NCBI GenBank assembly: GCA_002753515.1
Contig: PEAK01000009.1
Coordinates: 1-64,000, forward strand
Reading direction: 5' to 3'
Origin: Magnetococcales bacterium
GTDB taxonomy: Bacteria > Pseudomonadota > Magnetococcia > Magnetococcales > UBA8363
Length of the DNA: 64,000 nt
Notes under the pieces: generated by a model
The model's database searches: none
Told to the model about the DNA's origin: nothing
What the model saw: only the letters and a program-made list of their open reading frames with translations
Part shown: piece after piece, positions 1 to 64,000 of the stretch
How positions within the stretch are numbered: the first letter of the stretch is position 1
How the letters are laid out: each line of letters opens with the position of its first letter
Position numbers and translations under genes: made by a program

Positions 1-78
1 ATGGAATCCATTGAGGCACGTTTGGAGCGAAAAAATGGCCTCGAGTGGTGGTCAATAAACATTTATCCCATGACTGGC

Positions 79-1485
79 TCATCGACTGGTTTGGGATAGT
101 TTATTTTTTCCTCGAGCCTTAGCGCGACTGGCCGTTTCAGCATCCTGTTTGGAGCGATTGAGAGCGAATTCGTGCCGCTTGCGTTCGGTGATATCGCGGC
201 AGATTCCAATCAGTCCAAGTGGCTCGTGTTCGGCATCGTAGAATGGAGTCTTGATGGTTTCGTAGTAGTGCCGTTCCCCGGATTTGGTTTCCACGACTTC
301 TTCGAGCGAAACGCTGTTGCCTTTTGCCAGCATTTGTAAGTCTGAGTTGTAGTAAGAGAGGGCCTCATCTGCCGGGAACAGGTCGAAACAGTTTGTGCCC
401 AGTATCTCCTGTTCACTGCGTCCAGTCCGAATTTCGAACGCCCGATTGCAGCCAATAAAGCGCAGGTCATTGTCTTTGATGAATATCAGATCAGGAATCG
501 TGTCTATGAGGGAGCGTATCAGTGCATAGTCGTGCGCAAGGCGGGTTTCGTAGTTCTTGCGATCATTAATGTCAATTATCTGGGAGACGAAATGGTGGGG
601 GTGCCCCAGAGGATCCCGAATCAAGGAGACACTGAGCAGAACCCACACATCTGAGCCATCCTTGCGGAGATAGCGCTTTTCCATTTGATAGCTGTTGGTC
701 ATGCCGGAGAGCAGCTCATGAACTTGTTGCAGATCCAGCTCCAGATCTTCAGGATGGGTAATATCCTGGAAGGTCCGCATCAGCAACTCCCGTTCATCAT
801 AGCCGGTGATTTCGCACAGGGCTCGGTTTACCTTGAGCCACTGCCCGTCGAGAGCGACCAGAGCCATACCGTGGGCGGCGAAGATGAAGGCATTGCGGAA
901 TTGAGGATCCAAAAAGGCGATGTCGAAGTCCGGCATGGGCTGGGTAACTTGCCGCAGTCGTTTTTCCTTCCTTCGGCGCAGTTGACGGTTTTCATTTTGC
1001 AACCGTTTGTTGTCCCGTTCCAGATATGCGAGACGTTTTTGCAGCGTGGTGCTGGGCAGGGGGGGGCGAGGATCATTCGATTGGTCGGCGTTGTCCAGGT
1101 GGCGGGCAATGTAGAGAAAGAAATTGGTATTCAAAGGGATGTATTGATGTTCCCAGATCTCCCCATCCAGAACACGTCTGATCTTGTTGGGCTGTTGACG
1201 TGCCAGGGTTTCGTCCGCCTTGCAGTGGGTACATCGGGTGCCTGCTCGGGGGATTCCGGTAGTTGCGAAACAAATCCGATCCTCTGCCGAAACAAACTGG
1301 CCCCGGCCCAGGGTGTTCCAACAGTAGCACGGGGGCTGAACCCCGCAATCCCGGGCCAAAAGGTTTGCATCCAACACCATCCGGTCCTTGCGCACCACCA
1401 TGGCAGGGACGTCAAATGCGTTCAGAATGGCCGCATAGGAGATCTCCTGCGTTGTTTTAACTGGGTAATCGAGAGTTTGTTTCAT
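79..1485 (-). CDS. PAS-domain sensor protein lacking a transmitter domain
   Basis: A soluble protein of about 468 residues with no membrane segment. The N-terminal 100 residues are Cys-rich and PAS-like (they include CTHCKADET). A short Lys/Arg/Gln-rich coiled coil follows, then two clear PAS folds, each closing with the usual PAC ending (IIDINDRKNYE and CRDITERKRHE). The chain ends a few residues after the second PAS, in AETASRAKARGKNKLSQTSR. In hybrid kinases the stretch AETASRAK is normally followed directly by the HisKA motif, so this looks like a sensor that lost its kinase half, or a stand-alone PAS protein. The ATG at 1485 was chosen; the longer frame to 1587 begins with TTG and adds a Cys-rich, unlikely extension. 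The Shine-Dalgarno is weak. The ligand is unknown. Confidence 0.75.
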   Translation of the reverse strand: MKQTLDYPVKTTQEISYAAILNAFDVPAMVVRKDRMVLDANLLARDCGVQPPCYCWNTLGRGQFVSAEDRICFATTGIPRAGTRCTHCKADETLARQQPNKIRRVLDGEIWEHQYIPLNTNFFLYIARHLDNADQSNDPRPPLPSTTLQKRLAYLERDNKRLQNENRQLRRRKEKRLRQVTQPMPDFDIAFLDPQFRNAFIFAAHGMALVALDGQWLKVNRALCEITGYDERELLMRTFQDITHPEDLELDLQQVHELLSGMTNSYQMEKRYLRKDGSDVWVLLSVSLIRDPLGHPHHFVSQIIDINDRKNYETRLAHDYALIRSLIDTIPDLIFIKDNDLRFIGCNRAFEIRTGRSEQEILGTNCFDLFPADEALSYYNSDLQMLAKGNSVSLEEVVETKSGERHYYETIKTPFYDAEHEPLGLIGICRDITERKRHEFALNRSKQDAETASRAKARGKNKLSQTSR

Positions 1486-1689
1486 TTCTGGGTTGCTCTG
1501 CAATTTAAGCTGGTATAGTCCACAAAAACAGGGGACTGGAAGCGCATTCACCCAGACATACCTGCAGTGGCTAATTATAAAATTCAAATTTTATCATAAA
1601 TTACCAAGCATACAAAGTGTTTTGTGGATGAACCATTAACTTTATATGGCTAGCATTGATCTTTCATAGATATAAGGCATGATTTTATT

Positions 1690-3483
1690 TTAAGAGTCTC
1701 TCAGACTACCCAGGCAGTCGGGCCACCAATAGATGGTGTCCGAGTCTTTTTGAACCAATCCAGCCACCGGACCATCCTGGGATATGACGAAAGCGATGGC
1801 CCCGGCACAATGACCAATAAAATTGACCGCAGAGGTATGTCTGGCCCCCAGGCGAGACAAATCCATGCGCACCGAGGGAAAAAACTGCTCTTCCACCCAG
1901 GAAACGATGCCCCCTTTCCAGGGGTTGGCCGTGATCATGGAGCCGAACGTCAACGGGGACAATCGGTCCGATAAAAACAAGGCCCCATCCACCAGGGTCA
2001 ATCGGGACAGGAGATCGGCATAACCCATCAATTCCCGCTTCAGACGCAAGCGCGACATCTCCCGTTGATGCCAATCTTTTTGATCATAATTGGCCGCGCT
2101 CCACTCTTCCATTTCGCGAAATGACTCCAACATGGCCGCGCCATCGGGTACCTTGTCCAGGGAAAACCTGGGCTCGGCCCCTCTCCAGGCACACTCTTCC
2201 AATGATTGCGGCAACCACAGGATGGTCCCCCCATTTTTTTTCGCCGCAGTGGCCAACAACAGTCGATCAATGAAATCCCGATAGACGTGCCAATATCCCA
2301 TACCAAAACGCTGGTAACCGGAATGATTTTGCACCTCACGCAACAGGTTCCACGCCAAAGGGCTGTCGGTGAATTGCGGCGGCAAAGGCTCCGAAAAGAA
2401 ACCGGAATCGATCCCGCCAATGACCTCGGTTCCCTTGAAAATTTGCAAACATCCCACCTTGCGCACCATGACGGTCAACATGGTATCGGGCGAACGATTA
2501 AAGCTGTGCGCATCAAAACGGTGGTGCGAGGCGCAATTGAAGTAGATGGTACCAAATATTTCCAAATCTTCGGGATTATCCTCAGCAGGCACAAGACCCA
2601 GAGTCGTGGTAACCGGATCGAAGGAGTGCGCCAATGCCACCAGGGCATCCACTTGAAAAGGGATGGCATGGTGAAATTTCAACACCATGGCATGACACTC
2701 CTCGGTGCGATAATCAGCCCACCCGGGAGGAAGTAGCGATACACTCAGTTCAACACCAACCTCTTCCTTACGTTGCAGGCTCGCTTGAAACACAACTTCC
2801 AACATGCGCTCCACATGGGAAGGCTTGGGCACATATCCCTCACTCTGACCATTCCTCCGCCACAGCTCCACCAATTTTTGAATGGTATGGGGATTGAACA
2901 TTCCCTTGGAAGTCTGACGCCGCACCGCCAGATCCAAATCTTCCCGGGCTTGTTGCAAGGCCAGTTCACCTTGTTTCCTTTCAATGATTCCCGCCAAGGT
3001 ACTCGATATCGCCAGAAGAAAATCTTCCTCGATTTCCTCACGTCGATGTCCTGCGGGCACATAGGTATTGATGACACCCAACAACCGTTTGCGCGACAAG
3101 ATGGGAATACAATAATGCCCATGGTCTTCCATGGCGGTGTAAGTGACATCGTGATGATCGTCAACATGGGGAGCGAAAATAACTTTTTTTGTCGATGCTG
3201 CCCGCCCACACAGGCAATATCCTTGGGGAATATTGGAACAAAGAGCGGTCTGCCGTTCAGAAAAACCGCGATTGACAATCAGTTTGAGGCCATCGGTTCG
3301 TTCGTCCAGCAAAAAAATAGCCCCTTTGCCCAACGACACCAACCCGGGGATGGAGAGTATCAACTCCAACATCCGTCCCAGTTGTTCTTCCAAGGTTAAG
3401 GGCTCCAGGGCCATGCTCAAGGCACGTTGTATTATTTTTTGTAATGTTTCGTAGTAGGAAACCCTTTTTTCAAGATCACACAT
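1690..3483 (-). CDS. GAF-domain protein with C-terminal diadenylate-cyclase-like (DisA_N-type) domain
   Basis: About 597 residues, no membrane segment. Residues ~20-180 form a GAF domain (IFLLDERTDGLKLIVNRGF, then a hydrophobic closing helix). A short helix links it to a middle region that resembles the sensor regions preceding DAC domains in proteobacterial cyclases (inference). The C-terminal ~120 residues carry the two hallmarks of c-di-AMP synthases in the correct order: DGA near residue 499 (TLVDGALFLSD) and RHT near residue 548 (LGARHTSAVNF), followed by a FVISQDGPV strand. The classical second motif is RHR; here the third residue is Thr, and the spacing of about 49 residues is longer than the usual ~32, so activity is not assured. 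The ATG at 3483 has GGGGGAAGAG just upstream; the longer frame starts with TTG. No c-di-AMP effector or phosphodiesterase lies nearby. Confidence 0.7.
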   Translation of the reverse strand: MCDLEKRVSYYETLQKIIQRALSMALEPLTLEEQLGRMLELILSIPGLVSLGKGAIFLLDERTDGLKLIVNRGFSERQTALCSNIPQGYCLCGRAASTKKVIFAPHVDDHHDVTYTAMEDHGHYCIPILSRKRLLGVINTYVPAGHRREEIEEDFLLAISSTLAGIIERKQGELALQQAREDLDLAVRRQTSKGMFNPHTIQKLVELWRRNGQSEGYVPKPSHVERMLEVVFQASLQRKEEVGVELSVSLLPPGWADYRTEECHAMVLKFHHAIPFQVDALVALAHSFDPVTTTLGLVPAEDNPEDLEIFGTIYFNCASHHRFDAHSFNRSPDTMLTVMVRKVGCLQIFKGTEVIGGIDSGFFSEPLPPQFTDSPLAWNLLREVQNHSGYQRFGMGYWHVYRDFIDRLLLATAAKKNGGTILWLPQSLEECAWRGAEPRFSLDKVPDGAAMLESFREMEEWSAANYDQKDWHQREMSRLRLKRELMGYADLLSRLTLVDGALFLSDRLSPLTFGSMITANPWKGGIVSWVEEQFFPSVRMDLSRLGARHTSAVNFIGHCAGAIAFVISQDGPVAGLVQKDSDTIYWWPDCLGSLRDS

Positions 3484-3659
3484 GCCTCTTCCCCCGGATT
3501 GCACCTCGCCCAAGCCTTCTTGGAACCACTCGCAACAGAGTAACGGTTGGCCGACCGGAATCTCAACATAATTTTTCCTGGTCAACCAACCTTTGGCCCC
3601 AATTGACGTTGAAAACGTCTCGGTTTTGGCAAATCTCGATCCCCCTGATAGCTGACAAA

Positions 3660-4544
3660 TCAGGCTGATGCTGCTTTCAGACTCAAGAAATAATCGTAAG
3701 CCTCTTTGGGACGCATGTTTTCATGGACCACTTTCCGCACCGCCTGAATCATGGCTACAGGTGCCTCCGATTGAAAGATGTTCCGCCCCATATCAACGCC
3801 AGCGGCCCCCTGATCCACCGCTTGAAACGCCATGTTCAAAGCTTCATCCTCCGGCATTTTTTTGCCGCCGGCAATGACAATGGGTACTGGACACGAAGCG
3901 GTTACGGTCTCAAAGCCTTCTGAAACAAAATAGGTTTTGACGTAGGTAGCCCCCAACTCGGCACAAATACGGGTCGCCAAACGCATGTATTGGGCATCGC
4001 GGGTCAATTGTTTCCCCACCGCCGTGACCCCCAGAACCGGGACGCCATAACGATTTCCCGCATCAACCAATTGGGTCATGTTATGGACGGAACGGCTTTC
4101 AAACTCGCCGCCGATGAACACTTGAACCGCCACCGCCGCAACGTTGAGCCGAATGGCATCCTCCATGGACACGGCAATCTGCTCATCCGAAAGTTCTTTA
4201 AGTATGCTCGGACCGCCACTGGCCCGCAGAACCACCCCCTTGTTAAAAGTCGGAGGGGTCATCGAGCGCAACACACCCCGGGTACACATCAAGGTGTCGG
4301 CATAACCCAATAAGGGATTGATCGTTATATCAATACGCTCCAATCCTGACGTCGGACCCATGAAATAACCATGGTCCACCGCCAGCATCACCGTTCGTCC
4401 ACTTGCCGGTGAAAAGATATGCGCCAAACGGTTTTTCATCCCCCAATCCAAATTTTGGCACCCTTTCAATGGAAAAGGTGCCGCAGTCTGCGGGCGATCC
4501 AAAAAGTATTCCTTGGTTTCTGTCATGTTGTCGGTATCGGCCAT
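3660..4544 (-). CDS. lsrF: 3-hydroxy-5-phosphonooxypentane-2,4-dione thiolase-like (LsrF family)
   Basis: A 294-residue class I aldolase-fold (DeoC/FbaB/LsrF) protein. Long stretches match what I recall of E. coli Lsr[12 protein letters not shown] near the N-terminus, [47 protein letters not shown] and the C-terminal [12 protein letters not shown]. In enteric bacteria LsrF cleaves the isomerised phospho-AI-2 product, transferring an acetyl group to CoA, as the last step of autoinducer-2 catabolism. The catalytic Schiff-base Lys is expected within TYVKTYFV. Length is normal. No LsrK, LsrR, LsrG or Lsr ABC transporter gene lies in the window, so the substrate in this organism is open. The ATG at 4544 was kept. 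Confidence 0.88.
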
Positions 4545-4683
4545 GTTTTATATTTCCCGGGCTAGCGATTGATTGAAAAACAATAAAAATACGCTTCTCG
4601 TACTGCGATTAACACAACGCGAAAGACTTCCATGCTTGATTACCGCGTATCAACACATGAAGAGGGTTCGCGTGGCACCCTAT

Positions 4684-5859
4684 TTAACGCATACCCGCCC
4701 GGCTGGGGTCGATGATGGGCAGTCTCACCGTCACCGTGGTCATTCCCTCACGGGAAGTATCCAGAGAAATGTTCCCGCCGTGCATTTTGGTAACCAACCA
4801 AGCTGAATAGGTCCCCAGTCCGGTGCCCGTTAACTTCCCGAAGGTGACATATTTTTCGAAAAATCGTTGCCGAATGGCTTCGGGAACTGCCCCGGTATTG
4901 GTGATTTGGATGACCTCTTCATCTCCCTGGCGATTCAACGACACCTGGAGTACCCCTCCCATGGGTGAAGCCTCGATGGCGTTCAACAGCAAATTATACA
5001 GCATGGGATAACACAGCATTCTTTCACCAAATACCGGAAAAACAGGCCCGGAATTCCCAGTGCCGTCACAGTGAACAATGGTCTGAATCCGTTTGTTGGC
5101 GATGTGCTTGCGCAAATCGTTGAGGATTCTTTCCACTTCAGAGTAAAGGTCAAACCGCTCCGGCTGCAATGTGTATTGACCCGACTCCATTTTGATCAAA
5201 TCAGTAGAACGATTGATCATCTCCAACAGGGTATAACCGTTTCTCTCTATCATCTTCAGCAAGGCCTTCTGGCCCTCGGTGAGATTGTCGTCCTCCAACA
5301 TCACCTCCGGCACCCCGATGATCCCCGCCAAGGGTCCCTTGAGGTCATGGCGAGAGAGTCGTTCCACATCCTCGCGAATCTTCAAAGCCTCTTCCAGTTC
5401 ACGATTTTTTTTCTCCAGCTCCCGTCTGGCAACCAGCAGGTCGTAGGTATTTTTCACCCGCGCCAAGACAATGGCCGCGCTGGAGGGTTTGCGGATGTAG
5501 TCGACGGCACCCATGGCCAAACCCATGGTCTCATCCTGAAAATCCTGTTTGGCAGTGAGAAAAAGAATTGGAATCTCGGCAGCACTCGGAATAGACTTGA
5601 GTTGCCGACAGGTTTCGTAACCATCCATGCCAGGCATGAGGATGTCCAACAAGATAACGTCGGGCAAGGTTCGCTGAATGACCTTCAAGGCCATCTGCCC
5701 ATGGGTAGCCACAAGAACCTGGAAGTGGGTTGCCAAAGCAGCTCGTATGGTATGGATGCTCTCCGGGGCATCATCAACGATCAGAACGACCCCGGCCACG
5801 GTAGATGGTGTCCCATTGACGTACGGTGTATTCATGGCCAGCCCCCCCTTTCGATTCAT
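4684..5859 (-). CDS. Response regulator-histidine kinase fusion (REC-HisKA-HATPase)
   Basis: A 391-residue cytoplasmic protein. Residues ~24-140 are a receiver domain with the acidic pair D29/D30, phosphoacceptor D72 in LLDILMPGMDG, and a conserved Lys in YIRKP. A coiled coil (~145-168) leads to a HisKA segment with H171 in LSRHDLKGPLAG. A HATPase_c domain follows, with its N-box in YNLLLNAIEAS and a G-box in TGTGLGTYSAW. The receiver probably takes phosphate or signal from the upstream hybrid kinase: the ATG at 5859 overlaps that gene's TGA by four bases, implying translational coupling. A second ATG at 5835 has a stronger Shine-Dalgarno (AAAGGGGGG) and may be used as well. No DNA-binding output domain is present. 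Confidence 0.9.
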   Translation of the reverse strand: MNRKGGLAMNTPYVNGTPSTVAGVVLIVDDAPESIHTIRAALATHFQVLVATHGQMALKVIQRTLPDVILLDILMPGMDGYETCRQLKSIPSAAEIPILFLTAKQDFQDETMGLAMGAVDYIRKPSSAAIVLARVKNTYDLLVARRELEKKNRELEEALKIREDVERLSRHDLKGPLAGIIGVPEVMLEDDNLTEGQKALLKMIERNGYTLLEMINRSTDLIKMESGQYTLQPERFDLYSEVERILNDLRKHIANKRIQTIVHCDGTGNSGPVFPVFGERMLCYPMLYNLLLNAIEASPMGGVLQVSLNRQGDEEVIQITNTGAVPEAIRQRFFEKYVTFGKLTGTGLGTYSAWLVTKMHGGNISLDTSREGMTTVTVRLPIIDPSRAGMR

Positions 5860-8800
5860 TGATCATGGTACCCCTCCAGTTGCACCCCGACTTGCAACGC
5901 CCACTTCTCCAATGTTTCCAGACATCCTTCGTAATCGTAGTCACCCAATTGCTGTCTCAGGATATTCAGTTGTTCGCGGTCGCTGGCTCTTTTGGCGAAT
6001 TTTCCCATTTCCTCAATCACCATCTCCGCCTCCGCATTGTAATTGCGCAATAATGTTGCAGCCTGCTGGAACAGGGGAATCAGCATGACCATATTACTGG
6101 GGGCGTCACGTGCTGGAGGTCGGCTTTCCACCGGCTTCGGCAAGACCGATTCAAGGGTCAGGAGAACCGCCGTCAACTCCCGGGAAGCACTCTCCAGCAG
6201 AAAACCGATCTGTTCCACCCCCACTTTTTTCCGGGCAGCATCTTCGATCAATTGCGCTGCCCGACTCAAGGTGGTTGCACCAATGGTGGCCGAGACACCC
6301 TTGAGGGTGTGAGCGGTACGTTCCAAATCAGACCACGCCCTGGCCTCCAGGAGGTTGGCCATGGTGCGGCAGGAATCCGCCTGTAACCGGGCAAAGCGGG
6401 AAAGAATATTCAGATACAGTTCCACATCATTGCCCATGTGGCTCAAGGCGGAACGGGTGTCAAGACCTGGCAACTCGGGAAGTCCTTCCGGCACCTGGGA
6501 GTCGGCAATCACGGCGATACCCGCATCCGCTAAAGGTTCGTCGACCACGGTAATCCATTTGGCCAACGTAGCGTAAAGCAACTTGGGATCGATTGGCTTG
6601 GAAACATAATCGTTCATACCCGCCGCCAGACAAATTTCCCGATCCCCCATCATGGCATTGGCAGTCATGGCGATAATGGGCAATTTCTCAAAGCCTTTCT
6701 CCTGCCGGATGCGACGGGTGGCCTCATAGCCGTCCATCACCGGCATCTGAACATCCATGAGGACGGCATCAAACGGACGTTCAAAAACCCTCTCGACAGC
6801 TTCCACACCGTTGGTAACTATTTCCACCTGAAGTCCGACCTGGCTCAAGATTCCCGAAGCCACCTCCTGATTGATTTCGTTATCTTCCACCAGCAGCACC
6901 TTTTTGCCGACCATTTGTCGCGGGTGGTACTCCCCGATACGGGGAACGGCTTGCCCCCCCAAGGCATGCGCAATCATCTCCACCAGGGTTGAAGCGGTTA
7001 CCGGCTTCATCAGGAAATGGGAAACGCCCTCCCGAACCGAGGTGGACATCAACTCCTCTCGGCCATAGGCGGTAACCAGAACCATGTTCGGAGCGCAATC
7101 CCCCAGTTCAACGCGAATGGTATGGATTGCCTCCAGTCCGTCCATGCCCGGCATACGCCAATCCATCAGCACCAGATCGAACGGCGTGCCGTCTTGAGCA
7201 GCCCGGACGGCCATTTCCACGGCTTGTTGACCATTTTCCGCCTCTTCAACCAAACATTGAAAAGGGACCAACATGTCACGGCAAACGCGGCGCGCCATGG
7301 AATGATCATCCACCACAAGAATATGCAACCCGGCGAGCTGGGAAGGGGAGACCAGGGGCGCGGAAAGATTTTCCTCCCTGGCCAAAGGCAAGGCGAGCTG
7401 GAAGCTGAAAACACTTCCCCGGCTCGGTTCGCTGGTCATGTGCATTTGGCCACCCATCTGTTCCACCAGGTGACGACTGATGGCCAACCCGAGCCCGGTG
7501 CCGCCAAATTTGCGGGTCGTCGAAGCATCCGCCTGTGTAAAGGAGCTGAAGAGCCGCTCCATCTGCTCAGGGGTCATGCCAATGCCCGTGTCCCGGACCC
7601 GGAAAAGTACCCGGGCATCATTTTCGTTGCTATCGACAAGCTGAATCTCAAAGCAAACTTCGCCGTGTTCGGTAAATTTGATGGCATTACCCACCAGATT
7701 GAGCAAAACCTGCCCAAGGCGTAACGGATCACCCATCAGCAACTTGGGAATCCGATGATCCACAGCCACGATCAACTCCAGGGATTTATCCTGCGCCTTC
7801 GGTGCCACCATGGCCGTCACCTGATCCGCCACTTTGTCCACCGAAAAAGGGATGGTTTCCAACGTCAGTTTGCCCGCCTCGATCTTGGAAAAATCCAAAA
7901 TATCGTTGATGATGTGCAACAATGATCGACTGGCCTCATCGATGCGGGAAAGATAATGCATCTGTTGGGAAGCAAGGGGGGATTGCATGATCAGGTGGGT
8001 CATCCCCATGATGGCATTGATGGGGGTGCGAATTTCATGGCTCATATTGGCCAGGAATAGCGATTTGGTCCGGCTGGCACCCTCGGCCAATTTTTTCGCT
8101 GCGGACAAAACGCTCGTCTCGCGATGCAGCACCAAGTAATAGGCGAGCATCAACAGGCTGACCAACAGGGTGATGAAAATGCCCAGCATCCGATTAACCA
8201 GAGTGGCTACTTCAGGCTGAAGCATCAGCATCGACCAACCATCCCGATTGATCAAGAGACGCCCGACCAGGTATTGTTTATGGTTCAGGGTCAGTTTATC
8301 GCCATTGTGCAACTCCCCCTTGAAGAGGGGTGGAATATCGGCCAACGATCCGAACTGTTTGGTCTTTTCCAATTGTTGCATGGTATCCCGGGACAACGGC
8401 CACAACGGTTGCGGGGGGATCCCCTTTTGGCTGGACAACAACGCCACACCCTCCGCGTTGAGCAAAAAGACTTCGCCAAACTGTTTGAATCCCAACTCGT
8501 CCGGGCTCAAAGTTTTCTTGACCACCGCCACGCCAATAACTTTTTTGTGGTCATCGGAAAAGATGGAAGCGCCAGAAAAATAACCGGGTTCCTTGCTTGT
8601 AACGCCGTAGGCGAAATAGCTGCCTTTCTTTCCCTCCATGGCTTGCTGAAAGTAGGGGCGAAATTTAAAATTTTGTCCGATAAAGCTGGTCGGGGTGTTG
8701 CGATTGGACGATGCCAGCGTCACCCCTTCGCTGTCCATGAGGTAAGCGATGCCATTGTCTACTGTGGAGGCGATCTGATCCACGGCATGATTGGCCGTAC

Positions 8801-9794
8801 TGATCATTTCCGGCGGCAAAACACCTTCCCGAAAATAATCATCAGTAATCCCGGCCAAGGCGACCACCCCACCATCCACAGCGTAAATCTCTCGGTTCAA
8901 GCGATTGACCAGGGAGTCCAGGTTGACGCGCAGGAGTCCTGATCGTTCCTGTTGGTAGAGTTTTCCCAACAGTTCGGTCAGGGTCCAACCACCCCCGATC
9001 AGCAGGGTGAACCCCAGCATGAAAGCAATAAAATAGTATCTGTTTTTTTGGAAGAGCGGGGAATCGTCGGAGCGCCCGGTTTCCATTCTCCAGATGGCCA
9101 GAGTCAGGATTCCCGCCATCGAAGCCCGGGCCAGTTGAATGGGAAAGCCTATCCCATGCAGAAATGTCTCATAGTTCAGGATAACGGTAGTCCAGATGGC
9201 GGTTTGGGGAACCACCAACCCGCTGACAACGCCATATCCCGCCATGGCCAAGGAGCCGATTCGCAACCATCCCCTCTGTTGTTTGGAATTTCTCGCCCCC
9301 TCACGCCACAGCAGCCAAGCGCCTGCCACACAGGCGGGAAAAGCCAATCCGTAGCGGACCATGCTGGGAAAAACCTCCACCCCCTGACTCCAGGAGAACA
9401 CCCCCACGGCAGCCAACGGCACCAGGGAAATGCCAGGACGATACGTTCGACCCAGATAATGAGCGCCCCCCCGCAGGGTGAACTCCGCCAAAAAGAGATA
9501 AGACAAGGTCAGCAGAGTCGTCACGCCGAAGCGATACCCCGGAAAATCTCCCACCGCCATGCCGATCAATTCCAACCATTCCACCACACCGTGTACCAGC
9601 GCGAATCGCCCCAGAAGTCGCCAGGAGAGGGGGGATGTTTCTTCTCTGGGCATCGACAGGCAGACCACGCCCAAAATCAGGAAGCTGAGCCCGTAGATAA
9701 AATAAATATAATCCATCTGCTCTACAAAAAAACCGTCTCGCAAAAACGCCAGCGCGTGGAAGCCATCGGTAAGATTGGATGACAAATGAGACAT
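5856..9794 (-). CDS. Membrane hybrid histidine kinase with Cache sensor, two receivers and HPt
   Basis: A 1312-residue BarA-like hybrid kinase. The first ~280 residues contain about eight hydrophobic helices, an unusual multi-pass sensor module. A periplasmic Cache-type domain follows (~290-530, with [14 protein letters not shown] and [15 protein letters not shown]), then one more membrane helix (~545-565). The transmitter has H586 in [12 protein letters not shown], an N-box in LVGNAIKFT and G-boxes. Two receiver domains follow, with phospho-Asp near 880 ([11 protein letters not shown]) and 1013 ([11 protein letters not shown]). A C-terminal HPt domain has its His near 1161 ([13 protein letters not shown]). 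It therefore holds a complete His-Asp-His relay. The downstream REC-HK gene overlaps by ATGA. A palindrome overlaps a candidate promoter upstream (9913-9942). Confidence 0.95.
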
Positions 9795-9912
9795 GCTATT
9801 TCCCGATCACTAGCAAAACTTGCGAAACAACCGAACGGCGTCCCCTATGGAAGTGGGTCGGTTATCCTTAAACGTCACCGAAAAACCTTGTAAACAGATG
9901 GGCCTGAGGGTT

Positions 9913-9941
9913 AATGTATATTAATCTTGCAAATATTGCAA
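9913..9941 (-). promoter_or_regulatory. Candidate sigma-70 promoter of the hybrid kinase operon
   Basis: On the minus strand a TTGCAA -35 box (9936-9941) and a TACATT -10 box (9913-9918) are separated by exactly 17 bases. The hybrid kinase start codon is about 115 bases downstream. The boxes match the consensus at four to five of six positions. A perfect palindrome overlaps the -35 and spacer. Confidence 0.4.
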
Positions 9942-9942
9942 G
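9926..9942. promoter_or_regulatory. Perfect 17-bp palindrome, candidate operator
   Basis: CTTGCAAATATTGCAAG has 7-base arms around a 3-base centre. A further TGCAA half-site follows at 9945-9949. It lies between the end of copA and the hybrid kinase gene and overlaps the candidate -35 region, which is where a repressor or activator of the kinase operon would bind. The cognate regulator is not identifiable here. Confidence 0.45.
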
Positions 9943-9978
9943 CACTGCAAAGCATATAATCCCGAAATATTACCGTCA

Positions 9979-12450
9979 TCAAAACCCTGGCAGAAGCCAC
10001 CGCCCTGGACGACCATGATCCGGTTTAAAATGACGCAATCTCAGGGCGTTGGTCACCACGGTTACACTGGAAAGGGCCATGGCTCCCGCAGCAAACACCG
10101 GCGACAGCAAAACACCTAGCCAGGGAAACCAGACGCCTGCCGCCAAAGGGATGAGAATGACGTTGTAGGCAAAGGCCCAAAATAAATTTTGCCGAATGTT
10201 GTTCATGGTAGCCCGGGACAGCGCGATCGCCACCGCCACACCTCGGGGGTCACCGGAAATGAGGGTCATGTCGGCACTTTCCATCGCGACATCGGTACCC
10301 GTCCCCAGGGCAATGCCCACATCCGCCTGGGCCAGGGCAGGGGCATCGTTGATGCCATCGCCAACCATGGCCACCATTTTTCCCAATGTTTGCAGCCGGC
10401 GTATTTCCGCCGCCTTATGTTCCGGCAACACTTCCGCAACGATTTGCGTAATGCCGATCTCACGCGCAATCGCCTCCGCAGTCACACGGTTGTCCCCGGT
10501 CAGCATAACGACTTCGATTCCCAAAGCCTGTAAACGTGCCACCGCCATCTTGCTCTGCTTTTTAACCACATCGGCCACCGCCATAATGCCAACCATTTGG
10601 CCGTCAACAGCGGCCAGCATGGCAGTTTTCCCATTTCCTTCAAACGTTTTTAGTGCCGTTTCGGCAGAACGCAATGCGATACCCTGTTGCTCAAACAATC
10701 GGCGAGTCCCCACCACGATATCCCGGTTGTCAATCCTGGCGCGAACACCCAACCCGGCCAAAGCTTCAAAGGATTCCACGGCTGCCAGGGCCATTTTTTG
10801 CTCCCGCGCCTTGGCGACAACCGCCCGGGCAATCGGATGCTCCGAATGTTGTTCCGCTGCGGCAACCAAAGCCCAATCTTCCTGTGTACCGGTCCAATCG
10901 GTGACAACCGGTCGACCTTCTGTCAAAGTCCCGGTTTTATCGAAGACCACAACATGAACTTTGTGAGCGATTTCCAGGGCATCGCCCCCCTTGACCAGAA
11001 TGCCATGCTCCGCCCCCTTGCCGGTCCCGACCAGAATGGAGGTCGGTGTGGCCAATCCCAGGGCACACGGGCAGGCAATGATCAACACCGAAACAAAATT
11101 GAGCAGTGCATATGTCAGGGAGGGTTCGGGACCCCACACCCACCAAACAATAAAGGTCACCGTGGCAATCGCCAAAACCGTCGGAACAAAAATACTCGCG
11201 ATGGTATCCGCCAACCGGGCGATGGGAGGTTTGGCCGCCTGGGCATGTTGCACCATTGCCGTGATACGTGCCAGGGCGGTATCCCGGCCAACACGGGTCG
11301 CTTCAAAGGTAAAAGCCCCGGTCTGATTGAGGGTGCCACCCGTGACCGGATCACCGATCCCTCGGGTCACTGGCATGGATTCCCCGGTCAGCATGGATTC
11401 ATCCAAGGTGGAACGCCCTTGGAGAATCACGCCATCCACGGGAACCTTTTCCCCGGGACGAACGATGACGCGATCACCAACCACGACCGCGCCCAGGGGA
11501 ATGTCCAATTCCTCCCCATCCCGAGCCACACGGGCCCGGGTGGGTGCCAGATGCATCAAGGCACGGATTGCCATGGAGGTCCGCCCTTTGGCACGAATCT
11601 CCAAAAAACGGCCCAGCAGGATTAACACGATGATGGAACCGGATGTTTCAAAATAGACTTCCGCCGCCACTCCGGTAACCGTAAAAAGACCCGGGGCAAC
11701 AATCACCAGCAATGAATAAATAAACGCACTGAAGGTACCCAGGGATACCAGGCTGTGCATGTTGGTCGATCCATGGCGGGCGGTAGCCAACGCGTTGGCA
11801 TGGAACAACCAACCCGACCAAAATTGCACCGGCACCGTCAACAGGCATTGTAACCATTGGTTGGTGGTCTTGGACAGGGGAATCGCATGCCCCAGGCCCC
11901 ACATGTCCCAATGCACCAGCAGAAAGGTCAAACCCACCAAAATGGCACCCGGCCACAGCCGTTTCCGAATGGCTCGATACTCTTCAAGCCGTTCCGCCTC
12001 GGCCAGATCCACGTTTTCCGTATCGGATTCGTTCCGCCGCAGACGAATTCCCAAAGCCTCGGCGACCTGAATCACTTTTTCCAGGGTCACGGTACCCGGG
12101 ATATAGGTCACCGTAACGCTGTTCATAGCCAAATCAACCCGACGCACCCCGGGAACTTCCCGCAGGGCACCGGTTAGCTCAGCCGCATGGCCATCCGCGC
12201 CATCCCCCTCAAGCGCCCATGTTTCGGTGGTGGCGGGAACCCGAAAACCCAACTGTTCCACCGCCGCCACCGCATCATCCACCTTGAGGGCACCCGTCAG
12301 GGCAACCTGAGCCATGGCGAGATTGACAGAAGCCTCTTGGACACCGGGCAAAGCCTGCAAACAACGCTCAACCCGACCCGAACAAGAGGCGCATTTCATC
12401 CCACTGACCGGCAACACCAGCGTCCGGGCAGGGCGCACTGTAGTATCCAT
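9979..12450 (-). CDS. copA: Copper-exporting P1B-type ATPase (CopA)
   Basis: About 823 residues. It pumps Cu(I) out of the cytoplasm at the cost of ATP. The first heavy-metal-binding domain has the CxxC motif ([11 protein letters not shown], near residue 20). A second HMA fold (~75-145) retains the scaffold but has lost its CxxC, so only one site can bind metal. Eight membrane helices follow with the ion-site CPC in [11 protein letters not shown], the phosphorylation motif DKTGTL, the TGDN motif, and [13 protein letters not shown], Asn/Tyr (AFAYNV) and Met/Ser residues in the last helices fit the Cu(I) class. The second ATG (12450) was preferred because GAGAGA lies six bases before it; the first ATG at 12456 directly abuts that sequence. 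No CueR-type regulator is adjacent. A Spy/CpxP-like gene lies just upstream on the same strand. Confidence 0.95.
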
Positions 12451-12505
12451 GAACATTCTCTCTCAGTTAATAAAATGCGACCCGCCCGGTGGATCCAATC
12501 TGGGT

Positions 12506-12550
12506 TTACAATTGAGATTACAATCTGAGATGACAATCTGAAGATGACAA
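12506..12550. repeat. Short tandem repeat in the copA upstream region
   Basis: Three and a half imperfect copies of a 12-14 base unit lie head to tail: TTACAATTGAGA, TTACAATCTGAGA, TGACAATCTGAAGA, then TGACAA. They fill the gap between the upstream gene's stop and the copA start. Phased direct repeats in this position could bind a regulator, or may simply be slippage products. Confidence 0.6.
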
Positions 12551-12558
12551 CCCAGCCA

Positions 12559-13218
12559 TTACTCGCTGACGCTCATGTAAAGAAATTCAACCATCGGTTT
12601 TTGCATGGCGGTCAATTGATCGTGCAGGGTACGAAAATCCTGGAACAAAACCCGTTGCTGCTTCACCGCCGTCTCCATGGCGGTCAAATGCCGTTCGGTA
12701 CGATCCATGGGATTATCAAGCATGGCCTTGCGCATGGAATTCATAACATTGATGCGCGTCGATATCTGGTTCATAACCGATTGGGCAAAGGCATTCCACG
12801 CCTTTTCCTGGGCACTGCTGATGTTGATCCTTTGTTTTTGGTCATAGAGATAGCGTTCCACTGATTCGGTATCGGGTGCCAGACGGGCAAAGCCATAGGA
12901 AGGGACTGGTGACACCGGTACCATCTTGGCGGCGTTCGGATCCTGCACCCCTTGCGTGGCCGCAGGTCCCTGATTTTTGGATGGATGTGCGGTGGTGTTC
13001 GTGGAACCGGGTCCACCGGGCATCATGCCAAAGGGATTTCCCATAGGCCAAACTGTTTGTTGGGAGCCCACCCCACCAGCCGCTGGACCCTCCACTTTGG
13101 CCCCCGGGACCGGACGATCATCCTTGCTGTCCAAAGCCATGGCAATCGTGGGAATCCCCATTGCCAGCAGAACAAAAAAAGTCGCCTTCCCAAGAGTCTT
13201 TCCGTGCAAAAGTTTCAT
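12559..13218 (-). CDS. Exported Spy/CpxP-like (LTXXQ-type) periplasmic protein
   Basis: A 219-residue protein with a signal peptide (KATFFVLLAMGIPTIAMA) and a Pro/Gly/Asn-rich linker. Its C-terminal half is helical and built like periplasmic metal/stress chaperones of the Spy/CpxP/LTXXQ type: RINISSAQEKAWNAFAQSV, a Met-rich helix (NVMNSMRKAMLDNPMDR) and a final helix LHDQLTAMQKPM. Met-rich helices next to a copper ATPase suggest a role in periplasmic copper handling, which is inference from context. The ATG at 13218 is preceded by AAAGGA ten bases upstream; the longer frame to 13254 has no such support. It probably forms an operon with copA (about 100 bases apart). Confidence 0.7.
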   Translation of the reverse strand: MKLLHGKTLGKATFFVLLAMGIPTIAMALDSKDDRPVPGAKVEGPAAGGVGSQQTVWPMGNPFGMMPGGPGSTNTTAHPSKNQGPAATQGVQDPNAAKMVPVSPVPSYGFARLAPDTESVERYLYDQKQRINISSAQEKAWNAFAQSVMNQISTRINVMNSMRKAMLDNPMDRTERHLTAMETAVKQQRVLFQDFRTLHDQLTAMQKPMVEFLYMSVSE

Positions 13219-13370
13219 TGGTTTCAATCCTTTCTTTGCGTTGAACACCATCAAACAAGTCGATTAAGAGCGCATCGGTCCTCATGGTACCCCCAACCGG
13301 CGCATTATCAATAGTAAAAATAGGGCATTTGGGATCAATAGGACCAGCTTTTGTTCCCACGTATCGCAAG

Positions 13371-13754
13371 TTATGCCAAACTGTTACGCAACGGACAGGT
13401 CTGAACATACAATTCAAGCAGGTCGCAATGAATAACTCTCCAGAGCAATTCCAAATCCACCTTGTAGTAGCCCTGCGATAGACGGTTTCTTAAGGCATAA
13501 AGGATAGCCCAGGGCACTTGCGGATGTTCCGCAGCAAAAACAGGATGGTAACGCCCCATGTTATGCGCCGCCTCACCGATTATTTCAAGGTTACGAATAA
13601 CGGCATCCTGCGTCTTTTCTTCCGCCAGAAAATTGGTCTCGGTCATACCCAACACGTAGCGATCAATGCGTTCAATTGCCTCAGAAATGTGTTCACTATA
13701 ATCGTGGATACGCACAGCATCGCGATGATTCTGCAAGGCAAGGGATGGTCGCAT
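13371..13754 (-). CDS. Orphan HepT-like (DUF86) protein with altered catalytic motif
   Basis: A 127-residue all-helical protein of the HepT/DUF86 family, the toxin half of MntA-HepT modules. Family features: RIHDYSEHISEAIERI, a central KTQDAVIRNLEIIGEAA helix, and the C-terminal region ALRNRLSQGYYKVD. Active HepT enzymes have the motif R-x4-H-x-Y there. Here it reads R89-x4-Q94-x-Y96, so the His is replaced by Gln. No MntA-type nucleotidyltransferase is adjacent: aceE lies upstream and a non-coding gap downstream. The protein is therefore probably a non-toxic remnant or repurposed. The ATG at 13754 follows GAGGA; the longer frame to 13805 lacks a good start. Confidence 0.8.
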   Translation of the reverse strand: MRPSLALQNHRDAVRIHDYSEHISEAIERIDRYVLGMTETNFLAEEKTQDAVIRNLEIIGEAAHNMGRYHPVFAAEHPQVPWAILYALRNRLSQGYYKVDLELLWRVIHCDLLELYVQTCPLRNSLA

Positions 13755-13821
13755 GCGTTCCTCACTTTTAGAAAATTCGGTAAAAAAACAGGTACGCGTG
13801 ATCAACGCATCATCTCAACAG

Positions 13822-16548
13822 CTACCCTTCCGTTTTCTTTCTCCGGTCCCGCCAATAATCCCCGGGAACCGTCACAGGATTAGGTTTGTCCGGGTTTATT
13901 TTAAAATTTTTGATCGCCTCGACGACAACCTCCTGCTTCATCTTGCCAAGTTTTTGCAGGCTGTTCAACGCCGCCAAGGCGATGGAATACCGATCCACCT
14001 CAAAAAACTCCCGTAACGAGGCCCGGCCATCGCTGCGACCGAAACCATCGGTACCCAGACTGGTCCAGGAGTGGGAACCGTGGGGAATCCACCGGGCCAC
14101 GCTATCGGGTAGCGCCGTCACATAGTCGCTGGCCGCCACCACCGGCCCCGGCATCCCTTGCAGACAGCGGGTTATATAGGGAATTCGTGGCATCTCATGG
14201 GGATTCAGGCGATTGTAACGTTCCAAATCAAGCGCCTCCCGCCGCAGCTCCTTGTAACTGGTCACCGACCAGACCAAAGCGGCTACGCCATACGGTTGCA
14301 ACAATTCCTGAGCCGCCAACGCTTCATTGAGGATAGCCCCACTTCCAAAGAGATGGACCCGGCGTTCCTGGTCCGGGAGGTCAGAAGATCGCAAAAGATA
14401 CATGCCACGCAATATCCCTTCCCGAGCCCCTTCGGGCATGGGTGGATGGCAATAATTTTCATTCATCACCGTGATATAATAAAAACAATCGGCCCGCTCC
14501 ACGAACATACGCTGCATCCCCTCTTCGATGATGACCTCCAGCTCGTAAGCGAAGGCGGGGTCGTAAGCCCGTACCGTGGGCACCGGCAAGGCCAGGAGAT
14601 GACTCGCCCCATCCTGATGTTGCAACCCTTCCCCGGCCAGGGTGGTACGTCCAGCGGTGGCACCAATGAGAAACCCCCGCGCTCCCATGTCGGTCCCGGC
14701 CCAAATCAGGTCGCCAACCCTCTGAAAACCAAACATGGAGTAATAGATGAAGAAAGGCGCCATGGTGACGCCAAAATTGGCAAACGAGGTCCCGGCAGCG
14801 ATAAAAGAACCCATGGCCCCCGCCTCGGTGATCCCCTCCTCCAAAATTTGCCCATCCCGTGCCTCTTTGTAGTAAAGCAAGGTTTTGGAATCCACCGGTT
14901 CGTAGAGTTGTCCCGCGTGGGCATAAATGCCACATTGGCGAAATAACGCTTCCATGCCAAAGGTGCGCGCCTCGTCGGAAACAATGGGGACAATCCTCTC
15001 GCCCACCCCTTTTTCCCGCAACAATTTACCCAAGAGACGCACAAACACCATCGTGGTGGACATGGCATGTTCCCCCGTCCCGGAATAAAATTCCCGGAAC
15101 ACCCCGGGGTCGGGCATCGGCATCGGGGCCGCCGGGGTGCGGCGCAATGGCAGGCTGCCCCCCAAATTTTCGCGCATCCGTTTTATATAACGCATCTCCT
15201 CGGCCTCCTCCCCCGGCTTGAAGAACGGCATGCGCGCCGCCTCTTCATCGGAAAAAGGGAGGTCGAATCGGGCGCGAAACCGCTGCACATCGGCCACCGA
15301 AAGCTGTTTTTGGGTGTGGGTGATGTTCATCGCCTCACCCGCCGGTCCCATGCCGTACCCTTTGATGGTTTTGGCAAGGATCACCGTGGGCCGACCGCGA
15401 TGGTGCATGGCGGCATGAAAAGCGGCATACACCTTTTCACGATCATGCCCCCCACGACTCAGTTTGCGCAGTTGATCATCCGACAACCGCCCGGCCAAGC
15501 GTTCCAGTCGCGGATCACCACCAAACACTTTGCGGCGTACATAATCCCCCGTTTCGATGGCCAATTTTTGATATTCGCCATCCACCAATTCCTGCAACCG
15601 TTGCCGCAGCAATCCCTCATGATCGCGCTCAAACAAAGGATCCCAGTCCGAGCCCCAGAGAACCTTGATAACGTTCCAACCAACACCGCGGAAATTGGCT
15701 TCCAATTCTTGAATGATATGGCCATTACCCCGTACCGGACCATCCAGGCGTTGCAGGTTGCAGTTGATGACAAAAACCAGGTTGTCCAATCCTTCCCGAG
15801 CCGCCAGGGAAATGGCTCCCAAGGCTTCAGGTTCATCGGTTTCGCCATCGCCGATAAAGGACCATATTTTGGCATCATTCCGTTCTTTCAAACCCCGATC
15901 TTCCAGGTAGCGGCGAAACCGGGCCAAATAGATGGCCAAGAGGGGGCCCAACCCCATGGAAGCCGTGGGAACCTGCCAAAAATGGGGCATCAGGCGCGGA
16001 TGGGGATAGGAGGGCAACCCACCCCCCTCCCGCAATTCGCGCCGATAATTGACCAGATCGAGTTCCTCCAGGCGTCCTTCCAAAAAGGCCCGGGCGTAGA
16101 TTCCAGGTGCCGCGTGGGCCTGGACAAAAACCATATCGCCACCACAAGGATGATCGGGTCCGCGAAAAAAATGGTTGAAACCCACCTCGAACAAGGTCGC
16201 CGCCGAAGCGTAGGTGGATATATGACCGCCAATGCCCGACTCCTCATTGTTGGCCCGCACCACCATGGCCATGGCATTCCAACGGATCAAACTTTCCAGC
16301 CGCCGTTCCATCTCCCGGTCCCCGGGAAATATCGGCTGCTCCTCGGCAGCAATGGTATTTGTGTAGGAGGTATTGGCAGAAAAAGGAACCTTCACCCCCA
16401 AAGCTTCCGCCTGGTCCTGGAGTACATGCAGCAATTCGACAACACGATCACCACCCGATGCCCGAAAGACATGTTCCAGGGATTCTCGCCATTCCCGGTT
16501 TTCCAACTCCTGTTCGCTCTCCTGATTGGTGTTTTTTGATGGATTCAT
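13822..16548 (-). CDS. aceE: Pyruvate dehydrogenase E1 component, homodimeric type
   Basis: A 908-residue thiamine-diphosphate enzyme that decarboxylates pyruvate and passes the acetyl group to lipoyl-E2. The full family architecture is visible: an N-terminal region with RWNAMAMVVRAN and IGGHISTYASAA, the ThDP-binding GDGETDEPEALGAI ... NCNLQRLDGPVRGNG, and a middle domain with FVRLLGKLLREK. The transketolase-like C-terminal domain ends near SYKELRREAL and TDGFGRSDGRASLREFFEVD. Length is normal (E. coli 887). The ATG at 16548 follows AGGAG. E2 and E3 genes are not adjacent. The HepT-like gene follows on the same strand after about 70 bases. Confidence 0.97.
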   Translation of the reverse strand: MNPSKNTNQESEQELENREWRESLEHVFRASGGDRVVELLHVLQDQAEALGVKVPFSANTSYTNTIAAEEQPIFPGDREMERRLESLIRWNAMAMVVRANNEESGIGGHISTYASAATLFEVGFNHFFRGPDHPCGGDMVFVQAHAAPGIYARAFLEGRLEELDLVNYRRELREGGGLPSYPHPRLMPHFWQVPTASMGLGPLLAIYLARFRRYLEDRGLKERNDAKIWSFIGDGETDEPEALGAISLAAREGLDNLVFVINCNLQRLDGPVRGNGHIIQELEANFRGVGWNVIKVLWGSDWDPLFERDHEGLLRQRLQELVDGEYQKLAIETGDYVRRKVFGGDPRLERLAGRLSDDQLRKLSRGGHDREKVYAAFHAAMHHRGRPTVILAKTIKGYGMGPAGEAMNITHTQKQLSVADVQRFRARFDLPFSDEEAARMPFFKPGEEAEEMRYIKRMRENLGGSLPLRRTPAAPMPMPDPGVFREFYSGTGEHAMSTTMVFVRLLGKLLREKGVGERIVPIVSDEARTFGMEALFRQCGIYAHAGQLYEPVDSKTLLYYKEARDGQILEEGITEAGAMGSFIAAGTSFANFGVTMAPFFIYYSMFGFQRVGDLIWAGTDMGARGFLIGATAGRTTLAGEGLQHQDGASHLLALPVPTVRAYDPAFAYELEVIIEEGMQRMFVERADCFYYITVMNENYCHPPMPEGAREGILRGMYLLRSSDLPDQERRVHLFGSGAILNEALAAQELLQPYGVAALVWSVTSYKELRREALDLERYNRLNPHEMPRIPYITRCLQGMPGPVVAASDYVTALPDSVARWIPHGSHSWTSLGTDGFGRSDGRASLREFFEVDRYSIALAALNSLQKLGKMKQEVVVEAIKNFKINPDKPNPVTVPGDYWRDRRKKTEG

Positions 16549-16635
16549 GTTGGTCTCCTAAAGCAATCTCTTATCAAGGGAGCAAATGCTGACCACAGGC
16601 CAAAGAAATAACAGTACCCTCTTCAATCCTCCCAC

Positions 16636-17682
16636 TCACAACCCACCCACGCGCTGGTCAATGATGGTTGCTTCCGGCAGCGGGAAATACCGCACCCGCT
16701 CCAGGAGATACCCCAAACAATCCTGGCGAATGATCTGGTGGTTCCAAGTCAACATGGCCGGTATCAAATCACACGCCGCCTTAATCCGACCCTCTTCCCA
16801 GACGAAATAACGGGCAAACACATCCCGATGATTTTCATCCGTCACCCGGAAGCGATGCCCCTCTTCACGGGAACAGGTTCCCCATACCGTCCCCTTGGCT
16901 ACAACCTGAAAATTTTGCCGTGGCGGATCGACAGACAACACCAACGCCTCCCCCTCCCCGGGTGCAAAACCGAACGAGAGCCCCTCGGGAATTGTGATGG
17001 TGGCCACGATTCGGTAAAGGGTCATGGGTTCCTCGGGATCGAATTCCAGAGGTAACTCTCCAAGCTCAAGCACGTGTTGCAAAAAAAGGCGACTCCTTTG
17101 TGTGCCCGCAGGATCCCCTGGAATGCCACACTCAATGGTGACGGCTGGGCACACCTCCCCAAATGCAGAGGATTGCATGGAATTGGGCTGGGTGGAAAAG
17201 ACAACCTGATCGCTGAACAGGCGCGCCAGCTTCAAGCTGGGGGGATCCAGGCGCGTTACAATGGCATAGTGGGGATTGGGGGCGGAATTGTTGTGAACGT
17301 CCACTGCCGCGAATACCCGGCGCTCAATCATCTCCTGCAACACCACCTGGGCCATGGCAAATTCGTCCCCCCCCTCCCCACACCAGATGCGGTTGTAGTC
17401 GGGTTGGCCATGCAAGTGGCGCTGTTCGTGCCGGGCCGCCGCAATGTTGCCGATCAACAGGGAAAGCGCCCGGGGCAATCTTTGGCCCTGATGGCGTTGC
17501 AACAATTCCTGCACAGCCAACAACCCCGTTGTTTCATTGCCGTGCAACAACACCGACACAAACAAAGGCTCCGGACGGACCCCATCAAGGTGGCACAACG
17601 TTGGGCCAGATAAAACCCGATGCAAGTCGGTCGGCGGTACCGTCAACAATCCCTCGGGCACATGATCAAGAACAGTAAGCAT
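16636..17682 (-). CDS. Succinylglutamate desuccinylase/aspartoacylase-family zinc hydrolase
   Basis: About 348 residues, M14-like fold. Zinc ligands are visible as H and E in SVLLHGNETTG, with a third expected in AVDVHNNSAPNPHYA. The Arg-binding region YNRIWCG and the catalytic Glu region VTIECGIPGD are also present. Relatives AstE and AspA cleave N-acyl amides of Glu or Asp. The C-terminal ~120 residues form a beta-rich extension. The start ATG at 17682 lies two bases after the stop of the upstream glutamate-cysteine-ligase-like gene, so the two are co-translated. The substrate is probably the amide or peptide related to that partner's product (inference); neither classical arginine catabolism nor N-acetylaspartate genes are nearby. 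Confidence 0.82.
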   Translation of the reverse strand: MLTVLDHVPEGLLTVPPTDLHRVLSGPTLCHLDGVRPEPLFVSVLLHGNETTGLLAVQELLQRHQGQRLPRALSLLIGNIAAARHEQRHLHGQPDYNRIWCGEGGDEFAMAQVVLQEMIERRVFAAVDVHNNSAPNPHYAIVTRLDPPSLKLARLFSDQVVFSTQPNSMQSSAFGEVCPAVTIECGIPGDPAGTQRSRLFLQHVLELGELPLEFDPEEPMTLYRIVATITIPEGLSFGFAPGEGEALVLSVDPPRQNFQVVAKGTVWGTCSREEGHRFRVTDENHRDVFARYFVWEEGRIKAACDLIPAMLTWNHQIIRQDCLGYLLERVRYFPLPEATIIDQRVGGL

Positions 17683-17684
17683 GG

Positions 17685-19115
17685 TTAGAGTGTCCAGAGA
17701 TGCACCGGATCCATGGTGCGCTGGCGTTCCAGATAGGCCACCGCCAATTCTCCCATGTCCGGGCCGTGTTGCGCCACAAATGCCCGTTGCCACGATGCCC
17801 CGTTTTGGCCGGTCCTGAGCCGACCTGCAATAATATCCAGGAAAGCCCCTATGTCGGTCGCGTCAAGCCCCAGAATTTCCAACCCACGCCTAGCCAAGGG
17901 TAACAAATCCTGATACAGCAATTGTCTCATCCCAATCCGATTACCATGCAACCAGGGGATCTGAGCGTCCAGACCATGACGAGCCGCCAGATAAAATCCG
18001 TTCTGAGTCTCAAAAAAGGGCATCAAGGATTCTGGTGGAACCTTGTCGGTCGCCAAGGCGTACACCAAGCCGTAAAACATGGCCGCGTTGGCGATACAAT
18101 CCGCCACCGTGGGACCGGCGGACGTAACCCTGTGTTCCAAACGCAAATGGGGGCGACCCAGGGCATCGAAACCCACCAAGGGCCGATTCCAGCGCCAGAT
18201 GGTACTGTTGTGCATGCGCACATGATGCATGTGTTCCGGTCGATCATTGGAACCGATGGGCAACAAAGGGGGAAACGATTGTTGGTTTTCCAAAAAGAGT
18301 TCCAACAAAGATTCCCGAATATAACAATGGCCAAAACTCACCCGGGGCAAGGGACCGCTCAAAGCCCGATCCCGGCCCAAGGGAACCGATTGTTCAAACA
18401 CGGGGATCCGCGTCTCCTCCCACAAAGATTTGCCGAATAAAAAGGGGGCATTGGCCGCAATGGCGACCATGGGAGCGGAGGCGATCAGGGCCGCATTGTA
18501 CATGCGCACCGCCTGATCCTGGTTGATTTGCAGATGAATTTGCAACGATGTCGTCGCCGCTTCGACCAGGATGTCATGGTGTTCCAGGTGCAAATGTTCC
18601 CGGCCCTGGATGTCGAGTTCAAACGGGGAATCCCCGTGCATGCGAATAACCTGCTCATTGAGCGCCATATAGCGACTGAGGGGCGTCATATTTTTAGAAG
18701 TCAGATCCGCATGGGTCACCGTCGGCAGGATACCGATCATCATCATGCCCATCCCCATTTCCGATGCTTTCCGATCACAAAAAGTCCAGGTTTCGGCCAA
18801 CGCATCGTGCATGTGATGCAGGGCATCCCCTCGCAACAGGCGCTCCTCGGTATTCAACTCCACATTGAACAAAGATAATTCCGGAACCAATGGGGAATCA
18901 CCCAACCGTTCCAAAAACTCCTGGTTCAAAGGCATGGGATAGCCCCTGGCATCCACCAGCCAAGCCTCCAACTCAAATCCCCCCCAACCATGATCCTGCA
19001 TGAATCTGTTGTCCGTGAACCAACCACGCAAGACCTCCGTCTCGCGGTTGAGCCGGGAGCCAAACAGAAAAAAATCAAACGGATTGAAGCGGCTGGGCGC
19101 TGTCTGGATTGGCAT
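17685..19115 (-). CDS. Glutamate-cysteine-ligase-like carboxylate-amine ligase (GCS2 family)
   Basis: A 476-residue soluble ligase of the GCS2/COOH-NH2 ligase superfamily. Visible family features are the nucleotide-site strand GGFELEAWLVD, the acidic motif LFNVELNTEERLL, LHLEHHDILVEAATTSLQIHLQIN, the HNSTIWRWNRPL loop, and the substrate/ATP region PHLRLEHRVTSAGPTVAD. These enzymes activate a carboxylate with ATP and join it to an amine; gamma-glutamylcysteine formation is one possibility, not proven. The ATG at 19115 gives a full domain. Two bases separate its stop from the aspartoacylase-like gene. phoU is divergent across a 218-base gap. Confidence 0.82.
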   Translation of the reverse strand: MPIQTAPSRFNPFDFFLFGSRLNRETEVLRGWFTDNRFMQDHGWGGFELEAWLVDARGYPMPLNQEFLERLGDSPLVPELSLFNVELNTEERLLRGDALHHMHDALAETWTFCDRKASEMGMGMMMIGILPTVTHADLTSKNMTPLSRYMALNEQVIRMHGDSPFELDIQGREHLHLEHHDILVEAATTSLQIHLQINQDQAVRMYNAALIASAPMVAIAANAPFLFGKSLWEETRIPVFEQSVPLGRDRALSGPLPRVSFGHCYIRESLLELFLENQQSFPPLLPIGSNDRPEHMHHVRMHNSTIWRWNRPLVGFDALGRPHLRLEHRVTSAGPTVADCIANAAMFYGLVYALATDKVPPESLMPFFETQNGFYLAARHGLDAQIPWLHGNRIGMRQLLYQDLLPLARRGLEILGLDATDIGAFLDIIAGRLRTGQNGASWQRAFVAQHGPDMGELAVAYLERQRTMDPVHLWTL

Positions 19116-19333
19116 GAATCACCTATCTAGAAGAAAGGGAATCACTGAAATAATTGAATATACATCCTGTTCGAATTCTGCTCATGGCATCCCTGCCCCC
19201 CGCTTTTCCCAAGTATATCCCAAGCGGATAGCAAAAATCCAAATGATGCCTTTTAAAACCATGTTTTCGTAACCCCCTCCGATATGGTAGGATCAAGGAT
19301 TCATCGCCTTCAATCCGGACACAGGAATCATCC

Positions 19334-20095
19334 ATGCCCAGAAGCCCCAATCGCCATACCATAGTGGCTTTCGACCAGGAACTTGAACAGTTGGACGCCC
19401 TGCTCATTCGCCAATTCGCCGTCGTGCGCAACATGATCGACGATTCCAGAACCGCTGTGTCCCACTACGACGTTGCGCTGGCCAAGCAGGTCATTCTCAA
19501 AGATCCCGAAGTGGACGAGTTGGAACTCACCATCGAGGAAAGGTGTATCAAAATTCTCGCCCTGCGTAACCCTATGGCAGACGATTTGCGCTGGGTGGTA
19601 GCCACGCAAAAAGCTTCGTCGGAACTGGAACGGATCGGCGACTTCAGTAAAAATATTGGCAAACGGGTCGGCGTACTGGCGCTCAATCCCCTCCCCGAAG
19701 CCTGTAACGGCCTGCATATGATGAACACGATCATCCTGGAACAGCTCGATCGCGTACTCGAAGCCTGGGTCGAGGAAACGGCAGAGGCCGCCATCAAGGT
19801 TTGGGAAGGCGATGAGGCGGTCGATGCCTTGTACGACAGCCTGTTCCGCGAATTGTTGACCCATATGATGGAAGCACCAAAAAATATCAGTTCCTGCATC
19901 CATCTTTTGTTCATCGCCAAAAATTTGGAGCGGATCGGGGATCACATCACCAACATTGCCGAAGATGTATACTACCGCATCACCGGTAAAAAACCCCCTG
20001 CAGAGCGTCCCAAGGCGGATAAAACGTGTTCCGCCTCCAGCTATTGCATACACGTCAACCCAGTGCCGAACGAAACAATCCAGGAAAACGAATAA
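19334..20095 (+). CDS. phoU: Phosphate uptake regulator PhoU
   Basis: A 253-residue protein made of two tandem three-helix PhoU repeats (~15-100 and ~120-215). Each carries the metal-binding E/DxxxD motif: ASSELERIGDFSKNIGKR in the first and AKNLERIGDHITNIAEDVYY in the second. PhoU restrains the PstSCAB/PhoR phosphate sensor at the inner face of the membrane. The C-terminal ~30 residues are an unrelated polar tail. It is one of only three plus-strand genes here; the pst transporter and phoBR are not in the window. Its stop is three bases from the convergent membrane-protease gene. Confidence 0.95.
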   Translation: MPRSPNRHTIVAFDQELEQLDALLIRQFAVVRNMIDDSRTAVSHYDVALAKQVILKDPEVDELELTIEERCIKILALRNPMADDLRWVVATQKASSELERIGDFSKNIGKRVGVLALNPLPEACNGLHMMNTIILEQLDRVLEAWVEETAEAAIKVWEGDEAVDALYDSLFRELLTHMMEAPKNISSCIHLLFIAKNLERIGDHITNIAEDVYYRITGKKPPAERPKADKTCSASSYCIHVNPVPNETIQENE

Positions 20096-20098
20096 CCG

Positions 20099-22195
20099 TC
20101 ACCAACCCGTTTCACGGACCCACAATGCCGCCACATTTTTCCACACCCTTCCGGCCAAGGTGTCGGGTTCGCCACGTACAATGACCGTTCCAGGAATGCT
20201 CTGGGCAATGGAAGACCCCTCTCCCGCACCCGTCCGTTGAAAGCGAATGATGAAATGGGGCTGAATGGGGCGCAGGGTATCGCGCTCCATGCGTTCAGCC
20301 TCGATAGGCCCTCCGTAAAGGGAGGCCAACTTGAGATCTTCCAGTTTGGCCACCGCAAACGGATCGCTATCGACCCATTGCACCTCCATGACCGGATAAT
20401 TGGCGTGATCGGGATAAAACGCCCCCCGGGATCCCGGAATCACCTGAGACCGATCTTTTTCCGCCACATAGGCGAAGACCCGTTCGGAACCAAATTGCCG
20501 GATTTCCAACAAGGCATCCTCTTTGCCCACCCACAATCCCGGGGTCAAGCCTTCCTTGATCAGGGTCACCGTTCCCGAAACAGGTGCCCTGATGACAAGA
20601 CGTTCCCTTTGGGCCAACAAACCGGCCATTTGCACCTGGGCCGCCACCCGTTTTTGTTCGGCAACCAAGCGGTTGGCAAAAAATTTCGGGCCATAAAGCA
20701 ACAACTCTTCGCGAAAACGCACCTCTTCCAGACGACTTTGGGTTAAACGCCAATTGAGTTCCGGGGCCGCCATGGACAATAGGGGATCACCCTGTGCCAC
20801 CCGTTGCCCCCCGGTGACCTTGAGGGTTTCGATCACCCCGCCCATAGGTGGGAACACACCGGCATATACCGAACAGCGCCATACCGCCGGCATGGTGATC
20901 GCGCTTTGCCAGGGGAGGAAAAACACCATCCCCGCTAACACGCTCATAAGCATCCACAAGCGAACATGGCCCGCAGCCATTTCCCGACGATTGGAAAACC
21001 ACCAGCTCCATTCACGTACGATCGGCCCCAACAAGAACCAATACAGTTCAACCCCCATGAGAAACGCCCCCAACCATTTAAAAAACAGATGGTAAACCAA
21101 CAAGGCGATGCCGAGATAAAGAAAAAATCGATAGACCCAGGTGATTAATGCAAAACCTATCAAAAAGGAGCGCATACCCCGCGACCACCGTTCCGGTGGG
21201 GGGAGGGTGGCCCCCAATAGAACCTTGCGGATGAACCATTTGCCCATGGCAAAAGAACGTTCGTGCAAATTGGGCATATCCAAGGCGTCGGATAGCATGA
21301 AATAGCCATCAAAACGCATGAAAGGATTGATATTAAGCAACAGTGTGCCGGTCCAAACGACCGCGACCAACGAAAACAACGCCCCGCGCCATGGTCCCTC
21401 TTCCACCAGCGCCCAGGCCAGCAAAGCCCAAATAGCCAGCAAGGATTCGGCAGCCACGCCTGCCAAGGCCACCTTGAAACGATCTTTTTTTCGCGTTAAA
21501 CGCCAGGTTTCGTTGGTATCGGTGTACAGCAAGGGCCACATCACCAAGAAAGCGACACCCATGGCCGGAATGCGACACCCCAAGCGTTTGGCCACCAGGG
21601 CATGCCCCAGCTCATGCACCAATTTGGCGGACAGCAGGGTCACGAACAAGGTGGCCACCCCCGCAGGCGTTGTCATGCCGTTCAGCGACCCCACAAAAGC
21701 ATCCCATTGCCTTAAGGTGAGAAATCCCCCCAAAAGCAGGGCCAACCCGGTCACAAGCAAAAAGCTCCAGTGGGTCAGCAGCGTGACAACCGGCACCAAA
21801 GTGTGCAAGAACGCATCGGGACGCGCCAAGGGAATACGGAAAAACAGGTAATGATGCAAAAGTTTGGTAAACCAACCCACGGGTTGCATACGTTGTGCAA
21901 CATCAACGCTGGATGGTTGTGTCAACCCTTGCACGGTCAAAAAATGGACCAGAAGGATCAAGCGTTCCTCGCTGATCGTCAGGGTGGTTTCGCGATGAAC
22001 CCGGTCGAGCAAATCCTGGGGACCGGTTGCTTCGCCCCAGCGGGCGACCATTTCAAACTCAGGCCAGCCCAAGCGAAAAAATTGATTGCGCGGTTGATCC
22101 CATAACAACCAGGTCGGTGCCCCACCCGGCCCGGTCCCCCCGGGTAAGAGGCGTAGATCCTGGCGTAACAAAGGCAGATGTGGCGTCCCGGTCAC
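20099..22195 (-). CDS. M50-type membrane protease domain fused to HlyD-like adaptor
   Basis: 698 residues. A cytoplasmic N-terminal ~140 residues precedes a polytopic membrane core with the zinc motif HELGH (near residue 192, KLVHELGHALVAKRLGC) and a downstream NINPFMRFDGYFMLSD motif, as in site-2-protease-like M50 proteins. After about ten helices comes a periplasmic biotinyl/lipoyl-HlyD section (~455-690) with PPMGGVIETLKVTGGQRVAQGD, a helical hairpin and RAPVSGTVTLIKEG. The start overlaps the preceding HlyD gene by four bases (ATGA), so the products likely form one complex. Similar M50-HlyD proteins occur with efflux or secretion genes; the substrate is unknown. No TolC-like gene lies in the window. 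Confidence 0.8.
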   Translation of the reverse strand: MTGTPHLPLLRQDLRLLPGGTGPGGAPTWLLWDQPRNQFFRLGWPEFEMVARWGEATGPQDLLDRVHRETTLTISEERLILLVHFLTVQGLTQPSSVDVAQRMQPVGWFTKLLHHYLFFRIPLARPDAFLHTLVPVVTLLTHWSFLLVTGLALLLGGFLTLRQWDAFVGSLNGMTTPAGVATLFVTLLSAKLVHELGHALVAKRLGCRIPAMGVAFLVMWPLLYTDTNETWRLTRKKDRFKVALAGVAAESLLAIWALLAWALVEEGPWRGALFSLVAVVWTGTLLLNINPFMRFDGYFMLSDALDMPNLHERSFAMGKWFIRKVLLGATLPPPERWSRGMRSFLIGFALITWVYRFFLYLGIALLVYHLFFKWLGAFLMGVELYWFLLGPIVREWSWWFSNRREMAAGHVRLWMLMSVLAGMVFFLPWQSAITMPAVWRCSVYAGVFPPMGGVIETLKVTGGQRVAQGDPLLSMAAPELNWRLTQSRLEEVRFREELLLYGPKFFANRLVAEQKRVAAQVQMAGLLAQRERLVIRAPVSGTVTLIKEGLTPGLWVGKEDALLEIRQFGSERVFAYVAEKDRSQVIPGSRGAFYPDHANYPVMEVQWVDSDPFAVAKLEDLKLASLYGGPIEAERMERDTLRPIQPHFIIRFQRTGAGEGSSIAQSIPGTVIVRGEPDTLAGRVWKNVAALWVRETGW

Positions 22196-23571
22196 AACAC
22201 GGCCATTCGCCGCAAAGCCGCCAGCGGACGGTGAAACAAGGCATGAAACAGCGATACTTCAGGACCATAGATCTTGGCGGTCCCTTTCAATCCCAGGCGT
22301 GGCAAGGGATGACCGTTCGCCATCTCCGCCTTGAGTTGATAGACCAGCTTGCCTTCAGCCGAAGGGGTCGCTTCATAGGCGGCAAAACGTAACCGTCCCG
22401 CCAAGGGGCGCAAGGGATCACTATCAAGATACAGCACCACCTCCGAACCCATTGCTAACGGCATGGCCTCCGCTGCCGGCAGCTCCATGGTCATCTCGAC
22501 ATGCTCGGGGGCAGCGATCTCCAACACCTTTTCACCCAACCGTACCGGTCTACCCAGCCAAGCATACGGATCGCTAAACACCGCGATACCGTCAACGGCC
22601 GCATGGATCCAGGCTCGTTCCAACAACTCCGCAGCATAGGCAACCTTGGCAGAGGCCTCACGAACCAAATTTTTATGGGTAGCGATTTCCGCCATGCGCT
22701 CCTTGTCGGAAAAGGCGAGCTGCTCCACCTTGCGCAACTGGGTCTCAGCCAAAGCCAATTCTTCCTGGGCCAGTTGATGCCGCGATTTCAACTCGGTAAC
22801 ATCCAGGGCAAACAACAATGCCCCCTTTTTGACCGCAGCATGGGGTTCGATAAAAAATTGCGCCACCATCCCATCCATTGGGGCGGTCACCAAAGAAGGA
22901 TTGACCGCCGCCACCCGCGCAGGTGCCAATACCGATTGGCGCACATCGATTGCAAACATCGCCAGCAGGACCACCAGAACCAAAAGCAACCACAAGCCTT
23001 CCCGCAATTTTTTCAGCACCTGCCTCCCGGAATATCTCTTCCCCTGCCACAGCGCCACGGATTCACCATAACCTTGCAGCAAATGCTCCAGGAGTATGCG
23101 TTCCCCTTCTTCCCATGCCCGATCCCTGGTCAACCAAAGACCACCCAACACATCCCCTGTTCGCGGGTGTTTGAGCGGCAACCACAAGCCACTCGCATGT
23201 ATCCACGATTCCCCTTCGACAGCCAATTCCTTGGGAAGACGATCCAGTGGCAATTCTTGAATCTGGTCGAACCCCGGGGCCTGATGCACCTGGTCGATGG
23301 CCTTTTGGTACCAAACCATTTGCGGGGCATTGGCATCAAACCGGGGCACTCCGGAAACCGCCGCAATGGTCACTTTACCCGATGCCGACCAGCGCCAAAA
23401 AATGGCCTGGGCATAAAAAACCAACCTCAGGGTTTCATTGACCACCACAAAGCCCAATTGCGCCAGGCTTTCCGCTTTACGCGCCTCCTCCTGTAGCGTC
23501 AGCAGGGTTGTCAACCCCTGGACCTGGCGCTCCAGCAATTCGACTGGTGGATGATGGACGGATTGGGTCAT
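22192..23571 (-). CDS. GAF-like/HlyD membrane-fusion protein
   Basis: About 459 residues. The cytoplasmic N-terminal ~200 residues look GAF-like (GFVVVNETLRLVFYAQAIFW and a GGLWLTRDRAW strand). A single membrane helix (LWLLLVLVVLLAMFAI, ~210) leads to a periplasmic HlyD adaptor with MDGMVAQFFIEPHAAVKKG, a long coiled-coil hairpin and a beta-barrel. A sensory domain on the cytoplasmic side of an adaptor is unusual and suggests regulated export. It overlaps the M50-HlyD gene by four bases and follows apgM by 34 bases. The ATG at 23571 was chosen over the TTG at 23583; neither has a strong Shine-Dalgarno. Confidence 0.75.
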   Translation of the reverse strand: MTQSVHHPPVELLERQVQGLTTLLTLQEEARKAESLAQLGFVVVNETLRLVFYAQAIFWRWSASGKVTIAAVSGVPRFDANAPQMVWYQKAIDQVHQAPGFDQIQELPLDRLPKELAVEGESWIHASGLWLPLKHPRTGDVLGGLWLTRDRAWEEGERILLEHLLQGYGESVALWQGKRYSGRQVLKKLREGLWLLLVLVVLLAMFAIDVRQSVLAPARVAAVNPSLVTAPMDGMVAQFFIEPHAAVKKGALLFALDVTELKSRHQLAQEELALAETQLRKVEQLAFSDKERMAEIATHKNLVREASAKVAYAAELLERAWIHAAVDGIAVFSDPYAWLGRPVRLGEKVLEIAAPEHVEMTMELPAAEAMPLAMGSEVVLYLDSDPLRPLAGRLRFAAYEATPSAEGKLVYQLKAEMANGHPLPRLGLKGTAKIYGPEVSLFHALFHRPLAALRRMAVL

Positions 23572-23605
23572 GGTTGTGGCCAACGAACAAAAGAAAACAG
23601 CCCGA

Positions 23606-24826
23606 TTATCCAGCGTGACCCATGGATTTGGAATGCAGCAGAACAGGCATCAGGTCACATCCCGGGCTGAAAGAAAGGGAGCCGGTCTGCAACAAGGTTT
23701 CATCGTAAACACGGTTTAAATCAGGAATCACCCCGGTTCCAAAGAGGGCAAACGGCACCGGATCCGAGTTATGGGTCCTGGAGGCTATCGGAGTCGGGTG
23801 ATCGGGCAGGGACAAGACACGGAAGTTCCCACGTTTGTCCAAGGCTTCCAAGACAGGTCCCACCAACCTCCGGTCAAAATCTTCAATGGCTTGAATCTTT
23901 AGATCCAGCCGTCCGCCATGACCCGCCTCATCCGGGGCCTCCACGTGAACAAACATGAGATCATGGCGTTGCAACCCTTCCAGGCACGCGGCAACCTTAC
24001 CTTCATAATTGGTATCCAACCATCCCGTCGCCCCGGGTACCGTAAACGGTTCAAAGCCAATATGAACAGCTATCCCACGCATCAGGTCAACGGCGGAAAT
24101 CATCCCACCGGTTTTGCCATACCGATCAACGAACAATGGCAGCTCGGGCCTGCGCCCCTGGCCCCAGAGCCATATGGCGTTGGCCGGTTTAAGACCCTCG
24201 GCCAAGCGTTTCTGGTTGACCGGATGCGCCAGCAGGAATTGTTGCGATTGTTCCATCAAACGATGTATGGGAGCCGCATCGGCACCATTGGGGAGATACT
24301 CTTCAATCAAGCGACCGGAAATATCGTGCGGTGGAGTGGTCGTAACCTTGTCGCCCCCCCCATGCCATACCAGGAGATGACGATAGCTGACCCCGGGATA
24401 GAAACGGAACGCATCACTGCCCAGTTCGTCATTGAGGAGGGGTATGATTGCAGCCGCTTCCGAGGTGGCGATGTGCCCCGCCGCAAAGTCGTCCATGCGG
24501 CTGAAACCGTCTTCAAGAGTCACCAAGTTGCAGCGGAATGCCAGATCATCCGCGCCCAATGTGACCCCCATGGCAGCCGCCTCCAAGGGGGAACGACCGG
24601 TGTACCCTTGGGTGACATCGTAGCCCAACACCCCGAGATTGGCGACATCACTACCCGGATAGTAGCCCGTAGGGGTATTTAATGACCACCCCCCGATCCC
24701 ATCACGGACCATACGATCCAGGTTGGGGGTATTGGCCACCATCAGGGGGGTGCGTCCACCCAGCTCGGCGATGGGCTGATCACTCATCCCATCGCCGAGC
24801 AATATAACGTACTTCATTTCCGGCAT
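23606..24826 (-). CDS. apgM: 2,3-bisphosphoglycerate-independent phosphoglycerate mutase, archaeal type
   Basis: A 406-residue alkaline-phosphatase-superfamily enzyme interconverting 3- and 2-phosphoglycerate in glycolysis and gluconeogenesis. The metal and active-site motifs are present: ILLGDGMSD at the N-terminus, the phosphoserine S59 in YYPGSDVANLGVLGYD, FVHVEAPDEAGHGG, and the C-terminal LSLPDHPTPIASRTHNSDPVP. The apgM form is common in archaea and deep-branching bacteria and is scattered in proteobacteria. It lies 19 bases downstream of mdh on the same strand, so the two central-carbon genes are probably cotranscribed. Confidence 0.95.
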   Translation of the reverse strand: MPEMKYVILLGDGMSDQPIAELGGRTPLMVANTPNLDRMVRDGIGGWSLNTPTGYYPGSDVANLGVLGYDVTQGYTGRSPLEAAAMGVTLGADDLAFRCNLVTLEDGFSRMDDFAAGHIATSEAAAIIPLLNDELGSDAFRFYPGVSYRHLLVWHGGGDKVTTTPPHDISGRLIEEYLPNGADAAPIHRLMEQSQQFLLAHPVNQKRLAEGLKPANAIWLWGQGRRPELPLFVDRYGKTGGMISAVDLMRGIAVHIGFEPFTVPGATGWLDTNYEGKVAACLEGLQRHDLMFVHVEAPDEAGHGGRLDLKIQAIEDFDRRLVGPVLEALDKRGNFRVLSLPDHPTPIASRTHNSDPVPFALFGTGVIPDLNRVYDETLLQTGSLSFSPGCDLMPVLLHSKSMGHAG

Positions 24827-24845
24827 GAACCGACTCCGGGAAATG

Positions 24846-25826
24846 TTATTTCAGGAGATGTTTAACAACCTCCCTCTCCTTGCGCAACTCGTCATGCACA
24901 GCATCAAACTTGGCCTTGGCCCAAGGGGTCATGGGCAATCCCTCGACCACTTCATAGGAGCCGTCCTTGGTGGTACGCACCGGATAGCCGAAAATAAGCC
25001 CTTTGTCGGCGCCGTATTGACCATTGGAACACACGGCCACGGAACGCCAATCCCCAGCGGGAGTGGGATTCATCAGGTCAATGACGTGATCCAGGGCCGC
25101 ATTGGCAGCGGAAGCCGCGCTGGAAGCGCCACGGGCTTTGATGATGTCGGCACCGCGATTTTGCACCGTCTTGACGAAGGTTTCCTGCAACCAGGTCTGA
25201 TCGGTAATCACTTGGGCCGCCGGTTTGCCGCCAATCTTGGCATTTTCAAAATCGGGGTATTGATTGTTGGAATGGTTACCCCAGATGGCCATATTGGTCA
25301 CTGCCGTAACCGGTTGACCCGACTTTTCCGCAAGCAGGCTTTGCGCCCGATTCTGGTCCAAACGCATCATGGCGGAAAAACGATCCTTCGGGACATCGGA
25401 GTTGTTCATGGCAATCAGACAGTTGGTGTTGCAGGGGTTACCCACAACCATGGCCCGCACATCATTGGCACCCCGGTTCAACGCCTTGCCCTGCCCGACA
25501 AAAATCGGCCCGTTCTCCTTGATCAGGTCACCCCGTTCCATGCCCGGTCCCCGGGGTTTGGCACCGACCATGAAGACCCAGTTGATACCGTCAAAAGCTT
25601 CTTCCGCTTTGTCCGTGAGGTCCATACCGGACAAAAGTGGAAAAGCGCAGTCAGCGAGTTCCATTGCGACCCCTTGCAGGGCTTTCATGGCGGGGGTGAT
25701 TTCCAACAGTTTCAGGTGGACGGGACGATCCTTCCCAAAAACCTGACCAGAGGCAACACGAAATAAAATGCTGTACGCAATTTGCCCGGCAGCACCGGTT
25801 ACAGCGACTCGAATTGGATTGGCCAC
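24846..25826 (-). CDS. mdh: Malate dehydrogenase
   Basis: A 326-residue NAD-dependent enzyme interconverting malate and oxaloacetate. It belongs to the cytosolic-type MDH branch: Rossmann motif [19 protein letters not shown], substrate Arg residues in [39 protein letters not shown], and catalytic His in [14 protein letters not shown]. The GTG at 25826 was chosen because AAGGAG lies seven bases before it; the longer frame begins with TTG at 25844. It heads a probable mdh-apgM operon; the siroheme-type gene is 72 bases upstream. Confidence 0.96.
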
Positions 25827-25898
25827 GAATATACTCCTTGTCAATTGTTTAGGTCTGGGGCGCTAGTTTGCATCAGGATGAGGCCAATGGCAACCATT

Positions 25899-26561
25899 TC
25901 ATTCCTGGACCCGGTCCTTTTTTTCGCGCTGTTGAGCCGCCTCCAGTATCATCTGCTCGGCTCCCAGCCGGTCACCTCGGGCATAGCGATCCAGTAACCC
26001 GCACGCAAAGAGATGGCGCCAAAAACGACCGCGTTCTTCAAGAGAAGATAACGCAGGAGCCATCTTCTTCCGCCATTGAGAAAACCATAACGCCATCTCC
26101 CCCAGATTATCCGGGAGTTGTTCGGCGATTTTTTGCCGCAGCCAACCCGATAACGCCGGTCCCGTACCCCCGGTGGAGATGGCCACCGCAACCGGGGAAC
26201 GGCGAATCAACGCCGGCCAGATGGCGCTACAAAATTCGGGCTGATCCACCACGTTGACAAACACCCCCCGTGCCTCCGCCTCCCTGCGAATAGTCCGGTT
26301 GATGGCATCGTTCGCGTGCGTGCTGACAACCAACCAGACACCCTCAAGGTGATCGGGGCTGAAGGTGGTGCCGAGCCAATCAATACGTCCCTGGTGCGTC
26401 TCAGGCCATAAAGCCACCATCTCCTGCGGTGCAACCAACCGCAAACGGGCACCCGCCTGCAACAACAAATCCCCCTTGCGTAACAATTCCTCGCCCGCGC
26501 CAACCAACAGACAGGCCCGACCTTTCATATCGAGAAACAATGGCAAAAAGGCCCCTTCCAT
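25899..26561 (-). CDS. Siroheme-synthase N-terminal type precorrin-2 dehydrogenase
   Basis: About 220 residues, equivalent to the CysG N-terminal/Met8/SirC module that oxidises precorrin-2 to sirohydrochlorin with NAD. Seen: a leading FLPLFLDMKGRACLLVGAG with a degenerate Gly-rich loop (GAG instead of GGG), NVVDQPEFCSAIWPALIRR, and the very typical SPVAVAISTGGTGPALSGWLR. The uroporphyrinogen methyltransferase half of CysG is absent, so that step must be encoded elsewhere. Siroheme serves sulfite and nitrite reductases, consistent with sulfur metabolism. The first ATG (26570) abuts AAAGGAG, so the ATG at 26561 is the more likely start. Confidence 0.88.
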   Translation of the reverse strand: MEGAFLPLFLDMKGRACLLVGAGEELLRKGDLLLQAGARLRLVAPQEMVALWPETHQGRIDWLGTTFSPDHLEGVWLVVSTHANDAINRTIRREAEARGVFVNVVDQPEFCSAIWPALIRRSPVAVAISTGGTGPALSGWLRQKIAEQLPDNLGEMALWFSQWRKKMAPALSSLEERGRFWRHLFACGLLDRYARGDRLGAEQMILEAAQQREKKDRVQE

Positions 26562-26679
26562 CACCCACATCTCCTTTGAGTACCCTCACACCCACTTAAA
26601 TAATAAGGATTGACAATGCCATCGTGATCATGAAAATGCGAACACTCCCCCTAACGTCACAACCTGCGGAAGGCCCTCC

Positions 26680-26916
26680 ATGCAATCCACCCCTGAACCA
26701 ACCCTTGAATTGGACGTACGCCTCCACCCGCCACCGCAACCCATGGTACTGATCCTTGAGGCAACGGCCAAGCTTGCACCGGGTTCCTCCCTGAAAGTCA
26801 TCCATAGCCGGATACCCCACCCGCTCTATCCCCGCCTCCAGGAACGCGGCCTATTGGTGGAAACCCACGAACATGCCGATGGGACGGTCGAATTGGTGAT
26901 CAGCAGACCCCTTTAG
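26680..26916 (+). CDS. DUF2249-family small protein
   Basis: 78 residues. The opening LELDVRLHPPPQPMVLILEA and the central LAPGSSLKVIHSRIPHPLYPRLQERG follow the DUF2249 pattern (a TusA-like small alpha/beta fold). Family members often accompany nitrogen-oxide, hemerythrin or sulfur-relay genes, but no function is established. The Cys typical of true TusA proteins is absent. It is a short plus-strand gene between the divergent siroheme-type gene and the convergent metF-like gene. Confidence 0.8.
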   Translation: MQSTPEPTLELDVRLHPPPQPMVLILEATAKLAPGSSLKVIHSRIPHPLYPRLQERGLLVETHEHADGTVELVISRPL

Positions 26917-26939
26917 ATTGTCAAGCGGATGGCGGAAAT

Positions 26940-27731
26940 TTACCCACGCACGGGTGGGAACAATCCATCCAGATAGCTTTTGAGGTCCCGATTGATGGGC
27001 ATGAAATAGACATGCTGACCGCGACGAATTGCAAAATCCATGGCGGCATGGGCAAATTCGATATTCCATTCCTCTGTCGGCTGGAAAGAACGGGGGAAAA
27101 TAGCCAGATTCCGTTTTTCCCAATACCCCTGGGATTGCGCGGTGGTCACGGGGGAAATTCCCCAATAAATATCTTGCCCTTCCAGCAATTCGGCATAAAT
27201 TTGCATCAATCGCAGATCAAAAAATGGTTGGGTGAAAAATCCATCCGCTCCGGCACTCAACTTTTCCCGAACGTAAGACATCTCCTCTTGAAAACCGGAT
27301 CGATAGGGATCGATGGCGGCATAGACTTTGACTTCCGGCATCTCCGCCTTGAATTTTCGAATCACATCCACCGAGCGGATTTTATATTGCGGAAAAAAGG
27401 GATCGGGATGAACATCCCCGGTGACCACCAGCACTTGGTTGATACGATGCTCACGCAAATAATCCACCATGGGCAGGGGGTGATCGGGATTCAGATCGCG
27501 GGCACGGATGTGCGGAATCGCCGCAGCGAAATGTTGGCGCGCCAATGCGCAGCCCTCCCAGGAACGCATGGAAAAACGCGGGAGATCGGGAATATTGATC
27601 AATGAAACAGCTTTGTAGCCCATCTTGATCATTGTCAGCTCTTCATGGAGGGATTCTTGATCCCTGGGCACAAGCTCAAATGAAACCAAGGATTTATGAC
27701 TTCCAGAAATGTCTTGATTCTCGCCCATCAT
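26940..27731 (-). CDS. metF: Methylenetetrahydrofolate reductase-like protein
   Basis: About 263 residues, TIM-barrel MetF family, reducing 5,10-methylene-THF to 5-methyl-THF for methionine synthesis. Seen: the N-terminal catalytic-Glu strand SLVSFELVPRD, LVVTGDVHPDP, KVYAAIDPYRSG, a GADGFFTQPFFD strand (typical MetF), and WGISPVTTA. It is some 20-30 residues shorter than E. coli MetF and the sequence is divergent, so a related one-carbon reductase is possible. The ATG at 27731 has GGAG six bases before it; an upstream ATG at 27743 lacks a spaced Shine-Dalgarno. A structured leader candidate lies at 27772-27833. Confidence 0.82.
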   Translation of the reverse strand: MMGENQDISGSHKSLVSFELVPRDQESLHEELTMIKMGYKAVSLINIPDLPRFSMRSWEGCALARQHFAAAIPHIRARDLNPDHPLPMVDYLREHRINQVLVVTGDVHPDPFFPQYKIRSVDVIRKFKAEMPEVKVYAAIDPYRSGFQEEMSYVREKLSAGADGFFTQPFFDLRLMQIYAELLEGQDIYWGISPVTTAQSQGYWEKRNLAIFPRSFQPTEEWNIEFAHAAMDFAIRRGQHVYFMPINRDLKSYLDGLFPPVRG

Positions 27732-27771
27732 GTCACTCTCCATTTTTTTTGTCCTCTTTATTTTATAGATC

Positions 27772-27833
27772 GCAAAGGATGGGTAACCCGTGCCTTCAGC
27801 CCCTTTGCTATAAAACGAAACAGTTTCACGGTT
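27772..27833 (-). promoter_or_regulatory. Candidate pseudoknotted RNA leader upstream of metF
   Basis: On the minus strand, segment AACCGTG (27827-27833) can pair with CACGGGTT (27785-27792, one bulged G). GCAAAGG (27802-27808) can pair with CCTTTGC (27772-27778). The pairs interleave, so they form an H-type pseudoknot or two mutually exclusive states. A small GAAACTGTTTC hairpin (27817-27827) and GGGTTACCC add structure. The metF ribosome-binding site lies about 30-40 bases downstream. I could not match it to the SAM-II, SAH or c-di-GMP riboswitch consensus sequences from memory. Confidence 0.3.
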
Positions 27834-27996
27834 TTTGACAAACGTATTCCTTGAAGATTGGCAACGCCAAAATCAAGAGCCAAACAATAACCATGAATTC
27901 TGATATATTTCAACTTGTTGTCTATTTTCTTGAAAAATTTGTGAGTCTATTTCATTTTTCCGTTGTCGTATGAAAAAGAGGAAAAAGCATATCCTG

Positions 27997-28413
27997 CTAC
28001 TTCCTGCCTAACAACTCTTTCAGATTTTCAAAGGGATTGTATTTGGCCAAATCCTGTTCGTCCCTTGCCATCGTGATAGCCTCGTCCGGCTGATATTCCA
28101 CGTACCGTGAATGTTCGTTATCATGGCAATATATACAAAGATTTTCCCAATTACTGCCATCGGCGGGGTTATTGTCGTGATTATGGTCCTTATGATGAAC
28201 GGTCAGCTCCGTGATATTCGACTGATCAAATACACGCCCACAACGGGCACAGACCCAGGGGTGAATGCGCAACGATTGCTCTCGGTAACCCGCCATGCGT
28301 TTGTCCCGGTTGCCAATCGCCCCACCGACAATACGTTGCATCGCCTGTTCCCTTTCCTCCGGGCTGCGATCTTTGGGCTGTTTGGGTTTTGGCGAAAAAC
28401 CTTTCCTTTTCAT
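27997..28413 (-). CDS. HNH endonuclease-like protein (YajD type)
   Basis: 138 residues. A basic Lys/Pro/Arg-rich N-terminus precedes a zinc-finger HNH domain with WVCARCGRVF, the HNH core LTVHHKDHNHDNNPADG, SNWENLCIYCHDNEHSR. The four Cys bind a structural zinc; HH and HDN/H supply the metal-dependent catalytic site. E. coli YajD, a small stand-alone HNH protein, shares this layout, and its substrate is unclear. The ATG at 28413 follows AGGAGG. It is followed at 28414 by a long non-coding stretch. Confidence 0.88.
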   Translation of the reverse strand: MKRKGFSPKPKQPKDRSPEEREQAMQRIVGGAIGNRDKRMAGYREQSLRIHPWVCARCGRVFDQSNITELTVHHKDHNHDNNPADGSNWENLCIYCHDNEHSRYVEYQPDEAITMARDEQDLAKYNPFENLKELLGRK

Positions 28414-28633
28414 GAAGTGCCTCCTGTGACAAGCTACCATAACGGAAGAGTATTGATACTTAAATCATTTTTTTGGATTGTAAACGCCGATTCAGTTTCA
28501 CAAAAAGTGGAAATGTCTATTAATATCAATATTCTATGAAACTTTGTACAATTTCAACCCGTCTGAACCGACTATTTGCCCTTTTTGAAAAAAAATGACC
28601 GATCTATAGACAAGGACACTTGAATGCCCGCAA

Positions 28634-28820
28634 TTAAAGAATTATTCTCATCTAACTTGGACCCCTAGATTCAGGGACCTGTCCAGCAGTACCCCGGAAA
28701 CACTGAAGCTGCCTGCTGTTCCCTGTAAGGTTCAAACCAAGGATAGCGCGCATCGGAAAGGAGTACCCTTACTCCAACATTGAAGTCGTACCCGACAGTG
28801 TTTATTCTAAAATTCTTTAA
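28634..28820 (+). ncRNA. Candidate ~187-nt structured RNA (unassigned)
   Basis: The ends are perfectly complementary over 10 bases: TTAAAGAATT (28634-28643) and AATTCTTTAA (28811-28820). Inside are local stems CAGCAG/CTGCTG (28684-28689 with 28713-28718), GGAGTA/TACTCC with a four-base loop, and GTCG/CGAC. The size is near that of 6S RNA, but the multi-hairpin layout does not obviously match it and no family signature was recognised. A competing reading is that the 3' part is the promoter and leader of the regulator gene. The strand is uncertain. Confidence 0.25.
28780..28808 (+). promoter_or_regulatory. Possible promoter of the S24-type regulator
   Basis: TTGAAG (28780-28785) and TATTCT (28803-28808) are separated by 17 bases; each matches the sigma-70 consensus at four of six positions. 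Transcription would begin about 95 bases upstream of the regulator ATG and would include a stable GTGAGAA/TTCTCAC hairpin. Confidence 0.3.
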
Positions 28821-28864
28821 GTGAGAATGTTTTTTTCTCACCGTCACACTGGCCCAGACAAGCT

Positions 28865-28886
28865 GTTTGACCCAGTTGACCCAAAC
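28865..28886. promoter_or_regulatory. Candidate operator before the S24-type regulator
   Basis: A 22-base segment begins GTTTGACCC and ends TTGACCCAAAC. It contains two direct TTGACCC copies nine bases apart, bounded by inverted GTTTG/CAAAC ends. It lies 24 bases before the start codon, a suitable place for self-repression by a Cro/CI-like protein. Evidence is positional only. Confidence 0.3.
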
Positions 28887-28909
28887 ACAACAGGAGGCAA
28901 CAATTTACC

Positions 28910-29584
28910 ATGACTAACACTCTGAGCGAACGAATTCAACAAGCCAGAAAGCATGCGGGACTCACGCAAAAGGAACTCGCCGATAAGGTGGGAATCAGCC
29001 AAACAGCCGTTCATAAACTGGAATGCGGACGCTCCCGCTCATCCCGCAGAACCGTCGCCATCGCTTTGACCTGTGGCGTCGATCCCATCTGGTTGGATAA
29101 CGGTCGCGGTGAAATGGCGCTCCCGGGTGCCGCCCCCTATTCCGCTGAGTTCAACGGTGTCCGGGAAGATGGGGAAACCTATCGTTCCTACCCGCTCATT
29201 GCCCGTATCCCCCTCATTTCCTGGGACGAAATGGACAAATATTGCGGTCGGGCCGCAGAAGAATTCACGCCCGATGTTTCCTCCTGGGTTCCGGTTGCCC
29301 CTCGAGCCAGTGATCGCTCCTTTGCCCTGAAGGTTCCCGACGACTCCATGGAGCCCGAATTTTACGAGGGTGAAGTCATCATCATTGATCCGACCCGCAA
29401 AGGTTCACACAACCAATTCCTGGTCGCCCGTGAGGGAAGAAATCGCCCAACCTTCAAACAGTTGATCCTTCATGGGAACCAGCAATATCTCAAACCCCTT
29501 AATTCCCGCTACCCGCTTATCGATGTCAAAAGCGAAATTCAAGTGTGCGGTGTGGTCGTCTGCAAATACAAAGATTATATGTAA
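28910..29584 (+). CDS. Cro/CI-type regulator with S24 (LexA-like) autoproteolysis domain
   Basis: 224 residues. Residues 5-62 form an HTH_3 DNA-binding domain (GLTQKELADKVGISQTAVHKLE). Residues ~95-224 form a LexA/UmuD-like peptidase domain with nucleophile S146 (KVPDDSMEPEFYEGE) and general base K183 (RPTFKQLIL). Their 37-residue spacing equals that of LexA S119/K156. The candidate scissile bond is C112-G113 (KYCGRAAE), 33 residues before the Ser, close to LexA (34) and UmuD (35). It should therefore repress until RecA-stimulated self-cleavage. No phage genes lie nearby, so it may be a domesticated or chromosomal stress repressor. A ribosome-binding site, AGGAGG, precedes the ATG. Confidence 0.92.
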   Translation: MTNTLSERIQQARKHAGLTQKELADKVGISQTAVHKLECGRSRSSRRTVAIALTCGVDPIWLDNGRGEMALPGAAPYSAEFNGVREDGETYRSYPLIARIPLISWDEMDKYCGRAAEEFTPDVSSWVPVAPRASDRSFALKVPDDSMEPEFYEGEVIIIDPTRKGSHNQFLVAREGRNRPTFKQLILHGNQQYLKPLNSRYPLIDVKSEIQVCGVVVCKYKDYM

Positions 29585-29618
29585 ACCGCAACCAACGCGG
29601 GATACGTAGTTTTCCTGC

Positions 29619-29698
29619 GTCATTCCCGCGAAAGCGGGAATCCAGAAAATCAGGGAAAGTAGGAAGGTTCTCTGGATCCCCGCTTTCGCGGGGATGAC
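29619..29698. repeat. Dispersed MITE/REP-like inverted repeat, 80 bp
   Basis: It begins GTCATTCCCGCGAAAGCGGG and ends with CCCCGCTTTCGCGGGGATGAC, whose last 20 bases are CCCGCTTTCGCGGGGATGAC. The ~27-base ends are imperfect inverted copies, and each end is itself a hairpin (CCCGC-GAAA-GCGGG). This CGCGAAAGCG core is a well-known dispersed intergenic repeat in many proteobacteria (dRS3-like in Neisseria). It could also act as a bidirectional terminator here. Confidence 0.75.
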
Positions 29699-29866
29699 AA
29701 TAACTGCACATTCCAAGATAGCTGCGGTTTAACCAAACCCTCCAACACCCCTTCAAAAAAGACACCATCAAGTCGGAGAACCAGGACAACCTCACCCCCA
29801 GCGCCCGACCGACCGGGCATGGGGTAAGACCATCCTTAAGAAGCTTACAGACCCGCACCCCAATCG

Positions 29867-29928
29867 TTGCGCACCCAAATGATCACGGGAATCCAAATCT
29901 GACCTGACTTGGATTCCCGTGTGCGCAA
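29867..29928. terminator. Long hairpin in the convergent intergenic region
   Basis: Arms TTGCGCAC plus ACGGGAATCCAA on the left pair with TTGGATTCCCGT plus GTGCGCAA on the right: 20 base pairs in all, with a 10-base bulge on the left arm and a 12-base loop. It sits between two converging genes but has no U-tract, so a factor-independent terminator is not certain. Confidence 0.4.
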
Positions 29929-30071
29929 GGGTGCTTAATCCCAAGATATCTTCAATAATAGGCAGTTTTACCGAATATCAAACTAAGCTGATCCACTCGC
30001 GATCAAAAAATACCACCTGACCTGACAGCCATCCCGGATCCATCCCGCCTGAACGTCACCAGCACCATTAC

Positions 30072-33000
30072 TTATGGTACCAGGGTGACGCCACCATTGC
30101 TGCTGCCGGTGATATTGAATTGAATAGTGGAAATCTTCCCCGGGAGATAATGGTCCAAACGTATCCCGGTTGCCGCATTGGGAACATTGGAGGAATTACC
30201 GGTGACCGCTGACCAGATACCCTGGGCGACCATCCCACTGTAGGTGGAATCACCCGAGCTTCCCAATACCCCGGTCACGACATATTTGGGTACACCTCCC
30301 CCCTGGAAAAAGGTCAGATTGCCATCTGTCTTCAGGCTCGCCAAAATTCCATCATAGGAAGAGATCAACGTATCCAGATTGATGGAAGAAATTGAGATCC
30401 CGGAAAATGAAACATCTACCTTGGAGTTGGTTCCGTCAAAGGTGATCATGTTACCCGCGATAGATGGTATCACCGTTACCAGGATATCGACGGTTGAATT
30501 ACCAACGTAAGGGGCGGCATTGACCAATACACCTGCCAAAAGGGAATTCTTCACCGAACTGGGAAGCCGCGCCAACACGGTACCCAAAGCCTGAACACGC
30601 ATTCCTACAAGAATCTTGGGGGTGTTTGTGACCGAAACATCCATTGTGTCGATAATATCCCCGACACTGGAGATACCCGCTGTGCTTCCAGTGAGTTGAT
30701 GGTTCAATTTGGATAATATCATGGTTCTGATATTATCATTGATAAAGGTAATACTCTGGGGCGTGGCACCCGCCAAACTGGTCACGGCATTCCTGAAAAA
30801 GGTATTGGCATTGGCGGATAAAGCCGCCACTGCCGCTGCATTACCCACCGTGGTGTTCTTCGCCACCACAGTCACCTGGGAAATATACGATGCTGTGGTT
30901 TTAGGATCGGACTGGGGAGTGCTTTGAACAACCCCACCGCTTAAATAACTGGTACCGGCATCCGTTACCGTATAAGTGATGGAGCGCACAGAAGCCGTGG
31001 GACTGGCGTTGCTGGCATTCTTATATTGCACCGCCCTCAAAGCCGCTTGATAAGCCGCAATAGTACCATTACCCGTGATTGTCAAAGTTCCACCCGCATA
31101 GGAACTGGTTGCGCCGGTAATATAGGTGCTGGCCGCAGCAGGAAGACTCAGGACATCATCTGCAGCGGTATAATTACCACTGATGACGACAGAAGCACCG
31201 GAGATGGTATCGCTCTCACTATCCGTGAAAACAACTCCACTATCGATCGTAGTCGCCACATTTTTATTTGGATCCAGACTCACATTATAAGTAGATGTGG
31301 CTGGCGTGGAAGTAAACACCGGTACATCATTGATGGGATAAACAGTCACCGTACTCTGCATACTCGCCAGCGCCGTAGTCGAACTGCCGGATCCACCGGA
31401 ATCGGTAACCACATATTGGACCAGGCGAGAACCGTAAGTTGGGTTGTCACTGGTATTTTGATAGGTTACCGTTCGCAATACCGTTTGATAGGTTGCCTTG
31501 GTATCGGTCCCAGTAAGAGTCAACGTCCCCGTTCCGGCACTCCAGGTGGCCGTCACATTGCCCGAGACGGTCGCCGCCAAGGCGTCCTGTCCATTGATAT
31601 AGGTAGCCGGGGTAATGGTAACCGTTGCGCCTGAAAGGGTACCATTGTCTGGATCCGTGACGGTCGCAGTGGAACTGATCACCTTTTTGTGCTTCAGATT
31701 GGTAGTGCCTATAGGTTCCTGATCCTCAACATAACTGACGCTGGAAGCGGCGTTGGCCACCGTGGGGGGATCATTGACCACAGTCACCGTCATCGAACTG
31801 GTTACCGCAGTACTGGTCGGATTGCCGCCATTCGTTGAACCCCCAACATCCGTAACCTGCCACGTCAAGGTCCGAGTCCCAGCACCCGGATCACGGCTGT
31901 TGTTGATATAGGTCACTGACCGCAGCGCCGTTTGATAATTGGCAAGGGTCGTCGTTCCAGTCAAAGTCAAAATATGAGTGGTAGTATCCCAGGTGGCAGA
32001 GATGCCGTTTTGTGTCGTCATTTGCAATGTATCAGCCGGGCCATCTCCGGAGGTCGTCGGAATCCCAGTCAGAGTGATAGTAGCCCCTTGAATATCATTA
32101 GACTCCGAATCGGTAATGGTGAGCTGGTTGCTGGGATCAATGGAGATCGCCGGCGTGATCACTCCCGGTGTGGCATCTTCGGCATAGGTCACCGCTGCGG
32201 TGGGGGCCGTCACCACCGGGGGATCGTTCACCGGAACCACCGTTACCGTTGCAGTCACCATGCTGCTGGTCGCAACCAAGGGAACGCCCGAATCCGTAAG
32301 GGTGAAACCAACCTTGCGAATCCCGCCGGTCGGGTTGTAGTTGATCAGACCCGTCACCGCATCATAATTGGCATAGGTCACCGTTGCCAACGCCGCTTTG
32401 TACTTGGCCAATGTTGCCGTGCCGGTCATCGTCAAAATGCCGGTTGTCTTGTCATAGGTTCCCGTGATGCCATCGGCATTGGCATAACCCCCGGACACAT
32501 TCGTCTGACCCGCAAACGCGAGACGATCCTCGGGATAAACCGTGACGCCATTGTTATCGGTAATCTTAACCGTTGCACCGGTTATGGTATCCCCTTCCGC
32601 ATCGGTCGCAGCAATAGCACTGTCTATGATGGTCGCTGCCGCTTTTTCGATATAGGTAATGGCACCTGTTGTCGTCAAGGCCGGGGGATCATTGACCGCC
32701 ACCACGGTCAGACTGCTGGTCACGGAAATACTGGTGGGATTGCCGCCATTCGCAACACCGCCGTTATCCGTCATCGTCCAGGTCAAGGTCCGGGTTCCGG
32801 CTCCCGGATCGCGACTGTTATTGATATAGGTCACCGATCTGAGCGCCGTTTGATAGTTGGCTATGGAGGCCGTTCCCGTCAACGTCAACGTGTGCGTAAC
32901 CGCACTCCAGGTTCCGGTAATGCCATTTTGACTGGTAAACTGCAGTGTGTCAGCCGGACCCACCCCATTGGTGGTCGGAATTCCCGACAGGACAATCGTT

Positions 33001-36000
33001 GCGCCCAATATCTGGTTCGATTCCGAATCCGTCACGGTGAACTGGCTATTGGGATCAATGCTCATAGCCGGCGTGATCACTCCCGGCGTGGCATCTTCGG
33101 TATAGGTCACCGTTGCGGTGGGTGCCGTCAAAACCGGGGGATCGTTGACCGGAACCACCGTCACCGTATCGGACACAGCCGTGCTGGTCATGGGTGCGGG
33201 CGGCGTACCCGTATCGGTAACCGTAAATTTAACCTTACGGAAACCACCTGTGACATTGTAGTTGATCAATCCAGTGGTGGCGTCATAGTTGGCATAGGTC
33301 ACCGTGGCCAATGCCGCCTGATATTGGGCTACGGTTGCCGTCCCGGTCAAAGTCAACACCCCGGTCGTCTTGCTGTAGGTCCCGGTAATACCATCCGCAT
33401 TGGAATAGGCCAGGGCAACATCGGTTTGTCCAGCAAAGGCAAGGCGGTCTTCCGGGTAGATCGTCGTCCCATCGCTGCCGGTAATCGATACCGTCGCCGA
33501 AGCAATGGAATCCCCCTCGGCATCGCTTATCGTGATGGCTGCGTCAATGACAACCGGTGCAGCCTTTTCCAGATAAGTTACGGCTCCCGTGGACACAATC
33601 ACCGGGGCATCGTTGACGGGTGTCACCTTGACCGTACTGGTCACAGCGACAGAACTGTCGGTTCCATCCGTGATCGTCGTCGCAAGAATACGATCCGTAG
33701 CCGTGGGGTTGGACCCATTATGATAAAATGTCACCGATTTAAGGGCAGCGAGATAGGCCGTTGTACTCGCTACCCCCGCCAGCGTCAATTTGCCTGCGGT
33801 TGCATCCCAGGTTCCGGTAATCTTGGTCGTATTGGTAAAGCCCAGGACATCGTAATCTTTCACATCTTTTTGATAGCCGCTGGTAATCGTCACCGTTGCC
33901 CCGGCCATGGTCACATTGTCGGGATCGGAGATGGTCAACGTCGTATCAAAAGGGGTCGCTGCATCTTTTTCAGTGTAATTTAACGTGCCACCCGCAGTCA
34001 TGAGGGGGGGATTGTTGATTGGAACAACGGTTACGGTATAGATCACCGCTGTACTGGAATCGGTTCCATCCGACACGGTGACCGTAATCTCTCGATCACC
34101 CGCCGCCGGATCATGACTGGAGGATGTATAAGTTACGGCACGCAGAGCCAGTTGATAATCTGCAACCGTAGTCATTCCCGTCAACGTCAATACACCCGTT
34201 GTCGCGTTCCAGTTTGTTTTAATTTTGGTGGTTCCGACAAAACTCAATAGATCTTTGCCTGGATCAAATCCGCTGGATAGGGCAATGGTAGCACTGGTCA
34301 GATTGGCATTATCGACATCGACAACCTGGACGGTTTTATCCAGCAAAATCGGTGTATTGGTACCCAACCCCTCGGTCTCAGTGAAAGTTGACGCCGCAGT
34401 CCCCTGGGTCACCACCGGGGGATGGTTCACGTGCGTCAGGGTAATGGTCAGGGACTTGGTGTCGGTCAAGGGGGTGTTCACAGCCCCGGAATTGCCCAGA
34501 TCATCCACTTTCACCGTTAACGTGTCGGTACCGTAAAACAAGTAGTCCCCCAGATACGTCAAACCCGCCAACGCCGTATTCAGATCGGCCAGGGTACCTG
34601 AAAAAATCATCGCGGAAGAATTATTGCTGCCGGAATTAAAGGTGAGCCCCTTGGTAGTGCCCAAGGTCAATTTCCCATGATTCACCGTCAAGGTCACCTT
34701 TTCCGTACCCGTTCCAACATCAACATCAGCAATACTTAAACCCAGAATTTTCAACGCGGTTTCCTGCAAGCCGCTTTGATCCTCCGGCATGGTGAGTACT
34801 GGGGCATCATTGACAGCCGTCACAGTGATCACCGCCGTCGCTTTGTCCGGCCCCACCTTGTTGGCAGCGGCACCCGTCGCAGCAAACACATCAAAACCAA
34901 AGACAGTGCCATCCGCAGAATTCTGGTTCAGCTTCGGAGTAAACCGCAACCCGGTCGCCCCTTCATCGACGGTAATGAAATCTCCCTCCGCGATCATCGT
35001 TTTACCATCGGTTTTGAAGAGAGTACCGTTGGTAATATTGGCAATTTTAAAATGGGTCACTTCGGCACCATCGACACTGTTGCGCCCTATCACCAATCCC
35101 GATGTGGTCTGAACATCCTCATTGGTGGTCGCAGGGGTCACAGTGGGTCGGTCGGCCACTGGATTGACCGTCACTTTAAAGCTTTTGGAAGTCGAACCAA
35201 CCGTTTTACTGCCATCGGAAACCGTCAGCGTTATGGTGGCGGATCCAAACTGACTTGCAACGGGTGCAATCGTTACTGTCCTGTTGGCATCTGTACCGGA
35301 AATCACCACATTGACAACAGGAATCAGAGTGGGATTGGATGAATCGGCCGTGACCGTCAGCGTATTGGCCGCAGTATCCAGATCCGCAACCTGAAAGGAG
35401 AGCGGACCCACTGTCGCATTTTCATTGACTGTGACATCAGCGATGGCGGTCAGGGTTGGCGCATGATTAATCGCAGTCAGCGTCATGGCGACGGTCGTTG
35501 CGGCGGGAACCGTTGTTCCGCTACCCACATTGCCCATATCGTTCAATTCGATCGCAAGCGAATCGGCCCCATAATACAGGGTGTCCCCGAGATAGTTCAG
35601 ATTGGTCAATGCTTTGGTCAAGTTGGCAAGGGTATCCAACAACACCAGCGATTTACTGGACTGACTGTGATCCGAAAAAACGGACAAGGTTCCATGTTGT
35701 ACCGTCAACGTCAGTTGGATTTTTTCCGGGCTGATCAGGGTCAAATCGGGATCGCCGATCTGAATGCCGGTGATAGTGGCCTGGGTCTCTTCCAAAACGT
35801 TGAGAGTGGAGGGGGCGGTAATAAACGGTGGCCTGTTCATTTTCTTGAGGGAAATGGTCACCTTGGCAGGTACGATGGCCACCGCCGGGGATGCATCGGG
35901 CCCGTCCTGGGCACTCACCGTCAATGTATACACCGGGAGGTTTAGATAATTCAGATTGGCGTTGGCGGCAACGGTAATCTGCCCCGTCGTTGCATCAATG

Positions 36001-39000
36001 GCAAACGCGTTGCCGGTATTACCACCCGTGATCGCGTAGGTTGGCGGATCCTTTTCAATGTCGGTCGTACTCACCGAGCCCACGACAGTCCCAACCTTCG
36101 CCGTCTCATCAACGGAGAAGTTATAGGTGGTGCTGACAAAAACAGGTGGGTAGTTGACAAATTTTACCGTAATAACGGTCGAACCACTGACAGTCAAAGG
36201 ATTTCCAGAACCTATGTTACCCATATCGTTGATTTCAACGCTTAAGGTATCACTACCGCTATAATGCAGTTCCGGGGCATAGCTCAATTGAGACATAACC
36301 TTGTTCAAGGCGCTCATTTTACCTTGGAGCGTCACGCTTTTCGACCCGGATCCCCCCGCAATGACCGTAGCACCGGTCAAATCACTCAACGTCAGCACCC
36401 CATGCAAAACCGCCAGTCTGGCCGTCATGTCCCCACCCGGGGTTTTGGACGTGATATCTGGATCCGCGATAACAATGCCCGTGATCTCCGCCTTGCCATC
36501 TTCCAACACACTCACCGGTGCGGGCATAACCACAGTGGGTGGCTCATTAACATTGTTGATCTGTATGGTAACCACCGCGTTGCCATCGGCAAGCGTCAAT
36601 GGCGGCGTATTATTATCGGTTACCGACACCTCCAGGGTATAGGTTGACAAGGTTTCAAAATCGAGTTTGGCATCCTTGTTCACGGTGATCTGCCCCGTGG
36701 CGGCATCGATGGCAAACGTATTACCCACATTACCCTTGGCAATGGCATAGGTCAGTTTGGGGGCATGCGGGGCAGAAGCCTGTACGGCCCCAACGACTGT
36801 CACAGCGGGACTGTTTTCATCGACCGAGAAGGTCAGGTTGGTATTGGTCAGTACCGGGGGGAAATTGACCGGTTTGATAGCGATTGTAGCACTTCCAGAT
36901 GCCGTTAACGACCCCCCGCTCCCCTGAAATCCCAGATCATCGACCGACACGCTCAGGGTATCGGTGCCCCGATAATATTGATTGGGATTGTAAACGATTT
37001 TCCCCAGAACGTTGTTCAAGGAAACAACCGTCCCATTGATGGTCAAACTCTTGCTACCCGAAGCCCCAGCCGTTACCGTCACCCCCGCACTGTCGGTCAG
37101 ATTCAGCACACCATTGTTGACTTCCAGCTTGACCGATTCCACCCCTTTGTCCCCACCCGTCAGCAAGCTGTCGGGATCGGCAACCACAACACCCGCAAGC
37201 GGCAATTGGCCATTCTCATTGACGCTGAAGGAACCAGGGACCGTAACGGTCGGCGGTTTGTTGATCTTGCTTAAATTGATGGTAATTGTAGCCGTAACAT
37301 AGGTGATCTTTTGCGTAAAGGTATCGGCCACATTGTCGGTGACCGTCGCTGTCAAGGTGTACGATGAGGCCTTGCCATAGTCCAACGCGGCAACCGTTGT
37401 AATGGTTCCAGTCGCCGAATCCACGGTGAATACATCACTGGGGGTCAGAGTATACGCCAGAACTTTGGAAGTGTCCGTCGTCGTTGCCACCAATTTCCCG
37501 ACTATGGTTTGCGGTGGAACATCATCATTGACAGCAAATGTCTGCGCCGTCATGACTGGAGGGACATAAAAGGTGGCTGTCTTAAGAACCGGCCTGTTAT
37601 TTGAATTCGTATTGGAAGAAGAGGCCGGCGTGCTTGCTGTGGGAGCCGGAGTCGCCGCAGCCGATTGAGACGCATTATTAAAAACTGAATTGGGATCGGA
37701 AGCAGCGGTTGGCGTTGTCTTCGCCCCGGTATCAACCGGTTTGGCGGAAGTATCCGATTTGGCAGAAGTATCCGGTTTGGCGGAAGTATCCGATTTGACG
37801 GAAGTATCCGATTTGGTGGAAGTATCCCCGGCAACCGCTGTATCACCTTTTCCGGTACCGCCAGTGGTTGCAGCCGTATCCTTGGAACCTCCCGCTGCAT
37901 CGCTACCACCCGTCTTGGCACCGGTCTCAGTACCTACCGGCTTGGTTGTGTCACCCGGGGTTGGCGGCTTGCCACCACTCTCCGTCAAGGGTGCGGAGCC
38001 AGCCTTGACGGCATTTCCCAACTGCTTAGCCACGTCATAATCCTGAATACCAATGGCTTTGGCCTGGTCTTTGATCTCCTGCTTCACTTCCCTGGCTGTT
38101 TTTTCGAGGATCTCAGACAAACCTTTGCCTTCTTTCACCTCCTTTGACACTTCTTTGGAAAAATCTTCCACTTTGCTGGCGGTTTTTTCGAGGGCAGCCG
38201 CCGCAGCCGTGTCATCCACCTTGGCATTGGCAACAGCTTCCGGACTGACAGATTTACTCTCCAACGCCGCTTTCTTGTCGGTCAACTCGGCAAGCTTCTC
38301 CTTGTCTCCAGACGTTTCCGCCGCTTTCATCTCTTCCTTGATCTGGTCCAGCTGTTTCTCCGTCTCGATGGCCTTGACGATATCCTCCTTGGTTTTCTCC
38401 TGCAATTTTTCTTCAGCCGCCGCCACTAATTTGTCCAAGGCTTCCGGTGACCTATCCAAAATCTTTTTGACCTCTTCAACACTGGAAGCCGCCCCTTTGG
38501 CCACCAAAGACTTGGCGAGATTGTCCGCCAAGGCTTGTTTCGCCGCCGCCGGAAGCCTTTGCACAGCAGTGCTGGCATAAGCATTTGCCAGCTTGGCCGG
38601 CGGAGCCGAAAAAACAACAGGCGGTGTTTTCTTGGAACCGCTTAACATCTGGTCTCTTTTGACCACCTCGGGTGCCTTGCTCAGATCAGCAGCCTCAGCA
38701 TTGGCAATCAGGGCAGTCAAAAAAAGAATCTCGCCAGAGGAAGAACTGACCTTTTTGTCAATTTCCTCCATCCACACCAGCACCTCGTCCCTGAGAGAAA
38801 TGACCTCGATCCCCTGATCGTCACCCAAACCGTTCAGTTGAATAAACCCTTCCGTACCACGAACCCCCATGGTCGCGACCGGGGTCACCATGTGAAATGG
38901 TTTGCTCTTGAGCTGGCCCAGGCGTCCCGAAGTGAATTTGGCCGATCCCTTGTTCAACTTCACCTCGCCCTTGTTGCCATCCTCTTCATTGACCGTATTA

Positions 39001-39437
39001 TCCGGTCGCACCTTGAAGGCGTATTTCTGCACCAGGAATTCGCTGTCCTCACCCAGTGCAATGACGGCATCATCTTTCATTTTGAGGATCAACCGCGCCT
39101 TGGAGCCGGTCACGATGCGATCACCTTCAAATACGGGTGAACCTTCGTCCAGAACCCGTTTTTCCTTGTCTATTTCGGCGAAAGCCAAGCCTTTCAACTG
39201 GGTAACCGAAGCCACCGCCTCCCGTTGCGGCGCTGTTTCCGTTGCTTTGGTGGTTTTGGACTCTTTTTCTTCACCAGGGGATGGCTTGGCCCGTTGCGAA
39301 AGCTTGTCGCGATCCAGGGCAATACCCTTGTGTTCCACAGACTTTTGCGATCCAAGCAAAAGGAACACGGCAACAGCGGCAATGCCGATGATGATCAGAA
39401 AAGCTACAAACCATTTATTTTGGAACAAGTTTCGCAT
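30072..39437 (-). CDS. Giant membrane-anchored FecR/cadherin-like repeat protein
   Basis: 3121 residues. The N-terminus has an uncleaved-looking membrane helix (FVAFLIIIGIAAVAVFLLLG, ~9-28). A FecR domain follows (~70-230; SPVFEGDRIVTGSKARL, KSKPFHMVTPVATMGVRGTE). Residues ~330-480 are charged coiled coil. Residues ~490-625 are low-complexity with TSAKSDTSAKPD repeats. The remaining ~2300 residues are cadherin/VCBS-like beta domains linked by VNDPP or NRPP motifs (for example VTVVPVNDPPVLTAP, FAIDAATGQITV). Two ~306-residue blocks are near copies. The last ~270 residues are unique and carry no RTX (GGxGxD) or LPXTG signal. Such proteins are surface adhesins or envelope-spanning structural proteins; FecR plus an inner-membrane anchor is unusual for a secreted adhesin. 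A secretin-SPOR gene lies upstream on the same strand. Confidence 0.88.
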   Translation of the reverse strand: MRNLFQNKWFVAFLIIIGIAAVAVFLLLGSQKSVEHKGIALDRDKLSQRAKPSPGEEKESKTTKATETAPQREAVASVTQLKGLAFAEIDKEKRVLDEGSPVFEGDRIVTGSKARLILKMKDDAVIALGEDSEFLVQKYAFKVRPDNTVNEEDGNKGEVKLNKGSAKFTSGRLGQLKSKPFHMVTPVATMGVRGTEGFIQLNGLGDDQGIEVISLRDEVLVWMEEIDKKVSSSSGEILFLTALIANAEAADLSKAPEVVKRDQMLSGSKKTPPVVFSAPPAKLANAYASTAVQRLPAAAKQALADNLAKSLVAKGAASSVEEVKKILDRSPEALDKLVAAAEEKLQEKTKEDIVKAIETEKQLDQIKEEMKAAETSGDKEKLAELTDKKAALESKSVSPEAVANAKVDDTAAAAALEKTASKVEDFSKEVSKEVKEGKGLSEILEKTAREVKQEIKDQAKAIGIQDYDVAKQLGNAVKAGSAPLTESGGKPPTPGDTTKPVGTETGAKTGGSDAAGGSKDTAATTGGTGKGDTAVAGDTSTKSDTSVKSDTSAKPDTSAKSDTSAKPVDTGAKTTPTAASDPNSVFNNASQSAAATPAPTASTPASSSNTNSNNRPVLKTATFYVPPVMTAQTFAVNDDVPPQTIVGKLVATTTDTSKVLAYTLTPSDVFTVDSATGTITTVAALDYGKASSYTLTATVTDNVADTFTQKITYVTATITINLSKINKPPTVTVPGSFSVNENGQLPLAGVVVADPDSLLTGGDKGVESVKLEVNNGVLNLTDSAGVTVTAGASGSKSLTINGTVVSLNNVLGKIVYNPNQYYRGTDTLSVSVDDLGFQGSGGSLTASGSATIAIKPVNFPPVLTNTNLTFSVDENSPAVTVVGAVQASAPHAPKLTYAIAKGNVGNTFAIDAATGQITVNKDAKLDFETLSTYTLEVSVTDNNTPPLTLADGNAVVTIQINNVNEPPTVVMPAPVSVLEDGKAEITGIVIADPDITSKTPGGDMTARLAVLHGVLTLSDLTGATVIAGGSGSKSVTLQGKMSALNKVMSQLSYAPELHYSGSDTLSVEINDMGNIGSGNPLTVSGSTVITVKFVNYPPVFVSTTYNFSVDETAKVGTVVGSVSTTDIEKDPPTYAITGGNTGNAFAIDATTGQITVAANANLNYLNLPVYTLTVSAQDGPDASPAVAIVPAKVTISLKKMNRPPFITAPSTLNVLEETQATITGIQIGDPDLTLISPEKIQLTLTVQHGTLSVFSDHSQSSKSLVLLDTLANLTKALTNLNYLGDTLYYGADSLAIELNDMGNVGSGTTVPAATTVAMTLTAINHAPTLTAIADVTVNENATVGPLSFQVADLDTAANTLTVTADSSNPTLIPVVNVVISGTDANRTVTIAPVASQFGSATITLTVSDGSKTVGSTSKSFKVTVNPVADRPTVTPATTNEDVQTTSGLVIGRNSVDGAEVTHFKIANITNGTLFKTDGKTMIAEGDFITVDEGATGLRFTPKLNQNSADGTVFGFDVFAATGAAANKVGPDKATAVITVTAVNDAPVLTMPEDQSGLQETALKILGLSIADVDVGTGTEKVTLTVNHGKLTLGTTKGLTFNSGSNNSSAMIFSGTLADLNTALAGLTYLGDYLFYGTDTLTVKVDDLGNSGAVNTPLTDTKSLTITLTHVNHPPVVTQGTAASTFTETEGLGTNTPILLDKTVQVVDVDNANLTSATIALSSGFDPGKDLLSFVGTTKIKTNWNATTGVLTLTGMTTVADYQLALRAVTYTSSSHDPAAGDREITVTVSDGTDSSTAVIYTVTVVPINNPPLMTAGGTLNYTEKDAATPFDTTLTISDPDNVTMAGATVTITSGYQKDVKDYDVLGFTNTTKITGTWDATAGKLTLAGVASTTAYLAALKSVTFYHNGSNPTATDRILATTITDGTDSSVAVTSTVKVTPVNDAPVIVSTGAVTYLEKAAPVVIDAAITISDAEGDSIASATVSITGSDGTTIYPEDRLAFAGQTDVALAYSNADGITGTYSKTTGVLTLTGTATVAQYQAALATVTYANYDATTGLINYNVTGGFRKVKFTVTDTGTPPAPMTSTAVSDTVTVVPVNDPPVLTAPTATVTYTEDATPGVITPAMSIDPNSQFTVTDSESNQILGATIVLSGIPTTNGVGPADTLQFTSQNGITGTWSAVTHTLTLTGTASIANYQTALRSVTYINNSRDPGAGTRTLTWTMTDNGGVANGGNPTSISVTSSLTVVAVNDPPALTTTGAITYIEKAAATIIDSAIAATDAEGDTITGATVKITDNNGVTVYPEDRLAFAGQTNVSGGYANADGITGTYDKTTGILTMTGTATLAKYKAALATVTYANYDAVTGLINYNPTGGIRKVGFTLTDSGVPLVATSSMVTATVTVVPVNDPPVVTAPTAAVTYAEDATPGVITPAISIDPSNQLTITDSESNDIQGATITLTGIPTTSGDGPADTLQMTTQNGISATWDTTTHILTLTGTTTLANYQTALRSVTYINNSRDPGAGTRTLTWQVTDVGGSTNGGNPTSTAVTSSMTVTVVNDPPTVANAASSVSYVEDQEPIGTTNLKHKKVISSTATVTDPDNGTLSGATVTITPATYINGQDALAATVSGNVTATWSAGTGTLTLTGTDTKATYQTVLRTVTYQNTSDNPTYGSRLVQYVVTDSGGSGSSTTALASMQSTVTVYPINDVPVFTSTPATSTYNVSLDPNKNVATTIDSGVVFTDSESDTISGASVVISGNYTAADDVLSLPAAASTYITGATSSYAGGTLTITGNGTIAAYQAALRAVQYKNASNASPTASVRSITYTVTDAGTSYLSGGVVQSTPQSDPKTTASYISQVTVVAKNTTVGNAAAVAALSANANTFFRNAVTSLAGATPQSITFINDNIRTMILSKLNHQLTGSTAGISSVGDIIDTMDVSVTNTPKILVGMRVQALGTVLARLPSSVKNSLLAGVLVNAAPYVGNSTVDILVTVIPSIAGNMITFDGTNSKVDVSFSGISISSINLDTLISSYDGILASLKTDGNLTFFQGGGVPKYVVTGVLGSSGDSTYSGMVAQGIWSAVTGNSSNVPNAATGIRLDHYLPGKISTIQFNITGSSNGGVTLVP
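31769..33610 (-). repeat. Two tandem ~920-bp repeats inside the giant protein gene
   Basis: Two adjacent units of about 919-921 bases (boundaries near 31769, 32688 and 33609) encode near-copies of a ~306-residue block. Each carries YPEDRLAFAGQT, NADGITGTY, VTYANYDA and then DPGAGTRTLTW. The reading frame is kept. Such repeats expand and contract by recombination, so the true copy number may vary between strains or be miscounted in assembly. Confidence 0.8.
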
Positions 39438-39740
39438 CGCCGTGTACCCCTGACACCCACGGGAAGGGGCTGGTCACTATCCCCCGGGTTGGATAGCCCA
39501 GTTCACCCAGTCTTGCATCATGTTATCTGATTACCCCTTAAATTTCCACGATTATTCAGTAAAATATCGTAACCGGGAAGTTTCTTTTGTCAAACACAAA
39601 ACGAACCGATCAAAGGTGCTTTCCAGCGTGGCTTTTGAAGGCCGTTCCTTTGATCGGTCCTGTTCCCACCCCCGAATCTTTTTCAGAATCGGGATCAATC
39701 GTCTCTTTGTGTAACAAACACGCCTGGAAATCCAGATCCC
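39438..39740. other. Non-coding gap between secretin and giant-protein genes
   Basis: 303 bases, no coding frame supported. It contains a perfect 12-base inverted repeat at 39605-39658. The 39440-39560 part, which would hold the promoter of the giant gene, is AT-rich (ATTATTCAGTAAAATATCG) without clear sigma-70 boxes. Confidence 0.5.
39605..39658. promoter_or_regulatory. 12-bp perfect inverted repeat with 30-base loop
   Basis: ACCGATCAAAGG (39605-39616) is exactly inverted at 39647-39658. It lies about 80 bases downstream of the secretin stop and 170 bases before the giant gene. It could be an attenuating stem-loop or a looped pair of binding sites. No U-tract follows on either strand. Confidence 0.45.
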
Positions 39741-42425
39741 CTATTGCGATGCCAGACGCGCCTGGATCCCGGTCAGACTGGCAATGCGATCCCGCGCCTG
39801 ATTCGCCTCCTTCTGACTGCCGTAAGGGCCAGAACGAACCCGCTGATAGGGCGTACCCGCCACAATCGCCTGTTCCCGCGTAATCGGCAAACCCATGGCG
39901 CTGATCTGGGACTGCACGTTATCCGCCAACGCCTTTTGCCGATAGGAACCCAGTTCCAAAAACACATCACCCCGGCCGACCGCAGCATGATTGTTGCCCC
40001 TGCCCGGACCCGGCGAGCGGGTGAAACCCGGAGGCAGTTGCGACAGTTGATTCAAGGCCGGCTGCCGATCATAGGCTTGACGATCCGCATTATCCATGGG
40101 CATGGAGGGATCCTCCTGCTCTTCCGGCGGTAATGCGGGCCGTGCCGGAGTTGGGGCAATCGTATTGGCCGCACTCTGCCCAACATCCGCTGGCAGCCCA
40201 CCGGTAGGTGCCGGATTGCCACCATTGGTCCCGAGACTCCCCACGCCCCCGGGCATGGTGAAATCAAGGTAAGACCCACCCGGTGCCATGGCCGACGGCG
40301 ATGGAATTTCCTGATTTTTCACAGCAGGTTCCGTAGGGACCAACTCGTTACCTTTCCGACCACCCTTTTCCGGGGTCTCTTTCTTCTCCGGAACCGGATT
40401 ATCCTTCGCAGGTTGCCCCATGTCCTTGCCGGGTTGACCGGGTTGCGACCCATCCTTGCCGGCCCCGGGTTGTTGGTTCGCCTTTCTCACCGGTTGTGCC
40501 GTCGCATGAACCATTTTCTGCGCATTCTTCGCCTGTTGCGGCTTCATCTCCCTGGGCTTGCCCTGGGTCATGACCACTGGCCGCAAGAAAATCACCAGTT
40601 CCGTCTTTTTCGCCTGATGCTCCTGATTACTGAACAAGAATCCCACTCCAGGCAAACGACCCAGCACCGGCAAACCATTGGTCAGTTCCTTGGTTTCATC
40701 CTGCATCAGACCACCCATGACAGCAACCTGCCCGGAATGCACCCGCATCATGGTCTCCATCTCCTTGACTTCAATCTCGGGGATCTGGCTGATAACAGGC
40801 GCTTCCAAACCGGTGGTGGTCGTATTTCTCTGCAAAGCGGGGTTGGGATCGTTCTTCCATGCGTAAATACGTGAAATCGTTGGCCGGACATTCAGGTTAA
40901 CAATATCCTGGTCCGATATCTGCGGCGTCACCGACATGATCAAACCCACTGGAACCGTATTGACCCGGGTATTGAATACCGGAACCTGGGCCGTAGCCGC
41001 CGCTGCGGTACCCGTCGTCGTCGTGGTCCCATTATTGGTGGTGGCTGTGGCCGTGGATTCCAAAGTGAAAAACACCTCGTTCCTCACCACTTTGAGCAAT
41101 GCCGCCTGGTTGTTGAGGGCCATGATCTTGGGCGATGAAAGAACTTTGGTATTACCAAACGATTCCAAAGCCTTCAAGGCAACACCGATCGGCCCGTTGG
41201 ACCCCTGACCCGTGTTATGATTGATGGTGAAGAAATCCATCGGGGAATCAACAGGATTCATTTTGGAGAAAGCCCCGGTGAACGTTACCCCCGACGTGTG
41301 GCTGAATACCTGGTTCCAATCGACACCTTCGCGAAAGTCATCGTTCAGCTCAACTTCAACAACGGTCGATTCAATCAACACCTGGCGGTGTACATTATCG
41401 AGGACGGTGTCCAAATATTTTTGGATGCGATCATGCTGGGCCGACGAAGCGAATACCGAAATGATACCCGCCTCAGGATTGATGGAAACCGTACCGGGCG
41501 GTTCACTTCCCGAGCTGACATTGGTATCCAAACCACCGCCCGTGGGTGGCACGATGCCCCCCAGAATATCGCCCGCTCCCGCTGCCGGAATCACCCCGGG
41601 AATTGGCCCAGAGCTGGACCCACTCTTGCCCATTTTATCGCCCAAGCCCACAGATGTTCCCCCCCCGGAGGTTGCCGAGGTACCGCTATCAACCATCGAA
41701 ACCCGGGCTTCGCTACCGAGAATGGATTGAATATTCTGCGTCAACGTACGCCAAAACCGGCTGCTCGATGACGTTGTCAGGTGGGTCATCGATTGATTGG
41801 CATCATTACTCGACGTATCACTGCTCGTCAAATTGGTCGTACCCTTATTGGCACTATTGGTCTCACCCGTCGAGACCTGACTGGAAACCTTGTTGCCGCT
41901 CTTGGCATCACGTTCCACGTTGATGTAGTCCACCTGGTAAATCTTCAGATAAGCCTTATCCGGTGAAACAATGACGGTCTCGCCATCAATTTCGTAGCGG
42001 ATTCCAACCTGCTTGGACACCCGATCCAAAATTTGCGGCAGGGTCTGGTCGATGGCACTCAGTGTCACCCGACCGGAAATCCCGGGATAAACGTCAATAT
42101 TTTTGTTGGCATCCCGGGCCAGGGCAAACAATAAATCTCGCACTGGCATTTCCGTGACCGTAATGGTGTAAACCTCTTCACGTGTCCCGGGATCAACCCC
42201 ATCCTTCTGGGCAATCACATCCGGCGGTAAATCCGCACCCGCCGTAATATGGGCAGGGGGATCGGTGGGACGCAAAAAATGGGATTTTGATGCTTTGATG
42301 TCGGTAGTTTGACAAGATGCGATCAAAACACCTCCCAACACCGCCCCCAGGAAAAGGGCACTTCGACGGCCAAATTTCCGGGTTTTGGGTTGCATCGGGC
42401 GTCCCCGGGGGCGAATAGGCTTCAT
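39741..42425 (-). CDS. Secretin lipoprotein (MshL/PilQ-like) with C-terminal SPOR domain
   Basis: 894 residues. A signal peptide ends in a lipobox (LIASC, C38), marking an outer-membrane lipoprotein. An N-terminal secretin short domain (~95-160: YTITVTEMPVRDLLFALARDA) is followed by Ser/Thr/Gly-rich inserts. The secretin core runs ~350-610, with VLIESTVVEVELNDDFREG, LSSPKIMALNNQAALL, VPVGLIMSVTPQISD and VMGGLMQDETKELTNGLPVLG. A Pro/Gly/Lys-rich linker leads to a SPOR domain in the last ~80 residues (VFLELGSYRQKALADNVQ, YQRVRSGPYGSQKEA). Secretins form outer-membrane exit channels for type IV/MSHA pili or type II secretion. SPOR domains bind denuded peptidoglycan glycans at division sites, so this fusion may place the pore at the septum. 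The start ATG at 42425 follows GGGGA. Confidence 0.9.
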   Translation of the reverse strand: MKPIRPRGRPMQPKTRKFGRRSALFLGAVLGGVLIASCQTTDIKASKSHFLRPTDPPAHITAGADLPPDVIAQKDGVDPGTREEVYTITVTEMPVRDLLFALARDANKNIDVYPGISGRVTLSAIDQTLPQILDRVSKQVGIRYEIDGETVIVSPDKAYLKIYQVDYINVERDAKSGNKVSSQVSTGETNSANKGTTNLTSSDTSSNDANQSMTHLTTSSSSRFWRTLTQNIQSILGSEARVSMVDSGTSATSGGGTSVGLGDKMGKSGSSSGPIPGVIPAAGAGDILGGIVPPTGGGLDTNVSSGSEPPGTVSINPEAGIISVFASSAQHDRIQKYLDTVLDNVHRQVLIESTVVEVELNDDFREGVDWNQVFSHTSGVTFTGAFSKMNPVDSPMDFFTINHNTGQGSNGPIGVALKALESFGNTKVLSSPKIMALNNQAALLKVVRNEVFFTLESTATATTNNGTTTTTGTAAAATAQVPVFNTRVNTVPVGLIMSVTPQISDQDIVNLNVRPTISRIYAWKNDPNPALQRNTTTTGLEAPVISQIPEIEVKEMETMMRVHSGQVAVMGGLMQDETKELTNGLPVLGRLPGVGFLFSNQEHQAKKTELVIFLRPVVMTQGKPREMKPQQAKNAQKMVHATAQPVRKANQQPGAGKDGSQPGQPGKDMGQPAKDNPVPEKKETPEKGGRKGNELVPTEPAVKNQEIPSPSAMAPGGSYLDFTMPGGVGSLGTNGGNPAPTGGLPADVGQSAANTIAPTPARPALPPEEQEDPSMPMDNADRQAYDRQPALNQLSQLPPGFTRSPGPGRGNNHAAVGRGDVFLELGSYRQKALADNVQSQISAMGLPITREQAIVAGTPYQRVRSGPYGSQKEANQARDRIASLTGIQARLASQ

Positions 42426-42574
42426 ATTTTTTTCCCCAATCGTCGTAAAGAAACACACCCCATGGAACATCCCAAGGATGTGATCGGCCACTGTCAGTCA
42501 AGCGGATGAGCAAGTTTCAGGCCAGCGACAAGACGTAATTGAAGGAACCAAAAGGATACCGCTGTTTTTCGCAG

Positions 42575-43297
42575 TTACGGGTTCGTTGGACAGGTGTCCC
42601 GGGAAACCTGCCAACTCCCTGCGGAGACGCCATGCAGACGAACCCGTGCCAAAATGGCCAAGAATTCATCCCGGGAAATTTCCCGGGCGCCAAAACGGAG
42701 CAGATGCTGAGTGGTCATTTGACAGTCGATGATGGAAAAACCCCAACGTTGTAGATCGGTAACCAACGTGGCGAAAGCCACCTTGGAAGCATCGGGCTGG
42801 TCATGAAACATCGATTCCCCAAAAAAACATCCCCCCAATGCGACCCCATACAACCCACCCACCAGTTTTGACACCCCATCCACCCCGGGTATCCAGGCTT
42901 CAACTGAGTGGGCATACCCCAACTTATGCAACCGGATATAAGCCGATTTCATCTCCCTGGTGATCCAGGTGCCCGCCCCCTCGGGACGTCTGGCACGCGC
43001 ACAAGCGGCAATCACCTCGTTAAATGCCCGGTCATAGGTGATGTTGAACACCCCCCTTTTGATCACTTTCTTCAGGGAACCCGGAACATGCAACCACTCC
43101 GGTCGCAATACCAACCGGGGATCCGTACTCCACCACAGCAGGGGATCCCCATTGGAAAACCAGGGGAAGATACCCCGGGAATAGGCTTCCAACAATCTTT
43201 GGGGCGACAAATCGCCACCAATGGCAAGCAATCCATTGCCCTCAGCCAGGGTCGCCGGCGGAAACACCGGATCCTTATCCAGAAAAAAAATGGCCAA
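42575..43297 (-). CDS. aat: Leucyl/phenylalanyl-tRNA-protein transferase
   Basis: 240 residues. It transfers Leu or Phe from tRNA to N-terminal Lys/Arg of proteins, feeding the ClpS/ClpAP N-end-rule pathway in the cytoplasm. Typical motifs: NGLLAIGGDLSPQRLLEAYSRG, IFPWFSNGDPLLWWSTDPR, AYIRLHKLGYAHSVEAW, LYGVALGGCFFGESMF, and FSIIDCQMTTQHLLRFGAREISR. The start is a TTG at 43297, four bases after the polA stop; a GGGGGGAGG Shine-Dalgarno lies inside the end of polA, about 12 bases upstream. Translation is probably coupled to polA. Confidence 0.95.
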   Translation of the reverse strand: MAIFFLDKDPVFPPATLAEGNGLLAIGGDLSPQRLLEAYSRGIFPWFSNGDPLLWWSTDPRLVLRPEWLHVPGSLKKVIKRGVFNITYDRAFNEVIAACARARRPEGAGTWITREMKSAYIRLHKLGYAHSVEAWIPGVDGVSKLVGGLYGVALGGCFFGESMFHDQPDASKVAFATLVTDLQRWGFSIIDCQMTTQHLLRFGAREISRDEFLAILARVRLHGVSAGSWQVSRDTCPTNP

Positions 43298-43301
43298 GGC
43301 T

Positions 43302-46025
43302 TCAGTGGGCCTCCCCCCAATTGTGACCCGTACCGATATCCACCTTGAGGGGTACCGCCAGAGTCATGGCCGACTCCATGGTTGATCGGACCAATCCCTG
43401 AACAGTTTCCACTTCATCCCCGGGGGTTTCCAGAACCAATTCATCATGTACCTGCAGGATCATGCGACTCCGCAACCCCGTCTCCTGCAACTGCCGATGC
43501 AAACGTATCATGGCCATTTTGATCAGGTCAGCCGCCGATCCCTGGATGGGGGCGTTGATGGCGGTCCGTTCCGCCAATTCGCGCAAGTTACGATTGGAAT
43601 GGTTGATCTCACGAATGGGACAGCGCCGCCCCCCCAACGTGGTCACATAACCGTGGCTCTTGGCAAACGCCACGGTCCGATCCATGAAATCACGCACACC
43701 CCGATAGCGGTTGAAATACACTTCCATGTAACGCGCTGCCTGAAAATTGGATATCTCCAGCCGTTTGGCCAAACCATACGAACTCATCCCGTAAATAAGA
43801 CCAAAATTGATGGTCTTGGCCATGCGCCGTTCCTCCGGACCCACATGCCTCCCATCGGCGGCAAACAATTCCCGCGCCGTGGCGGTATGGATATCCTCAT
43901 CGGCGGCAAAGGCCTCCTTGAGACGGTCCACATCCGCCAAATGCGCCAACAGTCGCAATTCGATCTGCGAATAATCGGCTGACAGCAACACCCATCCCGG
44001 CGGGGCGATGAACGCCTTGCGTATGGCGCGCCCATCGGCTGAACGTACGGGAATGTTTTGCAGGTTGGGCTCCGAAGATGAAAGACGCCCGGTCAAAGCA
44101 ATGGCTTGGTTAAAACTGGTATGCAAACGCCCGGTCCCCGGGTGAACGAGCTGCCGCAAATTATCGGTGTATGTCGACTGCAACTTGGTCAACGAGCGAT
44201 ATTCCAACACCTGGGCGGCAATGGGATGCCCCTCCTCCGCCAATTTGGTCAATACCGTCACATCGGTAGAAAAACCGGTCTTGGTTTTTTTGCCCCCCTT
44301 GATCCCCATCTCGTTAAACAATATCTCCCCCAGTTGCTGGGTCGAGTTCACGTTGAATTCTTTACCCGCCAACCGATGTATTTCGTGAACCAAGATCTCA
44401 CTGCGCCGCCCCAAATCAACCGAAATGGTTTGCAACACCCCCTGGTCGATGAGGACACCATTGTTTTCCATATCCCCCAAAACCGGGATCAACGGCATTT
44501 CCACGTCAGTGAATAGCTTCCAGGAATCCGCCACGCCGGACAAAAGAGATGCCATTTTGGCCGCCGCTTCCCACGCCACCTCTGCATCTTCGCACGCATA
44601 CGGTCCCGCTTTATCCAATGGAACGTGGTCAAACGTAACCTGATTCTTTCCCGTTCCCGCCACCTCCTTGAACGTGATGGTGGTACGGCCCAACTCTTCC
44701 AGGGCGATGGTATCCAGATTGTGTCGGCGGTTGGCACCCTGGAGCATGTGCGACAACACCATGGCATCCTTGAAGGGTCCACAAAGAGCAATCCCATATT
44801 TTTTTAATAAAACATATTCATACTTTAAATTTTGCCCCACCTTGACCACATGGGGATTTTCCAGGATGGGCTGCAAACGTTGCAGCACCGGCTCCAATTG
44901 CAACTGTCCCTCCGGGGCTGCCGCAGCAACATGGGCGACCGGCAAATACCACGCCCGCCCCCCACCCCAGGAAAACGACAGCCCCACCAAACGGGCCTGT
45001 ACCGGGTCGGTTCCTGTCGTTTCGGTATCCATGGAAAATTCCCCTTGCCTTTCCAATTCCTGGGCAAAGGCTGCAAAATGATCCATGGTGGTAATGAGTT
45101 GATAATCGGTTTGACATGTCGTCGGACTTGCAGCCACCACCTGCGGCCCCGCATCGGGGGCAGCCATCTGCAGTTGCCTGACCAACGAGGTGAATTCCAT
45201 CTCGGTATAAAACGCCAGCAACCGTTCCCGATCAATCGGGCAACGTTTTAAATCTTCCAGTGAAATATCCAGAGGAATATTGTTGTTGATGGTCACCAAC
45301 TGCAATGCCAGACGCACCTGATCCTGACTTTGCTCCAGATTGGCCCGTCGTTGCTTTTGCGGTATCTCGGACAACCGGGCATACAGGGCGTCCAGACTGC
45401 CAAACCGCTGCAACAATTCCGCCGCCGTTTTCGGGCCAATCTTGGGCGCTCCGATAATATTGTCCGAGCTGTCACCCACCAACGCCATGGCCTGCGTCAA
45501 GCGATCAACCGGTACCCCCCAGATCTCTTCCACCTCCCGAGGCCCAAGCCAACGATCCTTGCCAGTGTCCAATATTTTGATCGCGGGAGAAACCAATTGC
45601 ATCAGGTCCTTATCCCCAGAAACAAGAACCACTTCCATCCCGGCCTCCTCCCCTTTGCGCGCCAAGGTGCCCAGAATATCGTCAGCCTCATAACCTGGCA
45701 GTACAAAAGAGGGAATGCGAAAGGCCTCGACCAGCCGAAAAATGGGTTCTATCTGACATAAAAGCTCATCCGGCATGGCTTTGCGGTTGGCTTTGTAGTT
45801 TTTATCCAGGGCGTGTCGAAATGTGGGCCCTTTGGCATCAAAGGCCACGGCGAGGTATTCCGGCCTATGCTCATCCAAAACCTTCTGAACCATTTTCAAA
45901 AAACCAAAAATGGCATTCGTGGGAAAACCATCGCGTCGCGCCAAATTGCGCACACCATGAAACGCACGGTAGATATATCCGTGGCCATCGATCAAAAATA
46001 ACCTAGCTGGCGTATCCGTTACCAT
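43302..46025 (-). CDS. polA: DNA polymerase I
   Basis: About 907 residues, full three-domain Pol I. The N-terminal 5' nuclease (~1-290) has LFLIDGHGYIYRAF and VSGDKDLMQLV and GDSSDNI. The 3'-5' exonuclease keeps its acidic motif (MDTETTGTDP, near 332), so proofreading should be active. The polymerase domain has motif A LLSADYSQIELRLLAHL (~683), motif B RRMAKTINFGLIYGMSSYG and motif C QVHDELVLE (~860). It fills gaps in repair and removes Okazaki primers. The ATG at 46025 starts directly before the nuclease strand; the longer frame to 46148 adds 41 unrelated residues. aat follows directly. Confidence 0.97.
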   Translation of the reverse strand: MVTDTPARLFLIDGHGYIYRAFHGVRNLARRDGFPTNAIFGFLKMVQKVLDEHRPEYLAVAFDAKGPTFRHALDKNYKANRKAMPDELLCQIEPIFRLVEAFRIPSFVLPGYEADDILGTLARKGEEAGMEVVLVSGDKDLMQLVSPAIKILDTGKDRWLGPREVEEIWGVPVDRLTQAMALVGDSSDNIIGAPKIGPKTAAELLQRFGSLDALYARLSEIPQKQRRANLEQSQDQVRLALQLVTINNNIPLDISLEDLKRCPIDRERLLAFYTEMEFTSLVRQLQMAAPDAGPQVVAASPTTCQTDYQLITTMDHFAAFAQELERQGEFSMDTETTGTDPVQARLVGLSFSWGGGRAWYLPVAHVAAAAPEGQLQLEPVLQRLQPILENPHVVKVGQNLKYEYVLLKKYGIALCGPFKDAMVLSHMLQGANRRHNLDTIALEELGRTTITFKEVAGTGKNQVTFDHVPLDKAGPYACEDAEVAWEAAAKMASLLSGVADSWKLFTDVEMPLIPVLGDMENNGVLIDQGVLQTISVDLGRRSEILVHEIHRLAGKEFNVNSTQQLGEILFNEMGIKGGKKTKTGFSTDVTVLTKLAEEGHPIAAQVLEYRSLTKLQSTYTDNLRQLVHPGTGRLHTSFNQAIALTGRLSSSEPNLQNIPVRSADGRAIRKAFIAPPGWVLLSADYSQIELRLLAHLADVDRLKEAFAADEDIHTATARELFAADGRHVGPEERRMAKTINFGLIYGMSSYGLAKRLEISNFQAARYMEVYFNRYRGVRDFMDRTVAFAKSHGYVTTLGGRRCPIREINHSNRNLRELAERTAINAPIQGSAADLIKMAMIRLHRQLQETGLRSRMILQVHDELVLETPGDEVETVQGLVRSTMESAMTLAVPLKVDIGTGHNWGEAH

Positions 46026-46200
46026 GACTGCTGCCTTTGATGGTCTTGCCACCCCATTGATGGGCTCGTGGTCGCGCAACGGCCCACACCCCAACAAAAC
46101 ACGGCCGCGCCCCTCTGTAACATCACCGAGGGATGCGACCGTCTCCAATAGGTGGCCTTGCCGTGTTTCGTCAAAAATTCAACAAAGCGGCATCCATGCG

Positions 46201-46722
46201 TTAAGCCGCTTTTTCGCCCGCCAAGGCCCCTTTGCCTTGCGCACCCGCATTTTGCAGTAACGAAAGCTCTGACGAGGAAAAAATTTTGTCGGTATCCAGA
46301 AGAATGACAAAATGGTCGCCTTGTTTACCCATCCCCCGCATAAAATCGGTACGCATTCCCGTACCAATCTTGGGGGCGGGATCAATATGTTCTGGATCCA
46401 GCTCCATCACTTCCTTGACCGAATCCGCCATGGCCCCGATCACCGTCGTCACCTCTTCCTGCACCACATCGATAATGATGATACAGGTATTGACCGTCCT
46501 TTCACTCTTGGCCATGCCAAACTTTAAACGCAAATCCACGACTGGTACCACACTGCCACGCAGATTGATCACCCCACACATGAAATCGGGAGTCCTCGGA
46601 ATCTTGGTCAAAGAGGTCCATTCCAAGACTTCCTTGATTTTGGAAATCTCAATGGCATACACCTCTTTATCCAGGTGAAACGTCAAAAATTGCGTTGATA
46701 CGGTAATCCCCGGTACGCTCAT
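46201..46722 (-). CDS. cheW: Chemotaxis adaptor CheW
   Basis: 173 residues, a single CheW fold with QFLTFHLDKEVYAIEISKIKEVLEW, ITKIP-like TKIPRTPDFMCGVINLRGSVVPVVDL, and VIGAMADSVKEVMEL. It couples chemoreceptors to CheA at the membrane array. A good ribosome-binding site (GGGGAGG) precedes the ATG at 46722. It lies 26 bases downstream of the receptor gene, forming a receptor-CheW pair. cheA, cheY and cheR/B are not in the window. Confidence 0.95.
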   Translation of the reverse strand: MSVPGITVSTQFLTFHLDKEVYAIEISKIKEVLEWTSLTKIPRTPDFMCGVINLRGSVVPVVDLRLKFGMAKSERTVNTCIIIIDVVQEEVTTVIGAMADSVKEVMELDPEHIDPAPKIGTGMRTDFMRGMGKQGDHFVILLDTDKIFSSSELSLLQNAGAQGKGALAGEKAA

Positions 46723-46748
46723 AGCCCTATCCTCCCCTGGTCAATCAA

Positions 46749-48452
46749 TCAAAATGATTCAAACTCATCATCGGCATGTTTGTCTTGGCCCATCTTGAGA
46801 TCCACCCCATCCGATTTGGGTGGAGGCAAGGCCACCGCCTTTTTCTTCCCGGCATGAAGAACCGGTTTTTTAATATGGGCGACCTGGGTCTTGTGATGAG
46901 ACTTGGACGGCGTGCCACGCCCCACTATCCTGGACTGATTCCCCAGATTGAAAAAAGCAACGGATTGGCCCATCATGTCGGCCTGGGCATTCAGCTCTTC
47001 CGCCGTGGCCGCCATTTCCTCTGAAGCACCTGCATTTTGCTGGATCACCTGATCCAATTGTTGAATCGCCTGGTTAATCTGCGATGCCCCTTGATTCTGT
47101 TCCTGGCTTGAAGCGGCAATTTCCTGGATTAGTTCTGCGGTTTTTTGTATGTCAGGGACCAGTTTGTTGATAATCCCGCCCGCTTTCTCCGCCACGCTGA
47201 CACTTGAAGCGGACAATTGACTGATCTCGCCCGCAGCCGACTGACTGCGTTCCGCCAGTTTTCTCACCTCGGCGGCGACCACCGCGAACCCCTTGCCATG
47301 CTCCCCCGCACGAGCTGCTTCGATAGCGGCGTTCAAGGCCAACAGATTCGTCTGCCGCGCAATTTCTTCAATGATTCCGATCTTGGAAGCAATCTCCTTC
47401 ATGGCCTGTACCGCTTCACCGACAGCCGCGCCCCCTTCCTCCGCATCCTTGGCCGCTTTTTGTGCAATGGTCTGGGTGGTTGAGGAATTATCGGTGTTCT
47501 GCGAAATATTGGACGACATCTCCTCCATGGCCGAAGAGGTTTCCTCAATGGAAGCGGCCTGTTGCGTAGCCCCCTGAGACAATCCCTGCGCCGCATCGGA
47601 AATTTGCGTACTCCCCGAAGAAACCTGCGCCGAAGCCGCGGCGACATCGCCAATCACCTGCCTGAGCTTGTCCGTCATCTTGTTCATCGCCGCACCCAGG
47701 GTTCCCACCTCATCGTGCCGATCAATGGTAACCGATTGCGTCAAATCGCCATTCGCCAAGGCTTCGGCTAGCCGCACCCCCTCGTTTAATGGAACGGTAA
47801 TGGAACGGGATATGCTAAATCCCAGCAACAGTCCAAAAACCAGAGCAAATACGGTAAATCCCACGATCAGATTGCGACTGGCGTGGTACAGCGCCGTGTT
47901 GTCGTCCGATACTTGCTTGGCGCGGGCTTCCTTGAAGTGAGATATTTCCTCGACCCGTTTATCAACCACATTGAGCTTTTCCCGAGCCTTGCCAAAACTC
48001 AACTCGGTAGCTTTTTTGAGAGCATCCGCACCCTCGCCCTGAGCCATTTTGATCACTTCCTTATGAACCAATTGCCATTCGGCAATCTCCGACTCCAACT
48101 TACCCACCAAGTCCTTACCCTTTTCGGTATAAAACTTGGTCTTGGTTTCCGCCATATCTTTCTGGAGTTCTTGATAGAGTGCAGGTAGCTGACCTAAATA
48201 TCTCTCTTTCATCTCCTTGGAGGCTGCAAGTAAAAAATTTTTTTCTGCACGGACGATTTTATTAATATCAATATAGACCTCCTTGATGATTTTCACCCCT
48301 TGCAATTCATACTCATACATTTGCGTGTCGGCCGCATCCAACGCACCCATATTGACGATGCCAATTCCCCCAACACCTGCCATCAGAGCCAAGATGAATA
48401 AAAAGGCAGCAATCAGCTTGGTGCCAATTTTCATATCTTTAATCCACTGCAT
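46749..48452 (-). CDS. Methyl-accepting chemotaxis protein
   Basis: 567 residues, classic transmembrane receptor. TM1 ([21 protein letters not shown]), a periplasmic four-helix-bundle sensor of ~150 residues, TM2 ([20 protein letters not shown]), HAMP, then the signalling hairpin with the invariant tip [20 protein letters not shown]. Gln/Glu pairs suited to methylation flank it. The C-terminus ends in a basic/acidic tail without an NWETF tether for CheR. The ATG at 48452 follows GGGAGAAGAGGG; the longer frame begins with TTG. It is cotranscribed with cheW from the strong promoter at 48485-48513. Confidence 0.95.
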
Positions 48453-48469
48453 CGCCCTCTTCTCCCACG

Positions 48470-48486
48470 ATTGTTTGTTGAACAAT
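48470..48486. promoter_or_regulatory. 17-bp palindrome at the receptor gene transcription start
   Basis: ATTGTTTGTTGAACAAT: perfect 6-base arms with a 5-base centre. It covers the region just downstream of the -10 box of the promoter at 48485-48513, an ideal position for a repressor. The regulator is unknown. Confidence 0.4.
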
Positions 48487-48513
48487 TATACAATCTATTT
48501 ATCACTCCATCAA
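48485..48513 (-). promoter_or_regulatory. Sigma-70 promoter of the receptor-cheW operon
   Basis: Minus strand: TTGATG (48508-48513), a 17-base spacer, and a perfect TATAAT (48485-48490). Predicted transcription start near 48478, giving a ~26-base leader before the ATG at 48452. It is a housekeeping-type rather than a flagellar sigma-28 promoter. Confidence 0.75.
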
Positions 48514-48702
48514 ATCCATTTGGAGCAATCTTGATGAATAACCCGATTCAATGAACACCCGTACATATCCGTTGAACTCCTACACGATCCAACGGCCCTA
48601 AGCAAATCAAATATTTTATTGTTTATGTCAACCAAATCTATCATCCTGAGCTCTACCACGATTGTTTGCTTCCGTTTCAGTCGGCCCGGGAAGGATACCA
48701 AT

Positions 48703-48727
48703 AAAAAAGCGGCCCCGAAGAGCCGCC
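48703..48727 (-). terminator. Intrinsic terminator after the sulfur-globule-like genes
   Basis: Minus strand: GCGGCTC-TTCG-GGGCCGC, a 7-base stem (one G-T pair) with a UUCG tetraloop, followed directly by TTTTTT. It lies 26 bases past the stop of the gene at 48753. A textbook factor-independent terminator ending the exported-protein cluster. Confidence 0.9.
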
Positions 48728-48752
48728 TTGAACACCATCCGAAGCAACCGGC

Positions 48753-49229
48753 TTATTTGCCGGGAGCGGCCTCTGCAGGTGCTGGAGAAGCCGGAGGGGC
48801 ACCCCAACCCGGGCCACCATAACCACCTCCCGGATAACCACCACCCCAACCCGGACCACCGTAACCACCTCCCGGATAACCACCACCCCAACCCGGACCA
48901 CCCCAACCACCACCCGGGTATCCGCCATAGGGACCATAGCCATAGCCGTTGTTCATACCGTTGTTCCAACCGTTGTTCCAACCGTTGTTCCAACCATTAT
49001 TACCCGAACCACCGCCATCGCCGCTCATATTGAAACCAAAGCTTCCTGAACCCCGGCCACTCCCACTACCATTGCCGTTGCCATTGCCGTTGTTCATCCA
49101 ATTGTTGCCCCAGTTGCCATTATTATAGCCGGGACCATTACCCCACCAAGCCGATGCCTCCTTGGCCTGGATCATACCCATGCCACCCAACAAGGCGGCG
49201 ACTGCCATCGCAGTCAGTGTTTTTTTCAT
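48753..49229 (-). CDS. Sulfur-globule-protein-like exported Gly/Asn/Trp/Tyr-rich protein
   Basis: 158 residues. A 27-residue signal peptide (KKTLTAMAVAALLGGMGM...EASA) leaves a mature protein beginning WWGNGPG. The rest is built of GN/NNGW repeats, the segment GSGSGRGSGSFGFNMSG, three YPGGGYGGPGWGGG repeats, and an Ala/Pro tail. Small, Gly/aromatic-rich exported proteins with WWGxGPG and FNxS segments are typical of the sulfur globule envelope proteins of purple sulfur bacteria (SgpA/SgpB type), which coat periplasmic sulfur. Composition is low-complexity, so the assignment rests on pattern rather than alignment. GGAG lies seven bases before the ATG. Paired with the next gene upstream. Confidence 0.7.
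   Translation of the reverse strand: MKKTLTAMAVAALLGGMGMIQAKEASAWWGNGPGYNNGNWGNNWMNNGNGNGNGSGSGRGSGSFGFNMSGDGGGSGNNGWNNGWNNGWNNGMNNGYGYGPYGGYPGGGWGGPGWGGGYPGGGYGGPGWGGGYPGGGYGGPGWGAPPASPAPAEAAPGK
48804..48925. repeat. 42-bp tandem repeats within the sulfur-globule-like gene
   Basis: Nearly three copies of a 42-base unit start at 48804, 48846 and 48888, each encoding 14 residues (GGGYPGGGYGGPGW). Shorter 12-base repeats (NNGW) lie at 48956-48995. They are coding repeats, not a CRISPR array: there are no unique spacers. Confidence 0.85.
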
Positions 49230-49291
49230 ACATTTTCTCCATCAGGTTGATTAAAAAACAAAATTTCGGACAAAAAATCGAACTATCCAAA

Positions 49292-49675
49292 CTACCACCC
49301 CCAGCCACCAGGACCTCCCCAGCCGCCAGGACCTCCCCAACCGCCAGGACCCCAACCACCAGGCCCCCAACCACCGGGTCCCCAACCATTATTGCCCCAG
49401 CCATTGTTACCCCAGCCGTTGTTCCACATGTTGTTCCAGCCATCGCGGGTCCAGCCGTCCACATCGCCTTCAATTTTAAAATTGAGCCGCCCCGAACCAC
49501 GACCGCTACCATTATTGTTCCAATTATTGTTATTACCCCAATTATTTCCCCAGTTATTCCATCCCGGACCATCGCCCCATCCCGGCCCCCACCAAGCCAG
49601 AGAGTCCGCAGGAGCCATTGCCAGAATACCACCGAGCAACGCCAGCAAAGTTACCATATAATATTTTTTTCTCAT
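49292..49675 (-). CDS. Second sulfur-globule-protein-like exported protein
   Basis: 127 residues, paralogue of the next gene downstream. It has a 27-residue signal peptide (VTLLALLGGILAMAPADSLA) and a mature start WWGPGWGDGPG, exactly parallel to its neighbour. Then come Asn/Trp repeats, GSGRGSGRLNFKIEGDVDGW, NNGWGNNGW and a terminal GGWGPGGWGP repeat. The shared signal length, WW start and GSGRGSG-x-F/L-x-F core make common ancestry likely. The ATG at 49675 follows AGGAG; the longer frame to 49855 adds an unrelated leader. The downstream gene is 62 bases away with no terminator between them, so the pair should be cotranscribed. Confidence 0.7.
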   Translation of the reverse strand: MRKKYYMVTLLALLGGILAMAPADSLAWWGPGWGDGPGWNNWGNNWGNNNNWNNNGSGRGSGRLNFKIEGDVDGWTRDGWNNMWNNGWGNNGWGNNGWGPGGWGPGGWGPGGWGGPGGWGGPGGWGW

Positions 49676-49882
49676 AACCATACTCCTCGCCACAAGAAAA
49701 GGAAAACCACCACCCTGCGACCTGCCGGAAAAGCAAAGGATCCTCATCCACGGGAAGACCCCCAGCACGCCTGCGGTGAATAAAACACCGGCGAACCACC
49801 CCTGGTCCCCCGGACATGCCAACAACTCAAAATACCCTTGATCTTTCGTAATCAAGAAATGCTCTCAGCCAACCCACTCAAC

Positions 49883-50530
49883 CTACGGGTAATTGCCACC
49901 CCACGCACGATCATCCCACCGATAAGGCGACCCGTAGTACCGATTTCCTAACGTATCCCACGGTCGGTCCATACCATACCCGGGACCATAGCCATTTTGG
50001 ATACCATAGCGGTTCCCATTCCAGGAACCATCGGGACCCGGTAACAGGGGTGCCCCGTGTTCCCATGGTGCCACGGCTCCAGCCCCGTAATACCCTTTAC
50101 TCATCTCCCAGTCCCAATCCGCATAGGGGGAAGAGGAGATCCAAGGGTCATACTCCATCAGTGGAGAACCCCAATACCCCCCCCACTGGTTCGCCCCCCA
50201 AGGGTCATACATGGGAACCGGGGCCCGATAGCGCCGCACGTCACGTGCCCGCCCCTCTCCCGTACCATACCCGCCTTCCCCCCACCTGGGATCGTATCTT
50301 TCACCATGAGCACGGTCCCGATTCCAATCCGTTCCCCTGCCTCCCAAGCGGCCATCACCAGCATCACGATCCCGATTTGCCGCTGATTGTCCCATCTCGT
50401 GGACAAACGAACCCATAAACCTGCCAAACCGCCCCCCCAAATCCTGAAGCTCCCCACCATCACCCGCACAGGCCACCCCACTCGCCATCAGTAGCGCCAA
50501 TCCCGAAAAACCCGTGGACAGTGATCGCAT
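49883..50530 (-). CDS. Exported Gly/Tyr/Trp/Arg-rich low-complexity protein
   Basis: 215 residues with signal peptide (GLALLMASGVACA). The mature part is rich in Gly, Arg, Asp, Tyr, Trp and Pro (WGANQWGGYWGSPLMEYDPWISSS, then PGYGMDRPW). No known domain was recognised. It resembles the proteins at 51515 and 52128 in composition and in ending with Tyr/Trp/Arg-Gly segments. The ATG at 50530 follows GGTGGGAAG. Its position directly before the two sulfur-globule-like genes suggests it is another envelope or globule-associated protein, by context only. Confidence 0.65.
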   Translation of the reverse strand: MRSLSTGFSGLALLMASGVACAGDGGELQDLGGRFGRFMGSFVHEMGQSAANRDRDAGDGRLGGRGTDWNRDRAHGERYDPRWGEGGYGTGEGRARDVRRYRAPVPMYDPWGANQWGGYWGSPLMEYDPWISSSPYADWDWEMSKGYYGAGAVAPWEHGAPLLPGPDGSWNGNRYGIQNGYGPGYGMDRPWDTLGNRYYGSPYRWDDRAWGGNYP

Positions 50531-50727
50531 CTTCCCACCCCCAACCACAGTGCGCGGCAAACCATTTTCCTGAATCACTACAAGTTATCCAAAACTCGCC
50601 CATCGATTATGGCTGTGATCCCTGCCAAAGACCAGGGGATAAATTCTGATTATGTCATTATTCTAATATTATTAATTTCTAATATACAGGGTTCCAAGAG
50701 GCTTGGCAAGAAAAAATATCCCCCCCT

Positions 50728-51426
50728 CTATTTATTTTCCGTCCCACCCGCAACCGATGCGGGTTGCACCTTTTTAAATCCTTCCGGCACCTCAAAAAGG
50801 GCGGCTGCCTGGGGCTCGATGCGAATATTCTCCAAAGTGACTTCCAACCCATCGACATAAAGCTCACGGACAGCAATCCTCAAAAGCCTGTCCACCCACA
50901 TCCGCCCATAAGGCTTGACCCCCCCCTGATCGGAACGCAAGGATATCTCCCAAAGACGCGTCTCCCGCCCTCCAACACTTTGAACCCCCATCTCACGACA
51001 AACAAACCGTCGATCCTTGCGACACGGACTTTCCGGCTCATCCGGAAGCGGAGGACGTGCAATGTCCAATCCTTCCGACTCCGTGTATTCCTTGGTTGTG
51101 GGAGACAGCATCCACATCCGTTTTTCCCGAGGACGGAAAATCATCCACACCGACTGCCCCATCCTTTCCCCTTCGGTTCGCACCCCATCGCGACCGACAT
51201 ACATCCGTCCCCTGCTCGTTCCATTGTTATCCTTGGCACCCTTACGCACCACATCAGCGGAAAATTCCTGAATCGGATCCACCATCGAACTTTTTTTATC
51301 CTCAGCACGCACCCATGACGCGCAGCATAAAAAGGCCAGAAGCAAAGCCCCCAGCCTGACCACATCCAACCGCAAACCAAACGGCAAAACGTTGTAAAAG
51401 AAGGCCATCACAACCTGCCATGGCAT
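50728..51426 (-). CDS. Exported LolA/DUF4412-like beta-barrel-fold protein
   Basis: 232 residues. The signal peptide ends in CCASWVRA (cleavage near 41). The mature protein reads like a half-open LolA/DUF4412 beta fold: EFSADVVRKGAKDNNG, GRMYVGRDGVRTEGERMGQ, WMIFRPREKRMWMLSPTTKEY, and a closing LFEVPEGFKKV. Two Cys (ESPCRKDRRFVC) could form a disulfide. Such folds carry or sense lipid moieties in the periplasm; pairing with an RND pump recalls RND systems that work with LolA-like partners. Function is not established. The ATG at 51426 is kept; a second ATG at 51408 is possible. Confidence 0.7.
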   Translation of the reverse strand: MPWQVVMAFFYNVLPFGLRLDVVRLGALLLAFLCCASWVRAEDKKSSMVDPIQEFSADVVRKGAKDNNGTSRGRMYVGRDGVRTEGERMGQSVWMIFRPREKRMWMLSPTTKEYTESEGLDIARPPLPDEPESPCRKDRRFVCREMGVQSVGGRETRLWEISLRSDQGGVKPYGRMWVDRLLRIAVRELYVDGLEVTLENIRIEPQAAALFEVPEGFKKVQPASVAGGTENK

Positions 51427-51514
51427 GCATGAATTTCTGAAAGACCAGACCTGACCCGGCCACTCCTGACGTCAATCATCCGCAACCCAACTCCCAATAA
51501 ATCCGGTTTCACAC

Positions 51515-52024
51515 TCACCAATCAAAGGGATCTGGATAATAATAAGGAGGCCCCATTCTATTGCCCCACCACCCGGGATCCGCATACCTTTCCCCCAACC
51601 TGCGCCATCCCCAGCCGGAACTTCGAGACCAAGATCCCACACCGAGAGCATCATAATTAAAATCGGGCCAACCAAAAGTGTAGGGCATCGATGGCCTCTG
51701 GTACATGCCCATGGTACCCCAGCGACCACCATCAACACGTTCCTCATCGCCACGTCCGGTTTGCTGCCGATCCGCATTCCCTTCAGCAAACTCCGCAGGC
51801 ACTTCCCCCCACGGACGCCTCTTTTCAGCACCCCCGGACTTGGATTCAGGCAAAGTTGGCTCGGCACCTACCCCATGATCGCGACGAAACGTCCCTGTGC
51901 CGCCATCAGTCCCAGGACGCAGACGGTAATACTCGCTACCCCACGGCAGCTCACCCGCTTGACCTGTACCAATGGACATCCCAACCAACAACGCAGTCAC
52001 TGCCACTCGAAGATATGTCGACAT
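51515..52024 (-). CDS. Exported Gly/Arg/Tyr/Trp-rich protein
   Basis: 169 residues with signal peptide (VAVTALLVGMSIGTGQA). The mature chain is hydrophilic, rich in Gly, Arg, Glu and aromatic residues, ending GPPYYYPDPFDW. No domain recognised. It shares style with the genes at 49883 and 52128 (WG-x-Y, DPGWWGN, RPSMPYTFGWPDF). The ATG at 52024 was chosen over an upstream GTG. Cotranscription with its neighbours is likely from the short gaps and common strand. Confidence 0.6.
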   Translation of the reverse strand: MSTYLRVAVTALLVGMSIGTGQAGELPWGSEYYRLRPGTDGGTGTFRRDHGVGAEPTLPESKSGGAEKRRPWGEVPAEFAEGNADRQQTGRGDEERVDGGRWGTMGMYQRPSMPYTFGWPDFNYDALGVGSWSRSSGWGWRRLGERYADPGWWGNRMGPPYYYPDPFDW

Positions 52025-52127
52025 GTCGTCCCAACCCACCGTCGACCCAAAACCAATGCCTTCATTGTTAAATCACATCCTTGAAGAAAACCGACAGCCC
52101 CGACAACTGACAAACATCATACCAAGT

Positions 52128-53060
52128 CTAACGCCACGGGCCACGATAGCCGCCACCATTGAGTGAAAAATCCTCCGGCCCCAGGTAAGGATCCGTGGGA
52201 AATCGGTTCCATCCATCCCGCTCATATCCAGAATCGTACGGGCGCATCCACGTGTTTGGAGAAGAATTCCATCCTGATCCCCGACTATCGCGATTCACCG
52301 CATCATAGCGACTGCCCCAGGAAAATGCCGCACCACCTGTGCTGTTACCACTTCTGGAGGCATCATACCCCCCGCGCCCGGAATAATCACCAGCCCACCC
52401 TCGATCCAAGGCCGGACCTTCGCCATAGCGGTTGGCATAAGGGGGGGCATCTCGGTATCCGACGGATCCGGAATAATCACCCGGGTAACCCGCTCCGGGG
52501 TTCACCCGGTAGCCATTCTCCTGACCATAGCCCCCGAGACCATCACCCCGATTCCCGGCATTCAATCCATTCTGGCCAACCGGAGGGAGCCCTGGCCCGA
52601 CCGGATACGCAGGACGACGCCCTTTGCGCAAATAGTAGGGGTCAATTTCACGCCTGGGGTCCAAAGTATCCGGATCCACATCCTGCCCAGGTGGAGCAAC
52701 AGGGGCCATCGCCTCACGCCCAGCATCGTACACCCCCATTTTCGGTGACACATAAGGCGCGTCAAACACCGGCACCCCGACAGCTCGATCACCGGAATAC
52801 CGGCCTCCATCCGTACCCGAACGATCTCGAACACCCTCACCTTCATCGCGGAATCCGGGGGGAGGATCCCAATAACGACCATCCCGACCTTGCGATTCCA
52901 AGCCCCGACCCGGGGGCGGCGTCTCCAAACCTCGCGTCGGCAAATCCTTGGCTTGTCCTGTGCCCGGCTTGCTGTCCTCGCCAAACACCAATCCTGGAAT
53001 CAAACTTAAAACACCCAGCAGCGAACATCCAATCTTTGCCAAACACGATCGAGGCATCAT
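52128..53060 (-). CDS. Exported Gly/Pro/Arg/Tyr-rich protein coupled to the RND pump
   Basis: 310 residues with signal peptide (SLLGVLSLIPGLVFG). The mature part is disordered and rich in Gly, Arg, Pro, Asp and Tyr, with GDYSGSVGYRD / GDYSGRGGYD repeats and a C-terminal LGPEDFSLNGGGYRGPWR. No domain recognised. The start overlaps the RND pump stop by four bases (ATGA), so it is translated with the pump and probably works with it. It is likely secreted or a periplasmic matrix protein; intracellular action is excluded if the signal peptide is used. Confidence 0.7.
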   Translation of the reverse strand: MMPRSCLAKIGCSLLGVLSLIPGLVFGEDSKPGTGQAKDLPTRGLETPPPGRGLESQGRDGRYWDPPPGFRDEGEGVRDRSGTDGGRYSGDRAVGVPVFDAPYVSPKMGVYDAGREAMAPVAPPGQDVDPDTLDPRREIDPYYLRKGRRPAYPVGPGLPPVGQNGLNAGNRGDGLGGYGQENGYRVNPGAGYPGDYSGSVGYRDAPPYANRYGEGPALDRGWAGDYSGRGGYDASRSGNSTGGAAFSWGSRYDAVNRDSRGSGWNSSPNTWMRPYDSGYERDGWNRFPTDPYLGPEDFSLNGGGYRGPWR

Positions 53061-56000
53061 AAGTCCCCGTTACCACCTTCATTAAAACTCTTTGGTTTCA
53101 AACGAATTCCCCTACGCCCGGCAGTTCCACCCTGACCCTTCTGACCTCGAACCGGGGCGGAAGTTCCAACACCGGTCACATGTCCCGACTCCGGTTGCAC
53201 CTCCGCTTTGGGCAACTCTGCGTTCTCCTGAGTGCTGGACACAATCACGGGAGTCACTGGCACCTCTAAACCCGGCACTTCCTGACGCGAAGAAACCTCA
53301 CCTTCCCCAGATGCAGCCAACGTTGCTTCACCCTTGTCAGTCTCAGTAACACCCGCAACCGGTGAAACAACAATCTGGGGATCCACAACCGGAACGGACG
53401 CCGCTTCTTCCGAAGGGGTTGTCTTGCCTTTTTTCGCCGACCGGCCTTTATTCGTGGAAGAACCTCCCAGTCGCAAATCTTCGTCCGATACGGTTTTGCT
53501 GGCCACCGTTTTACGCATCTCGTTCTTGACAGCCGTATAGTCCGATTTGTGTGCCCCGTGCAACTCCACCGGGGCAGCACCGGCATCCGGGTCACAAGCC
53601 ACACCCCGCAACGGAATCTCGATACCCGATGCACCCATGGCCGCGAGTTCCGCAGGATCAGGATGCACAAAAGCTTTCTGTGCCGTCACACAACCCAGTG
53701 GAATAACCAACAACGTCAACAGCGTCGAGACCAGGGAGCCGAACAGCAATGAAATCGCCATCCCCTGAAAGATAAAATCGCCCAGGATGACACTCGACCC
53801 GGCCACCAAAGCCAGAGCCGTAATCAGAATGGGACGCGTTCTGGCCTTGCACGACAGGATAACCGCATCCCGTACCGAGGCCCCCTTCAGAATCTCTTGC
53901 TGGGCAAAGTCGACCAGCAGGATGGAGTTGCGGACAATGATACCCGCCAGGGCGATGAAACCAATCATCGACGTTGCCGTAAACTTGGCATTCAGCAACA
54001 TATGGCCGGGTATGATGCCCAGCAACGTCAGCGGAATCGGTGCCATGATGATAGCCGGCAAAATAAAGTTGCCGAACTCCCAAACCACCAACATGTAGAT
54101 CAGGATCAACGCCGCACCGAAAGCCATCCCCATGTCGCGGAAAGTCTCATAGGTGACCGTCCATTCGCCGGTCCACTCAAAACCCGATTGGCTGTAATTT
54201 TCCGGCGGTCCGAGATAATTACCCGACATGTAGACCCCATCCGGCGTCTTGTAGGTTTTAAGCACCTTTTCCACATCCGACATGGCATAAATCGGCGCAT
54301 CCAATCGTCCCGTCACCTCCCCGGTCACGAATTCCACCGGACGCAAATCCTTGTGGAAGATAACCGGATCCTGCATATCCTTGACAAAGCGACCCAACTC
54401 ACCCAGCGGCACCGCCGTCCCTTCCGGAGTGGAGATGGGCAGATCACTCAAACTGGAAATTTTGGATCTGATTTCCAACGGCACCTGGATGACGATATAG
54501 GTGGGCTCCAGGATGCTCCCCCCCTTGACATCACCGAGCTGCGCACCACCCATGGCCATGCCCAGATTACGGTTGATGGCATCCACGGAGATACCCCGGC
54601 GTACCGCCTTCTCGGTATCCACCTCGAAGCGCCAGAATTCAAAAGGTTTTTGGATATAATTGTCAGCATCGACAATGTTTGGGGTATTTTCAAAAATTTG
54701 TGTCAAATGCTCCGCCACCTGCCGGCGAATCGCCGCAGTCGGACCCGTCACCTCCGCCACCACCGATTGCAAAACCGGTGGTCCAGGAGGCATCTCCACA
54801 ACCTGGATGCGCGCCCCCACCCTCTTGGCATAGGGGGTCAAAATCTCGCGTGCCGCAACAGCCAAATCATGGCTGGTACGCTTGCGCAGCTTTTTATGCA
54901 GAAGCTGCACCTGAATATCCCCCTCCCACGAGTTGCGGCGCAAATAATAGTGCCGCACCATGCCATTGAAGTTGAATGGCGATGCCGAGCCAACATACGT
55001 TTGCATGGCCGTGATTTCAGGCACCTGTTCCCGCAACATTTCGGTCATACGGTTGGCAACGTTGACCGTCCTGGGTAACGCCGTCCCCTCCGGCATATGC
55101 AGGACAACGTCAAACTCCGGTTTGTTGTCCAACGGCAGGATTTTCACCGTGACCGCCGTGGTATAAAACAACAGCATTGAGGCAAAAAATCCCGCCACCA
55201 ACAAACCCAGAAAGGCAAAACCTTTAAACCGGCTATCCAGCAAACCAGGGATAACCCAACGAAAGAACCGTTCCAGACGTTCCGTGGAACGATGCTCCTT
55301 TTCCGAATGCATATGCAGCGAACGCATGCTGGGTTTGATCAATTGCGCCAGCCATGGGGTGAAAATAAATGCGGCGAACAAGGAAAACAGCATTGCCACC
55401 GAACCCAGGGCCGGAATCGGCAACATGTAGGGCCCCATCATACCCCGGACAAATCCCATGGGCAGCAGGGCGGCAATCACGGTGAACGTTGCCAAAATGG
55501 TCGGGTTTCCCACCTCGCGCACAGCATCGATGGAAATCAAATGGCAACACCTGTCTTCCAAGAGCCAGCGCCGGTAGATGTTTTCCACCACCACGATGGC
55601 ATCGTCCACCAGAATACCAATAGAAAAAATAAGGGCGAACAAGGAGACACGGTCAATCGTGTAGCCCATGATCAAGGCCGCGAAGACCGTCATCAAAATC
55701 ACCACCGGGATCACCACCAATGTCACCACCGCCGGCTTGAATCCCAAGGAATACCAAACCAACAAGGTCACCGCGATGGTGGCAATGAACAGTTTAAACA
55801 ACAACTCGTTCACCTTTTCGTTCGCCGTTTCCCCATAATTGCGCGTGACCGATACATGGACATTCTTGGGGATCAAATGGCCCTTCAACTCCGCCACCTT
55901 CGCCAACACCCCATTGGCCACCGTGACACCATTGGAACCCTTTTTCTTGGCAATGGCCAATGTCACTGCCGGTACACCGTTGGCCGGAGGGGTGTCACCC

Positions 56001-56923
56001 TGATAAGCGGGACCCGTGGTATAGGTGACCACCTGGCGGGTCTCCTCAGGACCGGCGAATACCCTGGCCACATCCCGGACATAAATCGGCGAATTAAAAC
56101 GCGTCCCGACCATCAAACGCGAAACATCCTGGGCCGTCTTGAGAAAGGAACCCGTGTAAACCGTATAGCCCTGATCACCATTCTCCAGATGACCAATACC
56201 CTGCTCGCTATTGGCGGTCTTGATCGTCTGGGCGATCTGATCCAGACTGATCCCATAACCCGATAACCGTTCCGGGAATACCTCGACCCGGATCTGCTCG
56301 GCGCGACCACCAACCACAAACCCCTGGCTGGTGTTCTCAACCTGTTTGATTTGTTGCAACACGTCCAAGGTCAAAGCCCTGAGGGCGCTGTCGTTGATAT
56401 CCTCCGACCACAGCGTCAACGTAACAATGGGGACATCGTCCACCGCCTTGGGCTTCACCAGGGGACGTTGCACCCCCGGGGGCACCTTGTCCATATTGGA
56501 CTCGATCCGGTCGTACAGCTTGACCAGCGACTGCTCCATGTCCTGGCCCACGTCATATTCCACCGTGATCATCGCCTGACCACGCATGGAGGAAGAATAA
56601 ACATGCTTCACCCCGTGGATTTCGCTCATGATCCGTTCCAGGGGATCGGTAACCAGGGTCGCCACCTGTTCCGATGAGGCACCGGGATATTGCACAAAAA
56701 TATCAACCATCGGCACCGAAATTTGCGGATCCTCCTGCCGAGGCGTCAAGAACAAACCCATGACCCCCATGGCCAGACACGCAAACAAAAACAACGGTGA
56801 CAGGGGGGAATGGATAAAGGCTTTGGCCATCGTGCCGGCCACGCCAAGGTTGTGGTGAGGCCCTTCCATCTTTTCAGGTGGTGGGGGCAATTTGTTTCCG
56901 CTGGAATCGGAGGCTTTGATCAT
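53057..56923 (-). CDS. RND-family efflux pump with long hydrophilic C-terminal tail
   Basis: 1288 residues. Two copies of the RND half-module: TM1 after ~50 residues, large periplasmic loops, and TM4 with the proton-relay acids in IGILVDDAIVVVENIY (~440); a second cluster near TM10-12 (FIALAGIIVRNSILLVDFA). A periplasmic porter region is intact (MVDIFVQYPGASSEQVATLV), so it should be an active trimeric antiporter. Unlike AcrB-type pumps, which end soon after TM12, this one has a ~200-residue cytoplasmic tail (~1085-1288), low-complexity, ending RLKPKSFNEGG. AAGGAC precedes the ATG at 56923. The adaptor gene is upstream; no TolC gene is present. Substrate unknown; the following overlapping gene is an exported Gly-rich protein. 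Confidence 0.92.
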   Translation of the reverse strand: MIKASDSSGNKLPPPPEKMEGPHHNLGVAGTMAKAFIHSPLSPLFLFACLAMGVMGLFLTPRQEDPQISVPMVDIFVQYPGASSEQVATLVTDPLERIMSEIHGVKHVYSSSMRGQAMITVEYDVGQDMEQSLVKLYDRIESNMDKVPPGVQRPLVKPKAVDDVPIVTLTLWSEDINDSALRALTLDVLQQIKQVENTSQGFVVGGRAEQIRVEVFPERLSGYGISLDQIAQTIKTANSEQGIGHLENGDQGYTVYTGSFLKTAQDVSRLMVGTRFNSPIYVRDVARVFAGPEETRQVVTYTTGPAYQGDTPPANGVPAVTLAIAKKKGSNGVTVANGVLAKVAELKGHLIPKNVHVSVTRNYGETANEKVNELLFKLFIATIAVTLLVWYSLGFKPAVVTLVVIPVVILMTVFAALIMGYTIDRVSLFALIFSIGILVDDAIVVVENIYRRWLLEDRCCHLISIDAVREVGNPTILATFTVIAALLPMGFVRGMMGPYMLPIPALGSVAMLFSLFAAFIFTPWLAQLIKPSMRSLHMHSEKEHRSTERLERFFRWVIPGLLDSRFKGFAFLGLLVAGFFASMLLFYTTAVTVKILPLDNKPEFDVVLHMPEGTALPRTVNVANRMTEMLREQVPEITAMQTYVGSASPFNFNGMVRHYYLRRNSWEGDIQVQLLHKKLRKRTSHDLAVAAREILTPYAKRVGARIQVVEMPPGPPVLQSVVAEVTGPTAAIRRQVAEHLTQIFENTPNIVDADNYIQKPFEFWRFEVDTEKAVRRGISVDAINRNLGMAMGGAQLGDVKGGSILEPTYIVIQVPLEIRSKISSLSDLPISTPEGTAVPLGELGRFVKDMQDPVIFHKDLRPVEFVTGEVTGRLDAPIYAMSDVEKVLKTYKTPDGVYMSGNYLGPPENYSQSGFEWTGEWTVTYETFRDMGMAFGAALILIYMLVVWEFGNFILPAIIMAPIPLTLLGIIPGHMLLNAKFTATSMIGFIALAGIIVRNSILLVDFAQQEILKGASVRDAVILSCKARTRPILITALALVAGSSVILGDFIFQGMAISLLFGSLVSTLLTLLVIPLGCVTAQKAFVHPDPAELAAMGASGIEIPLRGVACDPDAGAAPVELHGAHKSDYTAVKNEMRKTVASKTVSDEDLRLGGSSTNKGRSAKKGKTTPSEEAASVPVVDPQIVVSPVAGVTETDKGEATLAASGEGEVSSRQEVPGLEVPVTPVIVSSTQENAELPKAEVQPESGHVTGVGTSAPVRGQKGQGGTAGRRGIRLKPKSFNEGGNGDL

Positions 56924-57147
56924 GGTCCTTGTTACATCCGGAAATTAAGGGTGTATAAACACGAGTCCACAAACACGCCCCACTGCCACATCCTCAACTT
57001 GAGAGAACGGCCCTGGAGCCAAACACGATCACTTCCCTGGGGATATTCCGACCATCGACCCGACTTGGCAAGGTCTTCAATCACACCCCCCTACACGCAA
57101 CTGGCAACACTCCCCCGATCAGATCGGTGGTTCAGCCAAACAAACCG

Positions 57148-58404
57148 CTAAAAAGCCTTGGACGGCTTTTCCACTTCCTTGCCATGGGTATCCCAACCAC
57201 CAATCATGGCAGTCGGTGGCTCGGCATAAACCTTTTCCCCCACCTGCAAGCCGGACAAGACGCTGACCGATTCCTTCTCCACATGCCCCCCGAGGCGAAC
57301 CATGCGTAACTCCGGTTCTTTCCCTTCATTCGCGATCAGGACAGCCGGTAAAGAGCCGCGCCAAATCACCGCTGTTTTGGGTATGATCGGCATGTTGCGC
57401 ACCGGCGTGGTCACATCGGGTATCATCACCTCGGCATACATCCCCGGCCCCGCCAACGACCCCTTGGCCAGATCCAACTTGACCGTCACCGTATGCCGCT
57501 GCGGATCCGCCATGGGAAATACCTGCGCCACCTGCGCCTCCGCTTCGATACCCCCTACATCCAACTTGGCGGGCACCGTCATCCCTTTTTTGATTCCGGT
57601 CATGAGGCGTGCCGGAACCTCCACCTTGATTTGGAGACGCCGTGTATCCGCAAAGCTGATCAATGGCATTCCCGGCTGCACGGTGTCACCCACTTCGACA
57701 CGTTTGGCCACAATCACCCCGGCAAACGGGGCAATGGACTTGGTATCCCGTAATTTGGCCTCAAGCTCCTGCAAGGCGGCCTGCGCCTGGGCAAGGGCAT
57801 ACCTGGCCTGATCAATCTGCGTCCCCTGGGCGTAAATCTGCGCCCTGCGCGTCAATTCAGGACTGTCCACCCCCAACATATCGGACATGGGACGGGTCAT
57901 CACCCGGTCGAACATACGCGGCATGTCCATCCCCATATTGTCCGAAGCCATGCTCGATCCCGAATAAACCTGACGGGTATACTGCACTCGGGCATTGCGC
58001 CAGTTGGAGGTCGCCGTTGCCAAGGCCGCCTCAGCCGATCGATGCTTGGCCAGGAGGTCGTCCTCATCCAAAGCAACCAGGATGACACCCTTCTTGAACC
58101 AATCCCCCTCGACGCCGGCTACATACTCAACCCGCCCGGGCATTTGCGCCGCAAAAGAGACTTCCCGGTATGGCACAACCGTTCCACCCAAGGTTGTCGT
58201 AGCGCCAATAGCTGCCTCCTCCACGGTGACGACCCGCAAACCAGGGGCCGCAGTCGCACCTGTTGCCACCGGAGCCGCACTGCCACCTGCAGCCCAAGAG
58301 ACCTCCCGGTGGCTGACCCAGACCGCAAGCGCTATCGACAACGCTATCAACGCGACAAATTGCCTCATGGAACCAACCACCTTAAAAGCCCAGGGCCCCA
58401 CCAT
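57148..58404 (-). CDS. RND periplasmic adaptor (membrane-fusion protein)
   Basis: 418 residues. An N-terminal membrane helix (FVALIALSIALAVWV) leads to the lipoyl/HlyD hairpin: GRVEYVAGVEGDWFKKG, a coiled coil (AEAALATATSNWRNARVQY; QIDQARYALAQAQAALQELEAKL), then IAPFAGVIVAKRVEVGDTVQ, a beta-barrel and a membrane-proximal domain. It has a Met-rich loop (SSMASDNMGMDMPRMFDR) inside the hairpin, unusual and possibly metal-binding. The ATG at 58404 follows GAGGTG; the longer frame starts with TTG. It precedes the RND pump by 224 bases on the same strand. Confidence 0.9.
   Translation of the reverse strand: MVGPWAFKVVGSMRQFVALIALSIALAVWVSHREVSWAAGGSAAPVATGATAAPGLRVVTVEEAAIGATTTLGGTVVPYREVSFAAQMPGRVEYVAGVEGDWFKKGVILVALDEDDLLAKHRSAEAALATATSNWRNARVQYTRQVYSGSSMASDNMGMDMPRMFDRVMTRPMSDMLGVDSPELTRRAQIYAQGTQIDQARYALAQAQAALQELEAKLRDTKSIAPFAGVIVAKRVEVGDTVQPGMPLISFADTRRLQIKVEVPARLMTGIKKGMTVPAKLDVGGIEAEAQVAQVFPMADPQRHTVTVKLDLAKGSLAGPGMYAEVMIPDVTTPVRNMPIIPKTAVIWRGSLPAVLIANEGKEPELRMVRLGGHVEKESVSVLSGLQVGEKVYAEPPTAMIGGWDTHGKEVEKPSKAF
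57151..57170 (-). terminator. Weak hairpin at the end of the adaptor gene
   Basis: Minus strand: AAAAGCC-GTCCAA-GGCTTTT, then one more T, overlapping the adaptor's last codons and stop. Seven pairs but mostly A-T at the base; it may attenuate rather than end transcription into the pump gene. Confidence 0.35.
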
Positions 58405-58456
58405 CAAGCGCACCTCACCTGAAAAAAACGGGTTGCGGTACGACAAAATACTGACT

Positions 58457-58852
58457 TCAGACGCGTCCCATCACCGAGAAGGATTTGATGAATGGTCCTG
58501 CCATGCGAGGATCTTTAATCATGGCACCGTAGTCACCCACATTAAATTTCAGCTTACGCGATGTATAGGCCATACCGAGCCCCATCATGCCGATCCCCTT
58601 GGAAATCCACTTCTCCCAATTGGCTTTGCTGGCGCGCAAATCCCAATTGACCGGTTCCCCACCATAAGCACCGCTCTTAACGACCCTGCCCTTTTGCACT
58701 ACGATCACTCCAATCGGTTTATCGTCACCTTCAAACCCGTAAGCGATGCTCGAATTGAAGTCGATCTCGGCCAAAGCGTCAGCCAACTCCTTTTCCTTGT
58801 TCCACTCTTCCTGAAACTTGTTCATCCATTCTGCGGAAAATAACTCAGCCAT
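58457..58852 (-). CDS. SCP2-like small protein
   Basis: 131 residues, no signal peptide. The fold is suggested by a leading helix (FSAEWMNKFQEEWNKEKELADAL), strands (SSIAYGFEGDDKPIGVIVVQKGRVV), and a C-terminal AMIKDPRMAGPFIKSFSVMG, similar to SCP2-type sterol/lipid-carrier proteins. Function not established. AAGGAG precedes the ATG. It lies 52 bases upstream of the RND adaptor, on the same strand, so a lipid-related link to the pump is possible (inference). Confidence 0.65.
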   Translation of the reverse strand: MAELFSAEWMNKFQEEWNKEKELADALAEIDFNSSIAYGFEGDDKPIGVIVVQKGRVVKSGAYGGEPVNWDLRASKANWEKWISKGIGMMGLGMAYTSRKLKFNVGDYGAMIKDPRMAGPFIKSFSVMGRV

Positions 58853-59077
58853 TTCAGCTCCTTTATTATGTTAAGAAAGGTTAGCGCATCGCCATCGGGG
58901 GAAGTCCCGTTGCCCGGGATCGCCATAGCACATCCCCCCGTGCAGAGTCCCATTTGCTCTTTGGTTTTGTTAATTTTTTCGCCAAGAGACCACTCTCCCG
59001 AAAAGCGCTTCACCATACCGCATCACAACCCGTTTGACAATCCCGATCTTCCCGCCCCGGAAAATTTCGGTAGTTCC

Positions 59078-59344
59078 TTACGTTAAACTGGCCGGCAATT
59101 CCCCTGGTTCCAACCGGTCCCACGCCACCAACACCAGCCGAGCGGCACGGTATTCACCGAATATTTTTATCTCATTGTTCTTGAAAATGCGGAAGGTTCC
59201 ACTGGGATGGTCCGGCTTCATGACATCCGCAGGGTCAAGGATGTAGCACAGTTCGTCACTGCTCACCTGCTCCTGAATCTCCACCCACACGAACAGCTCA
59301 TCTTCGTAATGCCAGAAATCAGAGAAAAACGTATTCGTTTTCAA
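59078..59344 (-). CDS. Small hypothetical protein
   Basis: 88 residues with a plausible amino-acid mix and strand pattern (HYEDELFVWVEIQEQ, GTFRIFKNNEIKIFGEYRAARLVLVAWD) but no family I recognise. The start would be a TTG at 59344 without a good Shine-Dalgarno; an internal GTG is possible. It sits alone between the SCP2-like gene and ampG. Confidence 0.4.
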   Translation of the reverse strand: MKTNTFFSDFWHYEDELFVWVEIQEQVSSDELCYILDPADVMKPDHPSGTFRIFKNNEIKIFGEYRAARLVLVAWDRLEPGELPASLT

Positions 59345-59540
59345 AGAAGTTCGAGGAGCATGAGGCTGTGAGTCGGTTGATGGTGTCCCATTACAACTTC
59401 TGTTGGCAGCCTCGAACCTTGCGGATCCCTATTGGGAACCGGCACTATCAGTGCCGTACTGCCATGGCCGTCAGGCTGACGGATCACTCCTGGCACCACA
59501 ATTTTCTGTGATTATTAGCGTAAACGAACCCACCCCCCCC

Positions 59541-60917
59541 CTATTCCGCATCTTCCACGACCTGCTGTACCTCTCCCCCAGCGGGAAAGCGATTCATCAT
59601 CCACAACAACAGCAAAAGTCCCGGCATACCTGCCAGAGAGGTCGCCCAAAAATACCACTCCCAAGTCATGTGATCGGCCATCCATCCCCCAGCCGATGAC
59701 AGAACGGTACGCGCAAACGCCATAAACGATGAAAGCAAGGCATACTGGGTGGCCGTGTAAGCAATGTTACACAGTGAAGACAGGTAAGCCACGAAAGCGG
59801 CGGTTCCCATGCCGCCCGCCAAATGTTCAATCAGGACGGTTGCCGCAAACACTGCCATATCATGGCCAGAGCGCGCCAAAACAACGAAGGTCAGGTTGGA
59901 AAGCAATTGCAATACGCCACAAACCAGCAAGGCTTTCATAATGCCCAAGCGTTGCACAACCCAGCCACCAAAAAAAGCCCCGACAATGGTCGCCGTCAAG
60001 CCGACGACCTTGCTGATTTCCGCAATTTCGATACGGGAAAAACCCAGCTCGGTGTAAAAAGGATTGCCCATGACCCCGGTCAAGGCGTCACCCAATTTAT
60101 AAAGCAATATGAACAGCAGTACTTGAACCCAACCTTTTCGCGACATGAATTCGGCAAACGGACCAACCACCGCTGCCGATATCCATAATACGACCCGACG
60201 TCCCCTATCGTTCAAGCCATGGATACCGGCAATCCGTGCCCGCATCCTTTTTTCCAGTTTGATGGAAGCGCCACTAATTGGCACCTCCGGTTCCGGAGTC
60301 AGCAGGATGGTCACCATCCCCACACTCATAAGCCCCGCCATGATCAGATAGGTCATGGTCCAACCGAACCAAGTCGCCAGATACAACGCCAAGGCACCCG
60401 AGGTCAACATGCCCAAACGGTACCCCAGGACCACAACCGCAGCCCCGGCACCATATTGTTCCTCCTCAAGGATTTCCACCCTGTAAGCGTCAATGACAAT
60501 ATCCTGGGTCGCCGACCAGAATGCGGTCACCAGGGCGAATACAGCGGTCCACCAGGGAACCTCCCCGGGATGGGTAAAGCCCATGGCGGCAATGGAAAGC
60601 ATGAGAAACAATTGCGTCAACAATGCCCAACTCCGGCGCCGACCCAGAATATCCGTCAGCCATGGCACCGGCATGCGATCCACCAACGGCGACCATAAAA
60701 ATTTAAACGTGTAAGGCACACCCGAAAGGGCAAAAAGGCCTATGGATGTTTTACTGACCCCCGCCTCGGACAACCACAGCGATAACGTTCCAAAGGTCAG
60801 GGCCAACGGCAATCCACTGGAAAACCCCAGCATCAAGACCGCAACGATTCTGGGATGCCCATAAATATGTAAGAACTCAGCTATGGCCTCCAGCAGGTTG
60901 GACGAACCCCATCGCAT
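59541..60917 (-). CDS. ampG: AmpG-family MFS permease
   Basis: 458 residues, about 12 membrane helices, MFS fold. The N-terminal LMLGFSSGLPLALTFGTLSLWL and GVPYTFKFLWSPLVDRM are typical of AmpG, which imports GlcNAc-anhydroMurNAc peptides for cell-wall recycling, and FWSATQDIVIDAYRVEIL is the family motif. No ampC/ampR genes are nearby, so the role is probably recycling. It overlaps no neighbour; a 126-base gap follows upstream. Confidence 0.92.
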   Translation of the reverse strand: MRWGSSNLLEAIAEFLHIYGHPRIVAVLMLGFSSGLPLALTFGTLSLWLSEAGVSKTSIGLFALSGVPYTFKFLWSPLVDRMPVPWLTDILGRRRSWALLTQLFLMLSIAAMGFTHPGEVPWWTAVFALVTAFWSATQDIVIDAYRVEILEEEQYGAGAAVVVLGYRLGMLTSGALALYLATWFGWTMTYLIMAGLMSVGMVTILLTPEPEVPISGASIKLEKRMRARIAGIHGLNDRGRRVVLWISAAVVGPFAEFMSRKGWVQVLLFILLYKLGDALTGVMGNPFYTELGFSRIEIAEISKVVGLTATIVGAFFGGWVVQRLGIMKALLVCGVLQLLSNLTFVVLARSGHDMAVFAATVLIEHLAGGMGTAAFVAYLSSLCNIAYTATQYALLSSFMAFARTVLSSAGGWMADHMTWEWYFWATSLAGMPGLLLLLWMMNRFPAGGEVQQVVEDAE

Positions 60918-61043
60918 GATCGATTACCCTTCCCTGCTGCCCAACGAACCATCCCCCCGAGGCCACACTGTAATGTAACTCGCCTGCAATGGCCAATGAA
61001 TTATGCACGGGCAGCAGAATGCGAACAGGATTGTCCGAAGGAA

Positions 61044-62084
61044 TCAACGTCTTTGAAAAAACCAGTGCCTCTCCAGAGCAAAGCGGAACGCCCGCGCCAG
61101 CATGCGACGACTCAGATTGTGTTTGATGAGAAAATCCTGGGCGCCTTCATGAATACCTCTTGATTGCATCTCTTCATTTTCCCTGTCGGCCATCATCAGA
61201 ATGGGCGTATCCGCCGCCTTGGACTTGACCGCACGAAATGTGTTCAAACCATCGCTGTCCGGCAAGGATAGATCCAACAAGATCCAATCAAAAGAGACCC
61301 TTGGCAAAATTTCAAGGGCCTGCTGCAAATTTTCAACAAGGGACACCGTTATTTTCTTCGGAAGCATTTTGTCCTCTTTGCCATCCGCATCACCGTCAAA
61401 CCACTCTTTGACCAGCATGGCAAACAGGGGATCATCCTCCACTACCAATAGTCTGTATTCCCGATCAAGGTCCAACTCCACATCATCCACTTCCAGATAC
61501 CCGGTAATCATCGTCCGAATCAATGCCATGGGCGGATCGCTGACAAACGCCATATAAAAATGCAGGATGAAGAAACAAATCATGGCGTAGGCCATCGACA
61601 CATGGATACCCGCAACAACCGATAGCCATTCCGAAGGAATACCCATTTTCGGCCATTCCTTGTAATACACGAACAAGAGACCGCTAATCCACAATACAGG
61701 CGATATCAAGGCGTTCAGAACAAGGTAGGCCACCCGTTGCAAAGGATTGTGTTTCAACCGACGCGTTTTTTTGAAAGGGTGACTCAGGTTGGGATTAAAA
61801 ATTCCCCTTGAATAATAATGAATAACCTCAATCATCTTTTCCATGGTTGGAATGTATTGCCGCCACTCCCCGGTGATCAAGTGCCAAAAAATGGTAAAGA
61901 TCCACAACCAGATGAGACTGAATGCCAAGGTTCGATGCCAGCGCGCCGCCCGCTCATAATCCAACCAATCCAACAACCCGGTCACATGAAAGCCGGTAAT
62001 GATCAAACAAGTGATCAACAAAGCCTGGGACCAATGCCAAAATCGTTCGTATCGGGTGAAAAAAATCTCGCGATGTTTGATCAT
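61044..62084 (-). CDS. Cytochrome b membrane subunit fused to a response-regulator receiver domain
   Basis: 346 residues. Residues 1-~200 are a four-helix cytochrome b561/Ni-Fe-hydrogenase-type subunit with the four haem-ligand His in helices 1, 2 and 4 (H17, H68, H161, H175; e.g. GIHVSMAYAMICFFILHFYM). Residues ~210-346 are a CheY-like receiver: acidic pair D217/D218 (VVEDDP), phosphoacceptor D271 (LLDLSLPDSDG), Lys K321 (FLIKHN). The usual Thr/Ser switch residue is replaced by Ala. Six bases separate it from the octaheme cytochrome gene upstream, so it is the quinone-linked partner of that enzyme. A receiver on an electron-transfer subunit is very unusual and suggests phosphorylation-dependent control of, or signalling from, quinone redox. 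Confidence 0.92.
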   Translation of the reverse strand: MIKHREIFFTRYERFWHWSQALLITCLIITGFHVTGLLDWLDYERAARWHRTLAFSLIWLWIFTIFWHLITGEWRQYIPTMEKMIEVIHYYSRGIFNPNLSHPFKKTRRLKHNPLQRVAYLVLNALISPVLWISGLLFVYYKEWPKMGIPSEWLSVVAGIHVSMAYAMICFFILHFYMAFVSDPPMALIRTMITGYLEVDDVELDLDREYRLLVVEDDPLFAMLVKEWFDGDADGKEDKMLPKKITVSLVENLQQALEILPRVSFDWILLDLSLPDSDGLNTFRAVKSKAADTPILMMADRENEEMQSRGIHEGAQDFLIKHNLSRRMLARAFRFALERHWFFQRR

Positions 62085-62090
62085 GGCACC

Positions 62091-63704
62091 TCACTTTCTG
62101 CGCCGCCGGCGCAGAATGACACGCATGGTAGCGTGCATCAAAGTCCCGGACACGGTCAAAACAACAAACCCCCTGCCAATGACATGCAACAGCGGATTGT
62201 TTTTCCGTCCAGGCATATAAATCCCCTCCACCCCATCCATACGGCCACCGTTACGATGACAATCCTTACATGTCAAAGAGAGTTCCTTGGGGGCCACCAT
62301 GTGGGTCAGGGGAAAATTCATAACAGCTTTGACAAAACCAACCTCACCACTGAACGGAACACCCGCCGCTGCCATGCCGACGCGCACGGAACGTTGCCAA
62401 TCACCTGAAACTTCAAATGCTTCCCGATCATCTACGTCACTCTTGAGCAAATGATTGGCCACCAAATGCCGGTTGACGGAATCGTACGGCATCACAGCCC
62501 ACATGCGTTTAAAAGGCCAAATTCTGGAATCGGGATCCCGCGCCTCACCATGGATGTGATTGAGTTGCACACTGTCCCCGTCCGGCAATTTATCCCCCGG
62601 CCCCACATAATCCACCCGACCGTTGAACCAGGCATAACGCGGAGTCAGGTTTTCCGCCCAGATCGAGGTCCCGTGGGTACTCGTGTGTTTGAAGTTCAAT
62701 TTTTCAGCGATATGCCCTTCCTGCCGCAATATATCGGGGACATCGGTATTGCCGGTTTTTTTCCCCGCCGTACGCCAATCCCAATGAACCATGGTCTCCA
62801 CACCACCGCGAGCCATAACGGGAATGTGACAGGTCTGGCAAGCAACCCGATTCACATGATCATCCAGTTTGAAATTACCGGGGTGGGGTGTATTACCATG
62901 ACACGAGGCACAGGAGGCACGCGTATGATCCGTCTTTCCGGGGCGGTCGATACCCAAGGAATCTTGTGCTTTCATGCGATACCGCGACCCGGTGATACGA
63001 TGCCCGTTGGAGGTATGACAAATAATACAGCCGAAATCGAGACCACTGGCATTCATGTGCACGTCCAGGAAACGATCTGGATGTGTCAATGAGGAATCCA
63101 AATCGCCATGTTTGGCGCCATCCCCCGACCCCCCCCGAAAATGACAAAACCCACAATTGGCACGGCTCGGACGGCCCACGCTCTGGGCCAAGGCCGCATA
63201 GTCGGGTTTTTTTAATATCTTATCCTTGTACCGCAGTTCCGAGTAACCATAATTATATTTTTTATAGCCTCCTGTCTGCTCATGGCAGACCAGGCAATCC
63301 ACCTTATCGTCTGCATCCTGACGATCTTCGGGATCCTGCCAGCCAAAACCAGGATGACAGGTCGTACATTCGCGAAAATTACTCACCGTGGAACCACAAA
63401 AAGCATTCAGGACATGTTTTTTTCCGAAAACCTTGCCACTGGTGGTATCGGTGAACTCCCAGGTCCAATGAATATCCTTGCGCACCATGGCCGCCGCTTC
63501 GGTATGACAACTCAAACACGCCCGTGTAACCTCGCGACCCGACTGAAAAGGCCCCGCCAAAGCGGAAAGCATACGATGCTTGGTAGTGGAAATCGGGATA
63601 TCAACCCTGCCCTCGCCAGAAGCCCCACCCACGAATCCGACAATACACCCGGGGAGCAAACACAAAAAAAAACCTACTAAACGCCAATTTATTGCTCGGA
63701 CCAT
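62091..63704 (-). CDS. Octaheme c-type cytochrome, tetrathionate-reductase (OTR) family
   Basis: 537 residues. Eight CxxCH haem sites, in order CLSCH, CTTCH, CLVCH, CGFCH, CIICH, CASCH, CQTCH, CKDCH. Signal peptide (VGFFLCLLPGCIVGFVGG) and a C-terminal membrane helix (VIGRGFVVLTVSGTLMHATM) anchor it in the inner membrane facing the periplasm. The haem-rich body (FRGGSGDGAKHGDL, GHRITGSRYRMKAQD) resembles the octaheme tetrathionate reductase family, which can reduce tetrathionate, nitrite or hydroxylamine in vitro. With sulfur-globule-like proteins nearby, a sulfur oxyanion is the most likely partner. GGGAGAAACTGTC precedes the ATG. Cotranscribed with the cytochrome b-receiver gene. Confidence 0.9.
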   Translation of the reverse strand: MVRAINWRLVGFFLCLLPGCIVGFVGGASGEGRVDIPISTTKHRMLSALAGPFQSGREVTRACLSCHTEAAAMVRKDIHWTWEFTDTTSGKVFGKKHVLNAFCGSTVSNFRECTTCHPGFGWQDPEDRQDADDKVDCLVCHEQTGGYKKYNYGYSELRYKDKILKKPDYAALAQSVGRPSRANCGFCHFRGGSGDGAKHGDLDSSLTHPDRFLDVHMNASGLDFGCIICHTSNGHRITGSRYRMKAQDSLGIDRPGKTDHTRASCASCHGNTPHPGNFKLDDHVNRVACQTCHIPVMARGGVETMVHWDWRTAGKKTGNTDVPDILRQEGHIAEKLNFKHTSTHGTSIWAENLTPRYAWFNGRVDYVGPGDKLPDGDSVQLNHIHGEARDPDSRIWPFKRMWAVMPYDSVNRHLVANHLLKSDVDDREAFEVSGDWQRSVRVGMAAAGVPFSGEVGFVKAVMNFPLTHMVAPKELSLTCKDCHRNGGRMDGVEGIYMPGRKNNPLLHVIGRGFVVLTVSGTLMHATMRVILRRRRRK

Positions 63705-63808
63705 GACAGTTTCTCCCGTTGGTCCCGCCGCACAAAGCCCAAAAGACCACGCGACTGACTATCCATTCAGCCTGTCCAAGGATACTCAAGTATGTCGCAA
63801 ACAGTGCT

Positions 63809-64000
63809 TTAGAACAGGGGATGGCGACGCACGCAGTCCAAAAGCGCGACGACAGTCGCCTCCATATTTTCTAACCCATAATGCTTACGGACCGAGTCCA
63901 TCCGCTCCACAGTTTCCCTGCTCAGGAGAATGCTGGAAAAAACGAAGTTTTTTTCAACGCTCTCAAATATTTCCAACTGCTGCCTCGGGGTCAGAAACCT
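63809..64000 (-). CDS. Partial gene, C-terminus only (unknown)
   Basis: An uninterrupted 63-codon frame runs from the window edge to a TAA. It reads as helical, ending VRRHPLF, with LEIFESVEKNFVFSSI and MDSVRKHYGLENM. The start lies beyond the window. No family recognised. It is 104 bases upstream of the octaheme cytochrome gene on the same strand. Confidence 0.55.
   Translation of the reverse strand, partial: RFLTPRQQLEIFESVEKNFVFSSILLSRETVERMDSVRKHYGLENMEATVVALLDCVRRHPLF

Follow-up and report, generated by a model that had tools for sequence, protein, structure and literature searches.

The gene pair considered here lies on contig PEAK01000009.1 of a Magnetococcales bacterium, an organism of magnetotactic type, within a stretch of 64 kb that I will call the window, where two frames stand open on the minus strand at 20099-23571. 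I will refer to the upstream protein as GAF-HlyD and to the downstream protein as M50-HlyD; their features are collected in Table 1. A preliminary description of this DNA had the genes overlapping by ATGA. The overlap stands, but its letters read GTGA.

Table 1. Features of the GAF-HlyD and M50-HlyD genes. Positions refer to the window and residues to the protein concerned.
Feature	Position	Strand	Basis or remark
GAF-HlyD gene	22192..23571, ATG start, 459 aa	-	alternative TTG start at 23583 would give 463 aa
GAF-fold domain (modeled)	23122..23538, model residues about 12-150	-	VIA-align Z about 15 to 3ci6, 3hcy, 3cit
Single membrane helix (predicted)	22939..22995, about residues 193-211	-	hydrophobic run and model helix; placed by eye
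HlyD/MacA-type periplasmic adaptor part of GAF-HlyD	22252..22947, residues 209-440	-	Pfam and fold comparison
GTGA overlap, 4 bases	22195..22192	-	TGA stop of GAF-HlyD and GTG start of M50-HlyD
M50-HlyD gene	20099..22195, GTG start, 698 aa	-	open frame; Pfam M50 and HlyD
PqqD-like (RRE-type) N-terminal domain (putative)	21917..22156, residues 14-93	-	model order b-b-b-a-a-a
HELGH zinc-protease motif	21602..21616, residues 194-198	-	H194, E195, H198 invariant in 62 of 62 aligned proteins
NINPFMRFDG, second M50 motif (NxxPxxRFDG)	21305..21334, residues 288-297	-	N288, P291, R294, F295, D296, G297 invariant in 62 of 62
HlyD/MacA-type adaptor part of M50-HlyD	20159..20914, residues 428-679	-	Pfam and fold comparison

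The same description read the upstream protein as a GAF-like domain joined through one helix to an adaptor and the downstream protein as an HELGH-type M50 core placed before an adaptor, and both readings are borne out. The AlphaFold2 model of GAF-HlyD (51 sequences) has a mean pLDDT of 93.3 and a pTM of 0.63, and GAF structures match it with Z of about 14-15 over model residues ~12-181, some 140-165 residues being covered. As modeled, the N-terminal part of the protein takes a GAF fold. Pfam GAF is not matched by the window protein itself, and is matched at E ≤ 1 by 11 of the 51 members of the family (best 2.7e-4). The membrane helix overlaps the end of a long model helix (155-207). Beyond it Pfam HlyD_3 and HlyD_D23 are matched, and in both proteins the adaptor part was found by Pfam and by fold, as expected of HlyD-type adaptors.

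The structure model of M50-HlyD has a mean pLDDT of 90.8, with helices present at the M50 core, and the protein scores 29.8 bits against Pfam M50 (cut-off 27.2). In M50 (site-2) proteases the second motif, of the NPxxxxDG type, carries the third zinc ligand and lies inside membrane helices. A profile match to the solved M50-type protease 3b4r has an E-value of 1.9e-4. Motifs and helices together point to an M50 (site-2) intramembrane metalloprotease, whose activity is a prediction. Among curated models, NCBIfam daptide_HExxH matches the window protein at 3e-43 over model positions 26-352 of 379 and YydH/LiaK matches it at 1.7e-8, with scores that fall below the curated cut-offs (148.4 vs 300 and 34.4 vs 225, respectively), so that the protein qualifies as an equivalog of neither. 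The daptide metalloprotease model is matched by all 62 members of the family, the YydH/LiaK model by 58. In choosing rows for the family alignments I passed over 17 loci, most of them close relatives, and further rows were left out, 3 of 53 chosen (L096, L100, L107) and 1 of 62 (L100).

The N-terminal domain of M50-HlyD appears to be PqqD-like, judging from profile similarity and from the order of its modeled strands and helices, with a likeness that is weak by some measures. The hhalign probability is 60% against a set of 14 PqqD proteins and 82% against the corresponding region in the other branch of M50-HlyD proteins, while control segments reach at most 0.8%. The other branch compared with the PqqD proteins gives just 8.4%, though ten long frames there pass the Pfam PqqD cut-off (in this comparison L158 was left out and the sequence from contig C90 of the window's own genome was present twice). 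Only 2 of the 62 window-type members match Pfam PqqD, the best with an E-value of 0.13. No PqqD structure appears in the fold lists for M50-HlyD, but these lists are filled by a single domain, and the absence excludes nothing. The preliminary description overlooked this domain, as it did the kinship of the pair to a SecA-linked module and the larger locus in which such pairs usually sit.

That larger locus emerges from the relatives. I considered the best 80 of at least 571 confirmed relatives, each in a stretch reaching at most 10 kb to either side of the M50-HlyD gene. The usual order in these 80 is giant repeat protein, TolC, small HlyD, GAF-HlyD, M50-HlyD. GAF-HlyD directly precedes M50-HlyD in 70 of the 75 with room for it, and the pairing is therefore not a matter of chance; of the five others, L049 has a GAF-HlyD gene about 870 bases off. 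TolC lies directly upstream in 35 of the 52 loci with room. A motif search over the same 80 loci found an ABC frame of at least 500 aa nearby in three and none in the other 77, and any ABC-ATPase-like frame in 15. A SecA profile, made from the C90 protein of the window's genome (307 bits against Pfam SecA_DEAD), found no match at E ≤ 1e-3 in the 80 loci or in the window. The adjacency of the two genes and the linked TolC and further HlyD genes in these best 80 of at least 571 relatives agree with the earlier proposal that the two genes form one unit, an export device. The proposal had added that the substrate was unknown, and here it can be improved upon, since the search of other genomes that it recommended, for attached outer-membrane factors or substrate genes, links the family to TolC and to giant LEPR/DUF4347 proteins. 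A characterised exporter always accompanying the pair would have spoken against it; the neighbors are conserved, and no description of what they do was found.

The giants in the loci of relatives were chosen by composition and place. Most of them start with the motif LEPRxMFDGA. The LEPR pattern occurs in 22 of 1078 frames of at least 300 aa, always in a repeat-rich frame and no more than 143 residues from the frame's start, and not at all in reversed sequences or in 20 shuffled sets. It is carried by 18 of the 21 repeat-rich frames whose start is visible and absent from three, one of which (L043) has an apparent Sec signal. DUF4347 follows the motif in all three giants that were scanned with their starts. 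Across 350 genomes outside the window's order, 29 have both the exporter and DUF4347, 5 only the exporter, 22 only DUF4347, and 294 neither (raw counts, with kinship ignored); put differently, 5 of the 34 genomes with the exporter lack DUF4347, and 22 of the 51 with DUF4347 lack a window-type exporter. One of the five, G221, has a LEPR giant beside a complete locus. At the other end of the protein, a tail appears from sequence comparison to be common to most giants: in a leave-one-out analysis the best match has its end within the final 60 aa in 37 of 43 cases (6 of the 37 score below zero), as against 2-5 of 43 for inner segments given the same treatment. Two of the alignments consist of hand-picked fragments, 12 in A3 and 17 in A4.

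The N-terminal motif is a variant of the LEPR-XLL domain (NCBIfam NF012209). Where window-type giants have LEPRxMFDGA, the SecA-linked C90 giant has MEPRYLLSG, and the C90 giant scores 26 bits against a cut-off of 17, compared with 13.6 for the window-type giant on C1 of the same genome, 14.9 for L036, 11.8-13.3 for L105 and 13.5 for L088; the giants of C30, C99 and L058 give no match. LEPR-8K giants too occur near M50-HlyD genes, a chance-like match in G356 (0.81, a 159-aa frame) having been left out of the count of LEPR giants near these genes. The passage on the LEPR-XLL domain in PMC10868602 states no export function for it. I found no account in the open-licence PMC literature that links LEPR-XLL or DUF4347 to M50-HlyD, nor any experiment on cleavage, leader binding or export; in particular, a term search of PMC3482391, PMC8277102 (its first 300,000 characters) and PMC10868602 returned nothing on such a link.

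The window pair is an orphan: just the two genes are there, whereas in the family such a pair usually lies inside a larger locus. Beside it I saw neither a third adaptor nor a TolC gene nor a giant, and no TolC was found within the 64 kb. Inspection by eye of its surroundings likewise turned up no ABC transporter gene, no sigma or anti-sigma gene and no maturase gene. The orthologous orphan pair is present in seven of the eight genomes of the genus, with 60-71% identity in the M50 protein, and neither the window pair nor any of the six orthologous pairs was seen to have a substrate gene as neighbor (in three of those six the sequence stops about 1 kb or less from the pair on one side). The gene phoU, whose product is a conceivable functional partner, lies near the pair in the window, in L142, L144 and L145, and not in L143; for L141 and L146 the stretch stops at the pair on the relevant side.

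Giants with DUF4347, of 2,249-4,871 aa, are found elsewhere in the genome, unlinked to the window pair, and three paralogous pairs of the same genome compete for them. The model of the tail finds the unlinked giant on C30 at 2.2e-4, followed by weaker matches in short frames on C126 (0.017), C45 (0.19) and C118 (0.92); the C99 giant is without the tail, and that of the C1 giant does not score. The C99 giant was considered as the front end of the C69 giant and ruled out as such, being complete at 2,249 aa. A protein of 3,121 aa in the window (30072..39437, minus strand), with Pfam cadherin and FecR matches, was rejected as a substrate: inspected by eye, it has an N-terminal membrane helix, no LEPR start and no tail motif.

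From all this I consider it probable that the two proteins make up the inner-membrane half of an export module that recognises a leader on giant, repeat-built surface proteins, and that the window copy acts in trans. Gene order and co-occurrence suggest the giants as the family's substrates. The N-terminal leader of the giant would be held on the cytoplasmic side by the PqqD-like domain, and the M50 core would either clip the leader or assist the chain in crossing the membrane. The three adaptors may form a periplasmic duct to TolC, with the GAF domain gating the device or pairing its subunits, and the exported giant would act as an adhesin or coat at the cell surface. The labels "protease-controlled" and "sensor", given to the pair earlier, are best taken as predictions. 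No energy source for the module was found; SecA/SecY, the proton motive force or folding outside might serve. In the window copy the third adaptor, TolC and giant would have been lost from the locus or never have been part of it, and the pair would work on giants encoded elsewhere in the genome, those on C1, C30 and C99 being the most plausible, beside the three paralogous pairs.

Other interpretations can be considered. S2P proteases are best known in signalling, and that precedent, the GAF fold and the bare surroundings of the window pair would fit a regulatory unit, in which GAF senses a cytoplasmic signal, M50 cuts a membrane protein, for instance an anti-sigma factor, the adaptors serve only for contacts, and the window orphan has departed from the export pathway. 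I regard this as unlikely, given the link of the relatives to giants, TolC and a third adaptor, the full folds that the adaptor parts retain, the want of any sigma or anti-sigma gene seen by eye beside the pair, and the fact that the nearest curated protease models represent enzymes of peptide maturation. Those models and their near-universal match to the family, along with the PqqD-like domain, might instead indicate a pair that matures and exports a small ribosomal peptide, as daptide or epipeptide M50 proteases do; with scores so far under the curated cut-offs, no maturase gene seen by eye nearby and giants as the linked partners, this seems quite improbable.

The HlyD/MacA-type folds, the TolC genes upstream and the minority of loci with ABC frames, as counted above in the best 80 of at least 571, would also suit a component of a conventional ABC type I secretion or multidrug efflux system that has its ABC or RND pump gene at another place in the genome. 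There is little to recommend this idea when the motif search, over at most 10 kb to either side, left most of those 80 loci without a long ABC frame and the linked giants have N-terminal and C-terminal motifs of their own; moreover, ordinary HlyD adaptors are not known to include M50 or GAF domains. Finally, the orphan state might mark a decayed remnant, functionless in this genome, but with both frames intact, the M50 motifs complete and the orthologous pair conserved across the genus, I give this very little credence.

Beyond the export module itself, I would tentatively, and with some doubt, propose a distinct Gram-negative secretion route, in which giants with a LEPR leader are passed by the PqqD-like domain to an HlyD-fused intramembrane metalloprotease that replaces the type I ABC transporter, the GAF-bearing adaptor gates the machine, and a second signal resides in the C-terminal tail. 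The route would have two branches, one mostly accompanied by SecA and by LEPR-XLL giants, often longer than 8,000 aa, the other free of SecA, linked to TolC and provided with LEPRxMFDGA giants, the window pair being a trans-acting orphan of the latter. Window-type M50 genes are present in 76 of 398 sampled genomes of Pseudomonadota (42 of 48 in the window's own order and 34 of 350 others), and the route could therefore explain surface giants in many bacteria that have no ABC transporter at the same locus. This family of export machines is widespread and hardly studied, and its giants appear to be recognised, perhaps trimmed, at a leader and taken out of the cell without the usual ABC pump. The LEPR start, the common tail and the PqqD-like domain give rise to testable predictions about the exported protein, the end of it that is read and the domain that reads it.

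Type I secretion of giant adhesins, of the LapA and SiiE type, employs an HlyD adaptor, a TolC-type channel and a giant repeat-built surface protein, counterparts of which are encoded in loci of the window family (TolC directly upstream in 35 of the 52 with room, but none found in the window). The family differs in that, by motif search, only 3 of the best 80 of at least 571 loci have an ABC transporter near, and by eye no dedicated ABC transporter was seen beside the window pair. The family adds an M50 protease and a GAF protein, and most of its giants carry the LEPR motif and common tail. Closer still is the SecA_DEAD / type I-like module of Kamneva, Poudel and Ward (2015, PMC4452313), the only account of the SecA module that I recognised in the open-licence PMC literature. 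As in the window family, GAF-HlyD, M50-HlyD and a further HlyD occur together, sometimes with an OEP/TolC-type gene, and no ABC transporter was found. The authors suggested the M50 protein as the membrane part and the GAF protein as a regulator; the passages describing the module name neither a substrate nor a leader-binding domain, and in that sense this sister module has been in print since 2015 without a named substrate. The module has a secondary SecA, unlike the 80 window-type loci (best 80 of at least 571), and in the window, where GAF-HlyD and M50-HlyD stand side by side, the SecA profile likewise has no match. Between the window M50-HlyD and the SecA-linked copy in the same genome, identity is 28%. 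Among 11 M50-HlyD loci of SecA type (weak matches), SecA lies beside the M50 gene in 8 and not in G331, G010 and G186, and the M50 genes of the sister module are often beside LEPR-XLL giants. The M50 metalloproteases of epipeptides and daptides (YydH/EpeP; NCBIfam NF058609 and NF041824) are of the same M50 type, and EpeP is proposed (PMC10885120) to cleave and export its own product. What sets the window protein apart from these enzymes is its fused HlyD adaptor and proposed substrates that run to thousands of residues.

The genome-contig collection was scanned with four M50-HlyD paralogues of the window's own genome, which gave at least 571 confirmed relatives, and the best 80 loci were kept. 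Gene order was counted over those of the best 80 of at least 571 that had enough room: GAF-HlyD lies directly upstream of M50-HlyD in 70 of 75 loci. Upstream of GAF-HlyD comes a small third HlyD gene in 54 of 67, itself preceded by a TolC-type gene in 35 of 52. In the same best 80 of at least 571, a profile search for SecA found no match in any locus, ABC frames of at least 500 aa occur in three, and giant repeat-rich frames were selected on the upstream side of 39 loci and on the downstream side of 10 (Pseudomonas and others).

Most of the giants share features at either end. A LEPRxMFDGA-type pattern was found in 22 of the 1078 frames of at least 300 aa in the best 80 of at least 571 loci, always close to where a repeat-rich frame begins, and never in the reversed frames or in 20 shuffled sets. 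Where the start of a repeat-rich frame is visible in these best 80 of at least 571, the pattern is present in 18 of 21, and DUF4347 follows it in all three giants that were scanned with their starts. The tails were examined in the 43 giants with visible ends, using a model from which the protein under test and its near relatives were left out each time. In 37 of the 43 the best match falls among the final 60 residues (31 of the 37 scoring above 0), as compared to 2 to 5 of 43 when four sets of inner segments were put through the same procedure. A typical tail reads GKPSFTxQLxxxG.

Co-occurrence was counted in 398 Pseudomonadota genomes, 350 from outside the window's order and 48 from inside it. 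DUF4347 occurs in 95 of the 398 and M50-HlyD (E ≤ 1e-20) in 91, of which 76 count as window-type (E below 1e-100). Outside the order, 29 genomes have both the window-type exporter and DUF4347, 5 the exporter only, 22 DUF4347 only, and 294 neither (Fisher 1.5e-23, uncorrected for phylogeny); the two lie close together on one contig in 17 of the 21 co-positive genomes, out of the 29, that have both positions listed, as counted by hand. Inside the order the corresponding numbers are 41 with both, 1 with the exporter only, and 3 with DUF4347 only, the last from genomes 57-76% complete.

A curated profile of the start motif, LEPR-8K, was run on 47 hand-chosen genomes including the window's own: 16 of the 34 window-type genomes outside the order, 15 with weaker M50-HlyD matches only (13 outside the order, 2 inside), and 15 with neither. 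Weak matches to this 24-position profile are common and call for caution, since 7 of 14 well-known control genomes match at E ≤ 1, one of them above the cut-off. Among the window-type genomes, 14 of 16 match at E ≤ 1, 13 in a long frame, which lies less than 7 kb from the M50 gene in 11 of the 13. In one of them (G221), TolC, small HlyD, GAF-HlyD and M50-HlyD form a complete locus, and a LEPR frame of 3,246 aa lies about 4 kb off; a search for DUF4347 there gave no match. Of those with weaker matches, 12 of 15 pass the cut-off (G290 in a short frame only), and in 8 of the 12 the LEPR frame shares a contig with the M50 gene, at a gap of about 1.3-2.7 kb. Of the 11 weaker-match loci read, 8 have SecA next to the M50 gene; it is present in five of the eight genomes with the giant on the contig (G159, G286, G019, G144 and G167), and none was found beside the M50 gene in the remaining three (G331, G010 and G186). 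Four of the 15 genomes with neither gave weak matches, all in frames no longer than 567 aa, and one of these (a frame of 178 aa) exceeds the cut-off.

The window's M50-HlyD matches Pfam M50 (29.8 bits; cut-off 27.2) and HlyD, and residues H194, E195, H198, N288, P291, R294, F295, D296 and G297 are invariant in all 62 aligned sequences. The daptide metalloprotease model matches all 62 members and the YydH/LiaK model 58, the window protein scoring under the curated cut-offs of both. Ahead of the membrane part, the structure model (mean pLDDT 90.8) has three strands and then three helices, the order of PqqD. By hhalign, the N-terminal region of the window type scores 60% against PqqD proteins and 82% against the equivalent region of the other M50-HlyD branch, eight control segments all giving at most 0.8%. 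Ten long frames of the other branch, in relatives, pass the Pfam PqqD cut-off, four of them (G018, G026, G030 and G129) confirmed M50-HlyD frames. On the other side, the other branch scores a low 8.4% against PqqD proteins, its copy on contig C90 of the window's genome falls just below the Pfam cut-off (22.8; cut-off 23.4), and Pfam PqqD matches 2 of 62 window-type members, at best with E = 0.13; "PqqD-like" is therefore a fair name for the domain. In GAF-HlyD, Pfam matched the adaptor part and nothing else. A model from 51 sequences (mean pLDDT 93.3) resembles GAF domains of known structure over its first ~180 residues (Z ~15) and MacA/MexA-type adaptors over residues ~209-440; Pfam GAF matches 11 of the 51 family members at E ≤ 1.

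Features of the window and of other contigs of its genome (C-numbers are contigs, L-numbers the loci read)
Feature	Location	Strand	Remarks
GAF-HlyD	23571..22192 from ATG, or from TTG 23583	-	reading frame
M50-HlyD	22195..20099 from GTG	-	reading frame
3,121-aa protein	30072..39437	-	N-terminal membrane helix, FecR domain, cadherin repeats
HepT-like protein	13371..13805	-	Pfam PF01934, 78.8 bits
Two tandem RelA/SpoT-synthetase-like proteins	C106, L024:653-3034	-	directly downstream of M50-HlyD, by eye
SecA-linked locus	C90, L029:231-9042		GAF-HlyD, M50-HlyD, SecA, small HlyD, outer-membrane protein
DUF4347 giant, 4,871 aa	C1		MMMALEPRVLFDGALATT
DUF4347 giant, 4,741 aa	C30		LPLEQRLMFEGVG
LEPR/DUF4347 giant, 2,249 aa	C99, L127:3462-10211		IALEPRLMFDAG
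Open frame, 19,427 aa	G000:C115, about 54,600-112,900; L030	-	LEPR-8K start (30.1 bits)

Both genes of the window pair lie where the preliminary description put them, at 20099-23571, and they do overlap by four bases, which read GTGA and not ATGA as it had claimed. A phosphoglycerate-mutase-type gene lies upstream and phoU, on the opposite strand, downstream. The closest named relatives among the matches listed are Magnetococcales bacteria (L032-L034; 66-68% identity). Seven of the eight genomes of the genus, the window's counted, have an orthologue (60-71% identity), the eighth being 75% complete, and in each of the six others the GAF-HlyD partner adjoins the M50 gene. Around these six, the stretches read yielded neither a third adaptor nor a TolC gene or repeat giant; on one side, three of these stretches (L141, L142 and L146) reach no more than ~1 kb beyond the pair. 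The orphan state therefore looks old, with the two-gene unit retained. Upstream of five of the six (L142-L146) is an adjoining divergent gene for a protein of ~210-250 aa, which does not adjoin the pair in the window. Elsewhere in the window, the protein of 3,121 aa has no LEPR start by eye, and the HepT-like protein is of the toxin type of HepT-MntA pairs.

The window's genome (4.33 Mb in 134 contigs) has three further window-type pairs, on C69, C93 and C106 (35-37% identity). Upstream of all three lies a third HlyD gene, and upstream of the C69 pair the end of a giant as well. The locus on C90 is linked to SecA (SecA_DEAD, 307 bits) and to a LEPR-XLL frame of 7,672 aa. Its outer-membrane protein belongs to the two-partner ShlB/FhaC type and contains POTRA domains (Pfam ShlB, 81.7 bits), and no TolC-type match was found in the stretch tabulated. 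In the own-genome search neither window protein had a relative on C1 or C99, and the sole relative on C30 was of the M50 type and about 36 kb distant from the giant. The tail motif is carried by the C30 giant (2.2e-4), similar by eye but below scoring in the C1 giant, and absent from the C99 giant, whose C-terminal end resembles by eye a caspase-like peptidase domain. On C115, the end of the giant frame apparently adjoins a GAF-HlyD gene of 656 aa; no M50-HlyD was found on that contig.

Domains, motifs and linkage are established from sequence and models for the pair's family, and I infer from them how it might work. The PqqD-like domain would hold the LEPR leader in the manner of RiPP recognition elements, which bind leaders. 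For a lasso peptide, part of a review (PMC10885120) reports that such an element is needed for full leader proteolysis. The M50 core would cut the leader or aid passage of the chain across the membrane, by analogy with EpeP, to which the same part of that review attributes cleavage as well as export, even though a deletion mutant still made the product (PMC10885120). The adaptors may form a path to TolC, and the GAF domain may gate or dimerise. Least certain is the step that assigns the unlinked giants of this genome to the window pair, because the three paralogous pairs could serve them.

A module that contains SecA was described by Kamneva et al. (2015; PMC4452313), who, in the portion of the paper considered here, suggest that the M50 protein could replace an ABC transporter as the membrane pore and call the module's broader biological role completely unknown. 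To this are added the PqqD-like domain in window-type M50-HlyD, the C-terminal tail shared among window-type giants, and the proposal that LEPR giants are probably the substrates in both branches. The bolder reading, a separate secretion route, I would put at somewhat under an even chance. Also added to the account of Kamneva et al. is the window-type branch, which is SecA-free and TolC-linked.

Follow-up and report, generated by a model that had tools for sequence, protein, structure and literature searches.

At one end of the window (the 64,000-nucleotide stretch of DNA that was analyzed as a whole), two adjacent minus-strand genes encode an octaheme cytochrome c and a membrane cytochrome b with a C-terminal response-regulator receiver (REC) domain. 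The stop codon of the cytochrome c gene and the start codon of the cytochrome b-REC gene are 6 bp apart. The features of the pair, and those of the related single-gene versions discussed below, are as follows:

61044..62084, minus strand: cytochrome b561-receiver fusion protein, 346 aa (a single uninterrupted ORF; 18 fused copies)
61500..62060, minus strand: diheme cytochrome b561 domain, residues 9-195, four transmembrane (TM) helices (PF01292; invariant His 17, 50, 161, and 175; predicted helices)
61095..61448, minus strand: REC domain, residues 213-330, C-terminal, predicted to be cytoplasmic (PF00072 and fold match)
61272..61274, minus strand: codon of D271, the predicted phospho-acceptor (Asp in 17 of 18 fused copies, Asn in the copy G044a)
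61188..61190, minus strand: codon of A299, at the Thr/Ser switch position; Ala in the window, Thr in L001 (alignment and codon comparison)
62091..63704, minus strand: OTR-family octaheme cytochrome c, 537 aa, with an N-terminal signal and a predicted C-terminal TM anchor (TIGR04315, match to 1SP3, eight CxxCH motifs; the TM helix is seen in a fused homolog)
63111..63122, minus strand: OTR active-site residues D195 and K198, equivalent to D150 and K153 of 1SP3 (alignment to 1SP3)
L135:1839-4538, L136:2985-5837, and L137:6673-9108: triple-fusion genes L104, L105, and L106 (three Magnetococcales genomes, three families)

The 346-aa ORF matches PF01292 over residues 9-195 (E = 5.6e-21; 75.6 bits against a cut-off of 30.1) and PF00072 over residues 213-330 (E = 1.7e-17; 64 bits against a cut-off of 30.2), so that both domains lie in one continuous frame, as the original prediction from the bare sequence had stated. 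A missed stop or sequencing error near residue 205, or a chimera, was considered and ruled out: the fusion is not an artifact because 18 fused copies are present in 14 genomes. Four histidines (H17, H50, H161, and H175) are invariant across the fused copies and fall in predicted helices spanning residues 11-35, 43-71, and 153-181, the usual pattern of diheme b561 proteins. With its four TM helices and four heme-ligand histidines, the window protein has the makeup of a diheme quinone subunit of PF01292. Three of the ligands proposed earlier (H17, H161, and H175) are thus retained, but H68 has to be replaced: this position is Leu or Phe in 6 of the 18 fused copies, and the true ligand on TM2 is H50. 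Judging from the topology, H17 and H175 would bind the heme on the cytoplasmic side, and H50 and H161 that on the periplasmic side. The diheme b561 subunits of the FdnI, HydC, and PhsC types likewise contain four TM helices with one His each on TM1 and TM2 and two on TM4; we know of no PF01292 member of these types with a C-terminal receiver. A PDB sequence search yielded no match to the cytochrome b half among the matches listed.

The partner had been described as an octaheme protein with an OTR-like body, and this description holds. The 537-aa sequence contains eight CxxCH motifs (at residues 63, 113, 137, 184, 226, 265, 289, and 479), belongs to the TIGR04315 family (513.9 bits against a cut-off of 375; profile positions 2-440 of 440), and matches PDB 1SP3, the octaheme tetrathionate reductase (OTR) of Shewanella oneidensis, with 308 bits over 445 matched residues. 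K198, D195, and C103 align with K153, D150, and C64 of 1SP3, which we take to be the unusual OTR active site with its Lys-ligated active-site heme. To our knowledge, catalytic reduction of tetrathionate, nitrite, or hydroxylamine is known only for the Shewanella protein within this family. The two proteins have the eight hemes and the body in common, whereas the window protein extends past the portion aligned to 1SP3 into a predicted C-terminal TM anchor that has a basic tail, and a cytochrome b subunit is encoded next to it.

The REC domain retains the receiver fold: a Foldseek search with a model of the domain matched the PmrA and KdpE receivers with TM-scores to the target of up to 0.88. 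By alignment, D217, D218, D271, and K321 are all found at the positions named in the original prediction, making up the acidic pair, phospho-Asp, and Lys of a phosphorylatable response regulator. The switch Thr/Ser that follows beta4 is missing from the window protein, which has Ala299 instead. Among the 18 fused copies, this position is Thr/Ser in 11 and Asn, His, or Ala in 7, with Asn or His in all six copies of a second paralog clade. The phospho-Asp and the Lys are each kept in 17 of 18 copies, and Asp or Glu occupies position 218 in all 18; therefore, the majority of copies are expected to be phosphorylatable, with the usual switch altered in several. The exceptions are G044a, in which D271 is changed to Asn and D217 is also lost, so that on sequence grounds it is a true pseudo-receiver, and G042b, in which Arg replaces K321. 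Codon 299 is GCC (Ala) in the window and ACC (Thr) in L001, from a Magnetococcales metagenome-assembled genome, which is 98% identical to the window; the two are near-isogenic natural variants on which the receiver could be tested.

Overall, the receiver evolves faster than the cytochrome b domain (mean pairwise identity of 46% versus 61%). Nevertheless, its best-conserved segment is the beta3/phospho-Asp region around D271 (0.73), and D218, D271, F318, and K321 rank 11, 17, 20, and 21, respectively, in conservation among 137 columns; the alpha5 segment also scores above the REC mean (0.56 vs 0.46). In three close pairs, the dN/dS ratios of REC were 0.115, 0.033, and 0.095 (from small counts), and the domain thus appears to be under purifying selection. 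REC is the last domain in every fused copy and is not followed by an output domain of its own.

The 18 complete fused copies come from five families of Magnetococcales, the order that includes the magnetotactic cocci (48 genomes of the order examined); a fifteenth genome, G002, encodes a copy truncated where its contig stops. In the window's genus, each of the eight genomes carries at least one fused copy, and several have two paralogs. The second copy in the window's own genome (G000:C23:3358-4395; 59% identity) also adjoins an OTR gene. Family f14 encodes unfused cytochrome b only, and both forms are present in G043 and G046. Among about 350 genomes sampled from the rest of the phylum, 20 encode the OTR-type cytochrome b and none the fusion; in a GTDB scan (best 80 of 292 loci), the 74 loci from outside Magnetococcales were likewise all unfused. 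The possibility that the fusion is common across bacteria is therefore not borne out by the phylum sample or by these best 80 loci, in which the unfused OTR/cytochrome b pair is widespread in Beta- and Gammaproteobacteria. Long tblastn matches (L034 and L070) had raised the possibility of a separate response-regulator gene 3' of the unfused pair in the latter groups; there is no REC there. A rough HMM search detected no receiver or kinase ORF within 1.75 kb in the 74 loci outside Magnetococcales (among the best 80 of 292).

In a tree of cytochrome b, all fused copies cluster in one clade (support 100/95) that lies next to two unfused f14 proteins; a single fusion event is sufficient to explain this. 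In the REC tree, grouping the fused copies as one clade gave an AU p of 0.38 with G024 included and support of 73/62 without it, values compatible with one acquisition of REC as well as with several. The closest receivers found belong to a Magnetococcales subfamily (L112-L121; 35-41% over nearly the full domain), in which REC lies behind a cNMP-binding domain (PF00027; proteins of ~320-340 aa) or at the start of ~290-aa proteins. The fused and L112-L121 receivers form one clade (98/96) against 17 other receivers, and the nearest relatives of the fused REC are, as far as the sequences tell, not the receivers of classical regulators. In place of a respiratory membrane subunit, these closest relatives have a PF00027 domain or an unassigned region as the partner of REC. 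REC-HD-GYP and REC-SpoIIE regulators resemble the window fusion in joining a receiver to an enzyme, but in the window fusion REC is C-terminal and sits on a membrane electron carrier rather than on a second-messenger enzyme or a phosphatase.

A single ORF encodes OTR, cytochrome b, and REC in three genomes (G001, 899 aa; G016, at least 811 aa; G019, ~950 aa). These triple fusions indicate that the three modules are components of the same complex. The original proposal, a respiratory complex with a receiver domain attached, was right, and because the three parts are one polypeptide in three relatives, it is stronger than first claimed. An AlphaFold model of a triple fusion places the OTR C-terminal helix first, then four TM helices, and then REC; the OTR part is poor (mean pLDDT of 60, no hemes), which makes the model usable only for the order of helices. 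This order would put OTR outside and REC inside the cell. The triple fusions back the cooperation of OTR and cytochrome b, until now assumed from gene order, with physical linkage, and provide a single polypeptide for testing the control of electron flow by a receiver.

The gene run continues past the end of the window (G000:C2:64209-70305, that is, L091:1210-7306). Upstream of OTR and on the same strand, this region encodes an ankyrin-repeat protein, a 190-aa protein, a TorD-like chaperone, NrfD, a 4Fe-4S protein, and a molybdoenzyme of 926 aa that is related to PhsA (323 bits, far below the cut-off of 694); a divergent gene in this region encodes a PAS-sigma54 regulator. Given the shared strand and the spacing, the module, OTR, and cytochrome b-REC probably form one operon. 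At the paralog locus (L092; G000:C23:3355-7095), a 331-aa ankyrin-repeat protein alone precedes the OTR and cytochrome b-REC pair, which belongs to the clade with the Asn/His switch. In G042, the ankyrin gene is replaced by a gene for an EAL-CZB protein, which adjoins the complex. Another variant is found in G045 (L126:5305-8945) and G041 (L127:2280-5887), where genes for a multiheme cytochrome c and a 685-aa protein replace the molybdoenzyme module directly upstream of OTR; in G045, the 685-aa protein comprises a multiheme c and a cytochrome b561-like part.

The earlier statement that no kinase is linked to the complex applies to the window locus and to 16 kb beyond it, where none was found, but not to the relatives. 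In G004, a gene for a DctP/Peripla_BP_6 binding protein starts 15 bp 3' of cytochrome b-REC and is followed by genes for a HisKA-HATPase-REC-REC-Hpt kinase and a REC-SpoIIE protein, with overlaps of 4 and 8 bp (L142:1099-7761). In G040, which has the unfused cytochrome b, a PAS-kinase-REC hybrid kinase and a REC-HD-GYP protein are encoded directly upstream of OTR, and G019 has a PAS-kinase-REC gene about 1 kb downstream of the triple fusion. The kinases at 4684-9794 of the window are distant, as had been noted, yet the one at 5856-9794 has its domains in the order of the OTR-linked G004 kinase, with 42% identity between the two over 781 aa. Contig C17 of the window's genome encodes a more similar homolog of the G004 kinase (52% over 797 aa), as part of a binding protein-kinase pair (L152:4560-10780) that is 50% and 52% identical to the G004 pair. 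By homology, the C17 kinase and the 5856-9794 kinase are candidate phosphate donors acting in trans. Within 4684-9794 (minus strand), the gene for the HisKA-HATPase-REC-REC-Hpt hybrid kinase (1312 aa) overlaps a REC-HisKA-HATPase gene.

The original prediction suggested that the complex is gated by, or reports to, a phosphorelay. Two-component systems control respiration through changes in transcription; a cytoplasmic receiver on a membrane electron-entry subunit suggests a pathway that acts on the respiratory complex itself, not only on its genes. Together, the diheme cytochrome b and OTR would constitute a membrane complex that transfers electrons from quinol to the periplasm. In homologous subunits, such as FdnI, quinone is bound on the cytoplasmic side, the one predicted for REC here. 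Electrons from quinol would enter near the cytoplasmic-side heme (H17/H175), pass to the periplasmic-side heme (H50/H161), and then to OTR, which may reduce a small inorganic acceptor, for example, tetrathionate, nitrite, or hydroxylamine. REC would hang by a short linker (about residues 182-210) from the quinone-site end of TM4, the helix predicted to contribute one ligand to each heme (H161 and H175). Phosphorylation of D271 by a histidine kinase/Hpt pathway could, from this position, raise or lower electron entry, and a branch of respiration would then be controlled rapidly at the post-translational level. We give about an even chance to the general form of this model, namely, that phosphorylated REC controls the flow of electrons from quinol to OTR in a membrane complex whose parts, conservation, and fusion are read from sequence and whose topology is predicted, and for which we infer the phosphorylation, its donor, the effect on flow, and the substrate. 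Slightly more tentative is the sharper version, in which a phosphorelay directly turns up or turns down a respiratory electron-transfer complex through phosphorylation of a receiver in the quinone-side membrane subunit, with receiver, quinol dehydrogenase, and multiheme reductase combined in one polypeptide in three lineages.

Control of electron flow by REC is supported by the retention of the fusion across copies and families as a single cytochrome b clade, by the triple fusions, by the purifying selection, retained fold, and conserved D218, D271, F318, and K321 of the receiver, and by the signaling genes beside the complex in G004, G040, and G019, with homologs of the G004 pair in the window's genome. 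Against it stand the window operon devoid of a kinase, the switch residue (Ala in the window, Asn/His in the second paralog clade), the core residues lost in G044a (D271 and D217) and G042b (K321), and the faster evolution of REC. The last trait and the existence of one degenerate copy would also be expected of a passenger receiver without a function, but such a fortuitous domain, like an assembly or sequencing artifact, is highly improbable: the dN/dS of REC is low, the fusion arose once according to the tree of cytochrome b and is kept across five families, and the many separate assemblies together with the three triple fusions refute an artifact.

The unusual switch residues can be read in two other ways. 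REC could be an interaction module that works independently of phosphorylation, in practice a pseudo-receiver, and mediates dimerization, cell placement, or docking through the alpha4-beta5-alpha5 face. The absence of Thr/Ser from the switch position of the window protein and of the second paralog clade, the missing phospho-Asp of G044a, the well-conserved alpha5, and the joining of the same REC subfamily to unrelated cNMP-binding partners in Magnetococcales are all compatible with this possibility; we nevertheless consider it rather improbable, given the near-complete retention of the phospho-Asp, the Lys, and the acidic residue at 218 and the fact that no other part of the domain is conserved as well as the Asp segment. 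Alternatively, the signal could run in the opposite direction, with cytochrome b sensing the redox state of the quinone pool or the electron flux and REC serving as a membrane-held phosphate sink or as the site where a shared Hpt kinase docks; in this way, respiration would tune a phosphorelay (controlling, e.g., motility, c-di-GMP, or aerotaxis). A switch lost while the Asp and Lys are kept fits phosphate carriage without a large conformational change; REC is terminal and has no output domain of its own; the G004 phosphorelay has other receivers with a SpoIIE phosphatase output, the G040 system has an HD-GYP output, and an EAL-CZB gene adjoins the complex in G042. However, the window locus lacks partners of the G004, G040, and G042 types, and the route from the redox state of cytochrome b to REC is an assumption, so that we regard this scenario as unlikely, if worth serious consideration.

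If REC controls electron flow as proposed, His-Asp phosphotransfer would act on this flow directly and post-translationally; the searchable literature contains no description of such a link. The OTR/cytochrome b pair itself is already known: in Thermosulfurimonas dismutans, a neighboring OTR and multi-TM cytochrome b (TDIS_1882/1883) were proposed to tie OTR to the membrane (PMC4911364). In pairs of this type, the cytochrome b ends after the ~200-aa domain in the loci examined, with no receiver, whereas the Magnetococcales cytochrome b is fused to REC and, in three genomes, to OTR as well. Our search of the open-access literature, with most subscription papers outside its reach, retrieved no report of a cytochrome b561-receiver fusion or of the triple fusion, and these two arrangements appear to be the new part.

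Elsewhere in the window, the minus strand at 30072-39437 encodes a giant protein of 3121 aa with FecR and cadherin-type repeats, after which comes a gene for a secretin with a SPOR domain (39741-42491).
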